Below, piece after piece: positions 1-63,826 of a stretch of DNA of 63,826 nt. This stretch comes from Bacteroidota bacterium. Lineage in GTDB: Bacteria; Bacteroidota; Bacteroidia; UBA7662; CANHCV01. The position numbers were made by a program, and so were the translations under genes. The notes beneath the pieces were generated by a model, which saw nothing but the letters and a program-made list of their open reading frames with translations, was not told the DNA's origin and searched no databases. The first letter of the stretch is position 1. Each line of letters begins with the position of its first letter. The stretch spans positions 1-63,826 of the forward strand of contig CANMVY010000013.1 in NCBI GenBank assembly GCA_947501265.1, written 5' to 3'.

Positions 1-606
1 TATCCCGAAACGGGGTACGGCTACATCGAAGCCGAAGGGGAAAGCGTACATTCTTTTAAAGAAAAACCAACGCTCGAAACCGCTCAAGAATACATTTCCA
101 CCGGGCGTTATTATTGGAATGCAGGCATGTTTGCCTTTTCCGCCCAAACTTTCTTGGAAGAATGCCAGAAACATGCCCCAGATTTGTACGAAAAAACTAA
201 AATGGCTTGGGAAAATGCTCAAAAAAGCGAGCATGTGTTGGCACCGCAAGAGAACGACATGAAGGAAATTCCTTCCATTTCCATCGATTATGCCGTAATT
301 GAGAAAACAGATCGACTTCGAATGGTTCCTGCATCCATGGGATGGAGCGATCTCGGTAGTTTCGATGCCCTGGCCGACGAGTACGAAAAGAATCAAATCC
401 CCTTGGAAACGGAACGCTTGGTTCAAATCGATGGAAAACATAATTTCGTTTTCGCACCCGGAACGGTGGTCGCAACTGTAGGAGTTTCTAACCTTCTCAT
501 CATTCAAACGCCCGATGCGTTGTTGGTTTGCGAAAAAGGAAAAAGCCAACAAGTTCGATCCGTTATGGAAGATTTAAAGTTGAACCTTCCCAGCATCACC
601 CAATGA
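1..606 (+). CDS. manC: Mannose-1-phosphate guanylyltransferase, C-terminal part (5' end outside window)
   Basis: This cytoplasmic enzyme makes GDP-mannose from mannose-1-phosphate and GTP for surface polysaccharides. The frame is open from base 1, so the N-terminal nucleotide-binding signature lies upstream; about 200 residues of a usual ~350 are visible. Family landmarks are PETGYGYIE (1-9), FKEKP (19-23), WNAGMF near 39, IDYAVIEKT in the middle and the DLGSFDAL segment. No C-terminal isomerase domain follows, so this is the short monofunctional type. It overlaps the next gene by ATGA, suggesting translational coupling with an outer-membrane barrel that may act on polysaccharide. The family is clear; the symbol is by analogy. 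Confidence 0.9.
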   Translation, partial: YPETGYGYIEAEGESVHSFKEKPTLETAQEYISTGRYYWNAGMFAFSAQTFLEECQKHAPDLYEKTKMAWENAQKSEHVLAPQENDMKEIPSISIDYAVIEKTDRLRMVPASMGWSDLGSFDALADEYEKNQIPLETERLVQIDGKHNFVFAPGTVVATVGVSNLLIIQTPDALLVCEKGKSQQVRSVMEDLKLNLPSITQ

Positions 607-2231
607 AAAAAGCCGTCTTTCTTGTTTTCGTTTGTTTGAGTTTTGTTGGGGGATATGCCCAACCATTTTTTCTGCTCTCACGATCCAACGACCCCCAATA
701 CCGCATCAATTCCTTCATTTTTCAAGAAGATTTGCGGTTTTTCTTCGAACCCTACGCCATTTCTATGGATGATACGGAATCGCTTAAACTGAGTTCTATA
801 GCCCGACACAGCTTGTCCTATTTGTCGTACTACAACCAAAGCAAGCCTGCCGTCATTTCCAAGAACAAATGGATTCAAAAAATCACCGACCACGAGTTAA
901 TCCAGTTTGTTGATACCGATTTTTACATTCAGGTTTACCCTTTGGTTGATTTTTCTGCCGGACAATCCAATCTAAAGGACAATCGATTATCTCAAAATAC
1001 ACGCGGATTTTGGCTATCGGGAATGTCGCGGAAATTTGGGTTTACGACCACTTTTGCAGAAAACCAATCGGTTTTGCCAACATTTTTAGATTCGTTTCGA
1101 ACTGTTTCAGGGACTTTGCCAGGGCAGGGGCCGGTGAAGAATTTCAAAGTGGGCGGCTACGATTATGGTTATGCCACCGGCGAACTCGCCTACAGAGCCG
1201 CCTTCAATGTGCGATTGGCCTTCGGAAACGAGCGGCAATTCATTGGCGATGGATACCGGTCGCTGATTTTAAGTGATTTCTGCTCGCCTTATCCGTATTT
1301 CAAGGCAGAGTGGAAAATGGGACCCATTCAATACCGGTATCAAATTGCACAAATGCAAGACCGAACTGTGCCGAGCAATGTAAAACCACTTCCAACCAAA
1401 TACCACGCTTTTCACTACCTGGATTGGAAAGTCACTCAAAAATGGAGAATTGGTGTTTACGATGCCATCGTTTGGGCCCGCATTTCTCCCTTTAATGGAA
1501 CCAACCGCGGAGTCGATTGGAACTATCTCAATCCATTTGTCTTCTTTCGACCGCTTGAATACAACAACCGAAGTGTAGATAATGCGTTTCTTGCTTTGAA
1601 TACCTCCTACAACATAACGAGTCGGGTTCAAACGTACGGACAGCTTTTTTTGGATGAATTCAAATTGTCTGACTGGCGGAAAAAAAATCAAAGTTGGACC
1701 CAAAAATTCGGAATTCAAGCCGGAGTGAAAGGGCATGTTGATTTGAAGAATCACCGAAATATTTTCGGACTTTTGGAATACAACGTCGTTCGTCCGTACA
1801 CGTATTCTCACCAGTATCCAGTTCAAAATTACAGCCATGCCAATGCTCCGTTGGCCCATCCGTTGGGTGCCAATTTTCATGAGCTTTTGGGCCAAGTGCA
1901 GGTTACACAAAATCGATTTCAAGCCAACCTTTGGTTTTCCAATAGCATTCGAGGAAACGATACTTCTTCGGCTTCTTTGGGCGGAAATATTTTCAAAAAT
2001 TACAATTTGCGACCTGCCGATGAAGGGAATGCACTCACTCAAGGAGATCCACAGAATATCATTCATTATCGGTTTTCCTTGGGGTACATCATCAACCGAG
2101 GCAATAACCTTCGCCTCGAATTGAACTACGGTTCCCGCTCCATTCATTCCCCTGCTCAGTCATCCATCAAGGAAAATTACTGGAGCTTCGGAATAAAATC
2201 TGCCATTTTTTACCGCCCATCCGATTTTTAA
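603..2231 (+). CDS. Wzi/RemB-like outer-membrane beta-barrel protein
   Basis: The 542-residue product starts with MKKAVFLVFVCLSFVGGYAQ, a signal peptide. I chose this ATG because it overlaps the upstream stop (ATGA) and begins the signal sequence; the frame is also open further upstream. The body alternates aromatic and polar residues as in beta-barrels. The segment around residues 205-245 (GNERQFIGDGYRSLILSDF, then YPYFKAEW) resembles capsule-assembly Wzi-type proteins and the Bacteroidota gliding protein RemB. Wzi proteins anchor capsule polysaccharide at the outer membrane, which would suit the coupled GDP-mannose gene. The barrel is well supported; the exact role is inference. It shares its last base with the next start (TAATG). 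Confidence 0.75.
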   Translation: MKKAVFLVFVCLSFVGGYAQPFFLLSRSNDPQYRINSFIFQEDLRFFFEPYAISMDDTESLKLSSIARHSLSYLSYYNQSKPAVISKNKWIQKITDHELIQFVDTDFYIQVYPLVDFSAGQSNLKDNRLSQNTRGFWLSGMSRKFGFTTTFAENQSVLPTFLDSFRTVSGTLPGQGPVKNFKVGGYDYGYATGELAYRAAFNVRLAFGNERQFIGDGYRSLILSDFCSPYPYFKAEWKMGPIQYRYQIAQMQDRTVPSNVKPLPTKYHAFHYLDWKVTQKWRIGVYDAIVWARISPFNGTNRGVDWNYLNPFVFFRPLEYNNRSVDNAFLALNTSYNITSRVQTYGQLFLDEFKLSDWRKKNQSWTQKFGIQAGVKGHVDLKNHRNIFGLLEYNVVRPYTYSHQYPVQNYSHANAPLAHPLGANFHELLGQVQVTQNRFQANLWFSNSIRGNDTSSASLGGNIFKNYNLRPADEGNALTQGDPQNIIHYRFSLGYIINRGNNLRLELNYGSRSIHSPAQSSIKENYWSFGIKSAIFYRPSDF

Positions 2232-2761
2232 TGAAAGAACTCGTTTACGGAATGATTGAAGATAATGTGGTGATTGCATTCAAGCATCAAGCCATTCAAT
2301 ATGCCTCCATTTCGGATGCCATTCCTCGCTCAAAAAATTGGGCTGATTTTATTCGTTTAACATCCCAAGAAACGTACGAAGAAGTCATGTACCGAATTTT
2401 GGAAGTCTTGGAATACGATCAATTATTTCCTCATTTTTTGATGGGAGAAAGCCTTTCCAATTACGTTCCTGGGCTGGTTCTTCCTCTTCCGGAAGATGAG
2501 TTTTCGGTTGAACTTCTTCCCGGTTTTGAAGATGGAGATTTTTTCCCAAGGTTTGAAGAAGAAATCTTATCGTGGTTGCCCGAAGAAATTTTTCAGGAAA
2601 TGGGAAAAGTGGAAGAACTGGAAAACGATGCTTTCCGTTATCGAATCATGCCGGATTCCATCCAATTGGTGATCCAAAGTTTCGAATCTTTGGGTTTTTC
2701 GGTAGAAGAAGATACTTCACTCATTTTGAAAGCCCAAGGACATGAAACTCCTGCTGCATGA
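2231..2761 (+). CDS. Conserved-looking hypothetical acidic protein
   Basis: The 176-residue product has no signal peptide or membrane segment and is rich in Glu, Asp, Phe and Pro, for example around residues 85-125. I do not recognise the family. It is a real gene by context: it starts on the last base of the barrel gene's stop (TAATG) and overlaps the following glutaminase gene by 20 bp, so all three are probably translated from one mRNA. Its acidic, soluble character suggests a cytoplasmic protein. Nothing in the sequence indicates a catalytic function. Confidence 0.7.
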   Translation: MKELVYGMIEDNVVIAFKHQAIQYASISDAIPRSKNWADFIRLTSQETYEEVMYRILEVLEYDQLFPHFLMGESLSNYVPGLVLPLPEDEFSVELLPGFEDGDFFPRFEEEILSWLPEEIFQEMGKVEELENDAFRYRIMPDSIQLVIQSFESLGFSVEEDTSLILKAQGHETPAA

Positions 2762-3308
2762 TAATTTCGACTCTTTCACTTACCTTCTAGCCGATTATTT
2801 CCTTCGGTTAGGGGCCGATTTGCAAATTGTTCATAACCAAGAGCAGCTTCCTTCTTTGGAACAATTCGATGGATTAATTTTATCACCGGGCCCCGATCGC
2901 CCTGCTAATGCGGGGAACTTAATGGAAGTGGTTCAGCGGGCCGCCGACGAACGTTTCCCTACATTTGGAGTTTGTTTGGGCCATCAGGCTATGGGGGAAT
3001 TTCTTGGCGCATCGTTGGTTCTTGCCCATGAGCCCATGCACGGAAGAACCTCTGCCCTTCAACATGGGCAAACTGGAATTTTTCAAGAGCTCCCCAATGG
3101 CTTTTCCGTTATGCGGTACCATTCCTTGGTGTTGAAAGAAAAGACGAGTTTATTTTCGGTGGAAGCGGTAACGCCCCAAAAAGAAATCATGGCAATTCAA
3201 GCAAACCATCTTCCCTGGTGGGGCGTTCAGTTCCATCCTGAAAGCATTCAAACCGATTTTGGCTTGAAAATCATCGAAAACTGGATGGTGCAAACTTCAA
3301 AAAATTAA
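2742..3308 (+). CDS. pabA: Class I glutamine amidotransferase (aminodeoxychorismate/anthranilate synthase component II)
   Basis: The 188-residue product is a glutaminase subunit that supplies ammonia to chorismate-using enzymes of folate or tryptophan synthesis. It has the family start (DNFDSFTYLLADY, residues 7-19), the oxyanion motif LILSPGPDRP, the nucleophile elbow FGVCLGHQ with its catalytic Cys, the MHGRTS segment and the FHPES His/Glu pair near the C-terminus. Length is normal for a stand-alone PabA/TrpG. No trpE or pabB is nearby, so which pathway it serves cannot be told; such subunits are often shared. It overlaps the upstream gene by 20 bp. Confidence 0.88.
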   Translation: MKLLLHDNFDSFTYLLADYFLRLGADLQIVHNQEQLPSLEQFDGLILSPGPDRPANAGNLMEVVQRAADERFPTFGVCLGHQAMGEFLGASLVLAHEPMHGRTSALQHGQTGIFQELPNGFSVMRYHSLVLKEKTSLFSVEAVTPQKEIMAIQANHLPWWGVQFHPESIQTDFGLKIIENWMVQTSKN

Positions 3309-3340
3309 TACCTATATTTACACTCAGAAACCAACTTACT

Positions 3341-4102
3341 ATGTCGTATACGATCGTTGAAGAAAATGAATTCCGTTATGTAGATGTTGGAGAAGGTCAA
3401 CCGTTGGTGCTTCTGCATGGACTTTTCGGCGCGCTGAGCAATTGGCAAGGCGTAATCGATAAGTTCAAAGAAAATTACCGGGTTTTCATTCCCATTCTTC
3501 CATTATATTCGCTTCCTCTGCTCAACACCAATGTGCCAAATTTGGCCAAATATGTTGATAAAATATTGAAATTCAAGGGAATTGAAAATGCCGTTTTGAT
3601 CGGCAATTCCTTGGGCGGACACGTTTCCTTGTTGTACATCATTAACCATGCGCCCAAATATTGTGGCCTGGTTTTAACCGGTAGCTCGGGCTTGTACGAA
3701 AACGGCATGGGCGGTTCCTACCCCAAAAGAGGTAGTTACGACTACATCAAAAATAAAACCGAAGAAACGTTTTTTAACCCCGAAACGGCTACCAAAGAAT
3801 TGGTGGATGAAGTTTTCGATATTGTAAACGATCGAAACAAAATCATTCGCGTTTTGGCCATGTCTAAAAGTGCCATTCGTCAAAACCTCAGCCAAGATTT
3901 GAAGGTCATCAACCAGCCAACGCTGTTGATTTGGGGGAAGAATGACATTGTTACTCCTCCTGAAGTTTGTGAAGAATTCCACAAACTCATCCCTCAATCT
4001 GAAATTGCTTGGGTGGATCGCTGCGGTCATGCTCCCATGATGGAATATCCAGATCATTTCAATGATATTTTAGCCGATTGGCTCACCAAAAAGGGATTAT
4101 GA
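3341..4102 (+). CDS. Alpha/beta-fold hydrolase
   Basis: The 253-residue cytoplasmic protein has the oxyanion motif LLHGLFG, the nucleophile elbow GNSLGGH (Ser near residue 89), the acid in WGKNDIVTPPE and the catalytic His in CGHAPMMEYP, so the triad is complete. The substrate cannot be read from sequence. It is followed by a CBS-domain gene and nadK through ATGA overlaps, which suggests co-expression. A weak -7-like box (TATATTTA) lies at 3313-3320, in the 32-bp gap after pabA, so it may have its own promoter. Confidence 0.88.
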   Translation: MSYTIVEENEFRYVDVGEGQPLVLLHGLFGALSNWQGVIDKFKENYRVFIPILPLYSLPLLNTNVPNLAKYVDKILKFKGIENAVLIGNSLGGHVSLLYIINHAPKYCGLVLTGSSGLYENGMGGSYPKRGSYDYIKNKTEETFFNPETATKELVDEVFDIVNDRNKIIRVLAMSKSAIRQNLSQDLKVINQPTLLIWGKNDIVTPPEVCEEFHKLIPQSEIAWVDRCGHAPMMEYPDHFNDILADWLTKKGL

Positions 4103-4764
4103 TCGCCAAAGAAATTCTCGATCAACGCATCGTCGCCGCCAAACCTGAAGAACTCATCAAGGAAGCGGCGATTCGTTTTTTAGGCCACAACCTCGGTCAC
4201 ATTCCTGTTGTAGAATCGGAACATTTGGTTGGGTTATTATCGATCGAGACCATGTTGGAAGATGGATTACTTGAAAAAGAATGTGCCTATGCACTTTCGC
4301 CAACGATCATTCCTCAAACCCATCCCAATGCCCCCCTCTCCAAGGTTTTCGGGCCGATGATGGGGCAACACCTCACCGTTTTGCCCGTGGTTAACGCCGA
4401 CGAAAAATACGTGGGATGCATTACCACGGCTAGCTGGTTGTCCTTTCTTCAAGAAAGTCCTTCCTTGTTATCGGAAGGCGGATTGATCATCTTGAAAATG
4501 GGTATTCACGATTACATGCCGAGCCAATTGGCCCGAATTTGCGAGTCGGAAAACGCTCGTTTGGTTCACCTTTCCTGCAGCGATCCCGATGCCGATTTAA
4601 ACATCGAGGTAACGTTGAAGGTAAACCTAAGTCACATGGAACCCATTCGAAGCGCCATGGAACGCTTCGATTACCAAGTATTATCGGTTATTCAAGCTGC
4701 TGAAATGGATGAATTCCTGCACGATCGGTGGAAAAATTTAGAGAATTACCTCAATATCGAATGA
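4099..4764 (+). CDS. CBS-domain protein
   Basis: The 221-residue protein has two CBS motifs in the first ~125 residues: one through AAIRFLGHNLGHIPVVE and LVGLLSIETML, the second around LTVLPVVNADEKYVGCIT. The C-terminal ~90 residues look like an ACT-type fold (IILKMGIHDYMPSQLARICE). CBS pairs usually bind adenine nucleotides. I chose the ATG at 4099 because it overlaps the upstream stop (ATGA). It sits directly before nadK, also with an ATGA overlap; this CBS-nadK pairing is common in Bacteroidota and suggests a regulatory link to NAD(P) pools, which is inference. Confidence 0.88.
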   Translation: MIAKEILDQRIVAAKPEELIKEAAIRFLGHNLGHIPVVESEHLVGLLSIETMLEDGLLEKECAYALSPTIIPQTHPNAPLSKVFGPMMGQHLTVLPVVNADEKYVGCITTASWLSFLQESPSLLSEGGLIILKMGIHDYMPSQLARICESENARLVHLSCSDPDADLNIEVTLKVNLSHMEPIRSAMERFDYQVLSVIQAAEMDEFLHDRWKNLENYLNIE

Positions 4765-5612
4765 ACATTGCCCTCTACAGTCGAAAACTAGAGCCGAAAA
4801 ACAACGAAATCATTCGCAACTTGGTTGAAGCCCTACAAAATAGAGGCGCTACGTTGTTTTTTCATCACCATTTTTCAGACATCTTTCCCTCCGAATCAAC
4901 GGTTTTTTCTGAAGCACTGCCTCCAAAAACAGATTTGGTATTGTCGCTTGGCGGTGATGGAACCGTTTTGGAAACGGCCATGCTCGTCAAGAATTCTGGA
5001 ATTCCTGTTTTGGGCCTGAACTTCGGAAAAATGGGATTTTTAGCGGCCCAAAACGACTCTTTTGAAGAAATTGCGCAAGCGTTGGTAGATCAAAATTTCC
5101 AATTAGAAAGCCGTAGCCTCATTGAATTGATCACCCCGAATGGGTTGTTTCAAAACCACCCGTTTGCGTTGAATGACTTAACCATTCTCAAAAAAGATCG
5201 GGCATCCATGATTGGGGTTCACGTATCGGTGAATGGCCAACGACTCAGCACCATTTGGGCCGACGGAATTATTGTGGCAACTCCTACCGGTTCTACCGGA
5301 TACTCGTTGAGTTGCGGAGGCCCCATCGCCTTTCCCGATAGCCCCATTTTCATCATTTCTCCCATTGCTCCCCATCAACTCAATGTACGTCCCGTTGTGG
5401 TTCCCGACCATGCTGTTATTGAGCTGAGTTTCAAAGAGAAGAACATCCAGTTTGCGGCTACCCTCGATTCCAGAACCGAGTGGTTCGATTCTAATATCAC
5501 GTTGAAGGTTAAAAAGGCCGATTTCCATTTTCGATTGGTGCGTTTGCCGTGGGAAAATTTTCCCGAGAACATTCGCAAAAAGTTGCAGTGGGGAATTGAT
5601 ATCAGAAATTAA
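4761..5612 (+). CDS. nadK: NAD kinase
   Basis: The 283-residue enzyme phosphorylates NAD to NADP in the cytoplasm. Diagnostic motifs are GGDGT (64-68), LGLNFGKMGFLA shortly after, NDLTI, and ADGIIVATPTGSTGYSLSCGG with GPI, which together form the NAD-binding site. The start at 4761 is the ATG overlapping the CBS gene's stop; an in-frame upstream ATG would extend 11 residues into that gene without family support. Length is typical. Confidence 0.96.
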   Translation: MNIALYSRKLEPKNNEIIRNLVEALQNRGATLFFHHHFSDIFPSESTVFSEALPPKTDLVLSLGGDGTVLETAMLVKNSGIPVLGLNFGKMGFLAAQNDSFEEIAQALVDQNFQLESRSLIELITPNGLFQNHPFALNDLTILKKDRASMIGVHVSVNGQRLSTIWADGIIVATPTGSTGYSLSCGGPIAFPDSPIFIISPIAPHQLNVRPVVVPDHAVIELSFKEKNIQFAATLDSRTEWFDSNITLKVKKADFHFRLVRLPWENFPENIRKKLQWGIDIRN

Positions 5613-5618
5613 ATAGGC

Positions 5619-6464
5619 ATGATTTTCAGAAACAACCATTTCCAGGTGCCTTCTACCCAAGACGTACTGGTTTACGATGCCTTCATCCCTGAAAACCCTA
5701 AAGGAATTGTTTTATTTATTCATGGGTTTAAGGGATTCAAAGATTGGGGAGCGTGGAATGCTTGTTCAGAAGGTTGGATGAAGGAAGGTTGGGCAGTCAT
5801 CAAATTTAACTTTTCTCACAACGGTACTGGCCTTGAGGAAACGCAATCGTTTGTTCATCCCGAAAAATTTCGAAAAAATACGTACAGTCGAGAACGAATG
5901 GAAACCTTGGTGTTTCTTGATTTTATTCGTTCTGGAGAAGATTTTCCGGCGTTGCGGAAGTTGCCGCTATTTGTAGTTGGGCATAGCCGAGGTGCAGGTG
6001 CGGCCATCAATGCGGCAAGCCATCCATCGGTGAAGGGAATTTCAACCTGGGCGGGAATCAGCAAATACAACCGATGGGGGGAAGAACAGCGGCAGCGTTG
6101 GGAAATCATGGGATCCATGGAAATCATCAACCAAAGAACCGGAGAATCGTTGCCTCTCGATGTTGATTTATTGCAAGATTACCAAAGAAACAAGAACATC
6201 CTACGCATCAAAACCAATGTTCAAAGGCTGCAAAAGCCCATGCTGATCATTCATGGTACCGCCGATGAGGCCGTTTCTTGGGAAGAAGCATTGAAGTTGA
6301 AAAAATGGAATGCCCTTGCACATTTGCATTTGGTTGAAGGAGCCAATCATGTTTTTGGAGCATCCCATCCTTGGAATTCTGAAGAGCTGCCCCACACCAT
6401 GAAAGGAGTCGCTGAGAAAACAATTCGTTTTTTCGAGAACGTTATTCTCCCAAAATTTCCTTGA
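5619..6464 (+). CDS. Alpha/beta hydrolase of the dienelactone hydrolase/peptidase S9-like type
   Basis: The 281-residue soluble protein carries the oxyanion region LFIHGFKGFKDWGAW, the nucleophile elbow GHSRGAG (Ser near 130), the acid in IHGTADEAVSWEEA and the His in EGANHVFGA. It follows nadK after 6 bp, so it is likely the last gene of this string. Its 3' end overlaps the convergent receiver gene by 23 bp. The substrate is unknown; such proteins are often esterases acting on small acyl esters. Confidence 0.87.
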   Translation: MIFRNNHFQVPSTQDVLVYDAFIPENPKGIVLFIHGFKGFKDWGAWNACSEGWMKEGWAVIKFNFSHNGTGLEETQSFVHPEKFRKNTYSRERMETLVFLDFIRSGEDFPALRKLPLFVVGHSRGAGAAINAASHPSVKGISTWAGISKYNRWGEEQRQRWEIMGSMEIINQRTGESLPLDVDLLQDYQRNKNILRIKTNVQRLQKPMLIIHGTADEAVSWEEALKLKKWNALAHLHLVEGANHVFGASHPWNSEELPHTMKGVAEKTIRFFENVILPKFP

Positions 6465-6825
6465 TTTTTGAGATAGAAATGGGTTTTTCCAAATAACCCG
6501 TAATCAACGGATAGGACAACCCTTTCTCCCGATCACGGTCGTCCAGAGAAGAGGTAACGAAGTAAACCTGTGAATTTGAAAAATGATGGGGTGGGAGCTT
6601 TTGAAAAGCATCCAACAATTCAAAGCCGTTGATTTCTGGCATGCGGATATCGATCAAAAAAATGCAATCGTTGAAGGGAGCCGCATGAATGGCTTCCAAA
6701 GCTGCCTTACTGCTCTGAAAAACTTGGATATTCGCATCGGCAGCAACTTGACGGATAACAGCTTGATGCAAGAAATTGAAAATTTCATCGTCATCAATCA
6801 AAACAAAAGGCTTCATTGGGGTCAT
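6442..6825 (-). CDS. Single-domain response regulator (CheY-like receiver)
   Basis: The 127-residue protein is one receiver domain with no output domain. It has the acidic pocket DDDE (11-14), the phospho-acceptor Asp59 in LIDIRMPEINGFELL, the switch Thr/Ser in VTSS (90-93) and Lys114 in LEKPIS, so it should be phosphorylatable. No histidine kinase is adjacent. It may act as a diffusible phospho-carrier or protein-interaction switch. A second in-frame ATG three codons later is an equal alternative start. Confidence 0.92.
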   Translation of the reverse strand: MTPMKPFVLIDDDEIFNFLHQAVIRQVAADANIQVFQSSKAALEAIHAAPFNDCIFLIDIRMPEINGFELLDAFQKLPPHHFSNSQVYFVTSSLDDRDREKGLSYPLITGYLEKPISISKIKEILGE

Positions 6826-6874
6826 ACCGATTTTAATGGTAGTGAATAAATTATTGGCAGGTTTAAAGAGAAAT

Positions 6875-9800
6875 TTACTTCACCAATTTGATAAGCCCAG
6901 ATTTCTCTACTTTGAATCCATTGCAATACGTGGCCTTCAGGTCGAAAAAGTAAGAACTGTCGTACAAGGCGGAAGAGCCCAATTGCCCATCGCCTTTCCA
7001 CGCTTCTTTGTGATTGTTGGATCGAAACACCGGTTGCCCCCAGCGATTGAAAATGACCAACAAATAATCGTCGGGTTGGTCGGTACTTGGAATGGGTTGA
7101 AACTCATCGTTGGCACCGTCCCCATTGGGCGTAATCACGTTGTACAATTCTTTTCCGCACTCGTTCATCAATACGTCGATCGAATCGATTTGCTCGCAAT
7201 CCAAGGAGTCTTTCATTTTCAGGATGTAAATGCCTGATTGGTCGGGCTTGATGAGCGGATTAGATCCAGAGCCAGCCCCCGACCACTCGTAATCTTTTCC
7301 GGTAATTCTGGGTTCCAACTTTAGGGTTGAATCGGTCTTGCAGAAGCAAGCCGATGCCGGTAGAATATCTTGTTTGATGGAGGATAAACGAAGATTTTGA
7401 TCGATGGAATCAACAATATTGCATGTAGCTGAATCGATGGCAATCAAACGAACGAGGTATGTACCAGAAGTGTCGAATTTTAACGTTGGATTGGGCAAAT
7501 TGGAAACCGAATCGCCGTTTTGGTACCAAATGTACTTGGTGTTGAAACTTGCGCCCGTACAATTGGCCAAATAAGTAATGTTCAAAGGGGCGCAACGGGT
7601 TAAGTTGCCATTGGCTAGAAAATCGGCATCCAACACTTTATCCTTGATTCGAAAGGTAACGGTTAAACTATCTCGATTCGAACAGGGCCCTCCAGCTGAA
7701 TCCCACACAACCAGTTTCAAGGTGTAATAACCCGGAAACGGAATGATGAATTGGGGTTCAAAAGCGGTATCGGTACGAACAGTGGTCCCAGCAGTAAACG
7801 TCCACAAATATCTCAACGAATTGGGTCCAATGGAAGTGTTTTTGGGTTTCAACGCTACGGGCGGGCAAAGGGCTTTGGTAGAATCGATTTCGAAGCCCGC
7901 CCGAATGAGGGCAGCAGCTCGGAAATCAAATTTGAAAACCACCATGTTGCAATTTCCCGAGCTGTCTCTTCTCGACCATGCTCCAGGCGTAGTAGGGAAA
8001 TCGGACACCGGAGTTCCACAGCTCGCACAAACCGAATGGTACATGATGCCTTTTTGATCAAAACGGGAAGTGCCTCCATCCACGTGATCGGCGCTCGAAT
8101 TTCCTCCGAAATAGCTGCCAAACAAGAGTGAAGTAGCATTCTGACCCAAGGCCATCAAATAAAAATCGGAGCTATCGGTCGTAGTTTGAAAAGCGTTTTT
8201 AAGAGGTAAGTCGTACGTTCTTCCTACCCGATTGTTCGAAAGCTGATTGTCACGACCACCCCAACCGGCCAGGTAAATTCGGCCGCAAGAATCCACTTCA
8301 AAGGCCGTAGGAGAGATGTTTGGCCCCAACTGATTGCCACTTCCGAATGCCGTTTGCCAAACCAGCGTATCGAGATTGGGAGTTATTTTTCCAACCCATT
8401 GCTTGGAATTTCCTTGGTTGTAGCAACCTGGGGTTGGAACAATGTTGCCTTCGGTTTGAGCAAAGTAATAAATGCTACCAGCCCCATCAGCCCGAACAAA
8501 AAATACTTGGTCGTAGGCCGATGTTCCGATGTAGGTACTGCGAGAAATGATACGACCGTTTTTCATGATTCTGCAGATGTATCCATCCATACCACCACGA
8601 GATGTAGGTGCTATGACGTTGGGTGTAGTAGGAAAATCGGAACTTTTCGTTCCACCCGAAATATAAATGCTGCTATCGTCGTGAACGAAAATCGAGTAAA
8701 CGGCATCTTCTGCAGTTCCTCCAAGATATCCACTCCAAACTAGGCGGGTAAGGTTGCTATCCATTCGAAATACCACCCCATCTTGAAGCCCTCCATACGT
8801 TAAATCAAAAGAGTTACTAACCGGAAAATTTGCGCTTCGGGTAGAAGTGGCAACAAAAACGTGGCCTGAATCGTCCAGTACAATTTCACCGCGTTGGTTA
8901 TCTCCGTAGTTGTAATTGAGGAAGTTGGGATTGTTGGTTTCAACAATGCTGGCACCGTTCACCCCGTCTTCACCGCTTCCGCCAACGTAGGTAGAAGAAA
9001 GCAATCGGCCTTGGGCGGAAATTTTTAAAACCACAACATCCGTCATTCCATTGTGAGAAGTGTCGTAACAACGGGCAACCTTGGGGAAATTTCCAGAACT
9101 ACTTCTTCCTAATAGGTACAAATTCCCAGCAGTATCGGTCACCAAAGAGGTTGGTTGGTCGCTGGCATTTCCTCCGATGTACGTTGAGTAGCCCAAGGCA
9201 CTACCATTTTGAATAAATTTCGAAATAACGATGTCGTCTTGTCCGCCTTGAAAAACATTTTGAATGGGTCCAAGGGTGGGGTAACCGTTCGGGTTAAGGG
9301 AACCTTGAAAGTAAACAATTCCACCGCCATAGGCATTCCCATCCCGATCGTATGTGGCGGTGTAGCCCCAATTGTCGGCTTTGGAACCCGAATAGGTAGA
9401 GAAGAGCAACAAAGGATCGATGATTCGGGTGGTGGTGGTAACGCTTTTCCCTTTCAATTTGAAACGAACGGAAGAGCCTTCAACTTGAAATTGACAAGGA
9501 AGTTCCTTGTTTCCAGAAGGTTGAACCTCAAAGGCATACGGTTTGTTTTCTTGAACAAGATTCACCGAAGTGGGAATGATCAACGTTCCATGTCCGCCTT
9601 TTTTTGGCGTTGCTCCTTCAAATCGAAATTCAATGTTGGAAGCATCAGCACCCGGATGAAGGACGAGGTTGTATTTTAAGAATCCTCCTTCGGAAAGTAA
9701 TTGAAGATCAATGTTCGGATAAATGCTGTGCAACGTTAATTCTTCGGAAGGGCGAACTTGCTCTGCTTTTCGGTCACCCAAATAGAAATTCAAATTTTCG

Positions 9801-10105
9801 TCGAACCAACGATTTCCAGAAAGATGAGATGCCCCAGGACTATTTTGAAAATGGATTTTGTACGTGTGCCCAGCAACTCTAAAATCGGGATTGTTTCGTT
9901 CCTTGTGTTTTTGTTTGTAAGCATCCAAATCGAAGAAAGAGAACACCAAACCATCTTTTTCGATGTACAAACGACCGCCGGCCAAATCGGCTTCAGCCAG
10001 AATGTTGGGCGCCCATTGACCTTGGTTGGGAATAAATTTGATGGGGCTTTCTGCCCATGCACCAAACGGAAGGGCCAGCAGCCAAAAGAAGAAAAATTTT
10101 CTCAT
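6875..10105 (-). CDS. Secreted SBBP-repeat beta-propeller protein with PKD region and type B T9SS tail
   Basis: The 1076-residue product starts at MRKFFFFWLLALPFGAWA, a signal peptide; the frame is open 18 codons further upstream but those codons overlap the promoter box. Residues ~20-225 match the conserved N-terminal domain of Bacteroidota SBBP proteins (PNQGQWAPNI, then YPNIDLQLLSEG). Residues ~230-650 hold repeated YSTYIGG-, YVGGSGEDG-, YLGGTAEDA- and YFGGNSSAD-type blades with DxxGNxY motifs. PKD-like segments follow (YLWTFTAG, VVWDSAGG). The last ~85 residues (VITPNGDGANDEF, FNRWGQPVF, KLVK end) are a gliding-motility-associated C-terminal domain. It should be exported by Sec and then T9SS and remain at the surface. 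No PorP/SprF partner gene lies nearby. Confidence 0.9.
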   Translation of the reverse strand: MRKFFFFWLLALPFGAWAESPIKFIPNQGQWAPNILAEADLAGGRLYIEKDGLVFSFFDLDAYKQKHKERNNPDFRVAGHTYKIHFQNSPGASHLSGNRWFDENLNFYLGDRKAEQVRPSEELTLHSIYPNIDLQLLSEGGFLKYNLVLHPGADASNIEFRFEGATPKKGGHGTLIIPTSVNLVQENKPYAFEVQPSGNKELPCQFQVEGSSVRFKLKGKSVTTTTRIIDPLLLFSTYSGSKADNWGYTATYDRDGNAYGGGIVYFQGSLNPNGYPTLGPIQNVFQGGQDDIVISKFIQNGSALGYSTYIGGNASDQPTSLVTDTAGNLYLLGRSSSGNFPKVARCYDTSHNGMTDVVVLKISAQGRLLSSTYVGGSGEDGVNGASIVETNNPNFLNYNYGDNQRGEIVLDDSGHVFVATSTRSANFPVSNSFDLTYGGLQDGVVFRMDSNLTRLVWSGYLGGTAEDAVYSIFVHDDSSIYISGGTKSSDFPTTPNVIAPTSRGGMDGYICRIMKNGRIISRSTYIGTSAYDQVFFVRADGAGSIYYFAQTEGNIVPTPGCYNQGNSKQWVGKITPNLDTLVWQTAFGSGNQLGPNISPTAFEVDSCGRIYLAGWGGRDNQLSNNRVGRTYDLPLKNAFQTTTDSSDFYLMALGQNATSLLFGSYFGGNSSADHVDGGTSRFDQKGIMYHSVCASCGTPVSDFPTTPGAWSRRDSSGNCNMVVFKFDFRAAALIRAGFEIDSTKALCPPVALKPKNTSIGPNSLRYLWTFTAGTTVRTDTAFEPQFIIPFPGYYTLKLVVWDSAGGPCSNRDSLTVTFRIKDKVLDADFLANGNLTRCAPLNITYLANCTGASFNTKYIWYQNGDSVSNLPNPTLKFDTSGTYLVRLIAIDSATCNIVDSIDQNLRLSSIKQDILPASACFCKTDSTLKLEPRITGKDYEWSGAGSGSNPLIKPDQSGIYILKMKDSLDCEQIDSIDVLMNECGKELYNVITPNGDGANDEFQPIPSTDQPDDYLLVIFNRWGQPVFRSNNHKEAWKGDGQLGSSALYDSSYFFDLKATYCNGFKVEKSGLIKLVK

Positions 10106-10118
10106 TGAAACCACGTTA

Positions 10119-10126
10119 CGAAGATA
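10119..10126 (-). promoter_or_regulatory. Putative -7 box (TATCTTCG) for the SBBP-protein gene
   Basis: On the minus strand TATCTTCG lies 13 nt before the start codon at 10105. It matches the Bacteroidota sigma-A box TAnnTTTG except for T to C. The same TTCG variant precedes scoA and asnB. It diverges from the box at 10178. Confidence 0.5.
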
Positions 10127-10177
10127 GAAACGTTTCGTTGTTGAAAAGGTTATTGTCAAGAATTAAACATCATTTTT

Positions 10178-10185
10178 TACCTTTG
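10178..10185 (+). promoter_or_regulatory. -7 box (TACCTTTG) for the BI-1/M28 genes
   Basis: A perfect TAnnTTTG match lies 14 nt before the ATG at 10200, and a TTG that could be the -33 element lies about 22 nt upstream of it. Confidence 0.65.
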
Positions 10186-10199
10186 AAAAAAAAGTCATT

Positions 10200-10895
10200 A
10201 TGAGCACATTTTTACCTACTGAGGCCGACGTTCAACGCGAACAAGCTCGCTTCATCACCAAAGTTTTCGGTTGGATGTCGGTAGCACTTGCGATTACCGG
10301 CGCCATGGCCATGTACACTGCCACGAGCGAAACCTTGCTTTCCTTCGTATTTGGGAGTAAAATCACCTTTTTCGGGCTGATCATTCTCGAATTGGTTTTG
10401 GTTGGATTCCTGGCAGCCCGCATTCGTCGCATGAATGCCACCACCGCAACCGCCATCTTTATTGGTTATTCGCTGTTGAACGGACTTACCCTATCCAGTA
10501 TTTTTCTCTTGTATACTTCCAGCTCCATTGCCACTACCTTTTTTATTACGGCAGGAACCTTCGCCGTTTTCGCTTTGGTGGGTTACACCACGAAGACCGA
10601 TTTAACCCGTTTGGGTTCGTTGTTGTTCATGGCCGTAATTGGAATCATCATCGCTTCGGTGGTTAACATGTTCTTGGGATCCAGTCAGTTGGATTACATC
10701 ATTTCTTTTGTTGGCGTTTTGGTGTTCACCGGTTTGGTGGCCTACGATACCCAAAAAATTAAGGAGATGAACATCATTGGAAACGAAGGAACCGAAGAAG
10801 ACAGGAAGGAAGCCATCATGGGTGCCCTCACACTTTATTTGGATTTCATCAATTTGTTTATTTTCTTGCTTCGTCTTTTTGGAGACCGAAAGTGA
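10200..10895 (+). CDS. Bax inhibitor-1/YccA family membrane protein
   Basis: The 231-residue protein has about seven hydrophobic helices, for example VFGWMSVALAITGAMAMY near residue 23 and YIISFVGVLVFTGLVAYDTQ near 165, and the family C-terminal pattern YDTQKI...GALTLYLDFINLFIFLLRL ending in a charged tail. These inner-membrane proteins act as pH-sensitive ion channels or interact with membrane proteases (family knowledge). Its stop overlaps a possible GTG of the M28 gene, so the two are probably co-transcribed. Confidence 0.93.
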   Translation: MSTFLPTEADVQREQARFITKVFGWMSVALAITGAMAMYTATSETLLSFVFGSKITFFGLIILELVLVGFLAARIRRMNATTATAIFIGYSLLNGLTLSSIFLLYTSSSIATTFFITAGTFAVFALVGYTTKTDLTRLGSLLFMAVIGIIIASVVNMFLGSSQLDYIISFVGVLVFTGLVAYDTQKIKEMNIIGNEGTEEDRKEAIMGALTLYLDFINLFIFLLRLFGDRK

Positions 10896-10900
10896 AAACA

Positions 10901-12283
10901 ATGAAAAAAATTTTATTCACTGCCTCCGCTTTGTTCGGAGGCTTTTTTTTGTCGGCGCAAACCCTCGATACCGACTCGATAGCTACCGTTCGGATTTTCA
11001 ACGAGGTTTTAGCCAAGGGAGAAGGATACGAAAACCTGAGGGTTTTATGTAAATCGGTAGGCCATCGGCTTTCGGGATCTCCTCAGGCGGCCGCTGCGGT
11101 GGAATGGGGGAAACAAGCGATGGTCAAGGCCGGCTACGATTCGGTCATTCTTCAACCAGTAAAAGTGCCGAAATGGGTGAGGGGAAATGTTGAAAAGGCC
11201 ACCCTTCATCAAACCAATGGTGAAAATCTTTCACTTACCGTAAAAGCACTCGGAATGAGTGTAGGAACTCCTGCCCTAGGAATTACCGCCGAGGTGGTGG
11301 AGGTGTACAACCTCGATACGCTAAAAACCTTTAAGAAAGATGCTTTGAAAGGGAAAATCGTGTTTTTTAATCGACCCATGAATCCGCATCATTTCAGCAC
11401 CTTCATGGCGTATGGCGGATGCGTGGATCAAAGAGGAAGTGGAGCCGCTACCGCCGCTCCGTTCGGGGCCGCTGCCGTTTTGGTGCGCAGCATGACGTTG
11501 ATGCACGACGATCATGCCCACACGGGGTCGATGCGGTACGATCCCAAGGGGGTAAATATTCCTGCTGCCGCATTGAGTTTGAACGATGCCGATGCGTTGA
11601 GTGCAGCATTAAAAGGATTTCCCAATTCGAAGGTGACGTTGCAGTTGAGTTGCCATCACGAAGATTCGGTTTGGAGCAATAACGTGATTGGTGTGATTCG
11701 CGGACGTGAAAAGCCGGAAGAAATTGTAACGGTGGGCGGACATTTGGATAGCTGGGATGTTGGCGAAGGCGCGCATGACGACGGTGCAGGGTGCGCCCAA
11801 AGCATTGAGGCCGGACGTTTGTTGATTCAGTTGGGATTGAGGCCCAAGCGAACGGTTCACGTGGTTTTATTTATGAATGAAGAGAACGGGGCTTGTGGAG
11901 GGGTGGAATATGCTCGAGCTGCTAAGCGCAATGGAGAGAAGCATTTTTTCGCCATTGAAAGCGATGCCGGAGGTTTTTCGCCCAGGTATTGGGGTGTTTC
12001 GGCCGAGGATCAAACTTGGTATGCTCTGATGAATCGTTGGAAAAAGTACTTCGCTTGGTACGGTATCGATCAGGTGTTGGGCAGTGGCGGTGGGGTAGAT
12101 ATTGGTCCGCTTCGCGACGCGTACAAAATTCCCACCGCGGGTTATTTACCCGATAGCCAACGTTACTTCGATGTTCACCATGCCGACTCCGATGTTTTCG
12201 AATCCATTCATCCACGGGAGTTGCATTTAGGGGCGGGTCATTTGGCGCTGATGGTTTATTTGGTGGGGAATAACCAAAAGTAA
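10901..12283 (+). CDS. Secreted M28-family zinc metallopeptidase
   Basis: The ~460-residue product begins with a signal peptide (MKKILFTASALFGGFFLSAQ). A GTG three codons earlier (10892), overlapping the upstream stop, is an alternative start. All M28 metal and catalytic residues are visible: His/Asp in GGHLDSWD (~281-283), Asp in HDDGAG (~293), the Glu pair in MNEENGACGG (~327-328), Asp in IESDAGG and His in FDVHHADSD. Between signal and peptidase domain sits a PA-like insert (residues ~120-230) that carries the AAVLVRS segment. It is probably an aminopeptidase or dipeptidase in the periplasm or outside; there is no T9SS tail, which favours the periplasm. Confidence 0.92.
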   Translation: MKKILFTASALFGGFFLSAQTLDTDSIATVRIFNEVLAKGEGYENLRVLCKSVGHRLSGSPQAAAAVEWGKQAMVKAGYDSVILQPVKVPKWVRGNVEKATLHQTNGENLSLTVKALGMSVGTPALGITAEVVEVYNLDTLKTFKKDALKGKIVFFNRPMNPHHFSTFMAYGGCVDQRGSGAATAAPFGAAAVLVRSMTLMHDDHAHTGSMRYDPKGVNIPAAALSLNDADALSAALKGFPNSKVTLQLSCHHEDSVWSNNVIGVIRGREKPEEIVTVGGHLDSWDVGEGAHDDGAGCAQSIEAGRLLIQLGLRPKRTVHVVLFMNEENGACGGVEYARAAKRNGEKHFFAIESDAGGFSPRYWGVSAEDQTWYALMNRWKKYFAWYGIDQVLGSGGGVDIGPLRDAYKIPTAGYLPDSQRYFDVHHADSDVFESIHPRELHLGAGHLALMVYLVGNNQK

Positions 12284-12333
12284 ACAAAAATTAAAATTGT
12301 TTATTAATTTAGTATCGCTAAAATAAGCATCCT

Positions 12334-12897
12334 ATGAAAATATCAGGATTAAATGTTCCAAAACCATGTTCTCAAGATTGGGAAGGAATGACGCCCGATG
12401 GTCAGGGCAGATTTTGCGGTTCTTGCAACAAAACGGTGGTGGATTTCACTAAGATGAATAACCACGAAATCGTGGAATATTTGAAAAATCAAGGTGGGAG
12501 AACGTGTGGTTATTTCTTGCCAAATCAGGTTTCGGTGGAGAGGCTGAAGCACCATCAATTTTTGGTGAATTTGTACCAAAATGCCCAGAATGGAATTAAA
12601 ACGACTTTATTGCGAAACGTTTCTTTGGCCTTGATAGCTTTTTGCATGACGATGGTGGGATGCAATTCACCCAGAACAACGGGGGAAATTGAGATGCCAT
12701 CGGATACGATCAATTCAGAAAAAGCGCCAATTAACGTTGAAAATAACGATTCGAATGAAGCGGCGAATTCTGGAAAATCAATCACCTATTCACTTCCCGA
12801 TACTTCGATGGACATGATTTTGGGTAATGTTGCACCTACTTATAATTTGGAGAAGGAGCAAAATCCTGATTCTTCCGAAAATAAGAAGAAAGGATAG
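12334..12897 (+). CDS. Cys-rich N-terminal domain protein with one membrane segment
   Basis: The 187-residue protein starts with a compact Cys module: PCSQDWEGM (~10-18), then GRFCGSCNKTVVDFTKM (~26-42) and GGRTCGYF, where Cys pairs could hold a metal. This head is a recognisable recurrent Bacteroidota module of unknown function. One hydrophobic stretch follows (VSLALIAFCMTMVGCNS, ~95-111), then a polar, Asn/Ser/Glu-rich tail. It likely sits in the inner membrane with the Cys module in the cytoplasm. It stands alone between the M28 gene and a repeat-filled gap. Function unknown. Confidence 0.72.
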   Translation: MKISGLNVPKPCSQDWEGMTPDGQGRFCGSCNKTVVDFTKMNNHEIVEYLKNQGGRTCGYFLPNQVSVERLKHHQFLVNLYQNAQNGIKTTLLRNVSLALIAFCMTMVGCNSPRTTGEIEMPSDTINSEKAPINVENNDSNEAANSGKSITYSLPDTSMDMILGNVAPTYNLEKEQNPDSSENKKKG

Positions 12898-12909
12898 GTT
12901 CCGGAATAG

Positions 12910-12954
12910 CCCTTCGACCGGTTCAGGGGCCACCCTTCGACCGGATCAGGGACC
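12910..12954. repeat. Tandem REP-like units CCCTTCGACCGG(T/A)TCAGGG
   Basis: Two copies of CCCTTCGACCGGNTCAGGG(G)CC lie at 12910-12931 and 12933-12954. Degenerate relatives occur at 28224-28248 and 28266-28286, and reverse-oriented ones begin near 28664 and 28773. Each can form a short CCCT/AGGG hairpin. Such short interspersed palindromes are known in Bacteroidota intergenic DNA. The second copy forms the left end of the larger element A. Confidence 0.7.
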
Positions 12955-13106
12955 GCGCCCCCTACCCAAGTCAAATTTACTGCATTTCAAGTTTCTAACT
13001 GTATCGTAAACGTTTATAATCGTTTACTTACGTTTATAAACGTTTTATTTACGATTAACGCCCAAAAAAGCTGTAAATTGCTCTCGGTGGGGTCGGGCGG
13101 CCCCTG
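12933..13106. repeat. Dispersed ~175-bp inverted-end element, copy A
   Basis: It shares with copy B (28507-28686) a left end GGGACCGCGCCCCC-like, an AAGT.AA.TT motif, a nearly invariant core of about 95 bp beginning AAACGTTTATAATCGTTTAC, and a right end GGTGGGG..GGGCGGYCCCTG that is roughly the reverse complement of the left end. The core contains a perfect inverted repeat AAACGTTTATAA/TTATAAACGTTT with a 14-nt spacer. No open frame is present. It looks like a non-autonomous mobile element or a structured RNA locus. Confidence 0.75.
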
Positions 13107-13205
13107 GATAAACGTTTTTTTTAAGTTAGCCTACAAAAGAGACAAAGGAAAAATCTGAAACGATTAAATTTTCACGATCCTGTTGGATATTCATTTCCCC
13201 TCATT

Positions 13206-13213
13206 TACATTTG
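13206..13213 (+). promoter_or_regulatory. -7 box (TACATTTG) 3 nt before the MNT start
   Basis: A perfect TAnnTTTG box ends 3 nt before ATG 13217. Transcription from it would start at or near the ATG, implying a leaderless mRNA. Confidence 0.6.
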
Positions 13214-13216
13214 AAA

Positions 13217-13507
13217 ATGTTTACTTTGGAGGAATTTAAATACAAGTTGCAAAAAAGCAAATCCTACTTCCAAAACAAGTATGGTGTTAGTGGGATGGCT
13301 ATTTTTGGTTCTTTCTCTAGAAATCAACAAACCGAACAAAGTGATATCGATATTTTGGTGGAATTCAGTCGGCCAATTTGGATGGAATTCATGGAATTAG
13401 CCGATGAATTGGAAGAAATTGTCCAATTAAAGGTGTATTTGGTCTCCAAAAATGGATTGAAAAATCACCACTTTAAAGCCATTCAACAGGAGCTTTCCTA
13501 TGTCTAA
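13217..13507 (+). CDS. MNT-type nucleotidyltransferase antitoxin (MntA-like)
   Basis: The 96-residue protein has the minimal nucleotidyltransferase signature GSFSR (31-35) followed by SDIDILVEF (42-50), giving the GSX10DXD active site. In HEPN/MNT (HepT/MntA) modules this enzyme neutralises the HEPN RNase by AMPylating it. It overlaps the next gene by 8 bp, as usual for the pair. I chose the ATG over a TTG two codons upstream because the TTG lies inside the promoter box. The antitoxin looks complete while its partner does not. Confidence 0.9.
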   Translation: MFTLEEFKYKLQKSKSYFQNKYGVSGMAIFGSFSRNQQTEQSDIDILVEFSRPIWMEFMELADELEEIVQLKVYLVSKNGLKNHHFKAIQQELSYV

Positions 13508-13760
13508 GCGAGAACACTTCTTGCTCATTCAGGACATGCTGGAATCCATTCAAAAAATAAAATCCTATACCCTTGGAATGACATGGGAAGATTTCCAAAA
13601 CGATGATAAAACCATCGATGCGGTAATCAGAAATTTCGAAATCATTGGTGAAGTTGCAGACCGTGTTCCTGACGATATTAAAGATCGGAACGAGCAGATC
13701 AATTGGCATTTTTTTGAAAACAGTTTGAAAGAATTACAGGAACAGCTCGAAGACGTTTAG
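13500..13760 (+). CDS. HEPN-domain protein (HepT/DUF86-like), internally deleted and lacking the RNase motif
   Basis: The 86-residue product matches HepT at its start (REHFLLIQDMLESIQKIKSY) and middle (DAVIRNFEIIGEVADRVPDD, the conserved helix before the active site). In normal HepT, INW is followed by a segment containing RX4-6H (RN....H.YFG) and then VW and a C-terminal helix. Here INWH (67-70) runs straight into FFENSLKELQEQLEDV, the C-terminal helix. About 25-30 residues including the catalytic Arg and His are missing, in frame; the family is usually 110-120 residues. The toxin is therefore probably inactive as an RNase. A frameshift is not needed to explain it. Confidence 0.85.
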   Translation: MSKREHFLLIQDMLESIQKIKSYTLGMTWEDFQNDDKTIDAVIRNFEIIGEVADRVPDDIKDRNEQINWHFFENSLKELQEQLEDV

Positions 13761-13809
13761 AATAACAGTTAAAATGAATTTTTTAGAATGAAAATTTTGC
13801 CTAAGCCAT

Positions 13810-15123
13810 ATGAAGCGACTTTTTAAACTTTTTCTTTTCCTATTTTGCTTCCCTTTTATTTCCAATGGGCAAAGCATCCCCCCTTCCATTGCTAATGCAC
13901 TACAAGGGAAAATCGATAGTTTTAGGGTTTCCAATAACCTTAAAGGCATTTCAGCAGCCGTATTTATTCCTCAAATGGGTACATGGAAAGGAATATCTGG
14001 AATTTCTCATGCAGGAAATCCAATCACAACAGAAATGGTATTTGGTATTGCAAGTCAAACCAAACTATTTACCGGAGTACTTCTTTTAAAATTAGCCGAA
14101 AATAACCTCATACATTTAGGAGATTCCCTACATAAATTTCTTCCTACCTACAACAACATCGACTCAAACATTACTATTCGGCAACTATTGAATCATACGA
14201 GTGGATTGGATGATGTAACCAGTGTTCCAGGTTATCCAGATTCTATGATGAACAACCCCAACAGAATCTTTACGGCAACGGAATTGCTTCGATGGGCTGG
14301 CCCTCCAAATTTCTCCCCAGGAACAGGCTGGAGTTATTGCAATACCAACTATTTAATCGCCGGACTTATCGCAGAATCCGTTACAGGAAGAAGTTTTCAC
14401 GAATTACTTAGGGATAGTATTTTAACCCCCCTTTCCCTTGATAGTACCTATTTAGATGTTTATGAGCGCTTCCCTTTGTCGAAAGCACACCCTTGGCAAG
14501 CCGGGTTCAATAATAATGGAATTCCAAGAACCTCCGTCAATAGCGCCGCTTGGGCCGCAGGTGGTATGTATTCCAATGCCAGCGAAATGATACAATGGTA
14601 TCATGCCCTTCTCAACCGTAGAATAATTAATGCAAGTTCAATAAATGAAATGACAACTTTCGTTGGATCTGGTAGATATGGAATTGGAATAAGTCAAAAT
14701 ACCGTTTCAGGAAGAACCGTTTGGACTCATGGTGGAAACATTTGGGGAGGGTACAACTCTTCCATGATTTATGACACGGCAACCGGAACCATCGTATGTG
14801 TATTAATTAATCAAATACCCGCCCAATCCAATATTCTTGCGTCACAGTTGCTTACATCAGTGGTAAATTTGGGGGTTTCAAGCAAAGATTTATTGGAAGA
14901 AGTACAGGAGTTAATCATTTATCCCAATCCAACCCATGATAAACTCATGGTAAAATGTTCCCCAAGCGAAAAATTGAAGATTAAGGTTTTCGATGGTTGG
15001 GGAAATATAATTTTGGAAACAGATAGCCCTTCGATTAATATGGAGAGTTATCCAAGTGGAATTTATGGTATAGAGGTATCCAGCTCTTCGAAGTGTTGGA
15101 TAAAGAAAATTGTAAAGTATTAA
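13810..15123 (+). CDS. Secreted serine hydrolase (class C beta-lactamase/D-Ala-D-Ala peptidase fold) with type A T9SS tail
   Basis: The 437-residue product has a signal peptide (MKRLFKLFLFLFCFPFISNG) and the beta-lactamase-fold motifs SxxK in ASQTKLFTG (~85), RQLLNHTSGLDD, the YxN motif as YCN in WSYCNTNY (~178), and HGG in WTHGGNIWGG in place of KTG. The C-terminal ~75 residues (IIYPNPTHDKLMVK...YPSGIYGIEV...KKIVKY) are a type A sorting domain, so the enzyme crosses the outer membrane by T9SS. Its role is more likely peptide or ester hydrolysis than antibiotic resistance. Confidence 0.9.
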   Translation: MKRLFKLFLFLFCFPFISNGQSIPPSIANALQGKIDSFRVSNNLKGISAAVFIPQMGTWKGISGISHAGNPITTEMVFGIASQTKLFTGVLLLKLAENNLIHLGDSLHKFLPTYNNIDSNITIRQLLNHTSGLDDVTSVPGYPDSMMNNPNRIFTATELLRWAGPPNFSPGTGWSYCNTNYLIAGLIAESVTGRSFHELLRDSILTPLSLDSTYLDVYERFPLSKAHPWQAGFNNNGIPRTSVNSAAWAAGGMYSNASEMIQWYHALLNRRIINASSINEMTTFVGSGRYGIGISQNTVSGRTVWTHGGNIWGGYNSSMIYDTATGTIVCVLINQIPAQSNILASQLLTSVVNLGVSSKDLLEEVQELIIYPNPTHDKLMVKCSPSEKLKIKVFDGWGNIILETDSPSINMESYPSGIYGIEVSSSSKCWIKKIVKY

Positions 15124-15153
15124 ATCCAAGCCTGTCCATTAAATAACAACACA

Positions 15154-15171
15154 GCCGGCTTTGGTGCCGGC
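15154..15171. other. GCCGGC hairpin after the serine hydrolase
   Basis: GCCGGC-tttggt-GCCGGC can form a 6-bp stem 30 nt after the stop. No T-run follows, so terminator function is doubtful. Confidence 0.3.
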
Positions 15172-15245
15172 AGAAATGCAGGTCTGCACCTACTATTTCC
15201 AGGCTACCCCCCCCGTCCAAAACAAACATCACCTTTGGGAATTCA

Positions 15246-16013
15246 ATGGTGCTACCTTTGAACCACCAACTAAATCAATTCCCATTGGCAAATCTTCCCC
15301 TCTTCATTTTTTTGGCTTTGCTGGCCGAAATTCTCGGAACCGTTGGAGGATTTGGCTCATCCTTATTCTTCGTTCCCATTGCCAGCTATTTTTTAGATTT
15401 CCATTCCGTGCTCGGAATTACCGCCCTATTTCATGTTTCAAGTAACCTCGCCAAAATTGTTTTCTTCCGAAAAGGATTCGATAAAAAACTGATGATCTCC
15501 ATTGGAATTCCAGCGGTAATCTTTGTCGTTGCAGGTGCTTTCCTCAGTAACTACATCGAAACGAAAATTCTGGAACTCTCCCTTGCCATTTTCCTCATTG
15601 TTGTTAGTGTACTTCTTCTCATCTTTAAGAAATTTGAACTCAAACCTACCGTTACCAATTCCGTAGGAGGTGGGATAATTTCAGGGTTGATCGCTGGGTT
15701 GGTGGGAACCGGTGGATCAATTCGTGGAATGATTCTCTCGGCCTATAACCTTAGAATTGAGGTGTTCATTGCTACTTCGGCCATCATCGATTTGGGCATA
15801 GATGTGAGCCGAAGTGTGGTGTATTTTTTCAACGGTTACGTCCACAACGATGATCTTTACCTGATTCCCATTTTGTTGGTGGTGAGCATCCTAGGCACTT
15901 TTTTAGGGAAGAAAATCCTGACGAAGGTGTCGGAAAAACAATTCAAAACGATGGTCTTGATTTTAATCCTGATCACCGGTTTGGTAAGCATTTCAAAAAT
16001 CATTTTTACCTAG
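15246..16013 (+). CDS. Sulfite exporter TauE/SafE (TSUP) family membrane protein
   Basis: The 255-residue protein has about eight hydrophobic helices and the family pattern LLAEILGTVGGFGSSLFFVPIA near the start and GLIAGLVGTGGSIRGMIL in the middle, the two related half-repeats. TSUP proteins move sulfite, sulfoacetate or other small anions across the inner membrane; the substrate here is unknown. The start is uncertain: CACCTTTG ends 8 nt before ATG 15246, but a perfect TACCTTTG box lies inside the frame at 15253-15260. A TTG at 15285 (MANLPLFIFLALLAE) would fit transcription from that second box and leave the first helix intact. Confidence 0.88.
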   Translation: MVLPLNHQLNQFPLANLPLFIFLALLAEILGTVGGFGSSLFFVPIASYFLDFHSVLGITALFHVSSNLAKIVFFRKGFDKKLMISIGIPAVIFVVAGAFLSNYIETKILELSLAIFLIVVSVLLLIFKKFELKPTVTNSVGGGIISGLIAGLVGTGGSIRGMILSAYNLRIEVFIATSAIIDLGIDVSRSVVYFFNGYVHNDDLYLIPILLVVSILGTFLGKKILTKVSEKQFKTMVLILILITGLVSISKIIFT

Positions 16014-16120
16014 GCCCGGGTTTATTGCTTGGGTGTTGATGTCGTTATTGGTTGTTTTGATGGTTCTTCCATTCGGTTTTCCTTCGGGTTTCAAGTACTT
16101 TCATTCGTTTACCCCCCCCA

Positions 16121-16164
16121 AAAAAAAATACGCCAACCGACTTCCTCGATTGGCGTATTTTTTA
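16121..16164. terminator. Bidirectional terminator between tauE-like and ahpD genes
   Basis: AATACGCCAACCGA and TCGATTGGCGTATT form a 14-bp stem with one G-T pair, flanked by an A-run on the left and a T-run on the right. It can end transcription from both convergent genes. Confidence 0.85.
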
Positions 16165-16176
16165 GTTCAGCGTTTT

Positions 16177-16752
16177 TTAAATCACTTTCGTAACACTCAC
16201 CACCACGGCACACAAACGAACCGTATCAAAGATTTTCTCGGCAGAAATGCCCAATTCTTTTACGCTATGCTCGTGGCTATTCACGCATTGCTGGCAACCG
16301 TTCACAGCGCTAATGCCCAAACTCAACAACTCGAAGAAAGGCTTTCCAAGCACGGGCTTCATCATGATGTTCATTCGCATCTTTGCACCCATGTTTTGGT
16401 ATTCTGCCTTTTCGATGAAGTGCTTGAATCGGTACAACACGTTATTCGCCGAAAGCAATGATGCGCAGGCCGCCGCTTCAGCAATTTCTGCTTCAGTGCA
16501 GCCCGCTTCCAAACAAACGGTTTCGAATCCGGCTACCAAAGCCGCATGACGTTCGTTAACAGCAACAGCATACGCAATCAAGGCGGCTTCTTTCCCCTCA
16601 ATGCTTTCTACCTGCATGGCCGTTTTTAAATTCATTCTCAAGTCCCTCATATACGAAGACTCTCCGGAAACCAAGCGATCCAAAACGGAACTCGCATGAT
16701 CGCCGGAGAGTTTTACGTCGCTGAGGAGGTCTTTCTTTGTTTCCTCCAACAT
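16177..16752 (-). CDS. ahpD: AhpD-like alkylhydroperoxidase (carboxymuconolactone decarboxylase fold)
   Basis: The 191-residue protein carries the AhpD active-site pattern E-X11-C-X2-C-X3-H with Glu141, Cys153, Cys156 and His160 (NGCQQCVNSHEH). In mycobacteria AhpD is a thiol adaptor that reduces the peroxiredoxin AhpC in place of AhpF. An N-terminal half (residues ~40-110) is also helical and Ala-rich and may be the degenerate first half of the fold. It lies 10 bp after ahpC, so the two are co-transcribed and probably work together in peroxide removal. Confidence 0.9.
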   Translation of the reverse strand: MLEETKKDLLSDVKLSGDHASSVLDRLVSGESSYMRDLRMNLKTAMQVESIEGKEAALIAYAVAVNERHAALVAGFETVCLEAGCTEAEIAEAAACASLLSANNVLYRFKHFIEKAEYQNMGAKMRMNIMMKPVLGKPFFELLSLGISAVNGCQQCVNSHEHSVKELGISAEKIFDTVRLCAVVVSVTKVI

Positions 16753-16762
16753 CGCCTATTTT

Positions 16763-17302
16763 TTAAAGAGTATTCTCTCCTTTTTGCCAGTTACATGGAC
16801 ACAATTCGTCGGTTTGTAACGCGTCTAAAACACGAATAACCTCCTTAACATTGCGACCAACGCTCAAATCGTAAACCGATACCCAACGGATAATTCCTTC
16901 TGGATCAACAATGTACGTTACACGGTAAGCAATTTTTTCGTTCGATTGCAAAATGCCCAACTCTTCAGCTAAACTTTTTGAAGTGTCTGCCAACATCGGG
17001 AATTTCAATCCACGCAAATCGTCGTGATCTTTTCTCCATGCCAAGTGCACAAACTCAGAATCGGTAGAAGCTCCAATCAAAACCGCATCGCGATCGCGGA
17101 AATCTTCGTAAGCCTTGTTGAACTCGGCAATTTCAGTTGGACACACAAATGTGAAATCCTTCGGCCACCAAAACATCACCATCCATTTGTCTTCGTGAAC
17201 TTGGTTGGTCAATGTTTCAAATTCTTTTCCTTGGTCCATGCTTACCACAGACTTTTTTGAAAATGCAGGAAACTGACTTCCTACGCTTAATACGTGATTC
17301 AT
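16763..17302 (-). CDS. ahpC: Peroxiredoxin AhpC, mycobacterial-type with CxC tail
   Basis: The 179-residue enzyme reduces peroxides. The peroxidatic Cys54 lies in FTFVCPTE and a Trp-rich segment (FWWPKDF) precedes it. The tail ELCPCNW has two cysteines (168 and 170), the arrangement of Mycobacterium AhpC, which uses AhpD for reduction. The ahpD gene follows directly. A -7-like box TAATTTTA lies on the minus strand at 17327-17334. No AhpF or OxyR gene is nearby. Confidence 0.93.
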   Translation of the reverse strand: MNHVLSVGSQFPAFSKKSVVSMDQGKEFETLTNQVHEDKWMVMFWWPKDFTFVCPTEIAEFNKAYEDFRDRDAVLIGASTDSEFVHLAWRKDHDDLRGLKFPMLADTSKSLAEELGILQSNEKIAYRVTYIVDPEGIIRWVSVYDLSVGRNVKEVIRVLDALQTDELCPCNWQKGENTL

Positions 17303-17326
17303 TTTGTTTGATTATTTAGTATGATG

Positions 17327-17334
17327 TAAAATTA
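17327..17334 (-). promoter_or_regulatory. Possible -7 box (TAATTTTA) for ahpC-ahpD
   Basis: It has one mismatch to TAnnTTTG and lies 24 nt before the start codon. A TTG-rich stretch about 20 nt further upstream could serve as the -33 element. Confidence 0.4.
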
Positions 17335-17368
17335 CAACATCGATTCAACAAAATTTGTTTCACAAAAA

Positions 17369-18661
17369 TTATTTCGTTTCCATGACAAATTGAGCCGTTT
17401 CTCGGTTTCGTTGTTCCATCAAAATGGTTCGGCCTTCGGTGGTTTTTTGAATAACTTCCTGGTTGTAATGCCGAATGGTCCACAATTCAACGTTTTCGTT
17501 GAATTTTACCCTAAATTTTTCTTTCAAAGACTGAAGTAAACCCGGAATTTTAAAGGTATCGTTATCCAAAACTACGCTAAAGGAAATCGCCGAATTTTGC
17601 ATCAACCGAACCCGCAAACCAACTTCACTGATGGCCTGAAAAATGGCCGATAGGCCGTGCTCTGCAATAAAACTGAAATCTTTCGAGCTAATGCTCAACA
17701 AGATTTGGTTCTTTACAACAATGTAACAAGGCGTATGATGAATGGAAATGGCATCCGCAGAAATGACCGTGCCAATCAAATCGGGTCGCAAAAACGAGTT
17801 GACTTCCAAAGGAATTTGCTTGTTCTCCAGCGGCTTAATGGTTTTCGGATGAATAACCGTGGCTCCGTAATAGGTCATCTCAATGGCTTCCCGATAACTC
17901 ATTACATCAAATTTTACAGCATCTGGAAACAACCGTGGATCGGCGTTCATAACGCCAGCTACATCTTTCCAAATCGTTAAACTTGTTGCATGCAAGGCAG
18001 AAGCCAATATCGCTCCCGTGTAATCCGAACCTTCCCTTCCAAGGGTTGAGGTTAAATGCGTCCCCCGAATTTGACCAATAAATCCTTGGGTGATCGTAAG
18101 TGGGCCCAGTGATTTCGGATGTTCCACAAAAGGCTGCAGAATTTTTTCGGTTTCTTCCCAAACAATGCGGGCTTCGCGGAAAGGTTCTTCCGTAATGATC
18201 CACTCCCGAACATCTTGAAAGCGTGCCTGTAAGCCAGAAAGAACCAAATATTCCGAAAAAATGGTGGTCGAAAATAACTCACCGTAGGACACCACCTGAT
18301 CGTAATTCAAGTTGTAATTCGGATGGGGTGAGGCCGTGAGTAGCACTTCCAATTGAGCCAAACGAATATCGAAACTTTGACGGATTTGTTCTTTGGAACG
18401 ATCGCTTACGTCCAATTCAGAAATCAATTCCCGATGCGTCTGAGCCACAAAATCAAGGGCTTTTTGAAGCTCAGTGGTTTGGTTTTGGTGCCACGCCAAT
18501 ACCACTTTTTCCAAAGCGTTGGTACTTTTTCCAAGGGCCGAAACCACTACCACCAATTGAAATTGGTTGAGCGCCGAGGCAATGATGCCGCGAATTCGGG
18601 CCATGGACGGTGCATCTTGAATCGATGCGCCACCGAATTTATAAATTTTCAGCGGTTTCAT
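17369..18661 (-). CDS. lysC: Aspartate kinase
   Basis: The 430-residue enzyme phosphorylates aspartate, the first step to lysine, threonine, methionine and diaminopimelate. It begins MKPLKIYKFGGASI, the kinase signature (KFGGxS), and has STLGREGSDYTGAIL in the catalytic domain, TYYGATVIHPKTIKPL near residue 265, and two ACT-like regulatory segments after ~300. There is no homoserine dehydrogenase domain. I chose the start at 18661, which overlaps the GNAT stop as TGATG; the frame is also open 12 codons upstream. It is the last gene of a run with scoA, scoB and GNAT. Confidence 0.94.
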   Translation of the reverse strand: MKPLKIYKFGGASIQDAPSMARIRGIIASALNQFQLVVVVSALGKSTNALEKVVLAWHQNQTTELQKALDFVAQTHRELISELDVSDRSKEQIRQSFDIRLAQLEVLLTASPHPNYNLNYDQVVSYGELFSTTIFSEYLVLSGLQARFQDVREWIITEEPFREARIVWEETEKILQPFVEHPKSLGPLTITQGFIGQIRGTHLTSTLGREGSDYTGAILASALHATSLTIWKDVAGVMNADPRLFPDAVKFDVMSYREAIEMTYYGATVIHPKTIKPLENKQIPLEVNSFLRPDLIGTVISADAISIHHTPCYIVVKNQILLSISSKDFSFIAEHGLSAIFQAISEVGLRVRLMQNSAISFSVVLDNDTFKIPGLLQSLKEKFRVKFNENVELWTIRHYNQEVIQKTTEGRTILMEQRNRETAQFVMETK

Positions 18662-19119
18662 CACAGATTTTCCCAACGGAATTTGGCATTGATCCACTCG
18701 GAATCGAGCTCAGCACCTAATTTTTTATAAAATTGAATCGCCGGTTCATTCCAATCCAAAACCTGCCATTCCAATCGTTGGGCGTGGCGAGCTTTGGCAA
18801 TGGAGCGCAAGCGCTGAAACAACTTCGTTCCCACGCCAAATCGGCGGTGCGATTCTTTCACCACAATATCATCCAAATAAATGCATTTGCCTTTCCAGGT
18901 GGAGTATTTCGTGTAGAAAAGCGCCATGCCAACCACGGTATCGTTCTCTTCAGCCACCAAACATTCGAAAACCGGATCATTTCCAAATCCGTCTTCCATA
19001 AGTTGTTCCAGGGTTAAGGTAAACTCGTGGGGCGCTTTTTCATACAAGGCCAATTCCCCAATCAAGTGGTGAACAGCTGGCATATCGGCCTTGATTGCAT
19101 CTCGAACAACGATTTCCAT
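18661..19119 (-). CDS. GNAT N-acetyltransferase (spermidine/diamine acetyltransferase-like)
   Basis: The 152-residue protein has a GNAT fold with acetyl-CoA-binding residues in the HRRFGVGTKLFQRL segment (~96-110) and the strand IYLDDIVV before it. The pattern PAVHHLIGELALYEKAP, a YTKYSTWKG segment and DWNEPAIQFYKKLGA resembles SSAT-type acetyltransferases acting on polyamines or thialysine. It is coupled on both sides by TGATG overlaps, with scoB upstream and aspartate kinase downstream. The substrate is inference. Confidence 0.88.
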   Translation of the reverse strand: MEIVVRDAIKADMPAVHHLIGELALYEKAPHEFTLTLEQLMEDGFGNDPVFECLVAEENDTVVGMALFYTKYSTWKGKCIYLDDIVVKESHRRFGVGTKLFQRLRSIAKARHAQRLEWQVLDWNEPAIQFYKKLGAELDSEWINAKFRWENL

Positions 19120-19778
19120 CAATCCAAATTCATTTCTGGAATTTCGCCTTCAATCAATAATTTTCCGGCGGTTGCTTGTTGGATGGTTTCTACGGAAACA
19201 CCCGGTGCTCGTTCCAACAATTTAAATCCGCCTTCCGGTAAAACATCCAAAACGGCCAACTCGGTTACAATTTTCTTCACACAGCCCACTCCGGTTAAAG
19301 GAAGTGAACATTGGGGAAGCAATTTGCTTTCTCCGGCTTTGTTGACGTGTTGCATGGCCACCACAATGTTTTTGGCAGAAGCCACCAAATCCATGGCTCC
19401 ACCCATCCCTTTGACCATTTTTCCTGGGATTTTCCAGTTGGCAATGTCGCCATTTTCCGAAACCTCCATTGCTCCTAAAATCGTCAAGTCTACTTTTCCA
19501 GCACGAATCATCCCAAAACTCATGGCCGAATCGAAGAAGGAACTTCCGGGAGTGGTGGTGATGGTTTGTTTTCCGGCGTTGATCAAATCGGGATTTTCAT
19601 CTCCCTCGAAAGGAAAGGGGCCGATGCCCAACAAACCGTTTTCCGATTGAAGTACAACGTTCATTCCTTCAGGAATGTAATTGGCCACCAAGGTTGGTAT
19701 TCCAATTCCTAAATTCACGTAGTAGCCATCGCGAACTTCGCGTGCGATGCGTTTTGCAATTCCGTTTTTATCTAACAT
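19119..19778 (-). CDS. scoB: 3-oxoacid CoA-transferase subunit B
   Basis: The 219-residue subunit pairs with subunit A to transfer CoA from succinyl-CoA to acetoacetate. It has LGIGIPTLV, the catalytic Glu in QSENGLLGIGPFP, and GGAMDLV. The start MLDKNGIAKRIAREV matches the family; the frame continues upstream into scoA but without family support. It begins 10 bp after scoA and overlaps the GNAT gene. Confidence 0.94.
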   Translation of the reverse strand: MLDKNGIAKRIAREVRDGYYVNLGIGIPTLVANYIPEGMNVVLQSENGLLGIGPFPFEGDENPDLINAGKQTITTTPGSSFFDSAMSFGMIRAGKVDLTILGAMEVSENGDIANWKIPGKMVKGMGGAMDLVASAKNIVVAMQHVNKAGESKLLPQCSLPLTGVGCVKKIVTELAVLDVLPEGGFKLLERAPGVSVETIQQATAGKLLIEGEIPEMNLD

Positions 19779-19788
19779 GGCTTGGGGT

Positions 19789-20487
19789 TTAGGAACGTGG
19801 GCGAAGGGTACGTTGCTCAATTCGTTTCTCGAAGTGATTTCCTTGGAAGATGCGATGAACGTAAATTCCTGGGGTATGAATATGGTCGGGGTCGAGGGTT
19901 CCGGCAGGAACCAATTCTTCCACTTCGGCAATGGTGATTTTTCCGGCCATCGCCATCATGGGATTGAAGTTGCGAGCAGTTTCTTTGAAGATGAGGTTGC
20001 CCATGGTGTCGCCTTTCCATGCTTTTACTATCGCGAAATCGGCATCGAAGGCATATTCGAGAAGGTATTCTTTCCCGTTGAAAATTCGGATTTCTTTGCC
20101 TTCGGCTACTTCGGTTCCAACGCCGGCGGGGGTAAAGATGGCTGGCATTCCGTAACCGGCTGCCATGCAACGGGTAGCGAGGGTTCCTTGGGGGATGAGT
20201 TCTACTTCCAATTCTCCGGAGAGCAATTGGCGTTCAAATTCGGCATTTTCTCCAACATAGCTGGAGATCATTTTTTTAACTTGTCGATGTTGGAGCATGA
20301 GTCCAATTCCAAAATCATCGACCCCGGCATTGTTGGAGATGCAGGTGAGATTTTTGGTGCCTTTTTCTACGAGGGCGGCAATGCAATGTTCGGGGATACC
20401 GCACAAGCCGAAGCCGCCCAACATGAGAACGGCTCCGTCGTGGATATCGGCAATGGCTTCTTGTGCCGAGGCAACAACTTTATTCAT
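19789..20487 (-). CDS. scoA: 3-oxoacid CoA-transferase subunit A
   Basis: The 232-residue subunit has the family start (MNKVVASAQEAIADIHDGA), the GGFGLCGIPE loop (residues ~24-33), ISNNAGVDDFG, and GTLATRCMAAGYGMPAIFTPAG. With scoB it forms a SCOT-type enzyme linking acetoacetate and succinyl-CoA. It is the first gene of a four-gene run ending in aspartate kinase. Confidence 0.95.
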   Translation of the reverse strand: MNKVVASAQEAIADIHDGAVLMLGGFGLCGIPEHCIAALVEKGTKNLTCISNNAGVDDFGIGLMLQHRQVKKMISSYVGENAEFERQLLSGELEVELIPQGTLATRCMAAGYGMPAIFTPAGVGTEVAEGKEIRIFNGKEYLLEYAFDADFAIVKAWKGDTMGNLIFKETARNFNPMMAMAGKITIAEVEELVPAGTLDPDHIHTPGIYVHRIFQGNHFEKRIEQRTLRPRS

Positions 20488-20504
20488 ACCAATTTTATTT
20501 GGTA

Positions 20505-20512
20505 CGAAGGTA
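20505..20512 (-). promoter_or_regulatory. -7 box (TACCTTCG) for the scoA operon
   Basis: On the minus strand TACCTTCG lies 17 nt before the scoA ATG. It differs by one base from TAnnTTTG and sits in a small palindromic context (TACGAAGGTACGAA on the plus strand). Confidence 0.5.
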
Positions 20513-20532
20513 CGAAAAAGCGTGAAAATTGT

Positions 20533-22323
20533 TTAGTGGGCGATTTTTATCCCTTTGAAAATTTGGCGTTGTCCATTCTCAATCAAGTAGAAAAAGTAAA
20601 CGCCAGTTGGCCAATTTTCGGTGTTTACCTCCAGTTGGTTCAACGTTGTAGACGAGCTAATCAAGCGTCCTTGGCTATCGTAAACTTCCAATTTAGCAGT
20701 TTTTGAGGCTTGTTTTGGAAGCACCAATTGCACGTTTTGGGTGAATGGCTGAGGAAAAACTGAAAATGCTTGTTCGGGAAGGGAGGTGTTTCTGATGATG
20801 TTAGAAAGGGTTATTTGCCCATTTTCAACCACAGAAATACGAATAAATGGATAAGAAATAGCGTTGTACAAGGGCATGGAATAATTTCTCTTCCCATACT
20901 GATAGGAAACGAGGGCAATGGGAGACCACGTATTTTCGCCTCCTTCAATTTGGAAAACAGCATCTTTGGCTGTTCCTTTTACCGACCACGTAAGTTGATT
21001 GTTTTTAATGCTGGCAGCAAGGTCGGTGATGGGCAATAGACCTGAGTTTAATTTAACAACCGAGAAAACTTTAGGAGAGGTATATAGTCCATTGGTAAAA
21101 GATACAAAATTGGTATCGGGATAACCATCTGCGTCGCTTAGAGGAGCAATGACCAAGTATTGAAAAGTTAAGGAATCGCCAGATGAAATTCCGTAACCTT
21201 CTGGACGTGCTCCACGAAATCTAATTTTTTTCTGGCTCCCTTTTTTCGGAATTTCGCAGGAGTTTTCTGCATTGATTCGTGATGTGGAGCTCACGGAAAG
21301 GAAAGTATATCCCTCAGGAAGTTCATCATTTAATTCTGGAACAGTGGAAAAGCCATTGGATGTGTTTTTCAAAACAACCGTATATATAAGAGTATCTCCG
21401 AATTTTGGGAAGGCATTGTTGACAGATTTCGAAATGGTTAACTTGGAAGGGTTGCCGGCACAAGATTGATTATTCAAAGGATTGCTCGACCATTTGAATT
21501 GATATTTAAAGTGATTTCCAGAAAGCGTTGCACAAACTGGACGAATTAAAATAGGGGTATTTACGTTTCGAACAATGTATTTATTGACCACGATAACTGC
21601 TTTGTTGCTGCCATGGTTACTTGCCGTTGCAGTATCGCAGAATACGTTTTTAGCGCCAACTTGAATGCCGGGAACGTCGGAATAAATAACCTCATTTCCG
21701 GCCAAAAACATTCCAGATGCGTTGTAGGTAGCATTCGAAACGGGTTGAAAGAAAAACGCATCTTGGCAAAGCACATTGCCGAAGTGGTAACGAATGGTAT
21801 CGGTCCAATATTCTCCAACGGGTTTTGAAGAAGATGTTTTTCGGCTATTCACAATTCCACCAGAAGAAGCCGAAATAAATGATTTGGTAGCAATGGAAGT
21901 GGAATAGGTAACCAATCCTGGATTTTTATCTTGAAGTTGAAATTGAAATCGCCCGATTGTATTAAAGGTTGAAGGGTAGCGGATGAAAAAACTAGCCAAC
22001 ACTTTTTCTCCGGGTTGAATGGATAGGTATACCCGACTAGAATCCTCGCCAATTCCAAAGGAAAAGCCCGTTCCAGCGATATTGGACAAGGTGATTTTGA
22101 AATTGGAAAGGGTTTGGTTGGAATTGTTTGTAATTTCAATCGCTACGAATCCAGCTCGAGGACCGGTTGTTGGTTTGTTGTGATCCAAAATAAAATAAGG
22201 CCCTGTCTTTTGGGAGACATTGACCTGATTTGTGGACAGAGCCCATGCTTGAATAGAGAAACACAACATCAGAAGTGCAGGAAGTAGCCTAGGTAAAGGC
22301 TTGAATAGAAACAGGTTGTTCAT
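20533..22323 (-). CDS. Secreted DUF11-containing protein with type A T9SS tail
   Basis: The 596-residue product starts with a signal-like sequence (LLPALLMLCFSIQAWA near residues 14-29). Residues ~30-140 form a beta-rich domain (FVAIEITNNSNQTLSNFKI). A DUF11-like repeat is near 290-350 (SKSVNNAFPKFGDTLIYTV, then LNDELPEGYTFLSV). The last ~75 residues (FSVFPQPFTQNVQLVL, SQGRLISS, WPTGVYFFYLIENG, FKGIKIAH) make a type A sorting domain. It is likely a surface or released protein of structural rather than enzymatic nature. Confidence 0.87.
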   Translation of the reverse strand: MNNLFLFKPLPRLLPALLMLCFSIQAWALSTNQVNVSQKTGPYFILDHNKPTTGPRAGFVAIEITNNSNQTLSNFKITLSNIAGTGFSFGIGEDSSRVYLSIQPGEKVLASFFIRYPSTFNTIGRFQFQLQDKNPGLVTYSTSIATKSFISASSGGIVNSRKTSSSKPVGEYWTDTIRYHFGNVLCQDAFFFQPVSNATYNASGMFLAGNEVIYSDVPGIQVGAKNVFCDTATASNHGSNKAVIVVNKYIVRNVNTPILIRPVCATLSGNHFKYQFKWSSNPLNNQSCAGNPSKLTISKSVNNAFPKFGDTLIYTVVLKNTSNGFSTVPELNDELPEGYTFLSVSSTSRINAENSCEIPKKGSQKKIRFRGARPEGYGISSGDSLTFQYLVIAPLSDADGYPDTNFVSFTNGLYTSPKVFSVVKLNSGLLPITDLAASIKNNQLTWSVKGTAKDAVFQIEGGENTWSPIALVSYQYGKRNYSMPLYNAISYPFIRISVVENGQITLSNIIRNTSLPEQAFSVFPQPFTQNVQLVLPKQASKTAKLEVYDSQGRLISSSTTLNQLEVNTENWPTGVYFFYLIENGQRQIFKGIKIAH

Positions 22324-22361
22324 GTTTGGAAACGAATATAGATTAGACTTCTTCGAATATA

Positions 22362-22369
22362 CAAAGGTA
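22362..22369 (-). promoter_or_regulatory. -7 box (TACCTTTG) for the DUF11 protein gene
   Basis: A perfect TAnnTTTG match on the minus strand lies 38 nt before the ATG at 22323, leaving a normal leader. Confidence 0.6.
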
Positions 22370-22560
22370 ACAATTTTAGAAAGTTATACTTCATGGAAAT
22401 TTGTTAAAAAACACCATTAAAAAAACGCCGTTGTTTGACTAAATAAAACATTTTGAACGGGTTAGATCGTATAAAAGAAATTTTTTAATTGTGGGAAATA
22501 TTTTCAATCTGGGAATTTAGGATTGTGGAAAACGTCGACTCAATTTTGCCGACTTTCCTT

Positions 22561-22568
22561 TAACTTCG
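22561..22568 (+). promoter_or_regulatory. -7-like box (TAACTTCG) 4 nt before asnB
   Basis: The box ends 4 nt before ATG 22573. If used, the mRNA would start at or within a few bases of the start codon. Confidence 0.45.
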
Positions 22569-22572
22569 CAAC

Positions 22573-24537
22573 ATGTGTGGAATACTTGGAGTAGTTGCCC
22601 TAGGCGAAAGCAGATTTAATCGAAATAATATGGTAGCCATGGCCGATGCCATGCACCATCGTGGCCCTGATGGGGACGGTTTTTTCTTTGCATCGGAAAC
22701 GGGGAATACACCTGATATCCCACAAAACCGATCCAATACTTTGGTTTGGTCCCAAACATCAAGTCGGGAAATTTCCCTTGCGCACAAGCGTCTCTCCATT
22801 GTTGATTTATCCAACGAAGCAGCCCAACCAATGGGCTTACCCGATGGCTCCATTTGGGTGGTTTTCAACGGAGAAATTTACAACCATGCCGAAATTCGAA
22901 TCGAATTAGAACAAAAAGGCCATCATTTTCGCACCTCACACTCCGATACGGAAGTGATTTTGCACGCCTACCAAGAGTGGGGAATTCAATGCATCGAACG
23001 GTTTAGAGGAATGTTCGCCATCGGACTTTGGGATCAACCCAAGGACGTTTTTTACTTGGTTCGCGATCGAATTGGCATCAAGCCACTTTACTACACCTAC
23101 CAAAACGGATGCTGTTATTTCGCCAGCGAAATCAAGGCCATTCTTCAAGATCGTTCCATTCCTAGAAAGTTGAATTTTCAGTCGGCCTACGATTATTTAA
23201 CTTTCCTCGCTGTTCCAGCCCCAAATACGTTTTTTGAAGGGATTCAAAAGCTTCCGGCCGGACACTACATCGAAATAAGAAACGGGCAACCATCTCAGCC
23301 CAAAGAGTACTGGGATGTGTTTACCCATGTCAATTATCAACCCCATGTTTCTGAAAAAGAAGTAACGGAAACCTTGGTGGAAAAACTTCGCGAATCGGTG
23401 AAATACCGCATGATGGCCGATGTGCCGGTGGGCGTATTTCTTTCTGGAGGAATTGATTCTTCTGTGAATGCTAAACTTTTTAGTGACCTTTCGAACGGAC
23501 AGCCGGTAAAAGCATTTTCCATTGGTTACGAGAACGATCAAGATCTCTCCAGCTACACCAATGAGTTTTACTATGCGCGCAAAGTAGCAAAAGAACTGGG
23601 TTGTGAGTACCACGAGCGCGCTCTGAATCAACAAGACCTGATCGATTTCCTCCCACAATTGGTTCACCATCAGGATGAACCCATTGCCGATCCGGTTTGC
23701 ATGCCCATCTATTACGTGAGTAAACTCGCCCGCGACAACGGTGTGATTGTAGCACAGGTAGGCGAGGGCAGCGATGAATTGTTTTGGGGATACCGCTTTT
23801 GGAAAGATTTGTTGAAGATCCAGGAATACGACGACTTGCCTATTCCTAACATCTTTAAGAAATTGGGTTTGAATGCCATGAAACTTGCCGGGAAAGACCA
23901 TACCTTGCCTTACGAATTGCTCCGCAGAGGTGCCAACAATCAGCCCATTTTTTGGACCGGATTAAAGGCTTTTGGGGAAGATGAAAAGGCAAAATTAATT
24001 GGAGGAGATTGGATAAAAGAACTCCAAGGGTATTCTACCTATGAGCAAGTTGCAAAAATTAGAAAGAACTTTTTAGAACGTGCTCCAGAGCCTAGCCATA
24101 TCAATTGGATGAGTTACATGGATTTGAAAATCCGCCTTCCAGAATTGTTGTTGATGAGGGTCGACAAAATGTCGATGGCGGTGAGTTTGGAGGCCCGTGT
24201 TCCCTTCCTCGATCATAAGTTTGTAGAATATTCTATGGGCATTCCAACAGCACTGAAAAGGAAAAACAACGAAAGCAAATACATTCTTAAAAAGGCGGTG
24301 GAAGGGCTTATCCCCAACGAAATCATTTACCGCCAAAAACAAGGATTTGATGCTCCTGTTTTTGATTGGTTTAAAAATGATTTAGGTGAATTGACCAAGA
24401 AAGAAATCAAGAACTTTATCCATCAAACCGGTTGGTTAAATAGTAAAGAAGTTGAGGATATATACCAAAGGGGAGAAGGTCGAAAAGCTTGGTTTTTACT
24501 GAATTTGGCCCTTTGGTGGAAAGAATATTTGGACTGA
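22573..24537 (+). CDS. asnB: Asparagine synthase (glutamine-hydrolysing)
   Basis: The 654-residue enzyme has the N-terminal glutaminase domain with nucleophile Cys2 (MCGILGVV), MHHRGPDGDG, RLSIVDLS and VFNGEIYNH, then the synthetase domain with the PP-loop SGGIDSS (291-297) and GEGSDELFWGY. Compared with AsnB of enteric bacteria, the glutaminase domain has an extra ~20-residue loop after HRGPDGDG (residues ~40-60). The length and the EARVPFLDHKFVEY and RQKQGFDAP motifs fit the AsnB branch often found near polysaccharide genes, where such enzymes may amidate sugars. Free asparagine synthesis is equally possible. Confidence 0.93.
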   Translation: MCGILGVVALGESRFNRNNMVAMADAMHHRGPDGDGFFFASETGNTPDIPQNRSNTLVWSQTSSREISLAHKRLSIVDLSNEAAQPMGLPDGSIWVVFNGEIYNHAEIRIELEQKGHHFRTSHSDTEVILHAYQEWGIQCIERFRGMFAIGLWDQPKDVFYLVRDRIGIKPLYYTYQNGCCYFASEIKAILQDRSIPRKLNFQSAYDYLTFLAVPAPNTFFEGIQKLPAGHYIEIRNGQPSQPKEYWDVFTHVNYQPHVSEKEVTETLVEKLRESVKYRMMADVPVGVFLSGGIDSSVNAKLFSDLSNGQPVKAFSIGYENDQDLSSYTNEFYYARKVAKELGCEYHERALNQQDLIDFLPQLVHHQDEPIADPVCMPIYYVSKLARDNGVIVAQVGEGSDELFWGYRFWKDLLKIQEYDDLPIPNIFKKLGLNAMKLAGKDHTLPYELLRRGANNQPIFWTGLKAFGEDEKAKLIGGDWIKELQGYSTYEQVAKIRKNFLERAPEPSHINWMSYMDLKIRLPELLLMRVDKMSMAVSLEARVPFLDHKFVEYSMGIPTALKRKNNESKYILKKAVEGLIPNEIIYRQKQGFDAPVFDWFKNDLGELTKKEIKNFIHQTGWLNSKEVEDIYQRGEGRKAWFLLNLALWWKEYLD

Positions 24538-24587
24538 TACACCTATTCTGTTTAAAAGTTAGAATCTTATTCTTCGTGCTCAGGTTG

Positions 24588-24595
24588 TATCTTTG
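24588..24595 (+). promoter_or_regulatory. -7 box (TATCTTTG) for the Ig-repeat protein
   Basis: A perfect TAnnTTTG match lies 17 nt before ATG 24613. Confidence 0.65.
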
Positions 24596-24612
24596 AACTA
24601 AATTTCTAACCT

Positions 24613-27600
24613 ATGAGAAAACTTTACTTTTTGATGGTGTTTACCATCCTCTCGGTTGCTTCCTTCGCCCAGTCATTGACCATTTCTACCTCTACGGGGA
24701 AAAATGGGTTTTGCGCTGGTTCTTCAGGAGTAACGTTAACGACATCCGATACCTCATCGGCCAGCTATTTGTGGAAAAGAGACTCCGTTGTACTTACGGG
24801 AACATCTTTCTCCATTCTTGCTGACACAGCGGGTATTTACACGGTCATTACCGCAACCGATACGGCAACCATCACCATCAGTGAGTTTGCTCTTCCTACT
24901 CCTGCAGTGGTTTCAGGGTTGTCGGCAACCACCTTTTGCCAGGGCGGAAGCGTTCAACTTGTAAGTAGCGCTTCAGGCTTGTGGAGCAATGGATCAACTT
25001 CCGATACCATTTCCGTAAACGCTGCGGGTACGTATAGTTTAACAATTACCGACACCAACGGATGTTCCAGTACTTCCAATACCATTTCAATTACCGTTAA
25101 CGCATTACCAGCAGCTCCTTCCATCACTGGAACGTTATCTTTCTGCGCTGGTGGACAAACGGTTTTGAACGTTTCTCCAACATCGAACATTTCATGGAAC
25201 AACGGATCTACCGATTCTTCCCTAACCGTTACAGCTGCTGGTAACTACAGCGTAACGTTTACCGATACGCTAGCCGGTTGTACTTCTACTTCCAGCGTTG
25301 CTGTGATCGAGAATGCTTTGCCAAATGCTGCGATTACTGCTTCAAAAGCTCAATTTTGCGCGAATGATACCATTACCTTGTCGGTTGGTGCTTCAGGTAT
25401 TTGGAGTTCAGGAGACACTTCTACATCCATTAACGTTACAACAACAGGAACGTACAGCGTAGTGATTACCGATGCAAACGGATGCGTTAATAGCGATTCC
25501 ATCGTGATGAGCAATTACGTTGCTACTCCCTTCGCATTAAGCACTTCTGGTTCTACCAGCATTTGTGCGAACGGTTCATTGGTGTTGACCACCAACACCA
25601 CCGGCGTTAGCTGGTCAAATGGCGTAACAGCAGATTCCATCACCATTACTACAGCTGGAACTTACCTTGCTACCAAAGCAGGTTTTTGCGGAACTGAAAC
25701 TTCGACCGATTCTTTAATCGTTAGCGTTAACGCTTTACCAGCAGCACCTTCCATTACTGGAACGTTATCTTTCTGCGCTGGTGGACAAACCGTTTTGAAC
25801 GTTTCTCCAACATCGAACATTTCATGGAACAACGGTTCTACCGATTCTTCCTTAACCGTTACAGCTGCTGGTAACTACAGCGTAACATTTACCGATACCC
25901 TTACCGGTTGTACTTCTACTTCCAGCGTTGCTGTGACCGAGAATGCTTTACCCAATGCTGCGATTACTGCTTCAAAAGCTCAGTTTTGTGCGAATGATAC
26001 CATCACCTTGTCGGTTGTTGCTTCAGGTATTTGGAGTTCAGGAGACACTTCTACATCCATTAACGTTACTGCAGCTGGAACGTACAGCGTAGTGATTACC
26101 GATGCAAACGGATGCGTTAATAGCGATTCCATCGTGATGAGCAATTACGTTGCAACTCCATTCGCATTGAGCACATCGGGTACTAGCAGCATTTGTGCGA
26201 ACGGTTCTTTGGTGTTGACCACCAACACCACCGGCGTTAGCTGGTCAACCGGCGTAACAGCAGATTCCATCACCATTACTTCTGCTGGAACGTACTACGC
26301 TACCAAAGCAGGTTTTTGCGGAACTGAAACTTCGACCGATTCTTTGATCGTAAGTGTTACCGCTCTTCCATCTGCCCCAGTAATTACGGCTTCAACTTCA
26401 ACAACGTTTTGCCAAGGTGGATCCGTGACTTTAACGGCTTCCCCCACCAACAACATTACTTGGAATACAAATTCTACCGATAGTTCTATTTCGGTTTCCA
26501 CTTCCGGTTCTTTCACAGCTGTTTTCACAGATACTACAACAGGATGTTCAAATACCTCCAATGCTATTTCTGTTCAGGTGAACGCATTACCCAATGCCAC
26601 AATCAATGCTTCGAAAGCTCAGTTTTGTACGAATGACACCATCACTTTATCAGTTGGTACTTCAGGAATTTGGAGTTCCGGTGATACATCAACTTCCATC
26701 CAAGTAATTGCTGCTGGTACTTACAGCGTGGTAGTTACCGATACCAACGGTTGCGTTGATTCTTCGAACATCGTTCTTTCCAATTACGTTGCTACTCCTA
26801 TCGTAGTTAGTGCATTAGGAAATACCAGTTTCTGTGATGGAAATACCCTTACTTTGGTTTCTTCTGCAACTGGAGTAACTTGGTCGGATAGCACCATTGC
26901 TGATACCTTGGTGGTTGATACCACAGGTGTATTCTTTGTAACCAAGAATGGTTTCTGCGGTGTTGAAACATCGAATTCTATTTCTACAACCGTTAACGCT
27001 CTTCCAACTACTCCGGTGATTACTGCTGCTGGAGCTACCACGTTCTGCCAAGGCGGTTCAGTTCAATTGAACTCTTCTGCAACGGGTACATGGAGCAACG
27101 GGGTAACTGGCGATTCTACCGCTATTACGTCTTCTGGTTCCTACACCGTTTTGGTTCGCGATACCAACGGCTGTACAGCGACTTCTGCCCCAATTTCTGT
27201 TACTGTTAATGCATTACCAACAGCACCTGTTATTACAGGTTCACGTTCGTTGAACATGTGTCTTGGAGATACCATTATGTTAACTGCGAATGGACCTGGA
27301 GTATGGAGTACTGGAGATACCACTTTGAGCATCATGACTTCTACTGCAGGATCCTACAATTACACCGTTCGCGACACCAATGGCTGTAGCAATAATTCAA
27401 GCGCAGTGGTTGTGGTAAACGCCCTTCCAGCTACTCCGGTGATTACCGCTGCTGGTTCAACCACCATTTGTGCTGGCGATACCGTTCGTTTGACTTCTTC
27501 TGCTTCTGGAACATGGAGCACCGGATTTGTAGGCAGCGTATTGCCCGTTACTGCTAGCGGTAGCTTCTTTGTTGTCGTAACCGATAGCAATGGATGTCGT

Positions 27601-28110
27601 TCTGGCTCATTGAACACCAACGTAACGGTGAATCCTGTACCTGCGAAACCAGTGATTACTGCTAATCGCGATACGCTTAATTCAAGTGCTGTTTCTGGTA
27701 ACCAGTGGTTCAATGTAACTACCGGTGCAGTTGCTGGGGCAACCAATCAACAATTGGTGATTCCAGTTACGGGTCGCTACTTTGCGGTAGTTACTCAAAA
27801 CGGCTGTTCTTCCGTTCCTTCCGATACTTTGTTTGTCATCAAGTTGGGTGTTGGAACATTGGCACAAACCGAAGTTCGCGTTTATCCAAATCCAACTTCA
27901 GGCCAAGTTTATGTGAACTTGCCAAATGGAGCGACTCAAGAAGTGATGGTTCAGGTGATGGATGCATCGGGCCGCGTGGTTCGCACTGCTCAATTGTCGA
28001 ACAACCAGAACGCGGTTGAGTTCGATTTATCGGGCATGGCTTCTGGTTTGTACTTGGTACGTTTGAATCAAGGCAACGAAGTGAAAACAGTGAAATTGAT
28101 GGTGAAGTAA
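24613..28110 (+). CDS. Secreted Ig-like repeat protein with type A T9SS tail
   Basis: The 1165-residue product has a signal peptide (MRKLYFLMVFTILSVASFAQ). It is made of beta-rich modules of ~70-100 residues, each with a Cys near the start (TTFCQGGSVQL, SFCAGGQTVL, QFCANDTITL), a W-S-N/T-G motif, SGxYxVxVTD, an NGC motif and a NALP linker. The paired Cys probably form a disulfide within each module. A unit of 210 residues is present three times (167-376, 377-586, 587-798), the first two nearly identical. The C-terminal ~80 residues (VRVYPNPTSGQVYVNL, DASGRVVRT, SGLYLVRL, KLMVK) are a type A sorting domain. An extended surface fibre or adhesin is the likely role. Confidence 0.9.
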   Translation: MRKLYFLMVFTILSVASFAQSLTISTSTGKNGFCAGSSGVTLTTSDTSSASYLWKRDSVVLTGTSFSILADTAGIYTVITATDTATITISEFALPTPAVVSGLSATTFCQGGSVQLVSSASGLWSNGSTSDTISVNAAGTYSLTITDTNGCSSTSNTISITVNALPAAPSITGTLSFCAGGQTVLNVSPTSNISWNNGSTDSSLTVTAAGNYSVTFTDTLAGCTSTSSVAVIENALPNAAITASKAQFCANDTITLSVGASGIWSSGDTSTSINVTTTGTYSVVITDANGCVNSDSIVMSNYVATPFALSTSGSTSICANGSLVLTTNTTGVSWSNGVTADSITITTAGTYLATKAGFCGTETSTDSLIVSVNALPAAPSITGTLSFCAGGQTVLNVSPTSNISWNNGSTDSSLTVTAAGNYSVTFTDTLTGCTSTSSVAVTENALPNAAITASKAQFCANDTITLSVVASGIWSSGDTSTSINVTAAGTYSVVITDANGCVNSDSIVMSNYVATPFALSTSGTSSICANGSLVLTTNTTGVSWSTGVTADSITITSAGTYYATKAGFCGTETSTDSLIVSVTALPSAPVITASTSTTFCQGGSVTLTASPTNNITWNTNSTDSSISVSTSGSFTAVFTDTTTGCSNTSNAISVQVNALPNATINASKAQFCTNDTITLSVGTSGIWSSGDTSTSIQVIAAGTYSVVVTDTNGCVDSSNIVLSNYVATPIVVSALGNTSFCDGNTLTLVSSATGVTWSDSTIADTLVVDTTGVFFVTKNGFCGVETSNSISTTVNALPTTPVITAAGATTFCQGGSVQLNSSATGTWSNGVTGDSTAITSSGSYTVLVRDTNGCTATSAPISVTVNALPTAPVITGSRSLNMCLGDTIMLTANGPGVWSTGDTTLSIMTSTAGSYNYTVRDTNGCSNNSSAVVVVNALPATPVITAAGSTTICAGDTVRLTSSASGTWSTGFVGSVLPVTASGSFFVVVTDSNGCRSGSLNTNVTVNPVPAKPVITANRDTLNSSAVSGNQWFNVTTGAVAGATNQQLVIPVTGRYFAVVTQNGCSSVPSDTLFVIKLGVGTLAQTEVRVYPNPTSGQVYVNLPNGATQEVMVQVMDASGRVVRTAQLSNNQNAVEFDLSGMASGLYLVRLNQGNEVKTVKLMVK
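25111..27006 (+). repeat. Three tandem 630-bp coding repeats
   Basis: Copies start at 25111, 25741 and 26371. Copies 1 and 2 differ at about 40 of 630 positions by my hand count (roughly 93% identical). Copy 3 is much more diverged and slightly longer (636 bp). Confidence 0.85.
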
Positions 28111-28130
28111 TTCATTACCTTCCTATATCG

Positions 28131-28163
28131 TAAAAAGCCCCGAAGAAATTCGGGGCTTTTTTG
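28131..28163 (+). terminator. Rho-independent terminator after the Ig-repeat gene
   Basis: AAAAGCCCCGAA-gaaa-TTCGGGGCTTTT forms a 12-bp stem followed by T residues, about 20 nt after the stop. Confidence 0.92.
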
Positions 28164-28324
28164 TTGGATGATAATCATGCTCATTTCCATGAAAAGAGTT
28201 TGTTTTGACGAATACCAGTACCTCCCTTTAACCCGGCTCAAGGATCACTTGGGGACTACCCTTTTCCCTTCGAGATTCCTCAGGGATCACTCAGGTACCA
28301 CCCTTGGAAACCAGACTTAAAAAA

Positions 28325-28365
28325 CCGGGACTAACATCCACTCCTCCCCGGAAGTAAAGTTAAGG
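28325..28365. repeat. Partial copy of the dispersed element (left end)
   Basis: CCGGGACTAACATCCACTCC and the following TCCCCGGAAGTAAAGTTAAGG parallel the left end of copy B about 180 bp downstream (GGGACTACG...CCCTCCCC, then AGAAGTAAAGTTAAGG). The palindromic core does not follow. Confidence 0.65.
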
Positions 28366-28506
28366 TATATAGCCGTTTCAATCGTTTCCAAATTTCTTCT
28401 ACGATGGAGGAATAGTTATTTAGAAATTTTTTTAAATCCTCTATTCTCAAAGATTTTATCAAGATCAGGAGAGGAAGAACTCCCCCAAAAAAAATTAAAC
28501 ATAAAC

Positions 28507-28686
28507 GAGGGACTACGTCTCGCCCCTCCCCAGAAGTAAAGTTAAGGCGTAATTTTTCGCTATTCGTATTGAAACGTTTATAATCGTTTACTTACGTTTA
28601 TAAACGTTTCATTTACGACTAATGCCCCAAAAAGCCGTAAATTGCTCTTGGTGGGGGAGGGCGGTCCCTGAGTCTAATCGAAGGGG
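28507..28686. repeat. Dispersed ~175-bp inverted-end element, copy B
   Basis: It has the same architecture as copy A at 12933-13106: a GC-rich left end, AAGTAAAGTTAAGG, the AAACGTTTATAA/TTATAAACGTTT palindrome, ATTTACGACTAATGCCCC, AGCCGTAAATTGCTCT, and a right end GGGCGGTCCCTGAGTC with ATCGAAGGGG that is the reverse of a REP-like unit. The core is almost identical to copy A. Confidence 0.78.
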
Positions 28687-28808
28687 ATTTATCCCCCATG
28701 ATCCAATTCATTTTTTTGCAACTCAATGTAGGAAAATGCTTCATAAAGAGACCATTAAGAATTCGATGACAGGTCCCTGAGTCCAATCGAATGGGGATTT
28801 ATCCCCCG
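28662..28808. repeat. Two copies of a GGTCCCTGAGTC...GGGGATTTATCCCC hairpin unit
   Basis: The first copy (about 28662-28698) overlaps the right end of element B; the second is at about 28771-28808. Each contains the palindrome GGGGATttATCCCC and is followed by a T-rich stretch, so they could also act as weak terminators. Confidence 0.7.
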
Positions 28809-28950
28809 TTGAATGTAATTTTTTTAGATGGATTTATCCGTTATTGGCAATGGCCTTTTTCAATGTTTCTAAATACAGGGTTTATTCATCCTTCCTTGGG
28901 TCATTTTTGGTGTATACCTATTTAAGGTAGAGACAAAATCAGTTCCACAG

Positions 28951-28981
28951 AAAAAGGGTTGCTATTTGGCAACCCTTTTTC
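28951..28981. terminator. Terminator after the tlpA-like gene, bidirectional
   Basis: AAAAGGGTTGC-tattt-GGCAACCCTTTT forms an 11-bp stem with an A-run before and a T-run after it. It lies 20 bp beyond the end of the minus-strand gene. Confidence 0.88.
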
Positions 28982-29000
28982 TATTAGAAAGTGCAATTTT

Positions 29001-29537
29001 TTATTTCGCAATTTTGCTCAAAGCATCGGTCAGTGCAGCTCCTCGCAAATTCACCCCAATAATTTTTCGATTTCCATCGATCAAATAATTGGTAGGAATG
29101 GAACTAATGCCCCAAGCTGCACCAATATCAGATCTCCAACCTTTCAAATCACTCACGTGGTTAGGCCATGCTAAACCATCGCTCGCAATGGCATTCACCC
29201 AGTTTTCCTTCTTGGTGTCCAAAGAAATATTGAAAACCGTAAATCCTTTACCGCCTTGGAAGGATTTGCTTTTGTATTGTTGAAAAGCAGCCACCACATT
29301 CGGGTTCTCGGCCCGACAAGGTCCACACCAGCTTGCCCAAAAATCAATCAGTACAATTTTTCCTTTTAACGAGGATAATTTCAAGGTTTTTCCCTCAGGG
29401 GAAATTCCAATGATTTCAGGGGCAATGTCGCCCATCTTGTACTTGGGCTCGTATTGAAATGGGGCCGAAGTGTTGCTTTTGAAGCTGATGGCTCCCAGAC
29501 CCACCAACATACTTAGAAGTAGAAATGCTTTTTTCAT
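29001..29537 (-). CDS. TlpA-like thioredoxin-fold protein, exported
   Basis: The 178-residue protein starts MKKAFLLLSMLVGLGAIS, a signal peptide or membrane anchor. The frame is open 13 codons upstream into the murA end, but the ATG at 29537 fits the signal sequence. The redox motif is WCGPC (70-74) in IVLIDFWASWCGPC, with the cis-Pro in SIPTNYLID, so it should be an active thiol-disulfide reductase in the periplasm. The segment GMxAPEI-like (MGDIAPEIIGIS) is typical of TlpA/ResA proteins. Confidence 0.92.
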   Translation of the reverse strand: MKKAFLLLSMLVGLGAISFKSNTSAPFQYEPKYKMGDIAPEIIGISPEGKTLKLSSLKGKIVLIDFWASWCGPCRAENPNVVAAFQQYKSKSFQGGKGFTVFNISLDTKKENWVNAIASDGLAWPNHVSDLKGWRSDIGAAWGISSIPTNYLIDGNRKIIGVNLRGAALTDALSKIAK

Positions 29538-29542
29538 TGTTG

Positions 29543-29550
29543 CAAGTTTA
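29543..29550 (-). promoter_or_regulatory. -7-like box (TAAACTTG) 5 nt before the tlpA-like start
   Basis: It has one mismatch to TAnnTTTG, overlaps the last codons of murA and lies 5 nt before the ATG, the same gap as at DUF4290 and ruvC. Confidence 0.4.
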
Positions 29551-30861
29551 CGAAACGCGAACAATATTCGCGCCAATTTTATTTAAACGTTGATCGATAT
29601 TTTGATAACCTCGATCGATTTGATCGATGGCGTAAATGGTGCTGCTTCCTTCTGCCGATAGAGCTGCAATGAGCAAGGAAACTCCAGCACGAATATCAGG
29701 ACTGGTCATTTTGATGCCGCGCAATGCGTATGCTCGGTCAATACCAATCACCGAAGCGCGGTGAGGATCACACAAAATAATTTGTGCTCCCATGTCAATC
29801 AATTTGTCGACGAAGAACAACCGACTTTCAAACATTTTTTGGTGAATCAAAACACTTCCTTTTGCTTGTGTAGCTACCACCAAAATGATACTTAACAAAT
29901 CTGGAGTGAACCCAGGCCAGGGAGCATCGGATATGGTTAAAATCGAACCATCAATGAAAGTGTCGATTTCGTAATGATCTTGAGCTGGAACGAAAATATC
30001 ATCGCCCCGAAATTCCATTTTTATTCCCAAGCGTTTGAAAACATTGGGAATAACGCCCAACTCAGGGATTTTGCAATTTTTGATGGTGATCTCGCTCCGA
30101 GTCATGGCCGCTAAACCGATGAAGCTTCCAATTTCGATCATGTCGGGAAGCATCTCATGGGAACATCCTCCCAATTTTTCTACTCCCTCAATGGTAATTA
30201 AATTAGAACCAATCCCAGAGATTTTTCCGCCCATTCGGTTGATCATCTTGCACAATTGCTGCAAATACGGTTCGCAGGCAGCATTGTAAATGATGGTTTT
30301 TCCTTCGGCCAAACATGCCGCCATCACCACGTTCGCCGTTCCCGTTACCGAAGCTTCGTCCAACAACATGTACGTTCCCTTCAATCCTTCTTTCGGCGCC
30401 TCCACGCTGTAAAAACTATCGCCAGCGTCGTAATTGAAAGCCGCTCCCAACATTTTGAAACCCAGGAAGTGGGTGTCTAAACGTCGGCGACCAATTTTGT
30501 CTCCTCCCGGTTTGGGCATGTACCCAACGCCATACCGCGCTAATAAAGGGCCCAAAATCATGATGGAACCCCTCAAGTGAGCGGCCTTGTTTTTAAAATC
30601 TTCTCCTTTTAAATAATCAAGGTTCACATCATCGGCAATAAAAGAGCAACGTGAGCGTGTTTCGCGCCTAACTTTCACTCCCATGTCTGCCAATAAATCA
30701 ATCAACTTGTTGACGTCTTGAATGTCGGGAATGTTATCGATGATTACCTCTTCCGGTGTGAGAAGTACCGCAGAGATGATTTGTAATGCTTCGTTTTTTG
30801 CACCTTGAGGCTGAATTTCGCCTTTGAGTTGGTGACCACCTTCAACAATAAAATGTGCCAT
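29548..30861 (-). CDS. murA: UDP-N-acetylglucosamine 1-carboxyvinyltransferase with Asp in the catalytic loop
   Basis: The 437-residue enzyme adds enolpyruvate to UDP-GlcNAc, the first committed step of peptidoglycan synthesis. It has the substrate-binding QGAKNEALQ (19-27), RGSIMILGPLLARYG and the loop PKPGGDKIGRRRLDTH. The position of the usual catalytic-loop Cys (Cys115 in E. coli, GGCTIG) is Asp121 here (codon at 30499-30501). An Asp at this site is known from mycobacterial and chlamydial MurA and gives fosfomycin insensitivity. It starts inside the DUF4290 stop (TAATG). Length is slightly longer than the usual ~420. Confidence 0.95.
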   Translation of the reverse strand: MAHFIVEGGHQLKGEIQPQGAKNEALQIISAVLLTPEEVIIDNIPDIQDVNKLIDLLADMGVKVRRETRSRCSFIADDVNLDYLKGEDFKNKAAHLRGSIMILGPLLARYGVGYMPKPGGDKIGRRRLDTHFLGFKMLGAAFNYDAGDSFYSVEAPKEGLKGTYMLLDEASVTGTANVVMAACLAEGKTIIYNAACEPYLQQLCKMINRMGGKISGIGSNLITIEGVEKLGGCSHEMLPDMIEIGSFIGLAAMTRSEITIKNCKIPELGVIPNVFKRLGIKMEFRGDDIFVPAQDHYEIDTFIDGSILTISDAPWPGFTPDLLSIILVVATQAKGSVLIHQKMFESRLFFVDKLIDMGAQIILCDPHRASVIGIDRAYALRGIKMTSPDIRAGVSLLIAALSAEGSSTIYAIDQIDRGYQNIDQRLNKIGANIVRVS

Positions 30862-31502
30862 TAGTAACGATTATTTTTTTTGCCGAATTTCTTAAAATTT
30901 TTGTTTTTGCCACCGTGGTGCCCCTTCCGATTTTGTTGCATCAACGTGGCTTGGTGGGGCACCCGATGCGACGGAAGAACTACACCCTCTTTCAAGGCCA
31001 ATTCTCCATTGGAAAGCTCCCTCAAATCTTCGTTGATTTCATCGTCGGAAACGGCCGTTTGGTGGTAAATGGTGTAGGCCATTTTCATGAAATTACCGAT
31101 GGACTCTGAAAGGGTATTTTTCAAACCATCGTCTTCGGTTTTCATGGCACTTTCGATCATTTTTTCTACCACCTTGCCATAATGCCGCAACTTGATTCTT
31201 TGCTGAGGATAGGGCATGCGGGGTGGTTTTTTGGTAGAATACTCTTCCAAATTGATTTCATAAGGACATTCTACATCGAACTGTTCGCCTGCGATGGCAA
31301 ACAAATGGGTCCATAGTTTTTGTTTATAATCGGAAGAATCTTTGGCGGCTGGAGCCAAATGTGCCATCAAATCAATGATGGTTTGGCATGCTTTATTTCG
31401 TTCTTCTTTGGTTGGAAGATCTTTCGCAATTAGAATGAGATTTTGAACCCCGCGACCGTATTCGGAAATCGTTAAGGGCGGGCGTGAAGTATTGTATTGC
31501 AT
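30861..31502 (-). CDS. DUF4290 family protein
   Basis: The 213-residue protein matches the Bacteroidota family usually encoded directly upstream of murA. Recognisable parts are the start MQYNTSRPPLTISEYGRGVQ, then LMAHLAPAAKDSSDYKQKLWTHL and IKLRHYGKVVEKMIE. The C-terminal ~30 residues are basic and Asn/Gly-rich (HHGGKNKNFKKFGKKNNRY), suggesting contact with nucleic acid or an acidic partner. It is coupled to murA by TAATG. Molecular function is not known. Confidence 0.92.
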   Translation of the reverse strand: MQYNTSRPPLTISEYGRGVQNLILIAKDLPTKEERNKACQTIIDLMAHLAPAAKDSSDYKQKLWTHLFAIAGEQFDVECPYEINLEEYSTKKPPRMPYPQQRIKLRHYGKVVEKMIESAMKTEDDGLKNTLSESIGNFMKMAYTIYHQTAVSDDEINEDLRELSNGELALKEGVVLPSHRVPHQATLMQQNRKGHHGGKNKNFKKFGKKNNRY

Positions 31503-31507
31503 TGGTA

Positions 31508-31515
31508 CAAAAGTA
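31508..31515 (-). promoter_or_regulatory. -7 box (TACTTTTG) 5 nt before the DUF4290 start
   Basis: A perfect TAnnTTTG match on the minus strand, then TACCA and ATG. Transcription would begin at about the A of the start codon, implying a leaderless DUF4290-murA mRNA. Confidence 0.6.
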
Positions 31516-31523
31516 AAAACAAA

Positions 31524-32102
31524 TCACTTGATTCGGTTGGGGTTCGCTGCTAAAAACGAAGACCAATCTTTGGCTTTGGTTTTGGAGCCTGTTCCATCTC
31601 CTTGCAAAAAGTGGCAAACCGCGGCAGCAAGTCCGTCCGTTGCATCCAATTTTCCAGAAAATTTAAACTCCAGCAGGTGTTCCATCATTGCAGCGACTTG
31701 TTCCTTGGAAGCATTTCCGTTTCCGGTGACGCTTTGCTTAATTTTCTTTGGCAAATACTCGAAAATAGGAATATCACGGTACAAGGCAGCCGCCATAGCA
31801 ACGCCTTGGGCTCTACCCAATTTTAACATCGACTGAACGTTTTTTCCGAAAAATGGAGCTTCAATGGCCAATTCATCGGGTTGATATTTTTCAATCAATT
31901 CTAAAAGCGTTTCGAAAATTTTCTTCAATTTGAGGGGATGGTTTTCAATTTTGTTAAGATTTAAAACATTAAGATCTACCAAACTCATTTTTTTTCCCTT
32001 CGTTACGATCACACCGTATCCCATGATGGTTGTGCCGGGATCAATTCCCAAAATTACCCGCTCCGGAGTGGTGGATTGCTGAACTATCTTTGTACTAACC
32101 AC
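31524..32102 (-). CDS. ruvC: Crossover junction endodeoxyribonuclease RuvC
   Basis: The enzyme cuts Holliday junctions. Acidic active-site residues are visible: Asp in LGIDPGTTIMGYGV near the start, Glu in LAIEAPFFGKN and Asp in DATDGLAAAVCHF near the C-terminus. The start is not obvious, because no in-frame ATG precedes the first motif. I prefer the GTG at 32102 (192 residues, close to the family length), which follows a perfect -7 box by 5 nt; a TTG at 32141 would add 13 residues. A basic tail (KAKDWSSFLAANPNRIK) ends the protein. Confidence 0.92.
   Translation of the reverse strand: MVSTKIVQQSTTPERVILGIDPGTTIMGYGVIVTKGKKMSLVDLNVLNLNKIENHPLKLKKIFETLLELIEKYQPDELAIEAPFFGKNVQSMLKLGRAQGVAMAAALYRDIPIFEYLPKKIKQSVTGNGNASKEQVAAMMEHLLEFKFSGKLDATDGLAAAVCHFLQGDGTGSKTKAKDWSSFLAANPNRIK
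32085..32092 (+). promoter_or_regulatory. -7 box (TATCTTTG) for the flippase-like gene
   Basis: A perfect TAnnTTTG match inside the 5' end of ruvC, pointing to the plus-strand genes. It lies about 95 nt before the first usual start codon (TTG 32188). Confidence 0.5.
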
Positions 32103-32107
32103 AACAT

Positions 32108-32115
32108 CAAAAGTA
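32108..32115 (-). promoter_or_regulatory. -7 box (TACTTTTG) 5 nt before the ruvC GTG
   Basis: A perfect TAnnTTTG match on the minus strand. It lies only 15 bp from the plus-strand box at 32085-32092, so the two promoters would compete for polymerase. Confidence 0.5.
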
Positions 32116-32187
32116 ATCAGCAAGTCGACATCATTTTTCAAAAAATACGGCTATCGTTCTCTAAAATGGGCGGTAACGGGAGCTTTT

Positions 32188-33072
32188 TTGATTTCTTTTT
32201 TGATGAAGATTCGTCGGAAGGATGAGGTATTAACGTTAATTCCTGAGCAATTTGCCAAGGTTTCTTGGATCATTTGGGCCATTTGTTTCGGATTGATGTT
32301 GGTGAATTGGGGTTTGGAAACCTGGAAATGGAGGATGCTATCCAACGATGTTTCCAAAGCCCGTTTTGGACAACAATTTAAAGCGGTTTTGGCCGGAATG
32401 GCCATTTCTACGCTTGTTCCTAACCGAATGGCCGAATACGTTGGCCGCGTTTGGTTCGTTCCAAAAACCCACCGTTGGAAAGCTGGCGGCCGATCGGTCG
32501 TGGGCGGCCTAATGCAGATGAGCATAACTTTATGGATGGGCTTGATGGCCGCCGTTCTGCTCACCGAAACCAATGAATCCAACCCATCTGTCGATTTTTC
32601 ATCCATTCTCTATTGGTGCTTCTTCATTACCCTCGTTTTATTGGCTTTCGCCATCGTTTTGGTTTTCTCCTACCGATGGTTGAATGCCAAATTTCAGTGG
32701 AAGTGGCTCGGTTATTTTCATGGAGTTTCTGCATCTACCATCAATGCCGTTTGGTTTTTATCCTTGGTTCGGTATTTGGTTTTTTCCCTCCAATTTTTGT
32801 TGATTTATCATGCATTAATGCCCAATAAGGGGTTTTTAGATGATTTTCCAGAATTGGCGGCCATGTTTTTAGGGCAGTCCATTGTTCCCATTCCTGCGGT
32901 TTTGGATTGGACGGCACGTTTCGAAATGGCCCAAATATTTTCCGGGTCAGATGCTGAAAGTGCCGCCGCAACGGCTTCGTTGGTTCTTTGGATGGTCAAT
33001 CTCATGCTTCCCGCTTTGGTAGGGATTACCCTATTTTTCTTTCATCAACCTGAAGAGGAAGTGCATGAGTAA
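32188..33072 (+). CDS. Flippase-like lysylphosphatidylglycerol synthase-domain (UPF0104/YbhN-type) membrane protein
   Basis: The ~294-residue protein has several hydrophobic helices (VSWIIWAICFGLMLVNW, then LMQMSITLWMGLMAAVLL, and others) and the family signature TLVPNRMAEYVGRVW (~70-85). Such proteins are thought to move lipids or lipid-linked sugars across the inner membrane. The 5' end is uncertain. The same frame stays open to 32083, and the peptide just upstream of the TTG (LKWAVTGAF continuing into LISFLM) looks like the family's first helix, yet no ATG, GTG or TTG precedes it. ATG 32203 is a third choice. It overlaps the GT2 gene by 8 bp, suggesting a joint role in a surface glycan or glycolipid. 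Confidence 0.82.
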   Translation: MISFLMKIRRKDEVLTLIPEQFAKVSWIIWAICFGLMLVNWGLETWKWRMLSNDVSKARFGQQFKAVLAGMAISTLVPNRMAEYVGRVWFVPKTHRWKAGGRSVVGGLMQMSITLWMGLMAAVLLTETNESNPSVDFSSILYWCFFITLVLLAFAIVLVFSYRWLNAKFQWKWLGYFHGVSASTINAVWFLSLVRYLVFSLQFLLIYHALMPNKGFLDDFPELAAMFLGQSIVPIPAVLDWTARFEMAQIFSGSDAESAAATASLVLWMVNLMLPALVGITLFFFHQPEEEVHE

Positions 33073-34117
33073 TTTATTGCTTCTTTTCCCTTTTTTATAC
33101 GCTTTTCAGGTGCTGAAATGGTGTTATTATTTGAAGAAAAAAGATCGGCAAGAAGGAACGTATTCGGGGAAGATCTCGTGGATTGTTCCCTTTAAAAATG
33201 AAGAGAATAACTTGGATGATTTTTTTCGGAGCATTCAACAACAAAGTTGCTTTCCGGAAGAGCTAATTTTGGTGAACGATGGAAGCACAGATGGCTCGTT
33301 GGAAGTGATAAACCGATGGATTTCCATTTTTTCTTTTCCCGTTTTGTTGGTTGAAAACCAAGGAATTGGGAAAAAACAAGCGCTCACCCAAGGCATTGGA
33401 TTAGCTAAGGGTGAAATCTTGGTTTGTTCCGATGCCGATTGCACTTTTTTACCTTCATTTCTTTCTTCCATCTCGCAACCCTTTTCTCGTTCAAAAGTCG
33501 TTTGGGTGTCGGGAAGGGTGGTTTTTCATTCCAATGGAAGGTTTTGGAAGGAGGTTTTGGCTGCCGAAAACGAGGGGTTGCAGGCCATTACGGCGGCCTC
33601 TATTCGTGCTAACCGACCAACGATGGCCAATGGGGCCGCTATGGCGTTTCGAAAAAGCGCTTTTCATGAAGTGAGCGGCTACCGTGGTTTGGAGCATTTG
33701 GCTTCGGGAGACGATGAGTTATTGTTGCACCGGATGTGGGGAAAGGGCGATTTGGTTTATGCCGATAATGCGGTAGTTATGACTCATTCCGTTTCATCTT
33801 GGGCTGCTTTTTGGAAACAGCGAAAACGTTGGGTTTCAAAGTCGGGCGACTACGAAAACAAAGGCATGCAACGAACCATGCTGGTTGCGTGGTTGAGTCG
33901 GTGTTCGTGGTTAATTTCAATTTTTGGTTTCAACCATTTTGGAGGTGAAATACTGCTTATTACCTCCTTATTCCTCGTTTTGCCTGAAGTTCTTCTTCTT
34001 CAAATTTGGGGTTTAAAGCCTTCAAGGTCGGTTCTTCACATCTTCATCCAAGGAATTTATTCCCTGTATGTGGTTTTCATCCCATTTTTAAGTAAACTAC
34101 CGCAACGAAAACGTTGA
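33065..34117 (+). CDS. Family 2 glycosyltransferase, membrane-bound
   Basis: The 350-residue enzyme has an N-terminal hydrophobic helix, the nucleotide-sugar fold WIVPFKNEENNL (~38-49), VNDGSTDGS, the metal-binding CSDADC (~122-127), an ASGDDELLLHRM acid region and the processive-type motif QRKRW (~256-260). Two further hydrophobic helices follow. It most resembles GT2 enzymes that build membrane-linked or exported glycans. It overlaps the flippase-like gene by 8 bp. Confidence 0.9.
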   Translation: MSNLLLLFPFLYAFQVLKWCYYLKKKDRQEGTYSGKISWIVPFKNEENNLDDFFRSIQQQSCFPEELILVNDGSTDGSLEVINRWISIFSFPVLLVENQGIGKKQALTQGIGLAKGEILVCSDADCTFLPSFLSSISQPFSRSKVVWVSGRVVFHSNGRFWKEVLAAENEGLQAITAASIRANRPTMANGAAMAFRKSAFHEVSGYRGLEHLASGDDELLLHRMWGKGDLVYADNAVVMTHSVSSWAAFWKQRKRWVSKSGDYENKGMQRTMLVAWLSRCSWLISIFGFNHFGGEILLITSLFLVLPEVLLLQIWGLKPSRSVLHIFIQGIYSLYVVFIPFLSKLPQRKR

Positions 34118-34326
34118 GGGTTGGTTGTTCTCGGGTTTGTCATTTTTCCTGTTTTCTTTGTTAAGAAAAGTAAATCCGCCTAAAAATGAAACGCGGAAAT
34201 CTCCAATTGTTCCGAAATTACAGATTGATTTTTCCTTACCTTTTCGGGTTGTGTTAATGAATTGTTAATGCACTCCAACCAATTCCGAAAATGCTGGTCA
34301 AATCAACCAATCAAAAACCAACCCAC

Positions 34327-37300
34327 ATGAAAAACTTTTCCTTTTTTCCTAAGCTTTTGCTTTTTGGATTTTTTCTGGCCTTTGGCTTGAATTCCCATGC
34401 GCAAATAGTGAATTATTCCATTGGAACCCTGGTTGTAAATGGAGGTAATCCTGGCAATTTGAATGCTGATTTGGATAATTTGCCTCATACAACAGTCAAT
34501 GGGTTTACCGAGCTTCTTGGTGGCAGTGCCTTTTTGCCGTTGTATTCTGCGTCTCAAACGCTTCCATTCCCATTCTCGTTCAACGGGGTGGCACAAACCA
34601 AATTTGTGGTTTCGCACACCGGAATTTTTTCGTTTGATACGACTAGAGCTGGACTTGTTGCTTCTCCTGCGAATGGAACGCTAACGAGTGCCAACATTCC
34701 GAACAACTCCATTGCAGGATTTTGGTGCAATTGGACTTCGGCGGCACCATCGGGCGCTGATGACAAAGTTTATTCCAAAGTGTACGGTACAGCGCCAAAC
34801 CGTCAGTTGTGGATCGATTGGTTCAGCATGGAACTTGGATCTGCCTCTGATGCACACTTTTCCATCGTTTTGGAAGAAGGAACCAATAAAATTTATGTTG
34901 TTGACAAGAATTTGTGGAGCGGTACTAACGTAGCTGCAACGGTTGGGGTGAAAGTATCTTCAACCAAAACGTTTGAGGTAGCAGGTTCGCCATCCTTAAC
35001 TTTCGGAACAGGAACATCAGCTATTTCCGATAACGATTACTACACCTTTACGCCAACCACCATTTCATCGTATTTAAAAACGATTGGGGCTGGAACATCG
35101 AACAATACGCGTACGACTCAGCCAACTCCTTATGCCGCCAATAACTGGGGAAATCGCCTTCAAATGTTGATTCGTAAAAGCGAGTTATCTGGTTTAGATA
35201 CCACTCCTATTTTAAACTCACTTGCATTCAATGTTGCAACCTTAGCAGGAAATCCGCTCGCAGGGTTTTCTATCAAATTGAAAAACGTATCCGATACTGC
35301 TTTGACGGGATACATTTCCGGAGCTACCCAAGTTTATTCTGCCGTTACTTATATTGATGTTGCAGGTTGGAATAACCATATTTTCGATTCTCCTTTCCAG
35401 TGGGATACCACCAAAAACCTTCTTGTTGAGGTTTGTTTCAGCAACTCAAACGCTGTTAATAACGGGAATGCCATCGTTAATAGTACCAACGTTGGATTCA
35501 ATGCGACCATTTTCAACGCAGCGAATACGACAGGGCTTTGCAACAATAGGAATGTGGTTGGCACAAGCCAGCTTCGTCCGAATATGCAAATCAATGGTTT
35601 GTTTCCTTTTACCGATTTGTTGGCACCCAATGTCCTGGTTACGAGCAGCACGACCAACGGTTGTAACGCCGTTCCAAGAAACGTAACAGCTACCATTACC
35701 GATAACGATTCGGTTGTTTCAGCGACCATCAAATATTCATTCGACAACGGAGCAACCTACACCAATATTGGCATGACCAAAGGTGCCTCCAATGTTTGGA
35801 GCGGGATCATTCCTGCCGCAGCTGCGGGTCAAGGAGTCATCTTCTTCATTCAAGCCGTTGATCGCAACAACAACACCAACACTCCCGACACCCTTCGCTA
35901 TAAAGATCAATATCTGTATGTTGATTTGGGTGCCGACCAAGCCATTACCGCCGGTTCAAGCGTAACCATTGGTCCCAACGGAGGAATTGCTCCCGGTGCG
36001 GAGTTGAAAATTACAGAAGTGGTGATGAACGGAGGCACCGGACGTGGGGCTCAGTTAACACCTCCAGCGGCGCATATTCCATGGGCAAACACCGTTGATT
36101 TGGTAGAAATCATGAATACCGGCCGTGTAACTGTTGATCTTCAGGGGTACCAACTTCGCTTTTTAGCTGGATTCAACCCATTTAACTACACGTTCCCTTC
36201 CATGTCTCTTGCTCCAGGCGAAATTGCTATTGTAGCTACCGGTACGGGTGCTGATAGCATTCCTTTGAAATTTGTTCGCACCAACAACAACTTCAATTTG
36301 AGTAATGGTGGACAGTGGGGATTGGCTTTGTTTACCAGAAACAATAAAATCATGGATGCCATGGCCAGTGGCAATTACCAATTTCCGATTACCAGTGGTG
36401 TTACTGCCAACGATTGGGCTGGAAATTTAACCACACCTTTCGGTGGTGGTGGATCAGGCTGGTGCGCATGGATTCGTAATTATTCCGATAAAAATGATAA
36501 TACCGATTGGGCCGTTTCAGATACCAACGGAGTTATTAATCGAACTTCCCTTGGAGTTCGCAATCCGAAATTGGTTTTGGCTACCGATACCAATCGTTAC
36601 GAATGGCGTGTAGTTGGGAATTCAACCATCATTGACACCAATTCGGTTACCACGGTTTCTCCAACGACCAATACTTTTTACGCCCTTACGGTTCGCGATG
36701 CTGTTTGTTCCTACACCGATACCATTTTGGTAAGCATCATTACGTATTGCGCTGGTGCTTCTCGCGATTCTTCGGCTTTCGTTGCCGGAGTTGCAACGGG
36801 CTCATTGAGAAATACCTCCAATTATTCTACTAGCGGATATCAGCTTTACACTACACCCGTGACCAATGTGGTTCGCGGAAGTTCAAATAACGCCATTTGG
36901 ATCAATCCAGGATTTTCTTCCAACAAAAGAAATAGTTATGTGAAGTCGTACATGGATTTCAACAAGGATGGAGATTTTGCTGATGCTGGGGAAGAAATTT
37001 TCTCTGCTGGTCCTGATACTTTAGCGGTGAGTGGTTCTTACTCAATACCATCCAATGCGGTAACAGGAATTACTCGCTTCCGGGTTGTTTTGCAAGCGGA
37101 TAGCTTTGCAAACCTTTGCGATACGGTTCAAACCGGTGAAATTGAAGATTATTTGGTGAATGTGGTGAATGCCCAATTCGACCAAGATGCACCGGTTGTT
37201 GTTTCGGTAGATGCCATTGCATCTGCTTGCGTATCATCTGCCCGAAACGTAGGTGCCATCATTACCGATAATTTTGGAGTTGATAGTGCCTTTTTGAGCT

Positions 37301-40300
37301 ATTCTACCAACAATGGAACGTCGTTTACCACGGTTTCAATGACCAACAATTTGGCGCTTGGTAAGTGGGAAGCGAGCATTCCATCGGTGGCGTTGGGAAC
37401 AACGGTGATTTATTATGTTTCTGCTGTTGACTTCAATCGCCAACGTTCTGCCAATTCAGGTTCTAAAAAGTACAAAGATGGAGTTTCTATGGTGTACGGT
37501 GGAAACGATACCGTTGTTGCACCTAACGGAAATGTTCGACGCATTGCCAAAACAGATTTGACCAATGTTGCGATCACCGAGGTGTTATTTAACCGAGGTC
37601 AAGCCGGAACACAAACTACTTTCCCAGTCTATTTGCCTCAAAACGGCACAGCCGATCAATTTGAGGTAACCAATTACGGTGGATTTAACAACGATTTAAG
37701 TGGATTTACCGCTCAATTGTACTACACGGCATTTGGTGGTGGTCCTGGAGGCGGTACCCTAACGACCCTTTCCAAGGTTTTACCAGCAGGCACCGTATTA
37801 GGTCCGAATCAACAAATGATTTTTGTTTTAGGAACCGGAGCCGATAATGCTTCTAACCGTGTATTCTACCTACCTTCTGCTACTGGTGGATTTGTGGATA
37901 TGAATTCCTTTGGACCAGCCGGTTTCGCTTTGTTGGATACAGCTGGAAATCCGGTAGATGCAATTGGCTTCAACAACATTGCCTTCCCTAATACCCGCAT
38001 AACTTCTGCCGATTGGAGAGGCAATATTGCCATTCCAGCTGCCGGTGGTGGCGGTGGCGGCGGTAACTCTTACGCTGGGGTTCAACGTACAGGAACAACA
38101 GATCGCAACGATTCATCGGATTGGGTGATTTCGAATGCAGCCAATTTATCAACCATTGCCGGTGGAACACCTAATTTGACCTTGGCTGGTGCGACCATGA
38201 AATGGACGGTTGCAGGAAATGCAACTCCTATTTCCAACAACGATACGCTTCAAGTTACCGTTGGTTCAACCACTTCGTACGTTGTAGCATTGAATGCCAA
38301 CGGTTGCACGGTTACCGATACGGTTTTGGTTGAAGTAGATTCTACCATCACCAATTTAACTGCGATCCAAGTAGGAGCCATCAATCCCAATTGCAACCTT
38401 ACATCCAATGAGCCGGTAGGTTTCAAGTTTAAGAACAACGGAGCGGATTCGATTAATTTCTCTTTAAGAAATACTGTTGTAACCCTTCAGGTATTCAACG
38501 GAACCACGACTTCAACCTTTACCGACACGCTTCGTTCTGGGGTGATTCGTTTAGGAGATACCCTCACTCATGTTTTCAATGGAGTAAACTTAAGCGTTGG
38601 AAATACCTATCAATTCACGGCTTGGGTGAAAATCAATAATGATCGTGTAGTAGCAGATGATACAACTCGAAGCAGTTTAAAATCTGAAGCGTTATTTGTA
38701 AATGCTGGATTAGATCGCACCATCGTTTTAGGACAATCTGCCTCCTTAAACGCAACTTCCAACTTCAAGAAAATTGTCATTTCAGAGGTGTTACAAACCT
38801 TGGTTTCTCCAGGTGTTCAAACCACGTTCCCAGCCGCGTTCGGAAACGTTACGGGGCAATTGGTGGACATGTTTGAGGTGGCCAACGTTTCGGGAATTTC
38901 TCAAAGCATTGCCGGATATTCCTTGAGTTTTTACGGATTGACCCAGACTGCAGATTACACGTACACCTTCCCAACAGGAGCTGTTGTTAATGGTAATGGG
39001 GTAGTTTCTTTCCTGACCAACAACGGTGCCAATAATTTAGCTGCGGGTGTTTTCTTCCGAAATCCAACTGCAGGTGGTACCAACACAGCGAATAATAATG
39101 ATGCTTTTGGTATTGTTCTTCGTGATAATTCAGGAGCTATTGTTGATGTAATGGCTACGAATGGCTACAACTTTACCGTTGCTTCGGGTGTTACTGCTGC
39201 CGATTGGGGTGGAGGTAACACGGGTAATGCAGGATTTGCAGGAACTCAACGCATCGGATTTGATTCGAATAAAGTGACCGATTGGGCGGTTTCCAATCCT
39301 GGAAGTCCTTCTACCATGGGAACCTTGCAAGCGAGCCTAACCAGTCCCATCGGAACCTTTGCATGGTCGGTGTCTGGCGGTGGACTTCTTTCAAGTACCA
39401 ACCCATTCTCGGTTTCACCAACAGCACCAACTACTTACGTTGCTACTTTGAATAATGGAATTTGTACCGTTACCGATACCGTAAACATCGCCATTGATTC
39501 CAACGCGGTTGATTTTGCTGCACTTCAGGTTGGAAACGTAAAAGCAGCTTGTCAGTATTCCAATTCTGATACAGTTTATTTCCGTGTGAAGAACCAAAGT
39601 GCCGTTGCCATCAACTTTGCTACCCGCAATTTGAATGCACGATTGGTAGTGAATGGAACACCATACACTCGTTCAATTACGACCGGAACTTCTAATCCTA
39701 ACGATACCATTCTTTTGACCTTTACGGGTGTTAATTTGGGATCAACGGTAGGAAATTCTACCCTTTATAATTTAACAGCTAGCATTTCTATCAATGGAGA
39801 TGCCGTTGTTTCAAACGATACCGCTCGCGGAAGCATTGTTTCCGAGAAATTGGGAGTGAATGCAGGTCCCGACATTGTTGTTGCGCCAGGAGCAAATTTC
39901 AATTTGCAGTCTAAAGCGTTCAATCGTATTCGTTTCACCGAATTCATTTGGATTTCTACAGCTGGAACAAACGGTCTTCAAACAACTGCCCCTGCTGGTG
40001 TAACCAATTGGGGAAATGCCCAGTACGATTATTTTGAAATTGGCAACCCTGGAGCAAACAATGTGGACATGTCGAACTGGACCTTCCAATCCTTCGTGAC
40101 CAACGGACGTCCTGGTCAAGTGAATTATTCATACACCATCCCGAATGGAACGATTATCAATTCAGGAAGTGCCATCATCCTTTCAACCGATACAGGTGCG
40201 AACGGAAATGGGGTTTTGTTTATGGGTAGAAATACCGTGGACAATTACAACTCTGGTGGTCAATTCGGTTTGGTCTTGAAAGATGCTGCTGGTAATGTGG

Positions 40301-42414
40301 TGGACGCGTTTGCCACAAACAGTTATGCCTTCAATCCGTTGACCTCGGGTGTTCGTCCAAACCAATGGATCGGAAATATTCCAAATTCAACGGGTTCTGC
40401 AGGTGTGAAACGAAGCATTGAAGACAACGATAGCTCGAACAACTGGGTGGTGTGTAATTCAGCAGCGAATGCAACCAATTTAGGAACACTTCAACCCATG
40501 CGCAAAACCTATTTGAGCTGGTTGAATAACGCTGGAGTTGTTATCAATAACACCGATACCACAACTCAATCTGCTACGGCTTCTACCTATTTCATTGCAG
40601 CGTATAGCAATGGTACATGTACGGCTTATGACACCATCAACGTGAATGTAAACAACAACGTGGTGGATGCACAAGCCTTGTTCCCCGAATTGGTGAATCC
40701 GCCTTGTACCTTAGGTTCCAATGAAACCGTTCGTGCCGTATTGAGAAACGTTGGAGCAACGGTCTTGAATTTTGCAACAACTCCTGTAACCGTTACTTTA
40801 ACAGCAGGTCCTGCTATTTACACAGGAGTATTAAACTCTGGAACGGCGAATCCTTTGGATACGTTCCGAGTAACCATTACAGGTGTGAATTTGGCTGCAG
40901 TGGGAGCACCTCCGGCTACGGCGAAGGTATTATTTACGTTCACCATGCCGGGCGATGCGAATGCTGCAAACAATCGATCTGATTCTATTTTCGTTGGTAA
41001 CCAGAACAATACTGTAACAGCATCTGCTTTGCGTTATACCATCAATTTTGGAGATTCTACCAAGGTGTATGCCAATGCTCCAGGAGCCGTGAAAATTACC
41101 GAAGTGGTTGCATTTGCAACAGGATTAGGAAGTCAAGATTCTACCACCGTTCCAACCGGTTATCCATGGGCATTTACTCGCGATATGTTTGAAATTACAA
41201 ACTTAGGAATGGGCAACGTTAACCTTCAGGGCGACTCTTTGGTGATTTACAGAGTTGGTGGTGGACCCGGAGGTTTGGCACCAATTATTTACGCTCTACC
41301 GAATGTTTTGTTGGAGCCAGGAAGCAGCATTACTGTGGTTTCCGATACAGGGACCAACAACCCAGGAATTGGTTTGTATTTCATCCAAACAGGTGGTGCA
41401 AATCCATTAACTTCCGGTGCTCAAGCGGGGGTTGTGGTTCGTGGCGGTAGCATCAAAGATGCGGTTGCGCTGAACGGGTATAATTTCCCAGCAGCCACCG
41501 GTGTATCTGCTTCAGATTGGTCTGGGGCGATTCCAAGTTCTAACGGCCGCGCTGGGGTGTTTCGCCTTCCAGGGAACGACAACAACCGAGCGACCGATTG
41601 GGTTGTTACCGATACAGTTATTCCAAATCGCAGAACCTCCATTGGCGCATTGAACCCAGGTGTGGTTTCTCCAATTCCTGTATTCCTTTGGTTCAACAAT
41701 GGAAACTACGTTGGCATGGGAGATTCTTTGCAAGTAAAACCAGGAGATACATCTGTTTATACGGTTTCATTGAATTACGGAACCTGTTCTGCCATCGATA
41801 CCGTTCAAGTGAATGTTATTCCTTCAAGAAATTTCAATGATATGCAAGCCCTCTCGTTTGCAACATCGAACACCATTCCAGTTAGAGGACCGATTTCGAT
41901 CCAGGCTAATTTTAAAAACTTAGGAAAACCTGCGAAAAACTTTATTGTTGCTCTTTCTGCGAATGGAACTTTTGTTGCAGTTGACACGGTGAACTTGGCA
42001 GTAAGCGTTTGGCCCGATAGTGTTTACACCCATACTTTCCGAGCACCATGGATTCCTGGCATACAAGTGAATAATACGCTTTGTGCTATTGTTTCCATTT
42101 CGGCTGACCAGAATATGGTGAACGATACCACTTGTGAATCTTTCTTAAGTGGGGTTGGTACCCAAAATTTGGTGAAACAAGTTGTTCAAATGTACCCCAA
42201 TCCATCTAGAAATGTGGTTACATTGAATGCTGGGGAAGATTTGATTCAAAGTATTCGAATTTTAGATTTACAAGGCCGATTGGTTCTACCTGTTCAATTG
42301 AACAGGCCAGAAAATCAAATTTCTGTTGATATTCAAACGTTACATGTTGGATCCTATTTGGTTGAAATTCAGACAAAACAAGGAACTACTGTTGGACGTT
42401 TAGTTAAGGAATAA
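34327..42414 (+). CDS. Giant secreted protein with five lamin-tail-like modules, a GEVED domain and type A T9SS tail
   Basis: The 2695-residue product starts at MKNFSFFPKLLLFGFFLAFG, a signal peptide, although the frame is open 12 codons upstream. Residues ~20-250 form an N-terminal beta domain. Lamin-tail-like (LTD) modules start near 559, 1075, 1479, 1860 and 2253, each with KITEVV- or VISEVL-type starts, LQGYQL- or IAGYSL-like cores, a GTGAD/NNGAN/DTGAN loop and W-A-V-S/T-type ends. Between them are CARDB-like and Ig-like spacers (TYVATLNNGICTVTDTV). A GEVED domain lies at about 807-948 (MDFNKDGDFADAGEEIF, TGEIEDYLV). The tail (MYPNPSRNVVTL...LVEIQTKQG...RLVKE) is a type A sorting domain. 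LTDs in bacteria accompany surface nucleases and adhesins; no nuclease motif is visible, so a structural or adhesive role is likely. Confidence 0.9.
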   Translation: MKNFSFFPKLLLFGFFLAFGLNSHAQIVNYSIGTLVVNGGNPGNLNADLDNLPHTTVNGFTELLGGSAFLPLYSASQTLPFPFSFNGVAQTKFVVSHTGIFSFDTTRAGLVASPANGTLTSANIPNNSIAGFWCNWTSAAPSGADDKVYSKVYGTAPNRQLWIDWFSMELGSASDAHFSIVLEEGTNKIYVVDKNLWSGTNVAATVGVKVSSTKTFEVAGSPSLTFGTGTSAISDNDYYTFTPTTISSYLKTIGAGTSNNTRTTQPTPYAANNWGNRLQMLIRKSELSGLDTTPILNSLAFNVATLAGNPLAGFSIKLKNVSDTALTGYISGATQVYSAVTYIDVAGWNNHIFDSPFQWDTTKNLLVEVCFSNSNAVNNGNAIVNSTNVGFNATIFNAANTTGLCNNRNVVGTSQLRPNMQINGLFPFTDLLAPNVLVTSSTTNGCNAVPRNVTATITDNDSVVSATIKYSFDNGATYTNIGMTKGASNVWSGIIPAAAAGQGVIFFIQAVDRNNNTNTPDTLRYKDQYLYVDLGADQAITAGSSVTIGPNGGIAPGAELKITEVVMNGGTGRGAQLTPPAAHIPWANTVDLVEIMNTGRVTVDLQGYQLRFLAGFNPFNYTFPSMSLAPGEIAIVATGTGADSIPLKFVRTNNNFNLSNGGQWGLALFTRNNKIMDAMASGNYQFPITSGVTANDWAGNLTTPFGGGGSGWCAWIRNYSDKNDNTDWAVSDTNGVINRTSLGVRNPKLVLATDTNRYEWRVVGNSTIIDTNSVTTVSPTTNTFYALTVRDAVCSYTDTILVSIITYCAGASRDSSAFVAGVATGSLRNTSNYSTSGYQLYTTPVTNVVRGSSNNAIWINPGFSSNKRNSYVKSYMDFNKDGDFADAGEEIFSAGPDTLAVSGSYSIPSNAVTGITRFRVVLQADSFANLCDTVQTGEIEDYLVNVVNAQFDQDAPVVVSVDAIASACVSSARNVGAIITDNFGVDSAFLSYSTNNGTSFTTVSMTNNLALGKWEASIPSVALGTTVIYYVSAVDFNRQRSANSGSKKYKDGVSMVYGGNDTVVAPNGNVRRIAKTDLTNVAITEVLFNRGQAGTQTTFPVYLPQNGTADQFEVTNYGGFNNDLSGFTAQLYYTAFGGGPGGGTLTTLSKVLPAGTVLGPNQQMIFVLGTGADNASNRVFYLPSATGGFVDMNSFGPAGFALLDTAGNPVDAIGFNNIAFPNTRITSADWRGNIAIPAAGGGGGGGNSYAGVQRTGTTDRNDSSDWVISNAANLSTIAGGTPNLTLAGATMKWTVAGNATPISNNDTLQVTVGSTTSYVVALNANGCTVTDTVLVEVDSTITNLTAIQVGAINPNCNLTSNEPVGFKFKNNGADSINFSLRNTVVTLQVFNGTTTSTFTDTLRSGVIRLGDTLTHVFNGVNLSVGNTYQFTAWVKINNDRVVADDTTRSSLKSEALFVNAGLDRTIVLGQSASLNATSNFKKIVISEVLQTLVSPGVQTTFPAAFGNVTGQLVDMFEVANVSGISQSIAGYSLSFYGLTQTADYTYTFPTGAVVNGNGVVSFLTNNGANNLAAGVFFRNPTAGGTNTANNNDAFGIVLRDNSGAIVDVMATNGYNFTVASGVTAADWGGGNTGNAGFAGTQRIGFDSNKVTDWAVSNPGSPSTMGTLQASLTSPIGTFAWSVSGGGLLSSTNPFSVSPTAPTTYVATLNNGICTVTDTVNIAIDSNAVDFAALQVGNVKAACQYSNSDTVYFRVKNQSAVAINFATRNLNARLVVNGTPYTRSITTGTSNPNDTILLTFTGVNLGSTVGNSTLYNLTASISINGDAVVSNDTARGSIVSEKLGVNAGPDIVVAPGANFNLQSKAFNRIRFTEFIWISTAGTNGLQTTAPAGVTNWGNAQYDYFEIGNPGANNVDMSNWTFQSFVTNGRPGQVNYSYTIPNGTIINSGSAIILSTDTGANGNGVLFMGRNTVDNYNSGGQFGLVLKDAAGNVVDAFATNSYAFNPLTSGVRPNQWIGNIPNSTGSAGVKRSIEDNDSSNNWVVCNSAANATNLGTLQPMRKTYLSWLNNAGVVINNTDTTTQSATASTYFIAAYSNGTCTAYDTINVNVNNNVVDAQALFPELVNPPCTLGSNETVRAVLRNVGATVLNFATTPVTVTLTAGPAIYTGVLNSGTANPLDTFRVTITGVNLAAVGAPPATAKVLFTFTMPGDANAANNRSDSIFVGNQNNTVTASALRYTINFGDSTKVYANAPGAVKITEVVAFATGLGSQDSTTVPTGYPWAFTRDMFEITNLGMGNVNLQGDSLVIYRVGGGPGGLAPIIYALPNVLLEPGSSITVVSDTGTNNPGIGLYFIQTGGANPLTSGAQAGVVVRGGSIKDAVALNGYNFPAATGVSASDWSGAIPSSNGRAGVFRLPGNDNNRATDWVVTDTVIPNRRTSIGALNPGVVSPIPVFLWFNNGNYVGMGDSLQVKPGDTSVYTVSLNYGTCSAIDTVQVNVIPSRNFNDMQALSFATSNTIPVRGPISIQANFKNLGKPAKNFIVALSANGTFVAVDTVNLAVSVWPDSVYTHTFRAPWIPGIQVNNTLCAIVSISADQNMVNDTTCESFLSGVGTQNLVKQVVQMYPNPSRNVVTLNAGEDLIQSIRILDLQGRLVLPVQLNRPENQISVDIQTLHVGSYLVEIQTKQGTTVGRLVKE
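36001..41680 (+). repeat. Five LTD-containing coding repeats of ~1.16-1.56 kb
   Basis: Module starts are near 36001, 37549, 38761, 39904 and 41083. The last three intervals are about 1.14-1.2 kb; the first is longer because it holds the GEVED domain. Sequence identity between copies is low, so the duplications are old. Confidence 0.75.
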
Positions 42415-42437
42415 GAAGAAATACAATCATCGATGAT

Positions 42438-42465
42438 GGGACCTGAGTTCGCTCAGGTCCCTTTG
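42438..42465 (+). terminator. Hairpin terminator between the two giant genes
   Basis: GGGACCTGAG-ttcg-CTCAGGTCCC is a perfect 10-bp stem with a UUCG loop, followed by a short T-run. The next ATG is only 27 nt after the stem, so some read-through is possible. Confidence 0.65.
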
Positions 42466-42487
42466 TCGTAAAATTTAGGAAGAGCAA

Positions 42488-45400
42488 ATGAGAAGATTTT
42501 TTTGGTTATTGATTGGATTTTTTTTACTGGGCCCCTTTGCCCAAGCCACTCACTTTGCCGGCGGAGATTGCTATTACGATTACGTAAGTGCAACTCCTGG
42601 TGATAATACCCGTGCGCGATATGCTGTTCACTATATTTTTTACAGAGATATTCAAGGGGCTGCGTTCAATGCTACTTCCATTACGGTCGGCATGTACGAT
42701 GCTTCTCCAACGTCTGTTTCTGGAGTGATTGAGGTCCTCCGTACTGTTCCACAGTATTCACGGCAATTCCTAACTCAATATTCTCAAGGATGTTTTTACA
42801 AAAGCCCCATTGGCTACGAACGCGTTGAATTTATTGATACCGTTGATCTATTAAGAACCAAAGGCTATTTCTTTTCTACTTCAAATTTCGCTCGAAACGG
42901 CGGACAGATCCAAAACATTAGTCAAACAGGTCCTTTTTCAATTGTTTTAAGCACCTACGTTCCGCCACGAAATTCATTTGTTAACAACAGTCCGCGTTTT
43001 CGAGCTGTTCCTGTTCCTTACGCTTGCGTTGGGAAAAAGTATGTGTTTAACCACGACGGATTTGATCCCGATGGAGATTCCCTGGTCTTCAACATCGTAT
43101 GGCCGTATGGCCAAGGCGGTACTTATCGTTCAGGCGGTAACGTTGGAGAAGGAGGGATTCCCGATTTCAATGTTTCAACTTTGCCCCTTGCACAACGATC
43201 TAGCTTTCCTACCCGTCCAACTTTGCCAGGCAACAATACCGGTATTTCGGGGTATTACACTCCAGTTACCTATCAAGGGGCCTACAGTTTTCCATCGAAC
43301 CAAGTCCCTGCAATCTCACCCGATACCTTAAAGATGACCGGAAGCACCGGCGAAATTAGTTTTACTCCAACCAACCAAGGCGGATTCGTTGTGGCCATTG
43401 AGTGTTTGGAATATCGGGTTGACCGTATTAATAATGTTACCACCTACTTGGGATCAACCCGAAGAGATTTGCAGTTCTTTTTTGATGCAAGTTGCACCGG
43501 GAATAGTGCACCCCAGGTTTTTGTGACCGATAGTTTTACTCTTCAAGTTGGAGACACCCTCGACTTTAATGCCGTAGGCATTGATTTTGATCCTACCCGT
43601 GATACGGTGATGATGAGTATTGCTGGTGATATTGTTGGAACTGGATCTGGAAAGGCTACCGTTACCATTACACCGGGCCCGAGTCAGGCCATCATGAACG
43701 TGCGTTGGATTCCATCGTGCTCCTTCGCCCGAACCGCTCCATACTTCTTAATCATTACAGCGAAGGATAGTATTTGTGCCGTTACACAAAAAACGGTTTA
43801 TATTCGAGTCCTTCCGAAAGACATTATTCTTCCTCCCAATTTACGTTGTGCCTCTGTTTTAGGAGACGATTCCATATCCCTTTCTTGGGTACGAACAACC
43901 TCAGCTTCAGCTGATTTTGGTAAGTATTACATTTATCGAAACTTGAATGGTGGAGCCTTTGCACTCATTGACTCCATCCCTGCAAGAACAACACAAGTTT
44001 ACTTGGATCGAAATGTTTCTCTGGCTGATCAAAGTAATGTGTACGGGTATTTCATGGTATCCCTAAATAATTGTGGCGAAGCTGGATTGACGAGCGATAC
44101 CATTTTTTCAATTTTACCCCTGGTTCAAAAAATCAGTACTGCCCAATTTCGTGTTACCTGGAATGAGTTGACCAACGCTATTGGAAAAAGGTACGGAAAA
44201 ATTTACCGGTTGTACGAGGACCGAGGTACCGGTTATGCTTTAGTACAAACGGGAACCCAACGATCCTTTATTAGTTCCGGTTGTGATTTCCGAGTTAGGT
44301 ACAAAGTAGAAACATCGGATAGCCAAACAACCTGTATTTCAAGTGGATTTTCTCTTTGGAATTCATTAAAGGATACCATTCGCCCAGGTACTCCTTCCAT
44401 TACCTTGTTTTCCGTAGATGGAACCGGAAAATCCACGATTACCATTCAAAAATCTGATAGCCTTGATGCTATTCGTTACTTAATTTATCGAAGTTCCAAC
44501 GGTGGATCGTATGTTCTCATCGATTCGGTTAACCAAACCGGTTCCGGCACTTTTGTTTATCGAGATGCATCTTCCAATCCGTCCACCATCAAGTATTGTT
44601 ATAAAGTTGCAGCAAGAGATTCATGCGGTAATCTTAGTTTTCAATCTACCGAAAATTGTGGAATTAAGTTAACGGGTATTCCAGGGCACTTTTCTTCGGT
44701 ATTAACCTGGACTCCATTTTCGAGTCCGTTGTTAAGCGGTTATGTTTTACAACGTTGGAATGGCTCTACGTGGGTAACCATTGGATCATTTCCTACTACG
44801 AAATTGGGGTATGTAGATACTCCAAGAGCCTGCGGAATAGCGAACACCTATCGGGTTTTTGGCACGTATGGACCCTCAGATAGTTCATTTAGTAATTCGG
44901 TGGTGGTTACCCCCATCGATACCATCATACCGATTTCCCCAAGGTTGCTTTCGGTTTCGGCCATTTCCAATGACTCTGTTCAAGTTACTTTATTTCGATC
45001 TCCAGATCCTCGAGTTAAACTGAATCGCATTCAAGTAAGCATCAATGGAGGAGCTTTTTCCAATCTGGCTTCATTTATCAATTCCACAACCGATACGTTA
45101 AGGTATTGGCACTTAGGTTTGAACAATACTTTGAATCAGTATTGTTACCGCGTTTTGGCTTTCGATTCATGTTCAAATACCATTTCTGTTCCACTAGACA
45201 CCCATTGTGTTACCCAACTTTCGGTAACGGGAGGAAGTCGATTGAACGCTTTAACATGGCCAAAGTATCCTTTTTCTTTAACAGATAGTGTTAAGGTAGA
45301 ACGATTGGTTGGTACGACTTGGATCAAATGGGCCCTTCTCCCTGGAAGTGCAACGGCGTACAATGATACTGGAATCGTTTGTAATTCAACCATTACCTAT

Positions 45401-48400
45401 CGCGTCACCTCTTTTTCCTCCAATCTATCAGCCATTTCTACCATTCGCTCGGGAACGGTTTTTGATACAACTCGACCAGCATTGGCTTGGATTAATGGGA
45501 TAACGTACCTCAACGACACGTTAACGCTGTTTTTCCCAACCCAATTTGATGTGGCAGGGGTAAATATTTATTTCAAAACGAATGGTGGTCCACCATATCT
45601 ATTGAGAAAATATTACAAGGTTAATTCTTCTAATCTCCAAAGAGTAGCATTACCCACTTTAACCTCCTCGGTAGATACCTTTGAATTTTCCATCACCACT
45701 TTCGATAGTTGTTCAGAATTGGAATCCGTTCAAAGTCCATGGTATCTCCCCATTCACTTAAGGGGAACCGCCGGATTGTATACCTCAAATTTGTTATTCA
45801 ACGCCCCTGTTATTCCTTCCAACAACTCTCCCTCGTATTCTCAAGTTACCTTAGAGAGATTTTTGAGTCCGTTATTGGGATATCAACCCGTAAGAACGTT
45901 AACGAATATTGTTCCAGGCTTCAATTCAATCATTGATACGGTTCCAGAATACATCATCAATCCTACCAACATCAACGATACCATTGATATTTTCTGCGGC
46001 CAAGGAATTCTATACCGAATTTCTTATCAGGCCAATGTTCGCACGCCGGCTGTGGTCTATTCCAATGAAATTCAAACCTTCCCCATCGACACGTTTTATC
46101 CGAATAACGTAAACATCATTTATTTGTCGACCAAAGGAACAGATTCTATTGAAGTTCAATGGAAGAAGCACATTCGTCCATCGGTGACCAAATATGTGGT
46201 TTACATATCCCAAAATGGTGGTCCGTTTGTTTCTGTTGACACCGTTTTGAACAATTTGCCTTTTGTTTATTTCAAAAGGTATGGAAGCTACAATATGACC
46301 AATACTCAAATTTCTGTTCGTATTGCAGCTTTTGACTCATGTTCAGGAAAATGGTCAAGAAATTTTGAAACACATACCCACTCCTTCCTTACTGGAACTT
46401 CTCTAGCAGGTAGAAAAACCGCGGTTTTAAATTGGCGGTCTTATCGTGGCTATGTACCCGGTTTTCGCTATAAAATTATTCGAATGGATCCTTCTAATGG
46501 GGTTTCATCCGTTATTGCCAATGTTCTCGATACGTTTTATACCGATACCACCATGGCTTGTAATAACCCGATCAATTACACCATTTTTATTGATGAGATC
46601 AATGGAGATGGAGGATCGGGGTACACCAACACCATTACCCTTATTGGAACAGATACCATTGCTCCATCTAAACCAAACATCATTAGCGCTTCGGTGCGCG
46701 GGTTAAATCGAATTGAAATTTATCCCAATACCAATTTTCAAGACATCGACAGTTTCGAAGTTTTTGGAAAAACAAAATTTGGAACATGGTCATCGCTTGG
46801 ATTTCATAAAGCGCAGCCCGTTATTACAGTGAATCTTTCGCCAACGATGGATTCTATTCTTTGCATCCGATTGGTAGGATTGGATTCTTGTGCAAATAAC
46901 CGCTCGGTACCATCCGATGAACATTGTTTGATTCAACTAACAGGAACACCCCAGAATCTTTCAAACCAATTGAATTGGTCTGCTTATTCGGGTATTTCCA
47001 CCAATAACAAAATACATATCGTTCAAGAGTTGATTTCCGGTGTTTGGCAAAACATAGATACCACTCTTTCCAATCAACTTCAATACACCCATTTGAATTT
47101 GCCTTGCGGTATTGAAAAAACGTATCGCATCTTTTATTTCGACACCGTTTCTTCGGTTTTTTCATATTCTGATACGATTTCACTTACCCCGTTTGATGTT
47201 ACTCGCCCGAACAAACCATCCATCGACATTGCTACCGTAGTAGATCAAAATACCATTTTCATTCGATGGAATGCAAGCACCTCTCCCGATGTAAATCGAT
47301 ATGAGTTGTGGAAATCGCCATTGGGAACCAATAATTGGGTTTTGGACCAATTGGCTTTCTACCGAGATTCGGCTTTGGTAGCTGGAAATACCGTTGATAC
47401 CATTTGGTCTTTCCGTTTGGTGGCCATCGATAGTTGCGGAAATAACCGAAGTGATACTTCCTTGGTGCAAACAGTTGCAAATATTCAAGGCATTGCCCAG
47501 AATTTGCAAGTTACCCTGTTCCTTAGTAATTACCGCTCAACAAGTAGCTATTCGATGACCTTGGAAGAGTTTAGTCCGGTGAGTGGTTGGCTTGGCTCAG
47601 GTTCTAAAACGGGCTTAACCGATACCCTTGTAATTTCGAACTTACCTTGTAATCAAGCATTCACGTACCGATTGCAGATTCAAGATTCGTTGGGAAATAC
47701 GGTTAGTTATTCCGATTCGATTCAAGTTGTTCCATTCGACACAATAACTCCAGCCCAACCTGATGTAGAATTTTTGAGCACCAACGGTGTTGATTCCATC
47801 TCTTTATCATGGAGCCCGAGTCGATCCTTGAACATCAAAAACTATCACATTTACGGTGCGCCTTACGGTTCTCCTTTGGCATTTTTGGATTCCGTTCCTG
47901 ATACGGTTTCGAATTATTCTTTTTTAGCGAATAATGTTCAATCGCCTTGGGTGATTTACGTCCTTGCGAAAAATTTCTGCAACGAAAAATTATCCACTTT
48001 TGATGATTCGGTTATTACCTATCATCCCTTCCTTTCCCAATCGGGTTGTGATAAAGCAATTGAAATTGATTGGTCCTTGGGAAAATTTGAATTTCCTTCC
48101 GGAAATGGAAATGTTCAACTTTTCCGCGGCACATCACCAAACACCCTTGCATTGTTCCAAACCCTTCCATCGGGAACGCTCAACTATGCAGATACGACGG
48201 TTATCTTTGGTAACAGGTATTTTTATCAAATACAAATTATCGCTTCCAATGGCCGAGAATCTTTCATTTCATTTGTAGCAAATGACAGTGTTTTGCCTTT
48301 GTCCATGCCTGTTATCTTAGGTGCATCGGTTACAAAAACAGATCCAGTTAATGGCAGCATTGAAATCAAATGGAATTCGGTTCAAAATATTCCGCAGTCG

Positions 48401-51400
48401 AAAAATGTGCTTCTATTTAGTTCAACCCTTTTAAATGGGCCCAAAACCTTGTTAGGTAGATTCTCGAGAACCGACAGCTTTTTTGTTTGGAATGGAGTAA
48501 ATACCGAAACACAATCGTACTACTTTTTTGCCTATTTAGAAGATTCTTGTGGATTTATTTCGGAATCCAATGCGCCGCATCGCGATATCGATTTTGCGGT
48601 GAACAATGCTCAACTGGTGAATCAGATGAGCTGGAATCATTACGAAGGCGTTCCTGTTATTTCTTATCAGATTGAAGTATTGAATGGCACAACTTGGAAC
48701 GTTTTTGATGTAGTGAATGGAAATCAAAATTCTTACACCCGTTTCCCTGCTCCATGTAACAACCAAATCACCTATCGTTTGGCGGCTTATTTGAACAACG
48801 GGCAAGTTAGTTATTCGGATACCGTTACGGTTCGTGTGATTGATAACATTGTTCCAGATACCGCTTTCATTTCTCAAGCAACCGTTTTGAATGATTCGGT
48901 TGTTCAACTAACCTTCTCGATGGCTGGTGCAGCAGATATCTATGGATACGCCATTCAGCAATCAATCAACGGTGGTCCCGCAACGACCGTTCAATTTGTT
49001 CCTCAAGGAACATTCGGAACGGTGGTTACCATTTTCGACACCACAAACACCTTGGCCAATCGCTTGTGTTATTCTGTTCTTACCCAAGATAGTTGTTTAA
49101 ACATTTCGAAAGGGGATGATTTCTGTGTCATTCAGTTGGAAGGCCTCGCCGAAAACCTTCAAAATACGCTTCGTTGGAGGCCTTTTGCTGGTTATTCCAT
49201 TCAAAACTATGAGGTAGCCGAGTGGAATGGAGCAACATGGAACGTAATTGCTACCCAAGCTGGAAACGATACCGATTTCGTTCATGCTCCCCTCAATTGC
49301 AATCAAACCCGACAATATCGAATCAAAGGATTGAGCAGCAATCCAACGCTATTTACTTTTTCAGATACCTTGCATTTGACCCCTTTCGACACGGTTCCGC
49401 CTGTTGCTCCAATCATCACGGGAGCTTCCGTCATTGCCAACGGAAGCATTCAATTGGATTGGTCTCCCGTTGCCGGTGATGTGCGTTCCTATGAAGTTTG
49501 GATGAAAACGAGTGGAGCTTCTACTTTCAACAGCATGGGCGTTATTGGCCCGATTACTACTTTCCGAGCTAACGCTTTGAATACCCTCGATTCTTCATAT
49601 TGCTTTTACCTGATTGCCTTGGATACATGTGCGTCCAACCGCTCTGTTCCTAGCGCTATTCATTGCGTTTCTCAACTTCGTGGAGTTGCTCAAAACCTTC
49701 AAAATACCTTAACTTGGAATGTCTATTCAGGGGTTACCCCCGTTAAAACAAAAGTTCAAGTTTTCCAAGGTGCTTGGAGCGATTTGGATTCCCTTTCTGG
49801 ACTTGCTTCTAGCTATGTTCACGATAGTTTGCCATGCCGAGTTCCTGTTTCTTATCGATTGAAGATGGAACTTCCCAACGGATACCTATCCTATTCCGAT
49901 TCCATTACCCTTACACCATTTGATACGATTCCGCCATCACAACCCACCATTTTAAGGGCATCGGTTCTTTCCAATTCCTCGGTTCAAATCACCTGGGCTC
50001 AAGGAAATGCCGATATCGGAAATTACGAAATTTGGGTAAAATCAGCCAATCAAGCTAATTTCACGTTGGCCCAAACTGTTGGTGCGGTAACCACTGGAAT
50101 TGTTTCCGGATTGAATACCACCGATAGTTCCTATTGCTTCCGTTTGGTGGCGTTGGATACCTGTTCCAATAACCGTTCACCGTTCTCGGTGGATGAATGC
50201 GCCATGCAATTGCAAGGGGTTGCGCAAAATTTGCAAACCACGTTGAATTGGAATGCCTACAGTACCGTTTCTGGTCCGGTTAAATATTACGTACAACGTC
50301 TTCAAGGAGGATTGTGGGGTAATGTTGATAGTACCGTTAATTTCACCAGTTACATTCATTTCAATGTACCGTGTTTAACCCCAATTCATTACCGAATCAT
50401 GGCGGTTTATCCAGTGGCCGATACTTCGTTCTCAGACACTCTGGTTCTTGTTCCGTTTGATACCATTAAACCGTTGGCAACCTTGTTGAACAGCGCTTCG
50501 GTTCAAGAAAATGGCTCCATCACGGTGCGCTGGAACACCTCTCCTAGCCCCGATGTTCGTTTCCATGATGTTTACCGAGCACCCATCGGCTCAACGGCAT
50601 TCGTTTTGGTAGGAACTGCCATCGATGTTGATTCCTTTAACGATGCTACTGTTACTAATGTTGGAACCCAGCGCTACACCTATCAAGTGGTTGCTATTGA
50701 TTCGTGCAACCTGAACAACAGATCCATCGAATCCAATCAGCATACCACCTTCAACCTTGCGGTAAGCAGTGGAGCTTGTCAACCAGCAGTAACTTTGAAA
50801 TGGACCCCGTACACGACGTTCACCAATAGTTTATTGCGTTATCGAGTATGGAGAAGTGCCGGTGGTCCATGGACTTTGGTGGATTCGGTGGCTTCATCGG
50901 ATACGGACTATATCGATTACACGGTTAATCCTCGATTCTCGTATTGCTATCAAGTAGAAGCTGTTTCAAATGGCCAAACCTATTTAGCTACTTCCGACAC
51001 TTCTTGCCAAGTTCCTCGCCTTTACCCGAACCCGAACCCAACGACCATGTATGGCATTACCACCACGGTTACAGGGGTTGCTAACGGGCAATCCAAAATC
51101 ACTTGGAACCGATTCCCAATCACCGATTCATTGGCGAGGGGATACGTGGTTTATCACAGCACCACCGGTGTTTGGCCTTACTCGCCAATCGCTACCATTT
51201 CCCGTCCAAACGATACGGTTTTCTTCCATAACAACATCAATACAGCCGATTCTATTCATTATTACACGGTGAAGGTGATCGATACCTGTGGAGCACAATC
51301 CGATTCTGCTGCACCATTCCGAACCATCAACTTGAATCTAACCATTGGCAATGGTGCCATGGTGTTGGATTGGTTACCGGTTTTGAACGACACCGTGAGC

Positions 51401-53545
51401 GGCTATGAAATTGAAAGATCTTCCAACGGATTGCCGTTGGTGCCCATCACAATTTTATCGCCGACCGCAACTCAATACATCGATAGTGCTGTTTCTTGTG
51501 GAACACGATACAGTTACCGCGTAAAGGGCTTGTATTCGTTGAAACCCAATTTCACGACCTTCTCCGATAGCGTTTCTGGAATAGCCCGAGATACCATTCC
51601 TCCCGATATTTCCATCGTAGAAAAAGCCACTGTTTCTGTTCCCAATCGAAACGGTCAAATTGAATTGAGTTTCTACAGTCCAACCCAACAAAACCGAAGC
51701 GGTTACAACATTTACCGTAAAACTGGAAATGGAGCGTGGTCATTGTTGAGAACGTTCAATACCACAGCTTTTGGTTTAATCAATACCACCGATTTTGGGG
51801 TGAATACCTTGGATAGCACGTATCAATACCGCCTAAGCAGTTTGGATAGTTGCGGAAATGAATCTCAATTTGGCGAAATTCACAGTCCTTCCAACATTTC
51901 GGTAACTGCAGTAAGCCAAGCCAACAATATTTCTTGGACGTCCTACCTCGGATTCGATTCGTTGATTTACCGCGTAGAAAGAAGCATCAATGGAGGTAAT
52001 TTCCAGTTCTATTACGATCTTACAGGAACCTCTTACACCGATTCATCTGTAAAATGCGATACCCAATACACGTATCGGGTGAAAGTGTACGACATTCAAA
52101 ATCCGACCGTTATTTCTTTGAGCGACACAGCAACGGTTATTGGGATCGATTTAACAGCACCTGCCACTCCCGTGTTGGGCGTTGTTTCGGTAACCAATAC
52201 CAACCCATTCGGTGGAACCGTTCAAGTTAATTTTGCTGCTAGTACTTCCACCGATGTTCGTTTCCACATTCTTGAAAGACGAACCGCCAATTCTCCGAAT
52301 TGGAGCGTTCGAGCTCGAATTCCGGCAGGAGGATCCACCATCTTCAACGATTTCGGAAATACTTCCGACAGCATTTACGTGTACCGCGTTTATGCCATCG
52401 ATACCTGCGGAAACGTTTCTCCATTCTCTGCGCAACACGCAATCGTTCATCTGGAAACAACTCCGTTGAATGAATCGATCCAGTTGAATTGGTCGCGTTA
52501 CGTTGGTTTCCCTGTTGGAAAGTACGATGTGGTTCGGGATGGAATTGTGATTGCTTCCTTCTTAGGAGGAAACGACACCAGCATGATTGATACCCAATTG
52601 ATTTGTACCCAAACGTATCAGTATTTCATCCGAACGTATGGCTTAGATCAATTAACGACCTCTCTTTCGAACGTGGAGAACAATTCTCCATTCGATACCA
52701 CCGCTCCTCTGAATACCTATTTGCAGGTTGCTTCTGTTGAGCGTGGAGATGCTGCAAATAAAATTACCTTCCGTGCAAGTACTTCTTTTGATGTGCGCAC
52801 CTACCAAATTTGGAGAAGAACCAACGGGGCTGGTGCTCCGGTTGTGGTTTACCAAACCAATAGCCCCGTTGTAGGATTTACCACGATCGTCGATTCGTTG
52901 AACGTGAAGGCCGATGCTGAATTCTATTGTTATAGCATTGTGGCTTTCGACTATTGCGGAAACCAAAGTCCGGAAAGCAATTTGGGCTGCACCATGTTGG
53001 CAAAAGCCACGTATTCCAAATTGAAATCTACCATTACTTGGACTCCCTACAGCCAGTGGTGGGCAGGGGTTGACCATTACGAAGTGGAACGAACCGTTGA
53101 TGGAACAAACTGGATTCAGGTTGCGAATGTGCCTACCAACGTGAATAAATTCATCGATGAAGATTTGCCTGCTGATGCCGGCCAACTTTGCTACCGCGTG
53201 ATGGCCGTTGAAGTTGCCGGTAATTTCAATGAAAAATCGTACTCCAACACCGCTTGCGTAGTTCCCGAACCCGTGGTTCATATTCCAACCGCGTTTTCTC
53301 CTGGAACATCGGCCGGACTGAACGATAATTTTGGACCCGTGGCCGCCTTCTACGATCAATTTGAATTGACCATTTTCAACCGTTGGGGTGAAAAAATCTT
53401 TGATGGAAAATCGAAAAACGATCGTTGGGACGGAAAACACAAAGGCGAATTGGTTCAAACGGGAATTTACGTTTACCAATTGATCGTTTACGACTTCAAC
53501 GGTAAACCGTACCGATTCCAGGGAACTCTTTCTGTTGTACGATGA
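42488..53545 (+). CDS. Giant secreted Cys-bearing fibronectin-III-like repeat protein with type B T9SS tail
   Basis: The 3685-residue product (~400 kDa) begins with a signal peptide (MRRFFWLLIGFFLLGPFAQA). A Bacteroidota N-terminal domain follows (THFAGGDCYYDYV, YIFYRDIQG; ~20-260), then a PKD/cadherin-like region (~335-445). From ~450 to ~3595 come about 17 pairs of FN3-like modules. One type ends in a D(S/T)CxN(R/Q)S motif (ALDTCSNNRS); the other starts G.AQNLQ.TL.W..YSG and holds an LPCN..YRI motif. The last ~87 residues (HIPTAFSPGTSAGLNDNF, TIFNRWGEKIFDG, GTLSVVR) form a type B domain as in SprB-like adhesins. It is coupled by ATGA to an SDR gene. A long disulfide-stabilised surface adhesin is the likely role. 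Confidence 0.9.
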   Translation: MRRFFWLLIGFFLLGPFAQATHFAGGDCYYDYVSATPGDNTRARYAVHYIFYRDIQGAAFNATSITVGMYDASPTSVSGVIEVLRTVPQYSRQFLTQYSQGCFYKSPIGYERVEFIDTVDLLRTKGYFFSTSNFARNGGQIQNISQTGPFSIVLSTYVPPRNSFVNNSPRFRAVPVPYACVGKKYVFNHDGFDPDGDSLVFNIVWPYGQGGTYRSGGNVGEGGIPDFNVSTLPLAQRSSFPTRPTLPGNNTGISGYYTPVTYQGAYSFPSNQVPAISPDTLKMTGSTGEISFTPTNQGGFVVAIECLEYRVDRINNVTTYLGSTRRDLQFFFDASCTGNSAPQVFVTDSFTLQVGDTLDFNAVGIDFDPTRDTVMMSIAGDIVGTGSGKATVTITPGPSQAIMNVRWIPSCSFARTAPYFLIITAKDSICAVTQKTVYIRVLPKDIILPPNLRCASVLGDDSISLSWVRTTSASADFGKYYIYRNLNGGAFALIDSIPARTTQVYLDRNVSLADQSNVYGYFMVSLNNCGEAGLTSDTIFSILPLVQKISTAQFRVTWNELTNAIGKRYGKIYRLYEDRGTGYALVQTGTQRSFISSGCDFRVRYKVETSDSQTTCISSGFSLWNSLKDTIRPGTPSITLFSVDGTGKSTITIQKSDSLDAIRYLIYRSSNGGSYVLIDSVNQTGSGTFVYRDASSNPSTIKYCYKVAARDSCGNLSFQSTENCGIKLTGIPGHFSSVLTWTPFSSPLLSGYVLQRWNGSTWVTIGSFPTTKLGYVDTPRACGIANTYRVFGTYGPSDSSFSNSVVVTPIDTIIPISPRLLSVSAISNDSVQVTLFRSPDPRVKLNRIQVSINGGAFSNLASFINSTTDTLRYWHLGLNNTLNQYCYRVLAFDSCSNTISVPLDTHCVTQLSVTGGSRLNALTWPKYPFSLTDSVKVERLVGTTWIKWALLPGSATAYNDTGIVCNSTITYRVTSFSSNLSAISTIRSGTVFDTTRPALAWINGITYLNDTLTLFFPTQFDVAGVNIYFKTNGGPPYLLRKYYKVNSSNLQRVALPTLTSSVDTFEFSITTFDSCSELESVQSPWYLPIHLRGTAGLYTSNLLFNAPVIPSNNSPSYSQVTLERFLSPLLGYQPVRTLTNIVPGFNSIIDTVPEYIINPTNINDTIDIFCGQGILYRISYQANVRTPAVVYSNEIQTFPIDTFYPNNVNIIYLSTKGTDSIEVQWKKHIRPSVTKYVVYISQNGGPFVSVDTVLNNLPFVYFKRYGSYNMTNTQISVRIAAFDSCSGKWSRNFETHTHSFLTGTSLAGRKTAVLNWRSYRGYVPGFRYKIIRMDPSNGVSSVIANVLDTFYTDTTMACNNPINYTIFIDEINGDGGSGYTNTITLIGTDTIAPSKPNIISASVRGLNRIEIYPNTNFQDIDSFEVFGKTKFGTWSSLGFHKAQPVITVNLSPTMDSILCIRLVGLDSCANNRSVPSDEHCLIQLTGTPQNLSNQLNWSAYSGISTNNKIHIVQELISGVWQNIDTTLSNQLQYTHLNLPCGIEKTYRIFYFDTVSSVFSYSDTISLTPFDVTRPNKPSIDIATVVDQNTIFIRWNASTSPDVNRYELWKSPLGTNNWVLDQLAFYRDSALVAGNTVDTIWSFRLVAIDSCGNNRSDTSLVQTVANIQGIAQNLQVTLFLSNYRSTSSYSMTLEEFSPVSGWLGSGSKTGLTDTLVISNLPCNQAFTYRLQIQDSLGNTVSYSDSIQVVPFDTITPAQPDVEFLSTNGVDSISLSWSPSRSLNIKNYHIYGAPYGSPLAFLDSVPDTVSNYSFLANNVQSPWVIYVLAKNFCNEKLSTFDDSVITYHPFLSQSGCDKAIEIDWSLGKFEFPSGNGNVQLFRGTSPNTLALFQTLPSGTLNYADTTVIFGNRYFYQIQIIASNGRESFISFVANDSVLPLSMPVILGASVTKTDPVNGSIEIKWNSVQNIPQSKNVLLFSSTLLNGPKTLLGRFSRTDSFFVWNGVNTETQSYYFFAYLEDSCGFISESNAPHRDIDFAVNNAQLVNQMSWNHYEGVPVISYQIEVLNGTTWNVFDVVNGNQNSYTRFPAPCNNQITYRLAAYLNNGQVSYSDTVTVRVIDNIVPDTAFISQATVLNDSVVQLTFSMAGAADIYGYAIQQSINGGPATTVQFVPQGTFGTVVTIFDTTNTLANRLCYSVLTQDSCLNISKGDDFCVIQLEGLAENLQNTLRWRPFAGYSIQNYEVAEWNGATWNVIATQAGNDTDFVHAPLNCNQTRQYRIKGLSSNPTLFTFSDTLHLTPFDTVPPVAPIITGASVIANGSIQLDWSPVAGDVRSYEVWMKTSGASTFNSMGVIGPITTFRANALNTLDSSYCFYLIALDTCASNRSVPSAIHCVSQLRGVAQNLQNTLTWNVYSGVTPVKTKVQVFQGAWSDLDSLSGLASSYVHDSLPCRVPVSYRLKMELPNGYLSYSDSITLTPFDTIPPSQPTILRASVLSNSSVQITWAQGNADIGNYEIWVKSANQANFTLAQTVGAVTTGIVSGLNTTDSSYCFRLVALDTCSNNRSPFSVDECAMQLQGVAQNLQTTLNWNAYSTVSGPVKYYVQRLQGGLWGNVDSTVNFTSYIHFNVPCLTPIHYRIMAVYPVADTSFSDTLVLVPFDTIKPLATLLNSASVQENGSITVRWNTSPSPDVRFHDVYRAPIGSTAFVLVGTAIDVDSFNDATVTNVGTQRYTYQVVAIDSCNLNNRSIESNQHTTFNLAVSSGACQPAVTLKWTPYTTFTNSLLRYRVWRSAGGPWTLVDSVASSDTDYIDYTVNPRFSYCYQVEAVSNGQTYLATSDTSCQVPRLYPNPNPTTMYGITTTVTGVANGQSKITWNRFPITDSLARGYVVYHSTTGVWPYSPIATISRPNDTVFFHNNINTADSIHYYTVKVIDTCGAQSDSAAPFRTINLNLTIGNGAMVLDWLPVLNDTVSGYEIERSSNGLPLVPITILSPTATQYIDSAVSCGTRYSYRVKGLYSLKPNFTTFSDSVSGIARDTIPPDISIVEKATVSVPNRNGQIELSFYSPTQQNRSGYNIYRKTGNGAWSLLRTFNTTAFGLINTTDFGVNTLDSTYQYRLSSLDSCGNESQFGEIHSPSNISVTAVSQANNISWTSYLGFDSLIYRVERSINGGNFQFYYDLTGTSYTDSSVKCDTQYTYRVKVYDIQNPTVISLSDTATVIGIDLTAPATPVLGVVSVTNTNPFGGTVQVNFAASTSTDVRFHILERRTANSPNWSVRARIPAGGSTIFNDFGNTSDSIYVYRVYAIDTCGNVSPFSAQHAIVHLETTPLNESIQLNWSRYVGFPVGKYDVVRDGIVIASFLGGNDTSMIDTQLICTQTYQYFIRTYGLDQLTTSLSNVENNSPFDTTAPLNTYLQVASVERGDAANKITFRASTSFDVRTYQIWRRTNGAGAPVVVYQTNSPVVGFTTIVDSLNVKADAEFYCYSIVAFDYCGNQSPESNLGCTMLAKATYSKLKSTITWTPYSQWWAGVDHYEVERTVDGTNWIQVANVPTNVNKFIDEDLPADAGQLCYRVMAVEVAGNFNEKSYSNTACVVPEPVVHIPTAFSPGTSAGLNDNFGPVAAFYDQFELTIFNRWGEKIFDGKSKNDRWDGKHKGELVQTGIYVYQLIVYDFNGKPYRFQGTLSVVR
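43836..53280 (+). repeat. About 17 paired FN3-like coding repeats
   Basis: Each pair spans ~180-200 residues. The pairs around 49120-50470 are the most alike (the GVAQNLQNTLTWN and GVAQNLQTTLNWN copies), suggesting recent duplication in the middle of the gene; the outer copies are diverged. Confidence 0.75.
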
Positions 53546-54381
53546 AAATTATCATTGCAGGAGGTTCTGGATTTGTAGGTCAAGCCTTGGAGAAGGAACT
53601 TCTTGCGCAACAACATCACGTTGAAATTATTTCTCGAAAAACCCATGGAAATTGGGATTCAGCCGAAGGGCTGGATCCCAATTTTATTTTAGAAGCCGAT
53701 GTCGTGATCAATTTGGCCGGAGCTGGAATTGCCGACCGTAGGTGGTCTGCCGAACGTAAATCGGAAATCATTCAATCTCGGGTGCAGACCACGCAGAAAT
53801 GGGTCAATCTTCTTCAACGAAATTCCCGTCCCATCACGTTCATCCAAGCATCTGCGGTTGGATATTACGGAAGTGAAATTCACCTTCCGCCGGCCGATGA
53901 AGAAACCTCACCCGGCAATGATTTTCTGTCGGAAGTGTGTGTTAAATGGGAGGCACCTTTATCTTCCCTTTCAAATCCAAACGTTCGGTGGTGCATCACT
54001 CGTTTTGGAGTGGTAACCGATGCCGGTGGGGGAGCCTTGAAAAAAATGTTGCCCTTGTTTCGACTTGGATTCGGCTCGGCTGTAGCTCCGGGCAAGCAGT
54101 GGATGAATCCGGTTTCTCTCGAATCGGTTGTGAATGTTTTGATTCAACTGATTCACCACCCAGAGTATTCAGGGGTGTTCAATGTGGTTCAACCTCAAAA
54201 TTATACGGCCGAAGGATTCGCCAAACAGCTTGGACGAAAACTCAATCGGCCGGTTTGGTTTCCCAAAGTTCCAGCTTGGCTCATGCGCCTAATCTTCGGA
54301 GAAATGGCCGATGTATTGGTGAAAGGAAGAAAAGTGAAATCCAAACGACTTCCATCTTCCTGGTTTATTCATCCTTTTTAA
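53542..54381 (+). CDS. TIGR01777-type NAD(P)-dependent epimerase/SDR
   Basis: The 279-residue cytoplasmic protein has the Rossmann start MKIIIAGGSGFVGQAL, NLAGAGIADRRWSAERKSEI, the SAVGYYG active-site segment and the family C-terminal PAWLMRLIFGEMADVL. The family (SDR39U1/YfcH) has no firmly known substrate. Its start overlaps the giant gene's stop as ATGA, so it appears to be translated from the same mRNA, an odd partner for a surface protein. Its 3' end overlaps the convergent phosphoesterase by 4 bp. Confidence 0.92.
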   Translation: MKIIIAGGSGFVGQALEKELLAQQHHVEIISRKTHGNWDSAEGLDPNFILEADVVINLAGAGIADRRWSAERKSEIIQSRVQTTQKWVNLLQRNSRPITFIQASAVGYYGSEIHLPPADEETSPGNDFLSEVCVKWEAPLSSLSNPNVRWCITRFGVVTDAGGGALKKMLPLFRLGFGSAVAPGKQWMNPVSLESVVNVLIQLIHHPEYSGVFNVVQPQNYTAEGFAKQLGRKLNRPVWFPKVPAWLMRLIFGEMADVLVKGRKVKSKRLPSSWFIHPF

Positions 54382-55139
54382 TGCGCTTCCAATAGCTTCT
54401 GAGCAAAAACATCGGGCAGTTCGGTTTGCCGGATGGCAGCAGCAGCCTCATCAACCGGATATTCAAAACGTTGAAATTCAACCTTAAAACTATTTTGGTC
54501 GGAATAGGGAAGGGTAACATCCAAATCTAAAATCACATAGCCGCCGCGAGGGTCTCCGTCCTTGGGTTTACCTAGGCTTCCTAAATTGATGGCATGGTAT
54601 GTTTTTTCATCAGATACCAAGTTGCGATGGTAAGGAATATGGGTATGACCGAAACACATGACATCGCATTGGGACTGCTCGAAAATGCGGATTAAACTTT
54701 TCTCTTCCCGATCTTCAAACAAGTACTCATTCACCTTTCGCGGACTGCCGTGAACCAACAGCATTCGTTTGCTCCCATCAGTAAAAGGGATGTCAAAGTG
54801 AATATGTTGGGGAAGTTGCCGCAAGAATTTCCGCTCTTCCTTGCCTATGTTGGCATTGGTAAAAGCAATGGACTTTGCTCCATTGGCGCGATCCTCGTCG
54901 GTTTTATAAGCGCACCCGCAATCGTCGCTGTTTAATCCCACTCCAACATCGTAATTTCCAGCGATGGTAGGAATTTTTCGCTTCCGAATTTCTTGAACAA
55001 CTTCATTCGGCCAAGGCGCATAACCAACTAAATCGCCTAAACAGTACCAAGCATCAATATTTTGTTGATCAACATGTTGGAAAAAGGCTTGCAATGCGGG
55101 AAGATTTGCATGGATATCGCTGAAAAGGGCTATTCTCAT
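54378..55139 (-). CDS. Metallophosphoesterase of the calcineurin-like fold
   Basis: The 253-residue protein has the five family motifs: [11 protein letters not shown] (residues 6-16), [27 protein letters not shown] and GHTHIPY. It is likely a cytoplasmic phosphodiesterase or phosphatase. Its start overlaps the ACR3 stop (ATGA), so it belongs to the arsenic operon by arrangement, but nothing in its sequence shows a role in arsenic resistance. Confidence 0.92.
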
Positions 55140-56197
55140 GAGAAATATTTCTTTTTAAACCAGAAGCTCAAATTCACCAAAAGAATGAGGGCGGGCACTT
55201 CGATGAGGGGACCGATAACGCCAACAAAAGCCTCCCCCGAGTGAATACCAAAAACACCTACCGCCACAGCAATAGCGAGTTCAAAGTTGTTCCCTGTGGC
55301 GGTAAATGCGATGGAGGCCGAACGCGAATAATCGGCTCCATAAAACTTTCCTACAAAAAAGCTGACCACAAACATGATGAGGAAATAAAGAACGAGGGGA
55401 ATGGATACTTTGATCACGTCGAAAGGAATTTCTACCACCGATTTGCCCTTGAGCGAAAACATGTAAACAATGGTAAGAAGAAGGGCAACCAACGTTATCG
55501 GAGAAATTTTAGGTAAAAATTCATGTTGATACCAGCTTTCCCCTTTGAAGCGAATCATGAATTTTCTCAAGAAGTACCCAACCAAAAAAGGAATGCCAAG
55601 ATAAATCCCCACCGAGGTAGCCACATCAAGCATTGGTATTTGGACGGAATCGGAAGATATTCCCAATCCATTCAAAAGAACATCCGTAAAAAAGTAGGTA
55701 TAAACCGAATAGAGTAAGACCTGAAAAATACTGTTCAAAGCCACCAAACCGGCTGCATATTCTCGATTCCCTTCGGCCAAATCGTTCCAAACCACTACCA
55801 TGGCAATGCAACGCGCCAACCCGATGAGAATGAGTCCCACCATGTAGTGCGGTTGGTCCGATAAAAAGAGAACGGCCAATCCAAACATCAATATGGGGCC
55901 AATGATCCAATTGAGGAGGAGGGAAGCGATTAGTACTTTTTTATTGGAAAAAACTTTTCCCATTTCCTCGTAACGCACTTTTGCTAAAGGCGGAATCATC
56001 ATGAGGATGAGACCGATGGCCAAGGGAATATTGGTGGAATTTCCTTTTACCGAGGTGAATAGGATGGAGTCGGAGGGAAGGAGGTTTCCCAACAGAATGC
56101 CGAGGCCCATAGCGAGGAAGATCCACAGGGTGAGGAAACGATCCAAGAAACTTAGTTTTTTCTTGGGGGGATGGATTTGGGAGGTTTGCTTTTCCAT
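55136..56197 (-). CDS. acr3: Arsenite efflux permease, ACR3 family
   Basis: The 353-residue inner-membrane protein has about ten hydrophobic helices and ACR3 landmarks: [21 protein letters not shown], then [21 protein letters not shown] with the conserved Cys that contacts arsenite, and [12 protein letters not shown]. It exports arsenite. I prefer the ATG at 56197, which overlaps the arsR stop as TAATG; an ATG two codons upstream is possible. It is expressed with arsR. Confidence 0.93.
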
Positions 56198-56520
56198 TAG
56201 CATTTCTTTTTCTTGATTTGTTTGGTTGAATCTTTAAAAAATTCGCGAAGTTCTTTGAAGATTTCACGATTTAAACAATAACACACGGAGGTTCCTGAAA
56301 CCGTTCCTTGGATGATTCCCACTTGCTTTAGTTCACGAAGGTGTTGAGAAATGGTGGCTTGAGCCAATGGAAGCTTAATAACGAGATCTCCGCAAATGCA
56401 CGTTTCTTGTTCGAGCAAATGTTGGATGATCGCCAAACGTGCAGGATGCCCGAGCGCTTTTAAAATATTTGCCCGTTTAACCAAATCTGAATCAAACGGC
56501 TCTGTTTTTGTAATTCCCAT
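56197..56520 (-). CDS. arsR: ArsR-family arsenic-responsive repressor
   Basis: The 107-residue winged-helix protein has [18 protein letters not shown] at the start of the fold, the ligand pair CICGDL (the CxC of arsenite-sensing ArsR) and the recognition helix [17 protein letters not shown]. Three further Cys occur, including a C-terminal KKKKC that may add a ligand. I chose ATG 56520; the TTG six codons upstream lies inside the presumed operator. It should repress its own operon until arsenite binds. Confidence 0.93.
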
Positions 56521-56543
56521 AATGTTGCTTTGATGCAATATTA
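56521..56543 (-). promoter_or_regulatory. Candidate ArsR operator overlapping a -7-like box
   Basis: ATGTTGC-tttgat-GCAATAT is an imperfect inverted repeat just upstream of arsR. On the minus strand it overlaps TAATATTG, one mismatch from TAnnTTTG. Binding there would block the promoter. Confidence 0.45.
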
Positions 56544-56600
56544 CGATTAAATAAGGAAAGAAAAAAGAGGATTTGAGGAATGGAGAAGAAATAAATGGTT

Positions 56601-57239
56601 TTAAATGCGGTAGCGCAGGTATTTAATGGGAATTCCCATCGCCAAGAACTTGGTTTCAAATACGGTTTTAATGGAAAGAACATCATCAACAAAGGATTCT
56701 TGGTACAAATCTTTGGTGAGGATGTCGATGGAATAGTTGCGCTCTTGGGCTACCTCTACCGAAAAATCAAAAAGCATTTCATTGTCGGTTTTTAAATGAA
56801 CAATGGCGTCTTTTTTAAGGAATTGGGTGTAGAGGTCCAACATCCGGTTGGAAGTGAGACGTTTGCTCATCTTCGACTTTTTGGGTTGGGGGTCGGGAAA
56901 AGTGACCCAGATTTCGCTGATTTCTTCGGGGGCGAAATAGGTATTGATTTTTTCAATTTGCGTTCGAAGAAAAGCTGCATTTTCTAGTCCTTGTTCTTGA
57001 GCTTGAGTGACGCCGTGCCACATCCGCGCACCTTTGATGTCAATTCCGATGAAATTCTTCTCGGGAAATCGTTGCGCAAGGCCAAGGGTATAGGTGCCCG
57101 TTCCGCAACCGACTTCGAGCACGATGGGGTTTTCGTTTTGAAAGAAGGTGTTCCACGTGCCCGCAACGTTTTCAGGATATTCGAAAACATGCCGCATTTC
57201 TTTCATTTCGGCAAAGTGCTTGAGTTTTCTTCGAGACAT
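56601..57239 (-). CDS. trmB: tRNA (guanine-N7-)-methyltransferase
   Basis: The 212-residue enzyme methylates G46 in tRNA variable loops using S-adenosylmethionine. Motifs are VLEVGCGTGTYTLGLA (~40-55), FIGIDIKGARMWHG, VTFPDPQPKKSKMSKRL and HLKTDNEMLF. Length fits the family. A tRNA-Val gene is immediately upstream on the same strand, separated by a terminator. Confidence 0.95.
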   Translation of the reverse strand: MSRRKLKHFAEMKEMRHVFEYPENVAGTWNTFFQNENPIVLEVGCGTGTYTLGLAQRFPEKNFIGIDIKGARMWHGVTQAQEQGLENAAFLRTQIEKINTYFAPEEISEIWVTFPDPQPKKSKMSKRLTSNRMLDLYTQFLKKDAIVHLKTDNEMLFDFSVEVAQERNYSIDILTKDLYQESFVDDVLSIKTVFETKFLAMGIPIKYLRYRI

Positions 57240-57245
57240 ATTGGT

Positions 57246-57272
57246 AAAAAAAAATCCCGCTTGTGCGGGATT
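57246..57272 (-). terminator. Terminator after tRNA-Val
   Basis: On the minus strand ATCCCGC-acaa-GCGGGAT is followed by a T8-9 run, 5 nt after the tRNA 3' end. Confidence 0.9.
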
Positions 57273-57276
57273 ATCG

Positions 57277-57351
57277 TGGGAGCTAAGGGATTCGAACCCC
57301 TGACCCTCTGCTTGTAAGGCAGATGCTCTGAACCAGCTGAGCTAAGCTCCC
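57277..57351 (-). tRNA. tRNA-Val (anticodon TAC)
   Basis: The 75-nt minus-strand sequence folds into a cloverleaf: acceptor GGGAGCT/AGCTCCC, D-arm GCTC...GAGC, anticodon stem CTGCC/...GCAG around the loop CTTACAA with anticodon TAC, and T-arm GGGGTTCGAATCCC. The discriminator is A and CCA is not encoded. A -7-like box (CATATTTG) lies at 57367-57374. Confidence 0.97.
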
Positions 57352-57455
57352 TTGTGTTTGGGACTGCAAATATGATACAAAATTTTAAAAAAAACAAGAC
57401 GCTTAAATTTTTTTTTTCGCCTAATTTTACTCTATCTCAACTAAACCAATAGCTT

Positions 57456-57920
57456 ATGCCAAAAATGCTACACATTTTTTTCCTTTTCTTTCTTTTAATG
57501 GGCTGCAACGACGCCAAACAGTCGGATGCGGAGTATTTTTCGAGTCAGGAACTGGAATTACCTGCGGAGATCGATTCGCCGTTGGTGACAAGAGATCAAA
57601 CCATTCAAAAAGTAACGGCCAGCCAATTGGTTCAAATGCTTGCCCTGGATAAAGCTTATTTGATCGATAGTCGTTCGGTAGAGGAATACAACGAGAAAAG
57701 AATTGGCAACGCTATTCATTTCAATTTTACCCAAAATGACGATGCAGAAATGTTCTTTAAAAAATTAGATCGGAAACGAACATTTTACATCTACGGAAAA
57801 AATGAAAGTCAAATTCAGAATTTGGGGGAATGGCTGATCAAACAAGGTGTAAATCAGGTTTACATTTTAGATGGAGGCCTGCAAGCGTGGGAGGAAGCTC
57901 AACTTCCTACGATTCATTGA
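57456..57920 (+). CDS. Rhodanese-like lipoprotein lacking the catalytic cysteine
   Basis: The 154-residue protein has a lipoprotein signal ending LLMGC (Cys17), so it should be anchored in a periplasm-facing membrane. Residues ~50-152 form a rhodanese domain (LIDSRSVEEYNEKRIGNAIHFN, then YILDGGLQAWEEAQLP). The active-site loop reads FYIYGKNES (110-118) in place of VYCxxGxRS, and Cys17 is the only cysteine in the protein. It cannot act as a sulfurtransferase and may bind ligands or sense a signal. Its end overlaps the convergent anti-sigma gene by 14 bp. Confidence 0.85.
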   Translation: MPKMLHIFFLFFLLMGCNDAKQSDAEYFSSQELELPAEIDSPLVTRDQTIQKVTASQLVQMLALDKAYLIDSRSVEEYNEKRIGNAIHFNFTQNDDAEMFFKKLDRKRTFYIYGKNESQIQNLGEWLIKQGVNQVYILDGGLQAWEEAQLPTIH

Positions 57921-58152
57921 TTTGAATTTGCTCTGAAATTTTATTCTGAAGGTCGTTGATTTCTTGTTCAGTGACCGGGATTTCATTCATTTTTTTTGCC
58001 ATAAATGATCGAAAGGCCGTTTCAAATTCGTAAATGCAACGGCAATCATTGCACCCGTTCACGTGCTTTAATAGCAATTCCGTTTGTTCATGGTTGGCTT
58101 CGTTATCCAAATAAAGTTGGATTAAATGAAGCAAGGTTTTACAGTCCATCAT
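57907..58152 (-). CDS. Small zinc-finger anti-sigma-like protein
   Basis: The 81-residue protein has the anti-sigma zinc-binding pattern HxxxCxxC in KHVNGCNDCRCIYEFE (~29-44) after a helical head with Cys4. It has no membrane segment, so it would be a soluble zf-HC2 anti-sigma factor. Its start lies inside the 3' end of the ECF sigma gene, the typical sigma/anti-sigma arrangement, and a second ATG follows immediately. Redox or zinc loss could release the sigma factor. Confidence 0.86.
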   Translation of the reverse strand: MMDCKTLLHLIQLYLDNEANHEQTELLLKHVNGCNDCRCIYEFETAFRSFMAKKMNEIPVTEQEINDLQNKISEQIQINES

Positions 58153-58777
58153 CTTCGTCTTCGGTTTTAAATCCTAAGCTTTTGGCGTATGCCGTTAATT
58201 GTTTTTTGAGGTGATTTCTGGCTCGGTGCAAACGGCTTCGAATTGTTCCTATCGGCACTTTGAAAATGGCCGCCAATTCTTCGTAGGAGAAACCCTCTAA
58301 ATCGGCCAACAAAAACGTCATTCGGTAATCAGCCGGCAACGAATTAATGGCCATGCTCATCTCGTCTCCAATCAGTTGACCGAAAATTTCCGTACTTAGA
58401 TTTTGAGCGTGCATCGTAATCTGCCCGTCCTCTTCGCCCGTTTCTTCCTCCAATGCAGCGTATCCCGAAAAAGTGGCTTCTTTGCTTCTCTTTCGGTAGA
58501 ATGAATAAAATTCATTTTTGAGAATCTTAAATAACCACGCCTTCGCATTTGTTCCTTCTTCGAAATAATGCATGAAACGAAAAGCCTTGATGAAGGTTTC
58601 TTGAACCAAATCTTGAGCAAGTTCTTCCTCCTTCACCAACGTTTTGGCGAACCGAAGCAAGGCACCTAAATGAGGATAAAATTCTCGTTCAAACCGAATT
58701 TTTCTGAGTTGGTTCTCCTCTTCAGAAAGTGGTGGTTTTCCTTCGAATTCTTCTTCCAATGCTAAATCATCTTCCAT
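58139..58777 (-). CDS. ECF-type RNA polymerase sigma factor
   Basis: The 212-residue protein has the sigma2 region LGALLRFAKTLVKEEELAQD with LVQETFIKAFRFMHYFEEG, NAKAWLFKILKNEFYSFYRK, and the sigma4 helix-turn-helix LADLEGFSYEELAAIFKVP with GTIRSRLHRARNHLKKQL. The acidic N-terminal ~30 residues are extra. It overlaps the anti-sigma gene by 14 bp, so the pair forms a stress-response switch of unknown regulon. Confidence 0.94.
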   Translation of the reverse strand: MEDDLALEEEFEGKPPLSEEENQLRKIRFEREFYPHLGALLRFAKTLVKEEELAQDLVQETFIKAFRFMHYFEEGTNAKAWLFKILKNEFYSFYRKRSKEATFSGYAALEEETGEEDGQITMHAQNLSTEIFGQLIGDEMSMAINSLPADYRMTFLLADLEGFSYEELAAIFKVPIGTIRSRLHRARNHLKKQLTAYAKSLGFKTEDEDDGL

Positions 58778-58778
58778 A

Positions 58779-58808
58779 AAAAAAATGTCCCGCTCTCGAG
58801 CGGGACAA
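58779..58808 (-). terminator. Terminator after the TPR gene
   Basis: GTCCCGCTC-ga-GAGCGGGAC forms a strong stem; on the minus strand it is followed by ATTTTTTT. It separates the TonB operon from the sigma gene. Confidence 0.88.
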
Positions 58809-58815
58809 ATCTAGG

Positions 58816-60552
58816 TTATTTTTTTGTACTTGTGGTAGGTGTTTTTGGTTTGCCTGTTTTGGGATCAGCAGTAGGCTTCGTACCCTTGGGAGCAGTAGCA
58901 GGAGTATTCCCTTTTGCAGGCACCGTTTGCTTTCTGGTAGTTCCTTGGAAATTAATGATTCGCTGTGCGGTGCTGTTCATAGGATCCAATGCCAAAACCT
59001 TGGCCGCGTATTCTTTGGCCATGGGAATGTTATCTTTTTGAACGTTGTAGGTCATCAAATAACTCAAGGCATCTTGTTGGTCTTTCTTGAATTTGGACTT
59101 ATCTGCAGTTGAAGTATCAACCATCATCAAGAACTGCTTGAAAAAGGTGGTTGCCTCCATGAATTGTAGTGCGGTATCGGTTTGAGCATTGGTTTTTGCT
59201 CTCCATAAATAACCGAGGTAGGCTTCGGGTTTGGCAGCAATAACTTTAGAGAAAGCAGAATCTGCCGCAACTAAATTTTTCCCAAAATAGTAAGCACGGC
59301 CAACCGTAAAGTAATCGGCAGCAGATACTTTTGGAAGGTAGGAATTTTTGGTTTCGAAGGCAACCGCTGCATCGTTGTAACGACGTGCCTTGTTGTACAC
59401 ATCTCCAATTTCTCCCCAAAGTTCCGTGCGCTTCGTAGAATCCAAGGAAATGGCTTTCTTGAAGCTTTCTACGGCTGCATCAACATTTCCAGTTTTGGCA
59501 TTGATTCTTCCGGAATATTCGTAATCGTTCACGATGATTTTTGCAGGATTTGCCTTCGCAAAAAACATATTCATCGATTGCAATGCAGAATTGAAAAGGC
59601 TATCGCCTTCTTCTTTCGAAGCAGCTTTCTTTCCTTGTTCGAAATTACTATAGGCGGTTAAACGGTACAAAATAGGATTTGAAGCGTCTACTTTTTGAAT
59701 TTTAGCAATTTCTTGATTGGCTTTTTCAAACTCGTCACCCAAAAATAGGAATGATGCGTAGCGGGTTTGAGCTTCAATCGTAACATCTGCAATTTGCAGG
59801 TAGGTGCTGTAATTTTCAGCAGCGGCCTTGTACTTTTTCGCTTGGAATTCCAATTCTCCCAGGCCGCGGTAGGCTGGAGCATATTGCATGTCTTTGTTGA
59901 TGGACTGCTCGTAAGCAGCCTTGGAATCGCTGTAGTTTTTGTTGCGGAAGAAAATCTCTCCGATGCGCTCGTGAGGACGACCTGAGGACGCATTCATTAA
60001 TGCAGCGTCTTCGTAATTGTTTACGGCAGCACCACCAGAATCGGGGAACGTCATGTAATAATCGCCCCATGCCATTTTCACCTCGAAATCGTCTTTCTTA
60101 GCTAATTTAGCTCGATTCAAATAGTTCCATGCCGCATCGGTATTTCTAGCTTTTTCGGAATACAAAGCGCGGGCTGCTTCGGTGAGAACTTTTACGTTTT
60201 TGGCTTCTAATTTAACAGCAACGGCCATTTCGGTGGTTGAAGCCATAACATCTCCGCCATTTTTCAATTTCATTTGAATTTGTCCAATTTTCGGAAGGGC
60301 TTTTTTCGGATTTGCTGCAGCACCAAGGTCGAAACAAATGCTTGCAGAATCGAATTGTTCGGTCGCTTGGTACACTTTACCCAAATAGAAGTAAATTTCG
60401 GCATCATTGCCTTTTCCAATTAATCCTTTCAACTGATTTTTAGCCTCATTGAAACGATCGGAGTACAAGGCGTTTAAGCCTTCGTTCAAACTTTGTGCGG
60501 ATGCGGCAACGATGCTCATCAACGCGACGAATGAAAAGAGAATTTTTTTCAC
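58816..60552 (-). CDS. Exported TPR-repeat protein
   Basis: The 578-residue product has a signal peptide (MKKILFSFVALMSIVAASAQ) and tetratricopeptide repeats through ~20-500 (AEIYFYLGKVYQATEQFDSA; YAPAYRGLGELEFQAKKYKAA; TELWGEIGDVYNKARRYNDA). The C-terminal ~45 residues are Pro/Thr/Lys-rich and disordered. It is the last gene of the tonB operon, 4 bp after the PstS-like gene, and probably acts as a periplasmic scaffold. Confidence 0.92.
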   Translation of the reverse strand: MKKILFSFVALMSIVAASAQSLNEGLNALYSDRFNEAKNQLKGLIGKGNDAEIYFYLGKVYQATEQFDSASICFDLGAAANPKKALPKIGQIQMKLKNGGDVMASTTEMAVAVKLEAKNVKVLTEAARALYSEKARNTDAAWNYLNRAKLAKKDDFEVKMAWGDYYMTFPDSGGAAVNNYEDAALMNASSGRPHERIGEIFFRNKNYSDSKAAYEQSINKDMQYAPAYRGLGELEFQAKKYKAAAENYSTYLQIADVTIEAQTRYASFLFLGDEFEKANQEIAKIQKVDASNPILYRLTAYSNFEQGKKAASKEEGDSLFNSALQSMNMFFAKANPAKIIVNDYEYSGRINAKTGNVDAAVESFKKAISLDSTKRTELWGEIGDVYNKARRYNDAAVAFETKNSYLPKVSAADYFTVGRAYYFGKNLVAADSAFSKVIAAKPEAYLGYLWRAKTNAQTDTALQFMEATTFFKQFLMMVDTSTADKSKFKKDQQDALSYLMTYNVQKDNIPMAKEYAAKVLALDPMNSTAQRIINFQGTTRKQTVPAKGNTPATAPKGTKPTADPKTGKPKTPTTSTKK

Positions 60553-60556
60553 GGAT

Positions 60557-61489
60557 TTATGGTTTTATACTTTGAATTCGAATGGATTGAGTGGCGGGAA
60601 GAAGTCCCGACTTAAGAAAGATGAGTTGTCCTTTTGGGGCAGCCATGTAGGAGTTGAAGCCCAAGGCCAAACCGGCATACGATTGGCGGGAAATGGCGTA
60701 CACTTCTCGGGTAAATGGGTATTTCTTCTGCGCCATGTACGCTTGAAAGGGTTGATACCCTTCCCCTCGATCGCGACTAACTTCGGTAGCTGCAATTTCT
60801 GCAACTTTAATTTTTGATAGAAACGAAACCATTTGTGGGTCATCGGGATCGCAAACCCAACTAACAGGAATAACACCCAAAGAATTGGGATGTTCGGCTA
60901 CCCAATCAATCACTTTTTGGTAATCTTGCGTTGCTGTTATTGTTGATGGAAAATCTTTCTTTCCCAAAAACAAATCTTTTAAGGTTCGGGCGCTGCTTCC
61001 TCCAGCGTTATCCATCACCAATTGAATTTTTCCGGTTTTTTTTCCTTTCGCTACGTCTTTCCAATCGGTAATTTCCCCTGTAACGATTTGACGAATTTCG
61101 TCGTAAGTGAGGCACGTATCGGTAACCGAAGGATGCATCAGGAAAGCCAAAGCGTCGTAGGCAAGGGGTGTAACTTTAGGAACAACTTTGATGCTGCGAA
61201 GGTATTTTTCTTCTTGAGCCGATAGACGTCGACTTGAAATGATCACCTTGGCTGAATCGTTGATGAATTGCTTCCAAGATTCTACCTCAGTGAGGTATTT
61301 GGCTCGAACGTCGGCATACGGATATTGAACGGTAAATGCCCGAATTTCCGAATCGACAATGGGTTGGTAAGCTGCATCGGCAACGATCGAAAGTACTCCC
61401 GAAGTAGGGGTATCAGACGGTTGATTTTTCTTTTCCCCGTTGGAGCAAGCTGCTCCAAAAAGGAGTAAAAGGATTCCGAACTTACGCAT
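60557..61489 (-). CDS. PstS-like periplasmic substrate-binding lipoprotein
   Basis: The 310-residue protein has a lipobox (LLLFGAACS, Cys15) and a periplasmic-binding fold of the phosphate type: GVLSIVADAAYQPIVDSEI, SSRRLSAQEE, YDEIRQIVTGEITDWKDV and NAGGSSARTLKDLFLG, where Ser and Arg side chains would bind an oxyanion. No ABC permease or ATPase genes accompany it; it lies among TonB-system genes as is usual in Bacteroidota. It overlaps the small membrane gene by 8 bp. Confidence 0.9.
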   Translation of the reverse strand: MRKFGILLLLFGAACSNGEKKNQPSDTPTSGVLSIVADAAYQPIVDSEIRAFTVQYPYADVRAKYLTEVESWKQFINDSAKVIISSRRLSAQEEKYLRSIKVVPKVTPLAYDALAFLMHPSVTDTCLTYDEIRQIVTGEITDWKDVAKGKKTGKIQLVMDNAGGSSARTLKDLFLGKKDFPSTITATQDYQKVIDWVAEHPNSLGVIPVSWVCDPDDPQMVSFLSKIKVAEIAATEVSRDRGEGYQPFQAYMAQKKYPFTREVYAISRQSYAGLALGFNSYMAAPKGQLIFLKSGLLPATQSIRIQSIKP

Positions 61490-61697
61490 TTTCTTTTTTA
61501 TTTTTCAATCGAATCCATCGAAAGATGGACATTCCCAAACAGGCAGCTCCCAAAAAGTAGGCCAATTTGGGTTGAGCAAATTTGGAGGCCAAAACCAGAC
61601 AAAATATTCCGATTCCAGCATAGGCCACAATGGCCAGCCAAAGAAAAAGCCGGGACACCCGACGAATGTTTTTCGTAGTTGATCCCGGCTCTTCCAA
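61482..61697 (-). CDS. Small two-helix membrane protein
   Basis: The 71-residue product has a charged N-terminus, helix one around LFLWLAIVAYAGIGIFCLVL (~18-37), helix two around LAYFLGAACLGMSIFRWIRL (~45-64) and a Lys/Asn-rich end. It lies 6 bp after tonB and overlaps the PstS-like gene by 8 bp, which supports a real gene. Function is unknown; a TonB-complex accessory is possible. Confidence 0.75.
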   Translation of the reverse strand: MEEPGSTTKNIRRVSRLFLWLAIVAYAGIGIFCLVLASKFAQPKLAYFLGAACLGMSIFRWIRLKNKKENA

Positions 61698-61703
61698 GTG
61701 GAT

Positions 61704-62522
61704 TTATTCTTTAATTCCGAATCGGAATGGTAGGTTAATCAATACCGAAACGGCTTTACCGTTTTGTTTACCAGCAGACCAATTGGGCATCTTTTTGATG
61801 GCAGACATCGAAGCTTCATCCAACAGTGGGTGAACCTTACGAACCACGTGCGCATCTTTGATGTCGCCGGTGCGATCTACGGTGAATTGAACGATAACGG
61901 TACCGTCGATGCCGTTTTCACGTGCAGCAGCAGGATAAGGAGTGTTTTTCAACAACCATTCGTTCAATGCTTCTTCTCCACCTGGGAAACGAGGCATTTG
62001 TTCTACCGACATGAACGGCTTATCGTCATCACCATCATCGATGATGTCTTTATCGCCATTTCCAGTTTCATCCAGAAGAGATAAGTCAACGCCACGATCG
62101 GGATCTCCTTGTTGGTTTTTGGTAGAAATATCTACGTCTTTCAACTCGTCGATTTCCTTGATCATGTTTTCTTCGTTCACTTGGTTATCGTCAACGATTT
62201 CTGGTGGGGTATAGGCCACGGTCGTTTTCAACGGTGGTGGCGGTTCGAACTCGGGTTCTTCGGGCTTTTGCTCTTCAGGTTCTTGAACGTCAACCACTTC
62301 AGCGTCGGTTTTTACCACAACTTCTTCTTTGAACTGTTCTTTGATGGCCGCGATGATAGCGGGTGCAAGAATAGCCAAAACGAAGAGGGAGACCGAAATT
62401 GCCAAAGCAACTCCAGCATTTTTTCCTCGACCTTTTCGAATTTGGTAGGCTCCGTATTCTTTGTTTTTCCCTTCGAATACGAGATCGCTCCAATCTTTGT
62501 CAAATATGTCGTTTCCGATCAT
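61704..62522 (-). CDS. tonB: TonB energy transducer
   Basis: The 272-residue protein has a cytoplasmic head (FEGKNKEYGAYQIRKG), one membrane helix (VALAISVSLFVLAILAPAII), a Glu/Pro-rich periplasmic spacer (VQEPEEQKPEEPEFEPPPP, ~80-98), an acidic Asp-rich linker and the C-terminal TonB domain (FPGGEEALNEWLLKNTPYPAAA, VQFTVDRTGDIKDAHVV, VLINLPFRF). It couples the proton gradient to outer-membrane receptors. The head resembles the Bacteroidota type. Confidence 0.94.
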   Translation of the reverse strand: MIGNDIFDKDWSDLVFEGKNKEYGAYQIRKGRGKNAGVALAISVSLFVLAILAPAIIAAIKEQFKEEVVVKTDAEVVDVQEPEEQKPEEPEFEPPPPLKTTVAYTPPEIVDDNQVNEENMIKEIDELKDVDISTKNQQGDPDRGVDLSLLDETGNGDKDIIDDGDDDKPFMSVEQMPRFPGGEEALNEWLLKNTPYPAAARENGIDGTVIVQFTVDRTGDIKDAHVVRKVHPLLDEASMSAIKKMPNWSAGKQNGKAVSVLINLPFRFGIKE

Positions 62523-62524
62523 GA

Positions 62525-63160
62525 TTACTTCAGGTTTTTAGCGGTTAGCATGGCTTTTTCTTGATCATTTAGATCAACAATAGCGTATTTACCAATTTCG
62601 CAAATGTTCAATTCATCCACAATGTCCACCAGATTTTTGAACTTGGAGTTGTCCGTTGCTTTAATCAACATGGTGGTAGCTAGTTTTTCGCCTTTGATTC
62701 CTGAAACCTCTTTGCGAAGTGCTTCCATTTGTGCCGCTGAAGGGTTGTTTGGAAGTTTTGCTTTCGCAGCTTTGATTTTGGAAATCCAAGGGGCCTGCTT
62801 GGCCAAAAGCACATCGCGAATGCCACCGCTTGCAGCGAAGGACGATACTTTGATGCTATCGGCTACGGCAGGAGTGTTTCCTACGTAGTAATAAACCTTA
62901 CCAAATTCACCGAGAATAACGGTAATCGCTGAACTCTCAGCAACTTTGGTTTGGTCATCTCGTTTTACTTTTTCTTTTGAGGGTAAATTAACCTCCATGG
63001 TTTGCGGCTTGCTCATGGTGGTGGTAAGCATGAAGAAGGTAATCAACAAGAAACCTAAATCCACCATGGGGGTGAAATCGATTCGGGTTGATTGTTTCTT
63101 CCCTTTGGGTTTACCACCTTTGTGTTTGCCACCGCCATCGCCGCCTAATTCTGCTGCCAT
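62525..63160 (-). CDS. exbD: ExbD biopolymer transport protein (second copy)
   Basis: The 211-residue protein has a Gly/Lys-rich head, then RIDFTPMVDLGFLLITFFML with the functional membrane Asp (~28-50) and the following EVNLPSKEK. The periplasmic part is longer than in enteric ExbD (~140). It starts 18 bp after the first exbD stop and ends 2 bp before tonB. Confidence 0.94.
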   Translation of the reverse strand: MAAELGGDGGGKHKGGKPKGKKQSTRIDFTPMVDLGFLLITFFMLTTTMSKPQTMEVNLPSKEKVKRDDQTKVAESSAITVILGEFGKVYYYVGNTPAVADSIKVSSFAASGGIRDVLLAKQAPWISKIKAAKAKLPNNPSAAQMEALRKEVSGIKGEKLATTMLIKATDNSKFKNLVDIVDELNICEIGKYAIVDLNDQEKAMLTAKNLK

Positions 63161-63178
63161 TTTCTTGTTTTTATGGGG

Positions 63179-63787
63179 TTAAACATTCGGGCGTTTTTCC
63201 AAACTGGTAACAAAATTGAATTTGTTGACCTTCTTTTCTTGGAAGATGTCGAAAACGCGCTTCACGACGGGATAATTAGTTTCTCGATCGCCTTTGATGA
63301 CCGCCTGGTATTCAGGATTAGAAAGGCGAGCGAACCAAATCCAATCAGCCAATTGGTTATTGGTTGAATCGATGGGAATTCCAGGGGAATTTTTATCGTA
63401 TTCGGTGCGTTCGCTATTCGACCAACTGAGGTATTCTTTCAATTTGGTCATCGGCATACCGATGGTTTGAAGGTTGGAGAACATTTCCTTTTCGTCTTCG
63501 GAAAAGTTGATTTTGTATTTCTGTCCTAACTTTTCTAACAAATCTTTTCGATAGGATGGTCCGTCACAATTAAAGAATACACGGCCCTTAACATCAACCA
63601 AAACTTGCATCATGTTGGATTCCATCAATTTTTCTTCCGAAACCGAAGATGGAGTATCCACCATCACGGGTTCGTCCGGTTTAAATTGAGTGGTTAGAAT
63701 GAAAAAGGTCAACAGAAGGAAGGCCACGTCGGTCATTGCCGTCATGTCTACTGCTGTGCTTTTTCTAGGTACTTTAACCTTTGGCAT
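63179..63787 (-). CDS. exbD: ExbD biopolymer transport protein (first copy)
   Basis: The 202-residue protein starts MPKVKVPRKSTAVDMTAMTD, where the Asp sits at the start of the single membrane helix (VAFLLLTFFILTTQF), followed by PDEPVMVDTPSS. Two different exbD genes in a row are normal in Bacteroidota and form a heteromeric motor with ExbB. An exbB gene is expected just beyond the window edge. Confidence 0.94.
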   Translation of the reverse strand: MPKVKVPRKSTAVDMTAMTDVAFLLLTFFILTTQFKPDEPVMVDTPSSVSEEKLMESNMMQVLVDVKGRVFFNCDGPSYRKDLLEKLGQKYKINFSEDEKEMFSNLQTIGMPMTKLKEYLSWSNSERTEYDKNSPGIPIDSTNNQLADWIWFARLSNPEYQAVIKGDRETNYPVVKRVFDIFQEKKVNKFNFVTSLEKRPNV

Positions 63788-63807
63788 GGTGAAGTGTGGT
63801 TAAAGGA

Positions 63808-63826
63808 TTATTTATTGTTAGCTGCA
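63808..63826 (-). other. Possible 3' end of exbB at the window edge
   Basis: On the minus strand the last bases read as codons for A-A-N-N-K followed by a TAA stop at 63808-63810, 20 bp before exbD. Five codons cannot prove a gene; the call rests on operon context. Confidence 0.25.

Follow-up and report, generated by a model that had tools for sequence, protein, structure and literature searches.

A promoter box ending four nucleotides before the start codon marks probable leaderless genes in a Bacteroidia genome

Results

Five genes with a box beside the start codon

The window (the whole 63,826-nt stretch of DNA that was analysed) contains a DUF4290 gene, ruvC, a TlpA/thioredoxin-like gene, asnB and mntA, the identities of all five being supported by Pfam (Table 1). 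An earlier note on this DNA had described a -7 box 3-5 nt before each of their start codons, and all five boxes were located at the distances it gave. The boxes of DUF4290, ruvC and mntA match the strict consensus, TAHHTTTG, and those of the TlpA-like gene and asnB depart from it by one mismatch. Downstream of mntA lies a HepT-like gene, with which it likely forms a HEPN/MNT toxin-antitoxin pair (13217-13760). Two neighbouring, very long open frames of 2,707 and 3,685 codons are also present on the + strand of the window (34291-42414 and 42488-53545).

Table 1. Boxes and genes in the window, and divergent gene pairs with a strict box before both starts (the latter on contigs C1, C2 and C7 of the same genome).
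Feature	Position	Strand	Details
DUF4290 -7 box, TACTTTTG	31508..31515	-	5 nt upstream of ATG 31502, in 21-nt gap after ruvC
DUF4290 gene (PF14123)	30861..31502	-	start ATG 31502; Pfam E=6e-57
ruvC -7 box, TACTTTTG	32108..32115	-	spacer ATGTT, 5 nt before GTG 32102
ruvC (PF02075)	31524..32102	-	start GTG 32102; Pfam E=3.3e-44, residues 17-164
TlpA-like -7 box (one mismatch), TAAACTTG	29543..29550	-	spacer CAACA, 5 nt before ATG 29537
TlpA/thioredoxin-like gene	29001..29537	-	signal-peptide-like N-terminus; Pfam Thioredoxin_8 E=1.4e-16
asnB -7 box (one mismatch), TAACTTCG	22561..22568	+	spacer CAAC, 4 nt before ATG 22573
asnB	22573..24537	+	Pfam Asn_synthase E=4.4e-88 and GATase_7; protein begins MCGI
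mntA -7 box, TACATTTG	13206..13213	+	spacer AAA, 3 nt before ATG 13217
mntA, MNT-type nucleotidyltransferase	13217..13507	+	Pfam Polbeta E=8.5e-13
HepT-like gene	13500-13760		3' of mntA, slight overlap with mntA; Pfam HepT-like E=1.1e-12
Divergent pair, predicted leaderless	C1 133843/134645
Divergent pair, predicted leaderless	C2 46125/47352
Divergent pair, predicted leaderless	C2 144271/146434
Divergent pair, predicted leaderless	C7 93741/95945

The DUF4290 box is identical in two genomes of the same genus and was not found upstream of the orthologues outside the genus, which makes the arrangement at this gene a recent one. Among the matches listed, the closest homologues of the DUF4290 protein belong to Pedobacter and relatives, at no more than 53% identity. 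Likewise, two other species of the genus retain the ruvC box 5 nt from the start, although in one of them the adjoining bases differ.

Agreement by chance has to be considered in an AT-rich genome, and overall TANNTTTG is not enriched in the window (46 observed, 55.6 expected). It is however the position of the box, and not its frequency, that is non-random, since three strict boxes lie 3-5 nt before a start where 0.04 are expected from their density (P about 1e-5). With up to one mismatch allowed there are five such boxes against 0.73 expected (P about 1e-3, post hoc).

Spacing of box and start codon across the genome

The whole genome was read (2,328,218 bases in 26 contigs, the window being contig 13), and genes were called using a simple coding-potential model blind to upstream sequence, which gave 1,772 genes and 90% coding. 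With d defined as the number of nucleotides that separate TAHHTTTG from the start codon, its distribution is bimodal, with a sharp spike at d=4, a trough at d=9-13 and a broad hump at d=15-19. Strict boxes number 11, 82, 21 and 10 at d=3, 4, 5 and 6, fall to 3-4 per position at d=9-11 and to none at d=12, and rise to 21, 16, 28, 21 and 15 at d=15-19. The modal spacing is 4 nt, and three of the five genes first put forward lie at 5 nt.

At d=4, 84 genes carry a strict box (at a slightly lower score cut-off) in comparison to 0.82 in dinucleotide-shuffled upstream regions, and at d=3-5 the corresponding values are 117 and 3.0. The genome-wide count against shuffled sequence that the earlier note had proposed thus gives an enrichment near starts by a factor of about 100, and its core claim, a -7 box beside the start codon and probably leaderless mRNAs, held up in this test of spacing. 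The control motifs GTTTNNAT and ATNNTTTG occur only 0-2 times per position near d=4. An excess of this size over shuffles, together with the near absence of the control motifs, leaves chance agreement with a negligible probability.

A graded box model places the excess at about 200 genes for d=3-6 and about 350 for d=7-60. Of the 427 strict boxes no more than 60 nt from a start, 128 (30%) lie at d=3-6, corresponding to 7.4% of 1,726 genes. As promoters with longer leaders are uncounted, 30% if anything overstates the proportion of these boxes in the full set of promoters. Leaderless genes are predicted to make up about 7% (strict) to 12% (relaxed) of all genes. The 117 genes at d=3-5 start with ATG (109) or GTG (8), and none with TTG, in line with the strong bias towards AUG that characterizes leaderless mRNAs. 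Four divergent gene pairs carry a strict box 3-5 nt ahead of each of the two starts, which lie 46-110 bp apart (Table 1).

Start codon assignment

The spacing could be misleading if the start codons were mis-assigned and translation truly began downstream, so that the messages would have leaders after all. Automatic start calls are error-prone, and in the window ruvC starts with GTG and encodes about 15 residues ahead of its conserved core. However, the spike is also found without gene calls, TAHHTTTG-N4-ATG occurring 108 times in the genome against about 23 at other spacings, with GTG likewise raised at N4 (24 against about 11). Moreover, in a sample of ten genes with d=4 or d=5 (leuS, fmt, metG, alaS, der, rnhA, mnmA, mnmE, accC and uppS), compared with the best full-length family models, the predicted first residue differed from the family N-terminus by no more than about 3 residues in every case, and the start codons of the sampled genes are right. 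Position 1 of the Pfam profile pairs with residue 1 of the DUF4290 protein, whose N-terminal MxYNT is kept in most homologues. The MCGI opening of AsnB places Cys2, the catalytic residue of its amidotransferase class, next to the Met, so that this start is fixed and there is no room for another. The GTG start of ruvC is plausible, and less certain than those of the other genes. Systematic mis-assignment is very unlikely to account for the spike.

The box as a promoter element

Among the 84 occurrences of TANNTTTG at d=4, 82 are TAHHTTTG, with a G at the two H positions in only 2 of them. In Flavobacterium johnsoniae promoters, G is excluded at both variable positions of the box, and AT-rich stretches are found at about -18 and -28 (PMC6847099). 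The base profile over the 40 nt upstream of the box correlates well between the leaderless class (boxes at the short spacing) and the leadered class (r=0.74), and not at all between the leaderless class and 343 boxes situated inside genes (r=-0.05). In both classes AT-rich peaks lie about 7, 17 and 28 nt before the box, approximately one helical turn apart, and no such peaks were found upstream of the in-gene boxes. Furthermore, a model trained on leadered promoters discriminates leaderless from in-gene boxes with an AUC of 0.82. By the upstream score, the boxes in the window fall at the 99th (asnB), 90th (DUF4290), 83rd (TlpA-like) and 26th (mntA, the weakest of the five) percentiles of the leaderless class, the DUF4290 box also being at the 99th percentile of in-gene boxes. 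Box-aligned profiles display no clear -33 TTTG, which is likewise not evident in F. johnsoniae (PMC6847099).

First or divergent genes make up 48% of the leaderless class and 47% of the leadered class, in comparison to 21% of genes without a box. These observations bear on a reading of TAHHTTTG as a translation signal, i.e., a non-Shine-Dalgarno ribosome-binding element rather than a promoter, which its closeness to the start codon would allow; gene finders do assign non-canonical AT-rich ribosome-binding sites to the phylum, and StartLink+ handles the group as using such sites (PMC9581028). A ribosome-binding element is nevertheless highly improbable, given the helical AT-rich pattern shared with leadered promoters and missing at in-gene boxes, the exclusion of G at positions 3-4 as in mapped promoters, the enrichment at first and divergent genes, and an identical box that peaks at 15-19 nt as well.

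A second alternative accepts the boxes as real promoters and supposes that the main transcript of many of the genes starts farther upstream, by operon read-through or from a second promoter, and carries a normal leader, which would make the leaderless mRNA a minor form. In 23% of the leaderless class the upstream gap is 30 nt or less, and DUF4290 follows ruvC by 21 nt; boxes inside operons such as this one may be secondary promoters. Against a predominant upstream transcript stand the proportion of divergent or first genes, which equals that of the leadered class, and the sharp 4-nt optimum, which requires selection for exactly that spacing. We regard a main transcript from farther upstream as unlikely, though the least so of the alternatives to promoters that give leaderless mRNAs.

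One promoter type at two spacings

The earlier note had further suggested that two promoter classes may coexist, with longer leaders kept notably by genes with signal peptides. This link was not borne out: signal-peptide-like N-termini are equally frequent in the leaderless (24%) and leadered (26%) classes (Fisher p=0.78), and the TlpA-like gene that it listed among its own short-spacing examples has one. Nor are two promoter classes needed, since the box, the exclusion of G at positions 3-4 and the upstream AT-rich pattern are common to both groups. There is a single promoter type at two spacings, and the groups differ only in the distance to the start codon.

The 4-nt spacer of the leaderless class has a mild consensus ending G-C before the ATG (G 46%, C 55%). 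A C just before the start is common elsewhere too (38-46% in other genes), whereas G at -2 is found in 38-46% of the leaderless class against 13% of the leadered class and 20% of other genes, and is perhaps part of the start-site sequence. Leadered genes are A-rich over the 5-13 nt that precede the start. In leaderless genes the box itself fills positions -12 to -5, hence they lack both a Shine-Dalgarno site and the A-rich stretch. The A content of the first codons in the leaderless class is no different from that of other genes. Folding over the first 40 nt of the coding sequence is slightly weaker than average in the leaderless class (-3.1 against -4.1 kcal/mol) and close to that in the leadered class (-3.4). 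A pattern search of all contigs of the assembly did not find the 16S rRNA 3' end with its anti-Shine-Dalgarno sequence.

Distribution among Bacteroidia

Across 149 Bacteroidia genomes, TAHHTTTG-N4-ATG occurs 11,221 times and the N10 form 4,998 times, with N4 exceeding N10 in 144 genomes, which again argues against chance. The present genome ranks 10th of the 149 with 35.6 excess sites per Mb, the median of the class being 10.2, and two genomes of the same genus have 98 and 106 N4 sites against 14 and 16 for reversed-pattern controls. Above it stand two families with the highest N4 counts in the class. Family f40 (three genomes: G057, G094 and G123) has 53-81 excess sites per Mb. Family f44 (four genomes: G061, G097, G126 and G154) has 56-74 with a very low background (N4 137-190, N10 9-20), one of its genomes, a single contig of 2.27 Mb, having 190 N4 sites against 20. 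No DUF4290 match was found in the three f44 genomes tested.

Among named relatives (Pedobacter and others, 1.45 Mb), where the distance was taken from the box to ATGs opening long frames, there are 47 boxes at d=4 against 1-6 per position at d=8-13; these loci were all fetched by the same gene, and part of the 47 may be related copies of one neighbourhood. A 5-nt spacing was set aside as a measure across relatives, as it understates the effect, the spike being at 4. Elsewhere in the phylum, outside Bacteroidia, the N4 excess is small or absent in most genomes, the exceptions being families f78, f86 and f90, where N4 exceeds the reversed pattern (e.g., 35 against 3 in genome G325).

Discussion

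Bacteroidota lack Shine-Dalgarno sites, though the matching sequence is usually retained in their ribosomes, and the choice of the start codon in this phylum is still under study. Leaderless genes had been thought rare in this bacterial group; here they appear to be roughly one in ten. The precise spacing of the box, the promoter-like sequence upstream of it and its excess in both the genome and the class are very probably explained by sigma-ABfr housekeeping promoters in which 4 nt (3-6 nt) separate the box from the start codon, giving leaderless mRNAs. Weighing against this explanation are the boxes that lie inside operons, the restriction of the DUF4290 box to the genus, the mismatches in two of the five boxes first described and the weak upstream context of mntA.

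In the proposed mechanism, with TAHHTTTG as the -7 element of a sigma-ABfr promoter at this short distance from the start codon, the polymerase would begin at the A of the AUG, leaving a predicted mRNA leader of 0-2 nt. Translation would then start on the 5'-terminal AUG without an upstream ribosome-binding context. At other genes the same promoter would give leaders of about 11-15 nt or more, with an A-rich stretch before the start. The position of the transcription start is assigned by analogy with F. johnsoniae, in which mapped transcripts begin 4 or 5 nt after the box (PMC6847099); the spike at d=4 would on this basis imply mRNAs beginning with 5'-AUG, 4 nt being one of these spacings. From the same analogy we infer the lack of a leader and, with it, the mode of translation.

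A wider proposal, to which we give even chances, is that Bacteroidia throughout use leaderless initiation as a second, regular mode of expression, which serves at least 10% of genes in this lineage (those of core translation and replication included) and a larger share in at least two other families, and that it was overlooked because searches seek Pribnow boxes and the model species sampled use it little.

The exact rule TAHHTTTG, 4 nt, ATG predicts leaderless genes in any Bacteroidia genome, singles out the lineages rich in them and can improve the annotation of start codons. Moreover, it defines natural sets of leaderless and leadered genes under one promoter type, in which the choice of start by the ribosome may be tested.

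The promoters resemble the sigma-ABfr promoters of F. johnsoniae (TANNTTTG/TAHHTTTG) in the box, the exclusion of G and the AT-rich stretches one helical turn apart (PMC6847099). In that species predicted leaders exceed 10 nt in 87% of cases and reach at most 10 nt in 13% (PMC6847099). Here, unlike F. johnsoniae, the strict start-proximal boxes at 3-6 nt form a separate sharp mode, and their 30% share is not like for like with the measured 3.7-13%, since the prediction considers only genes that have a strict box close to the start. Messages that begin at or near the start codon have likewise been measured in two other members of the phylum, with 5.5% leaderless mRNAs in F. psychrophilum (PMC9723704) and about 3.7% with a 5' UTR under 10 nt in Bacteroides thetaiotaomicron (PMC7366714). 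In contrast to these minorities, the predicted use in the present genome is greater by several-fold and extends to many core housekeeping genes. Leaderless genes are therefore a known kind in Bacteroidota (3.7-13% in the species studied), and their use here is apparently heavier.

Base biases had led Nakagawa and others to suspect that the phylum has leaderless messages (PMC5397173). Of the 37 Bacteroidetes/Chlorobi genomes surveyed by Zheng and others, 1 was found to have leaderless genes, and the authors pointed out that non-Pribnow promoters would escape their survey, naming this phylum (PMC3160421); the main genome survey was thus blind to the leaderless genes of the group. Our literature search, which was short on subscription papers and preprints, found no paper on the bimodal spacing or on lineages of heavy use. 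The closest parallel outside the phylum is in Actinobacteria and Deinococcus-Thermus, where leaderless genes are also marked by a promoter box at one fixed distance; there the box is a Pribnow-like -10 element about 10 nt before the start (PMC3160421), whereas here it is TAHHTTTG.
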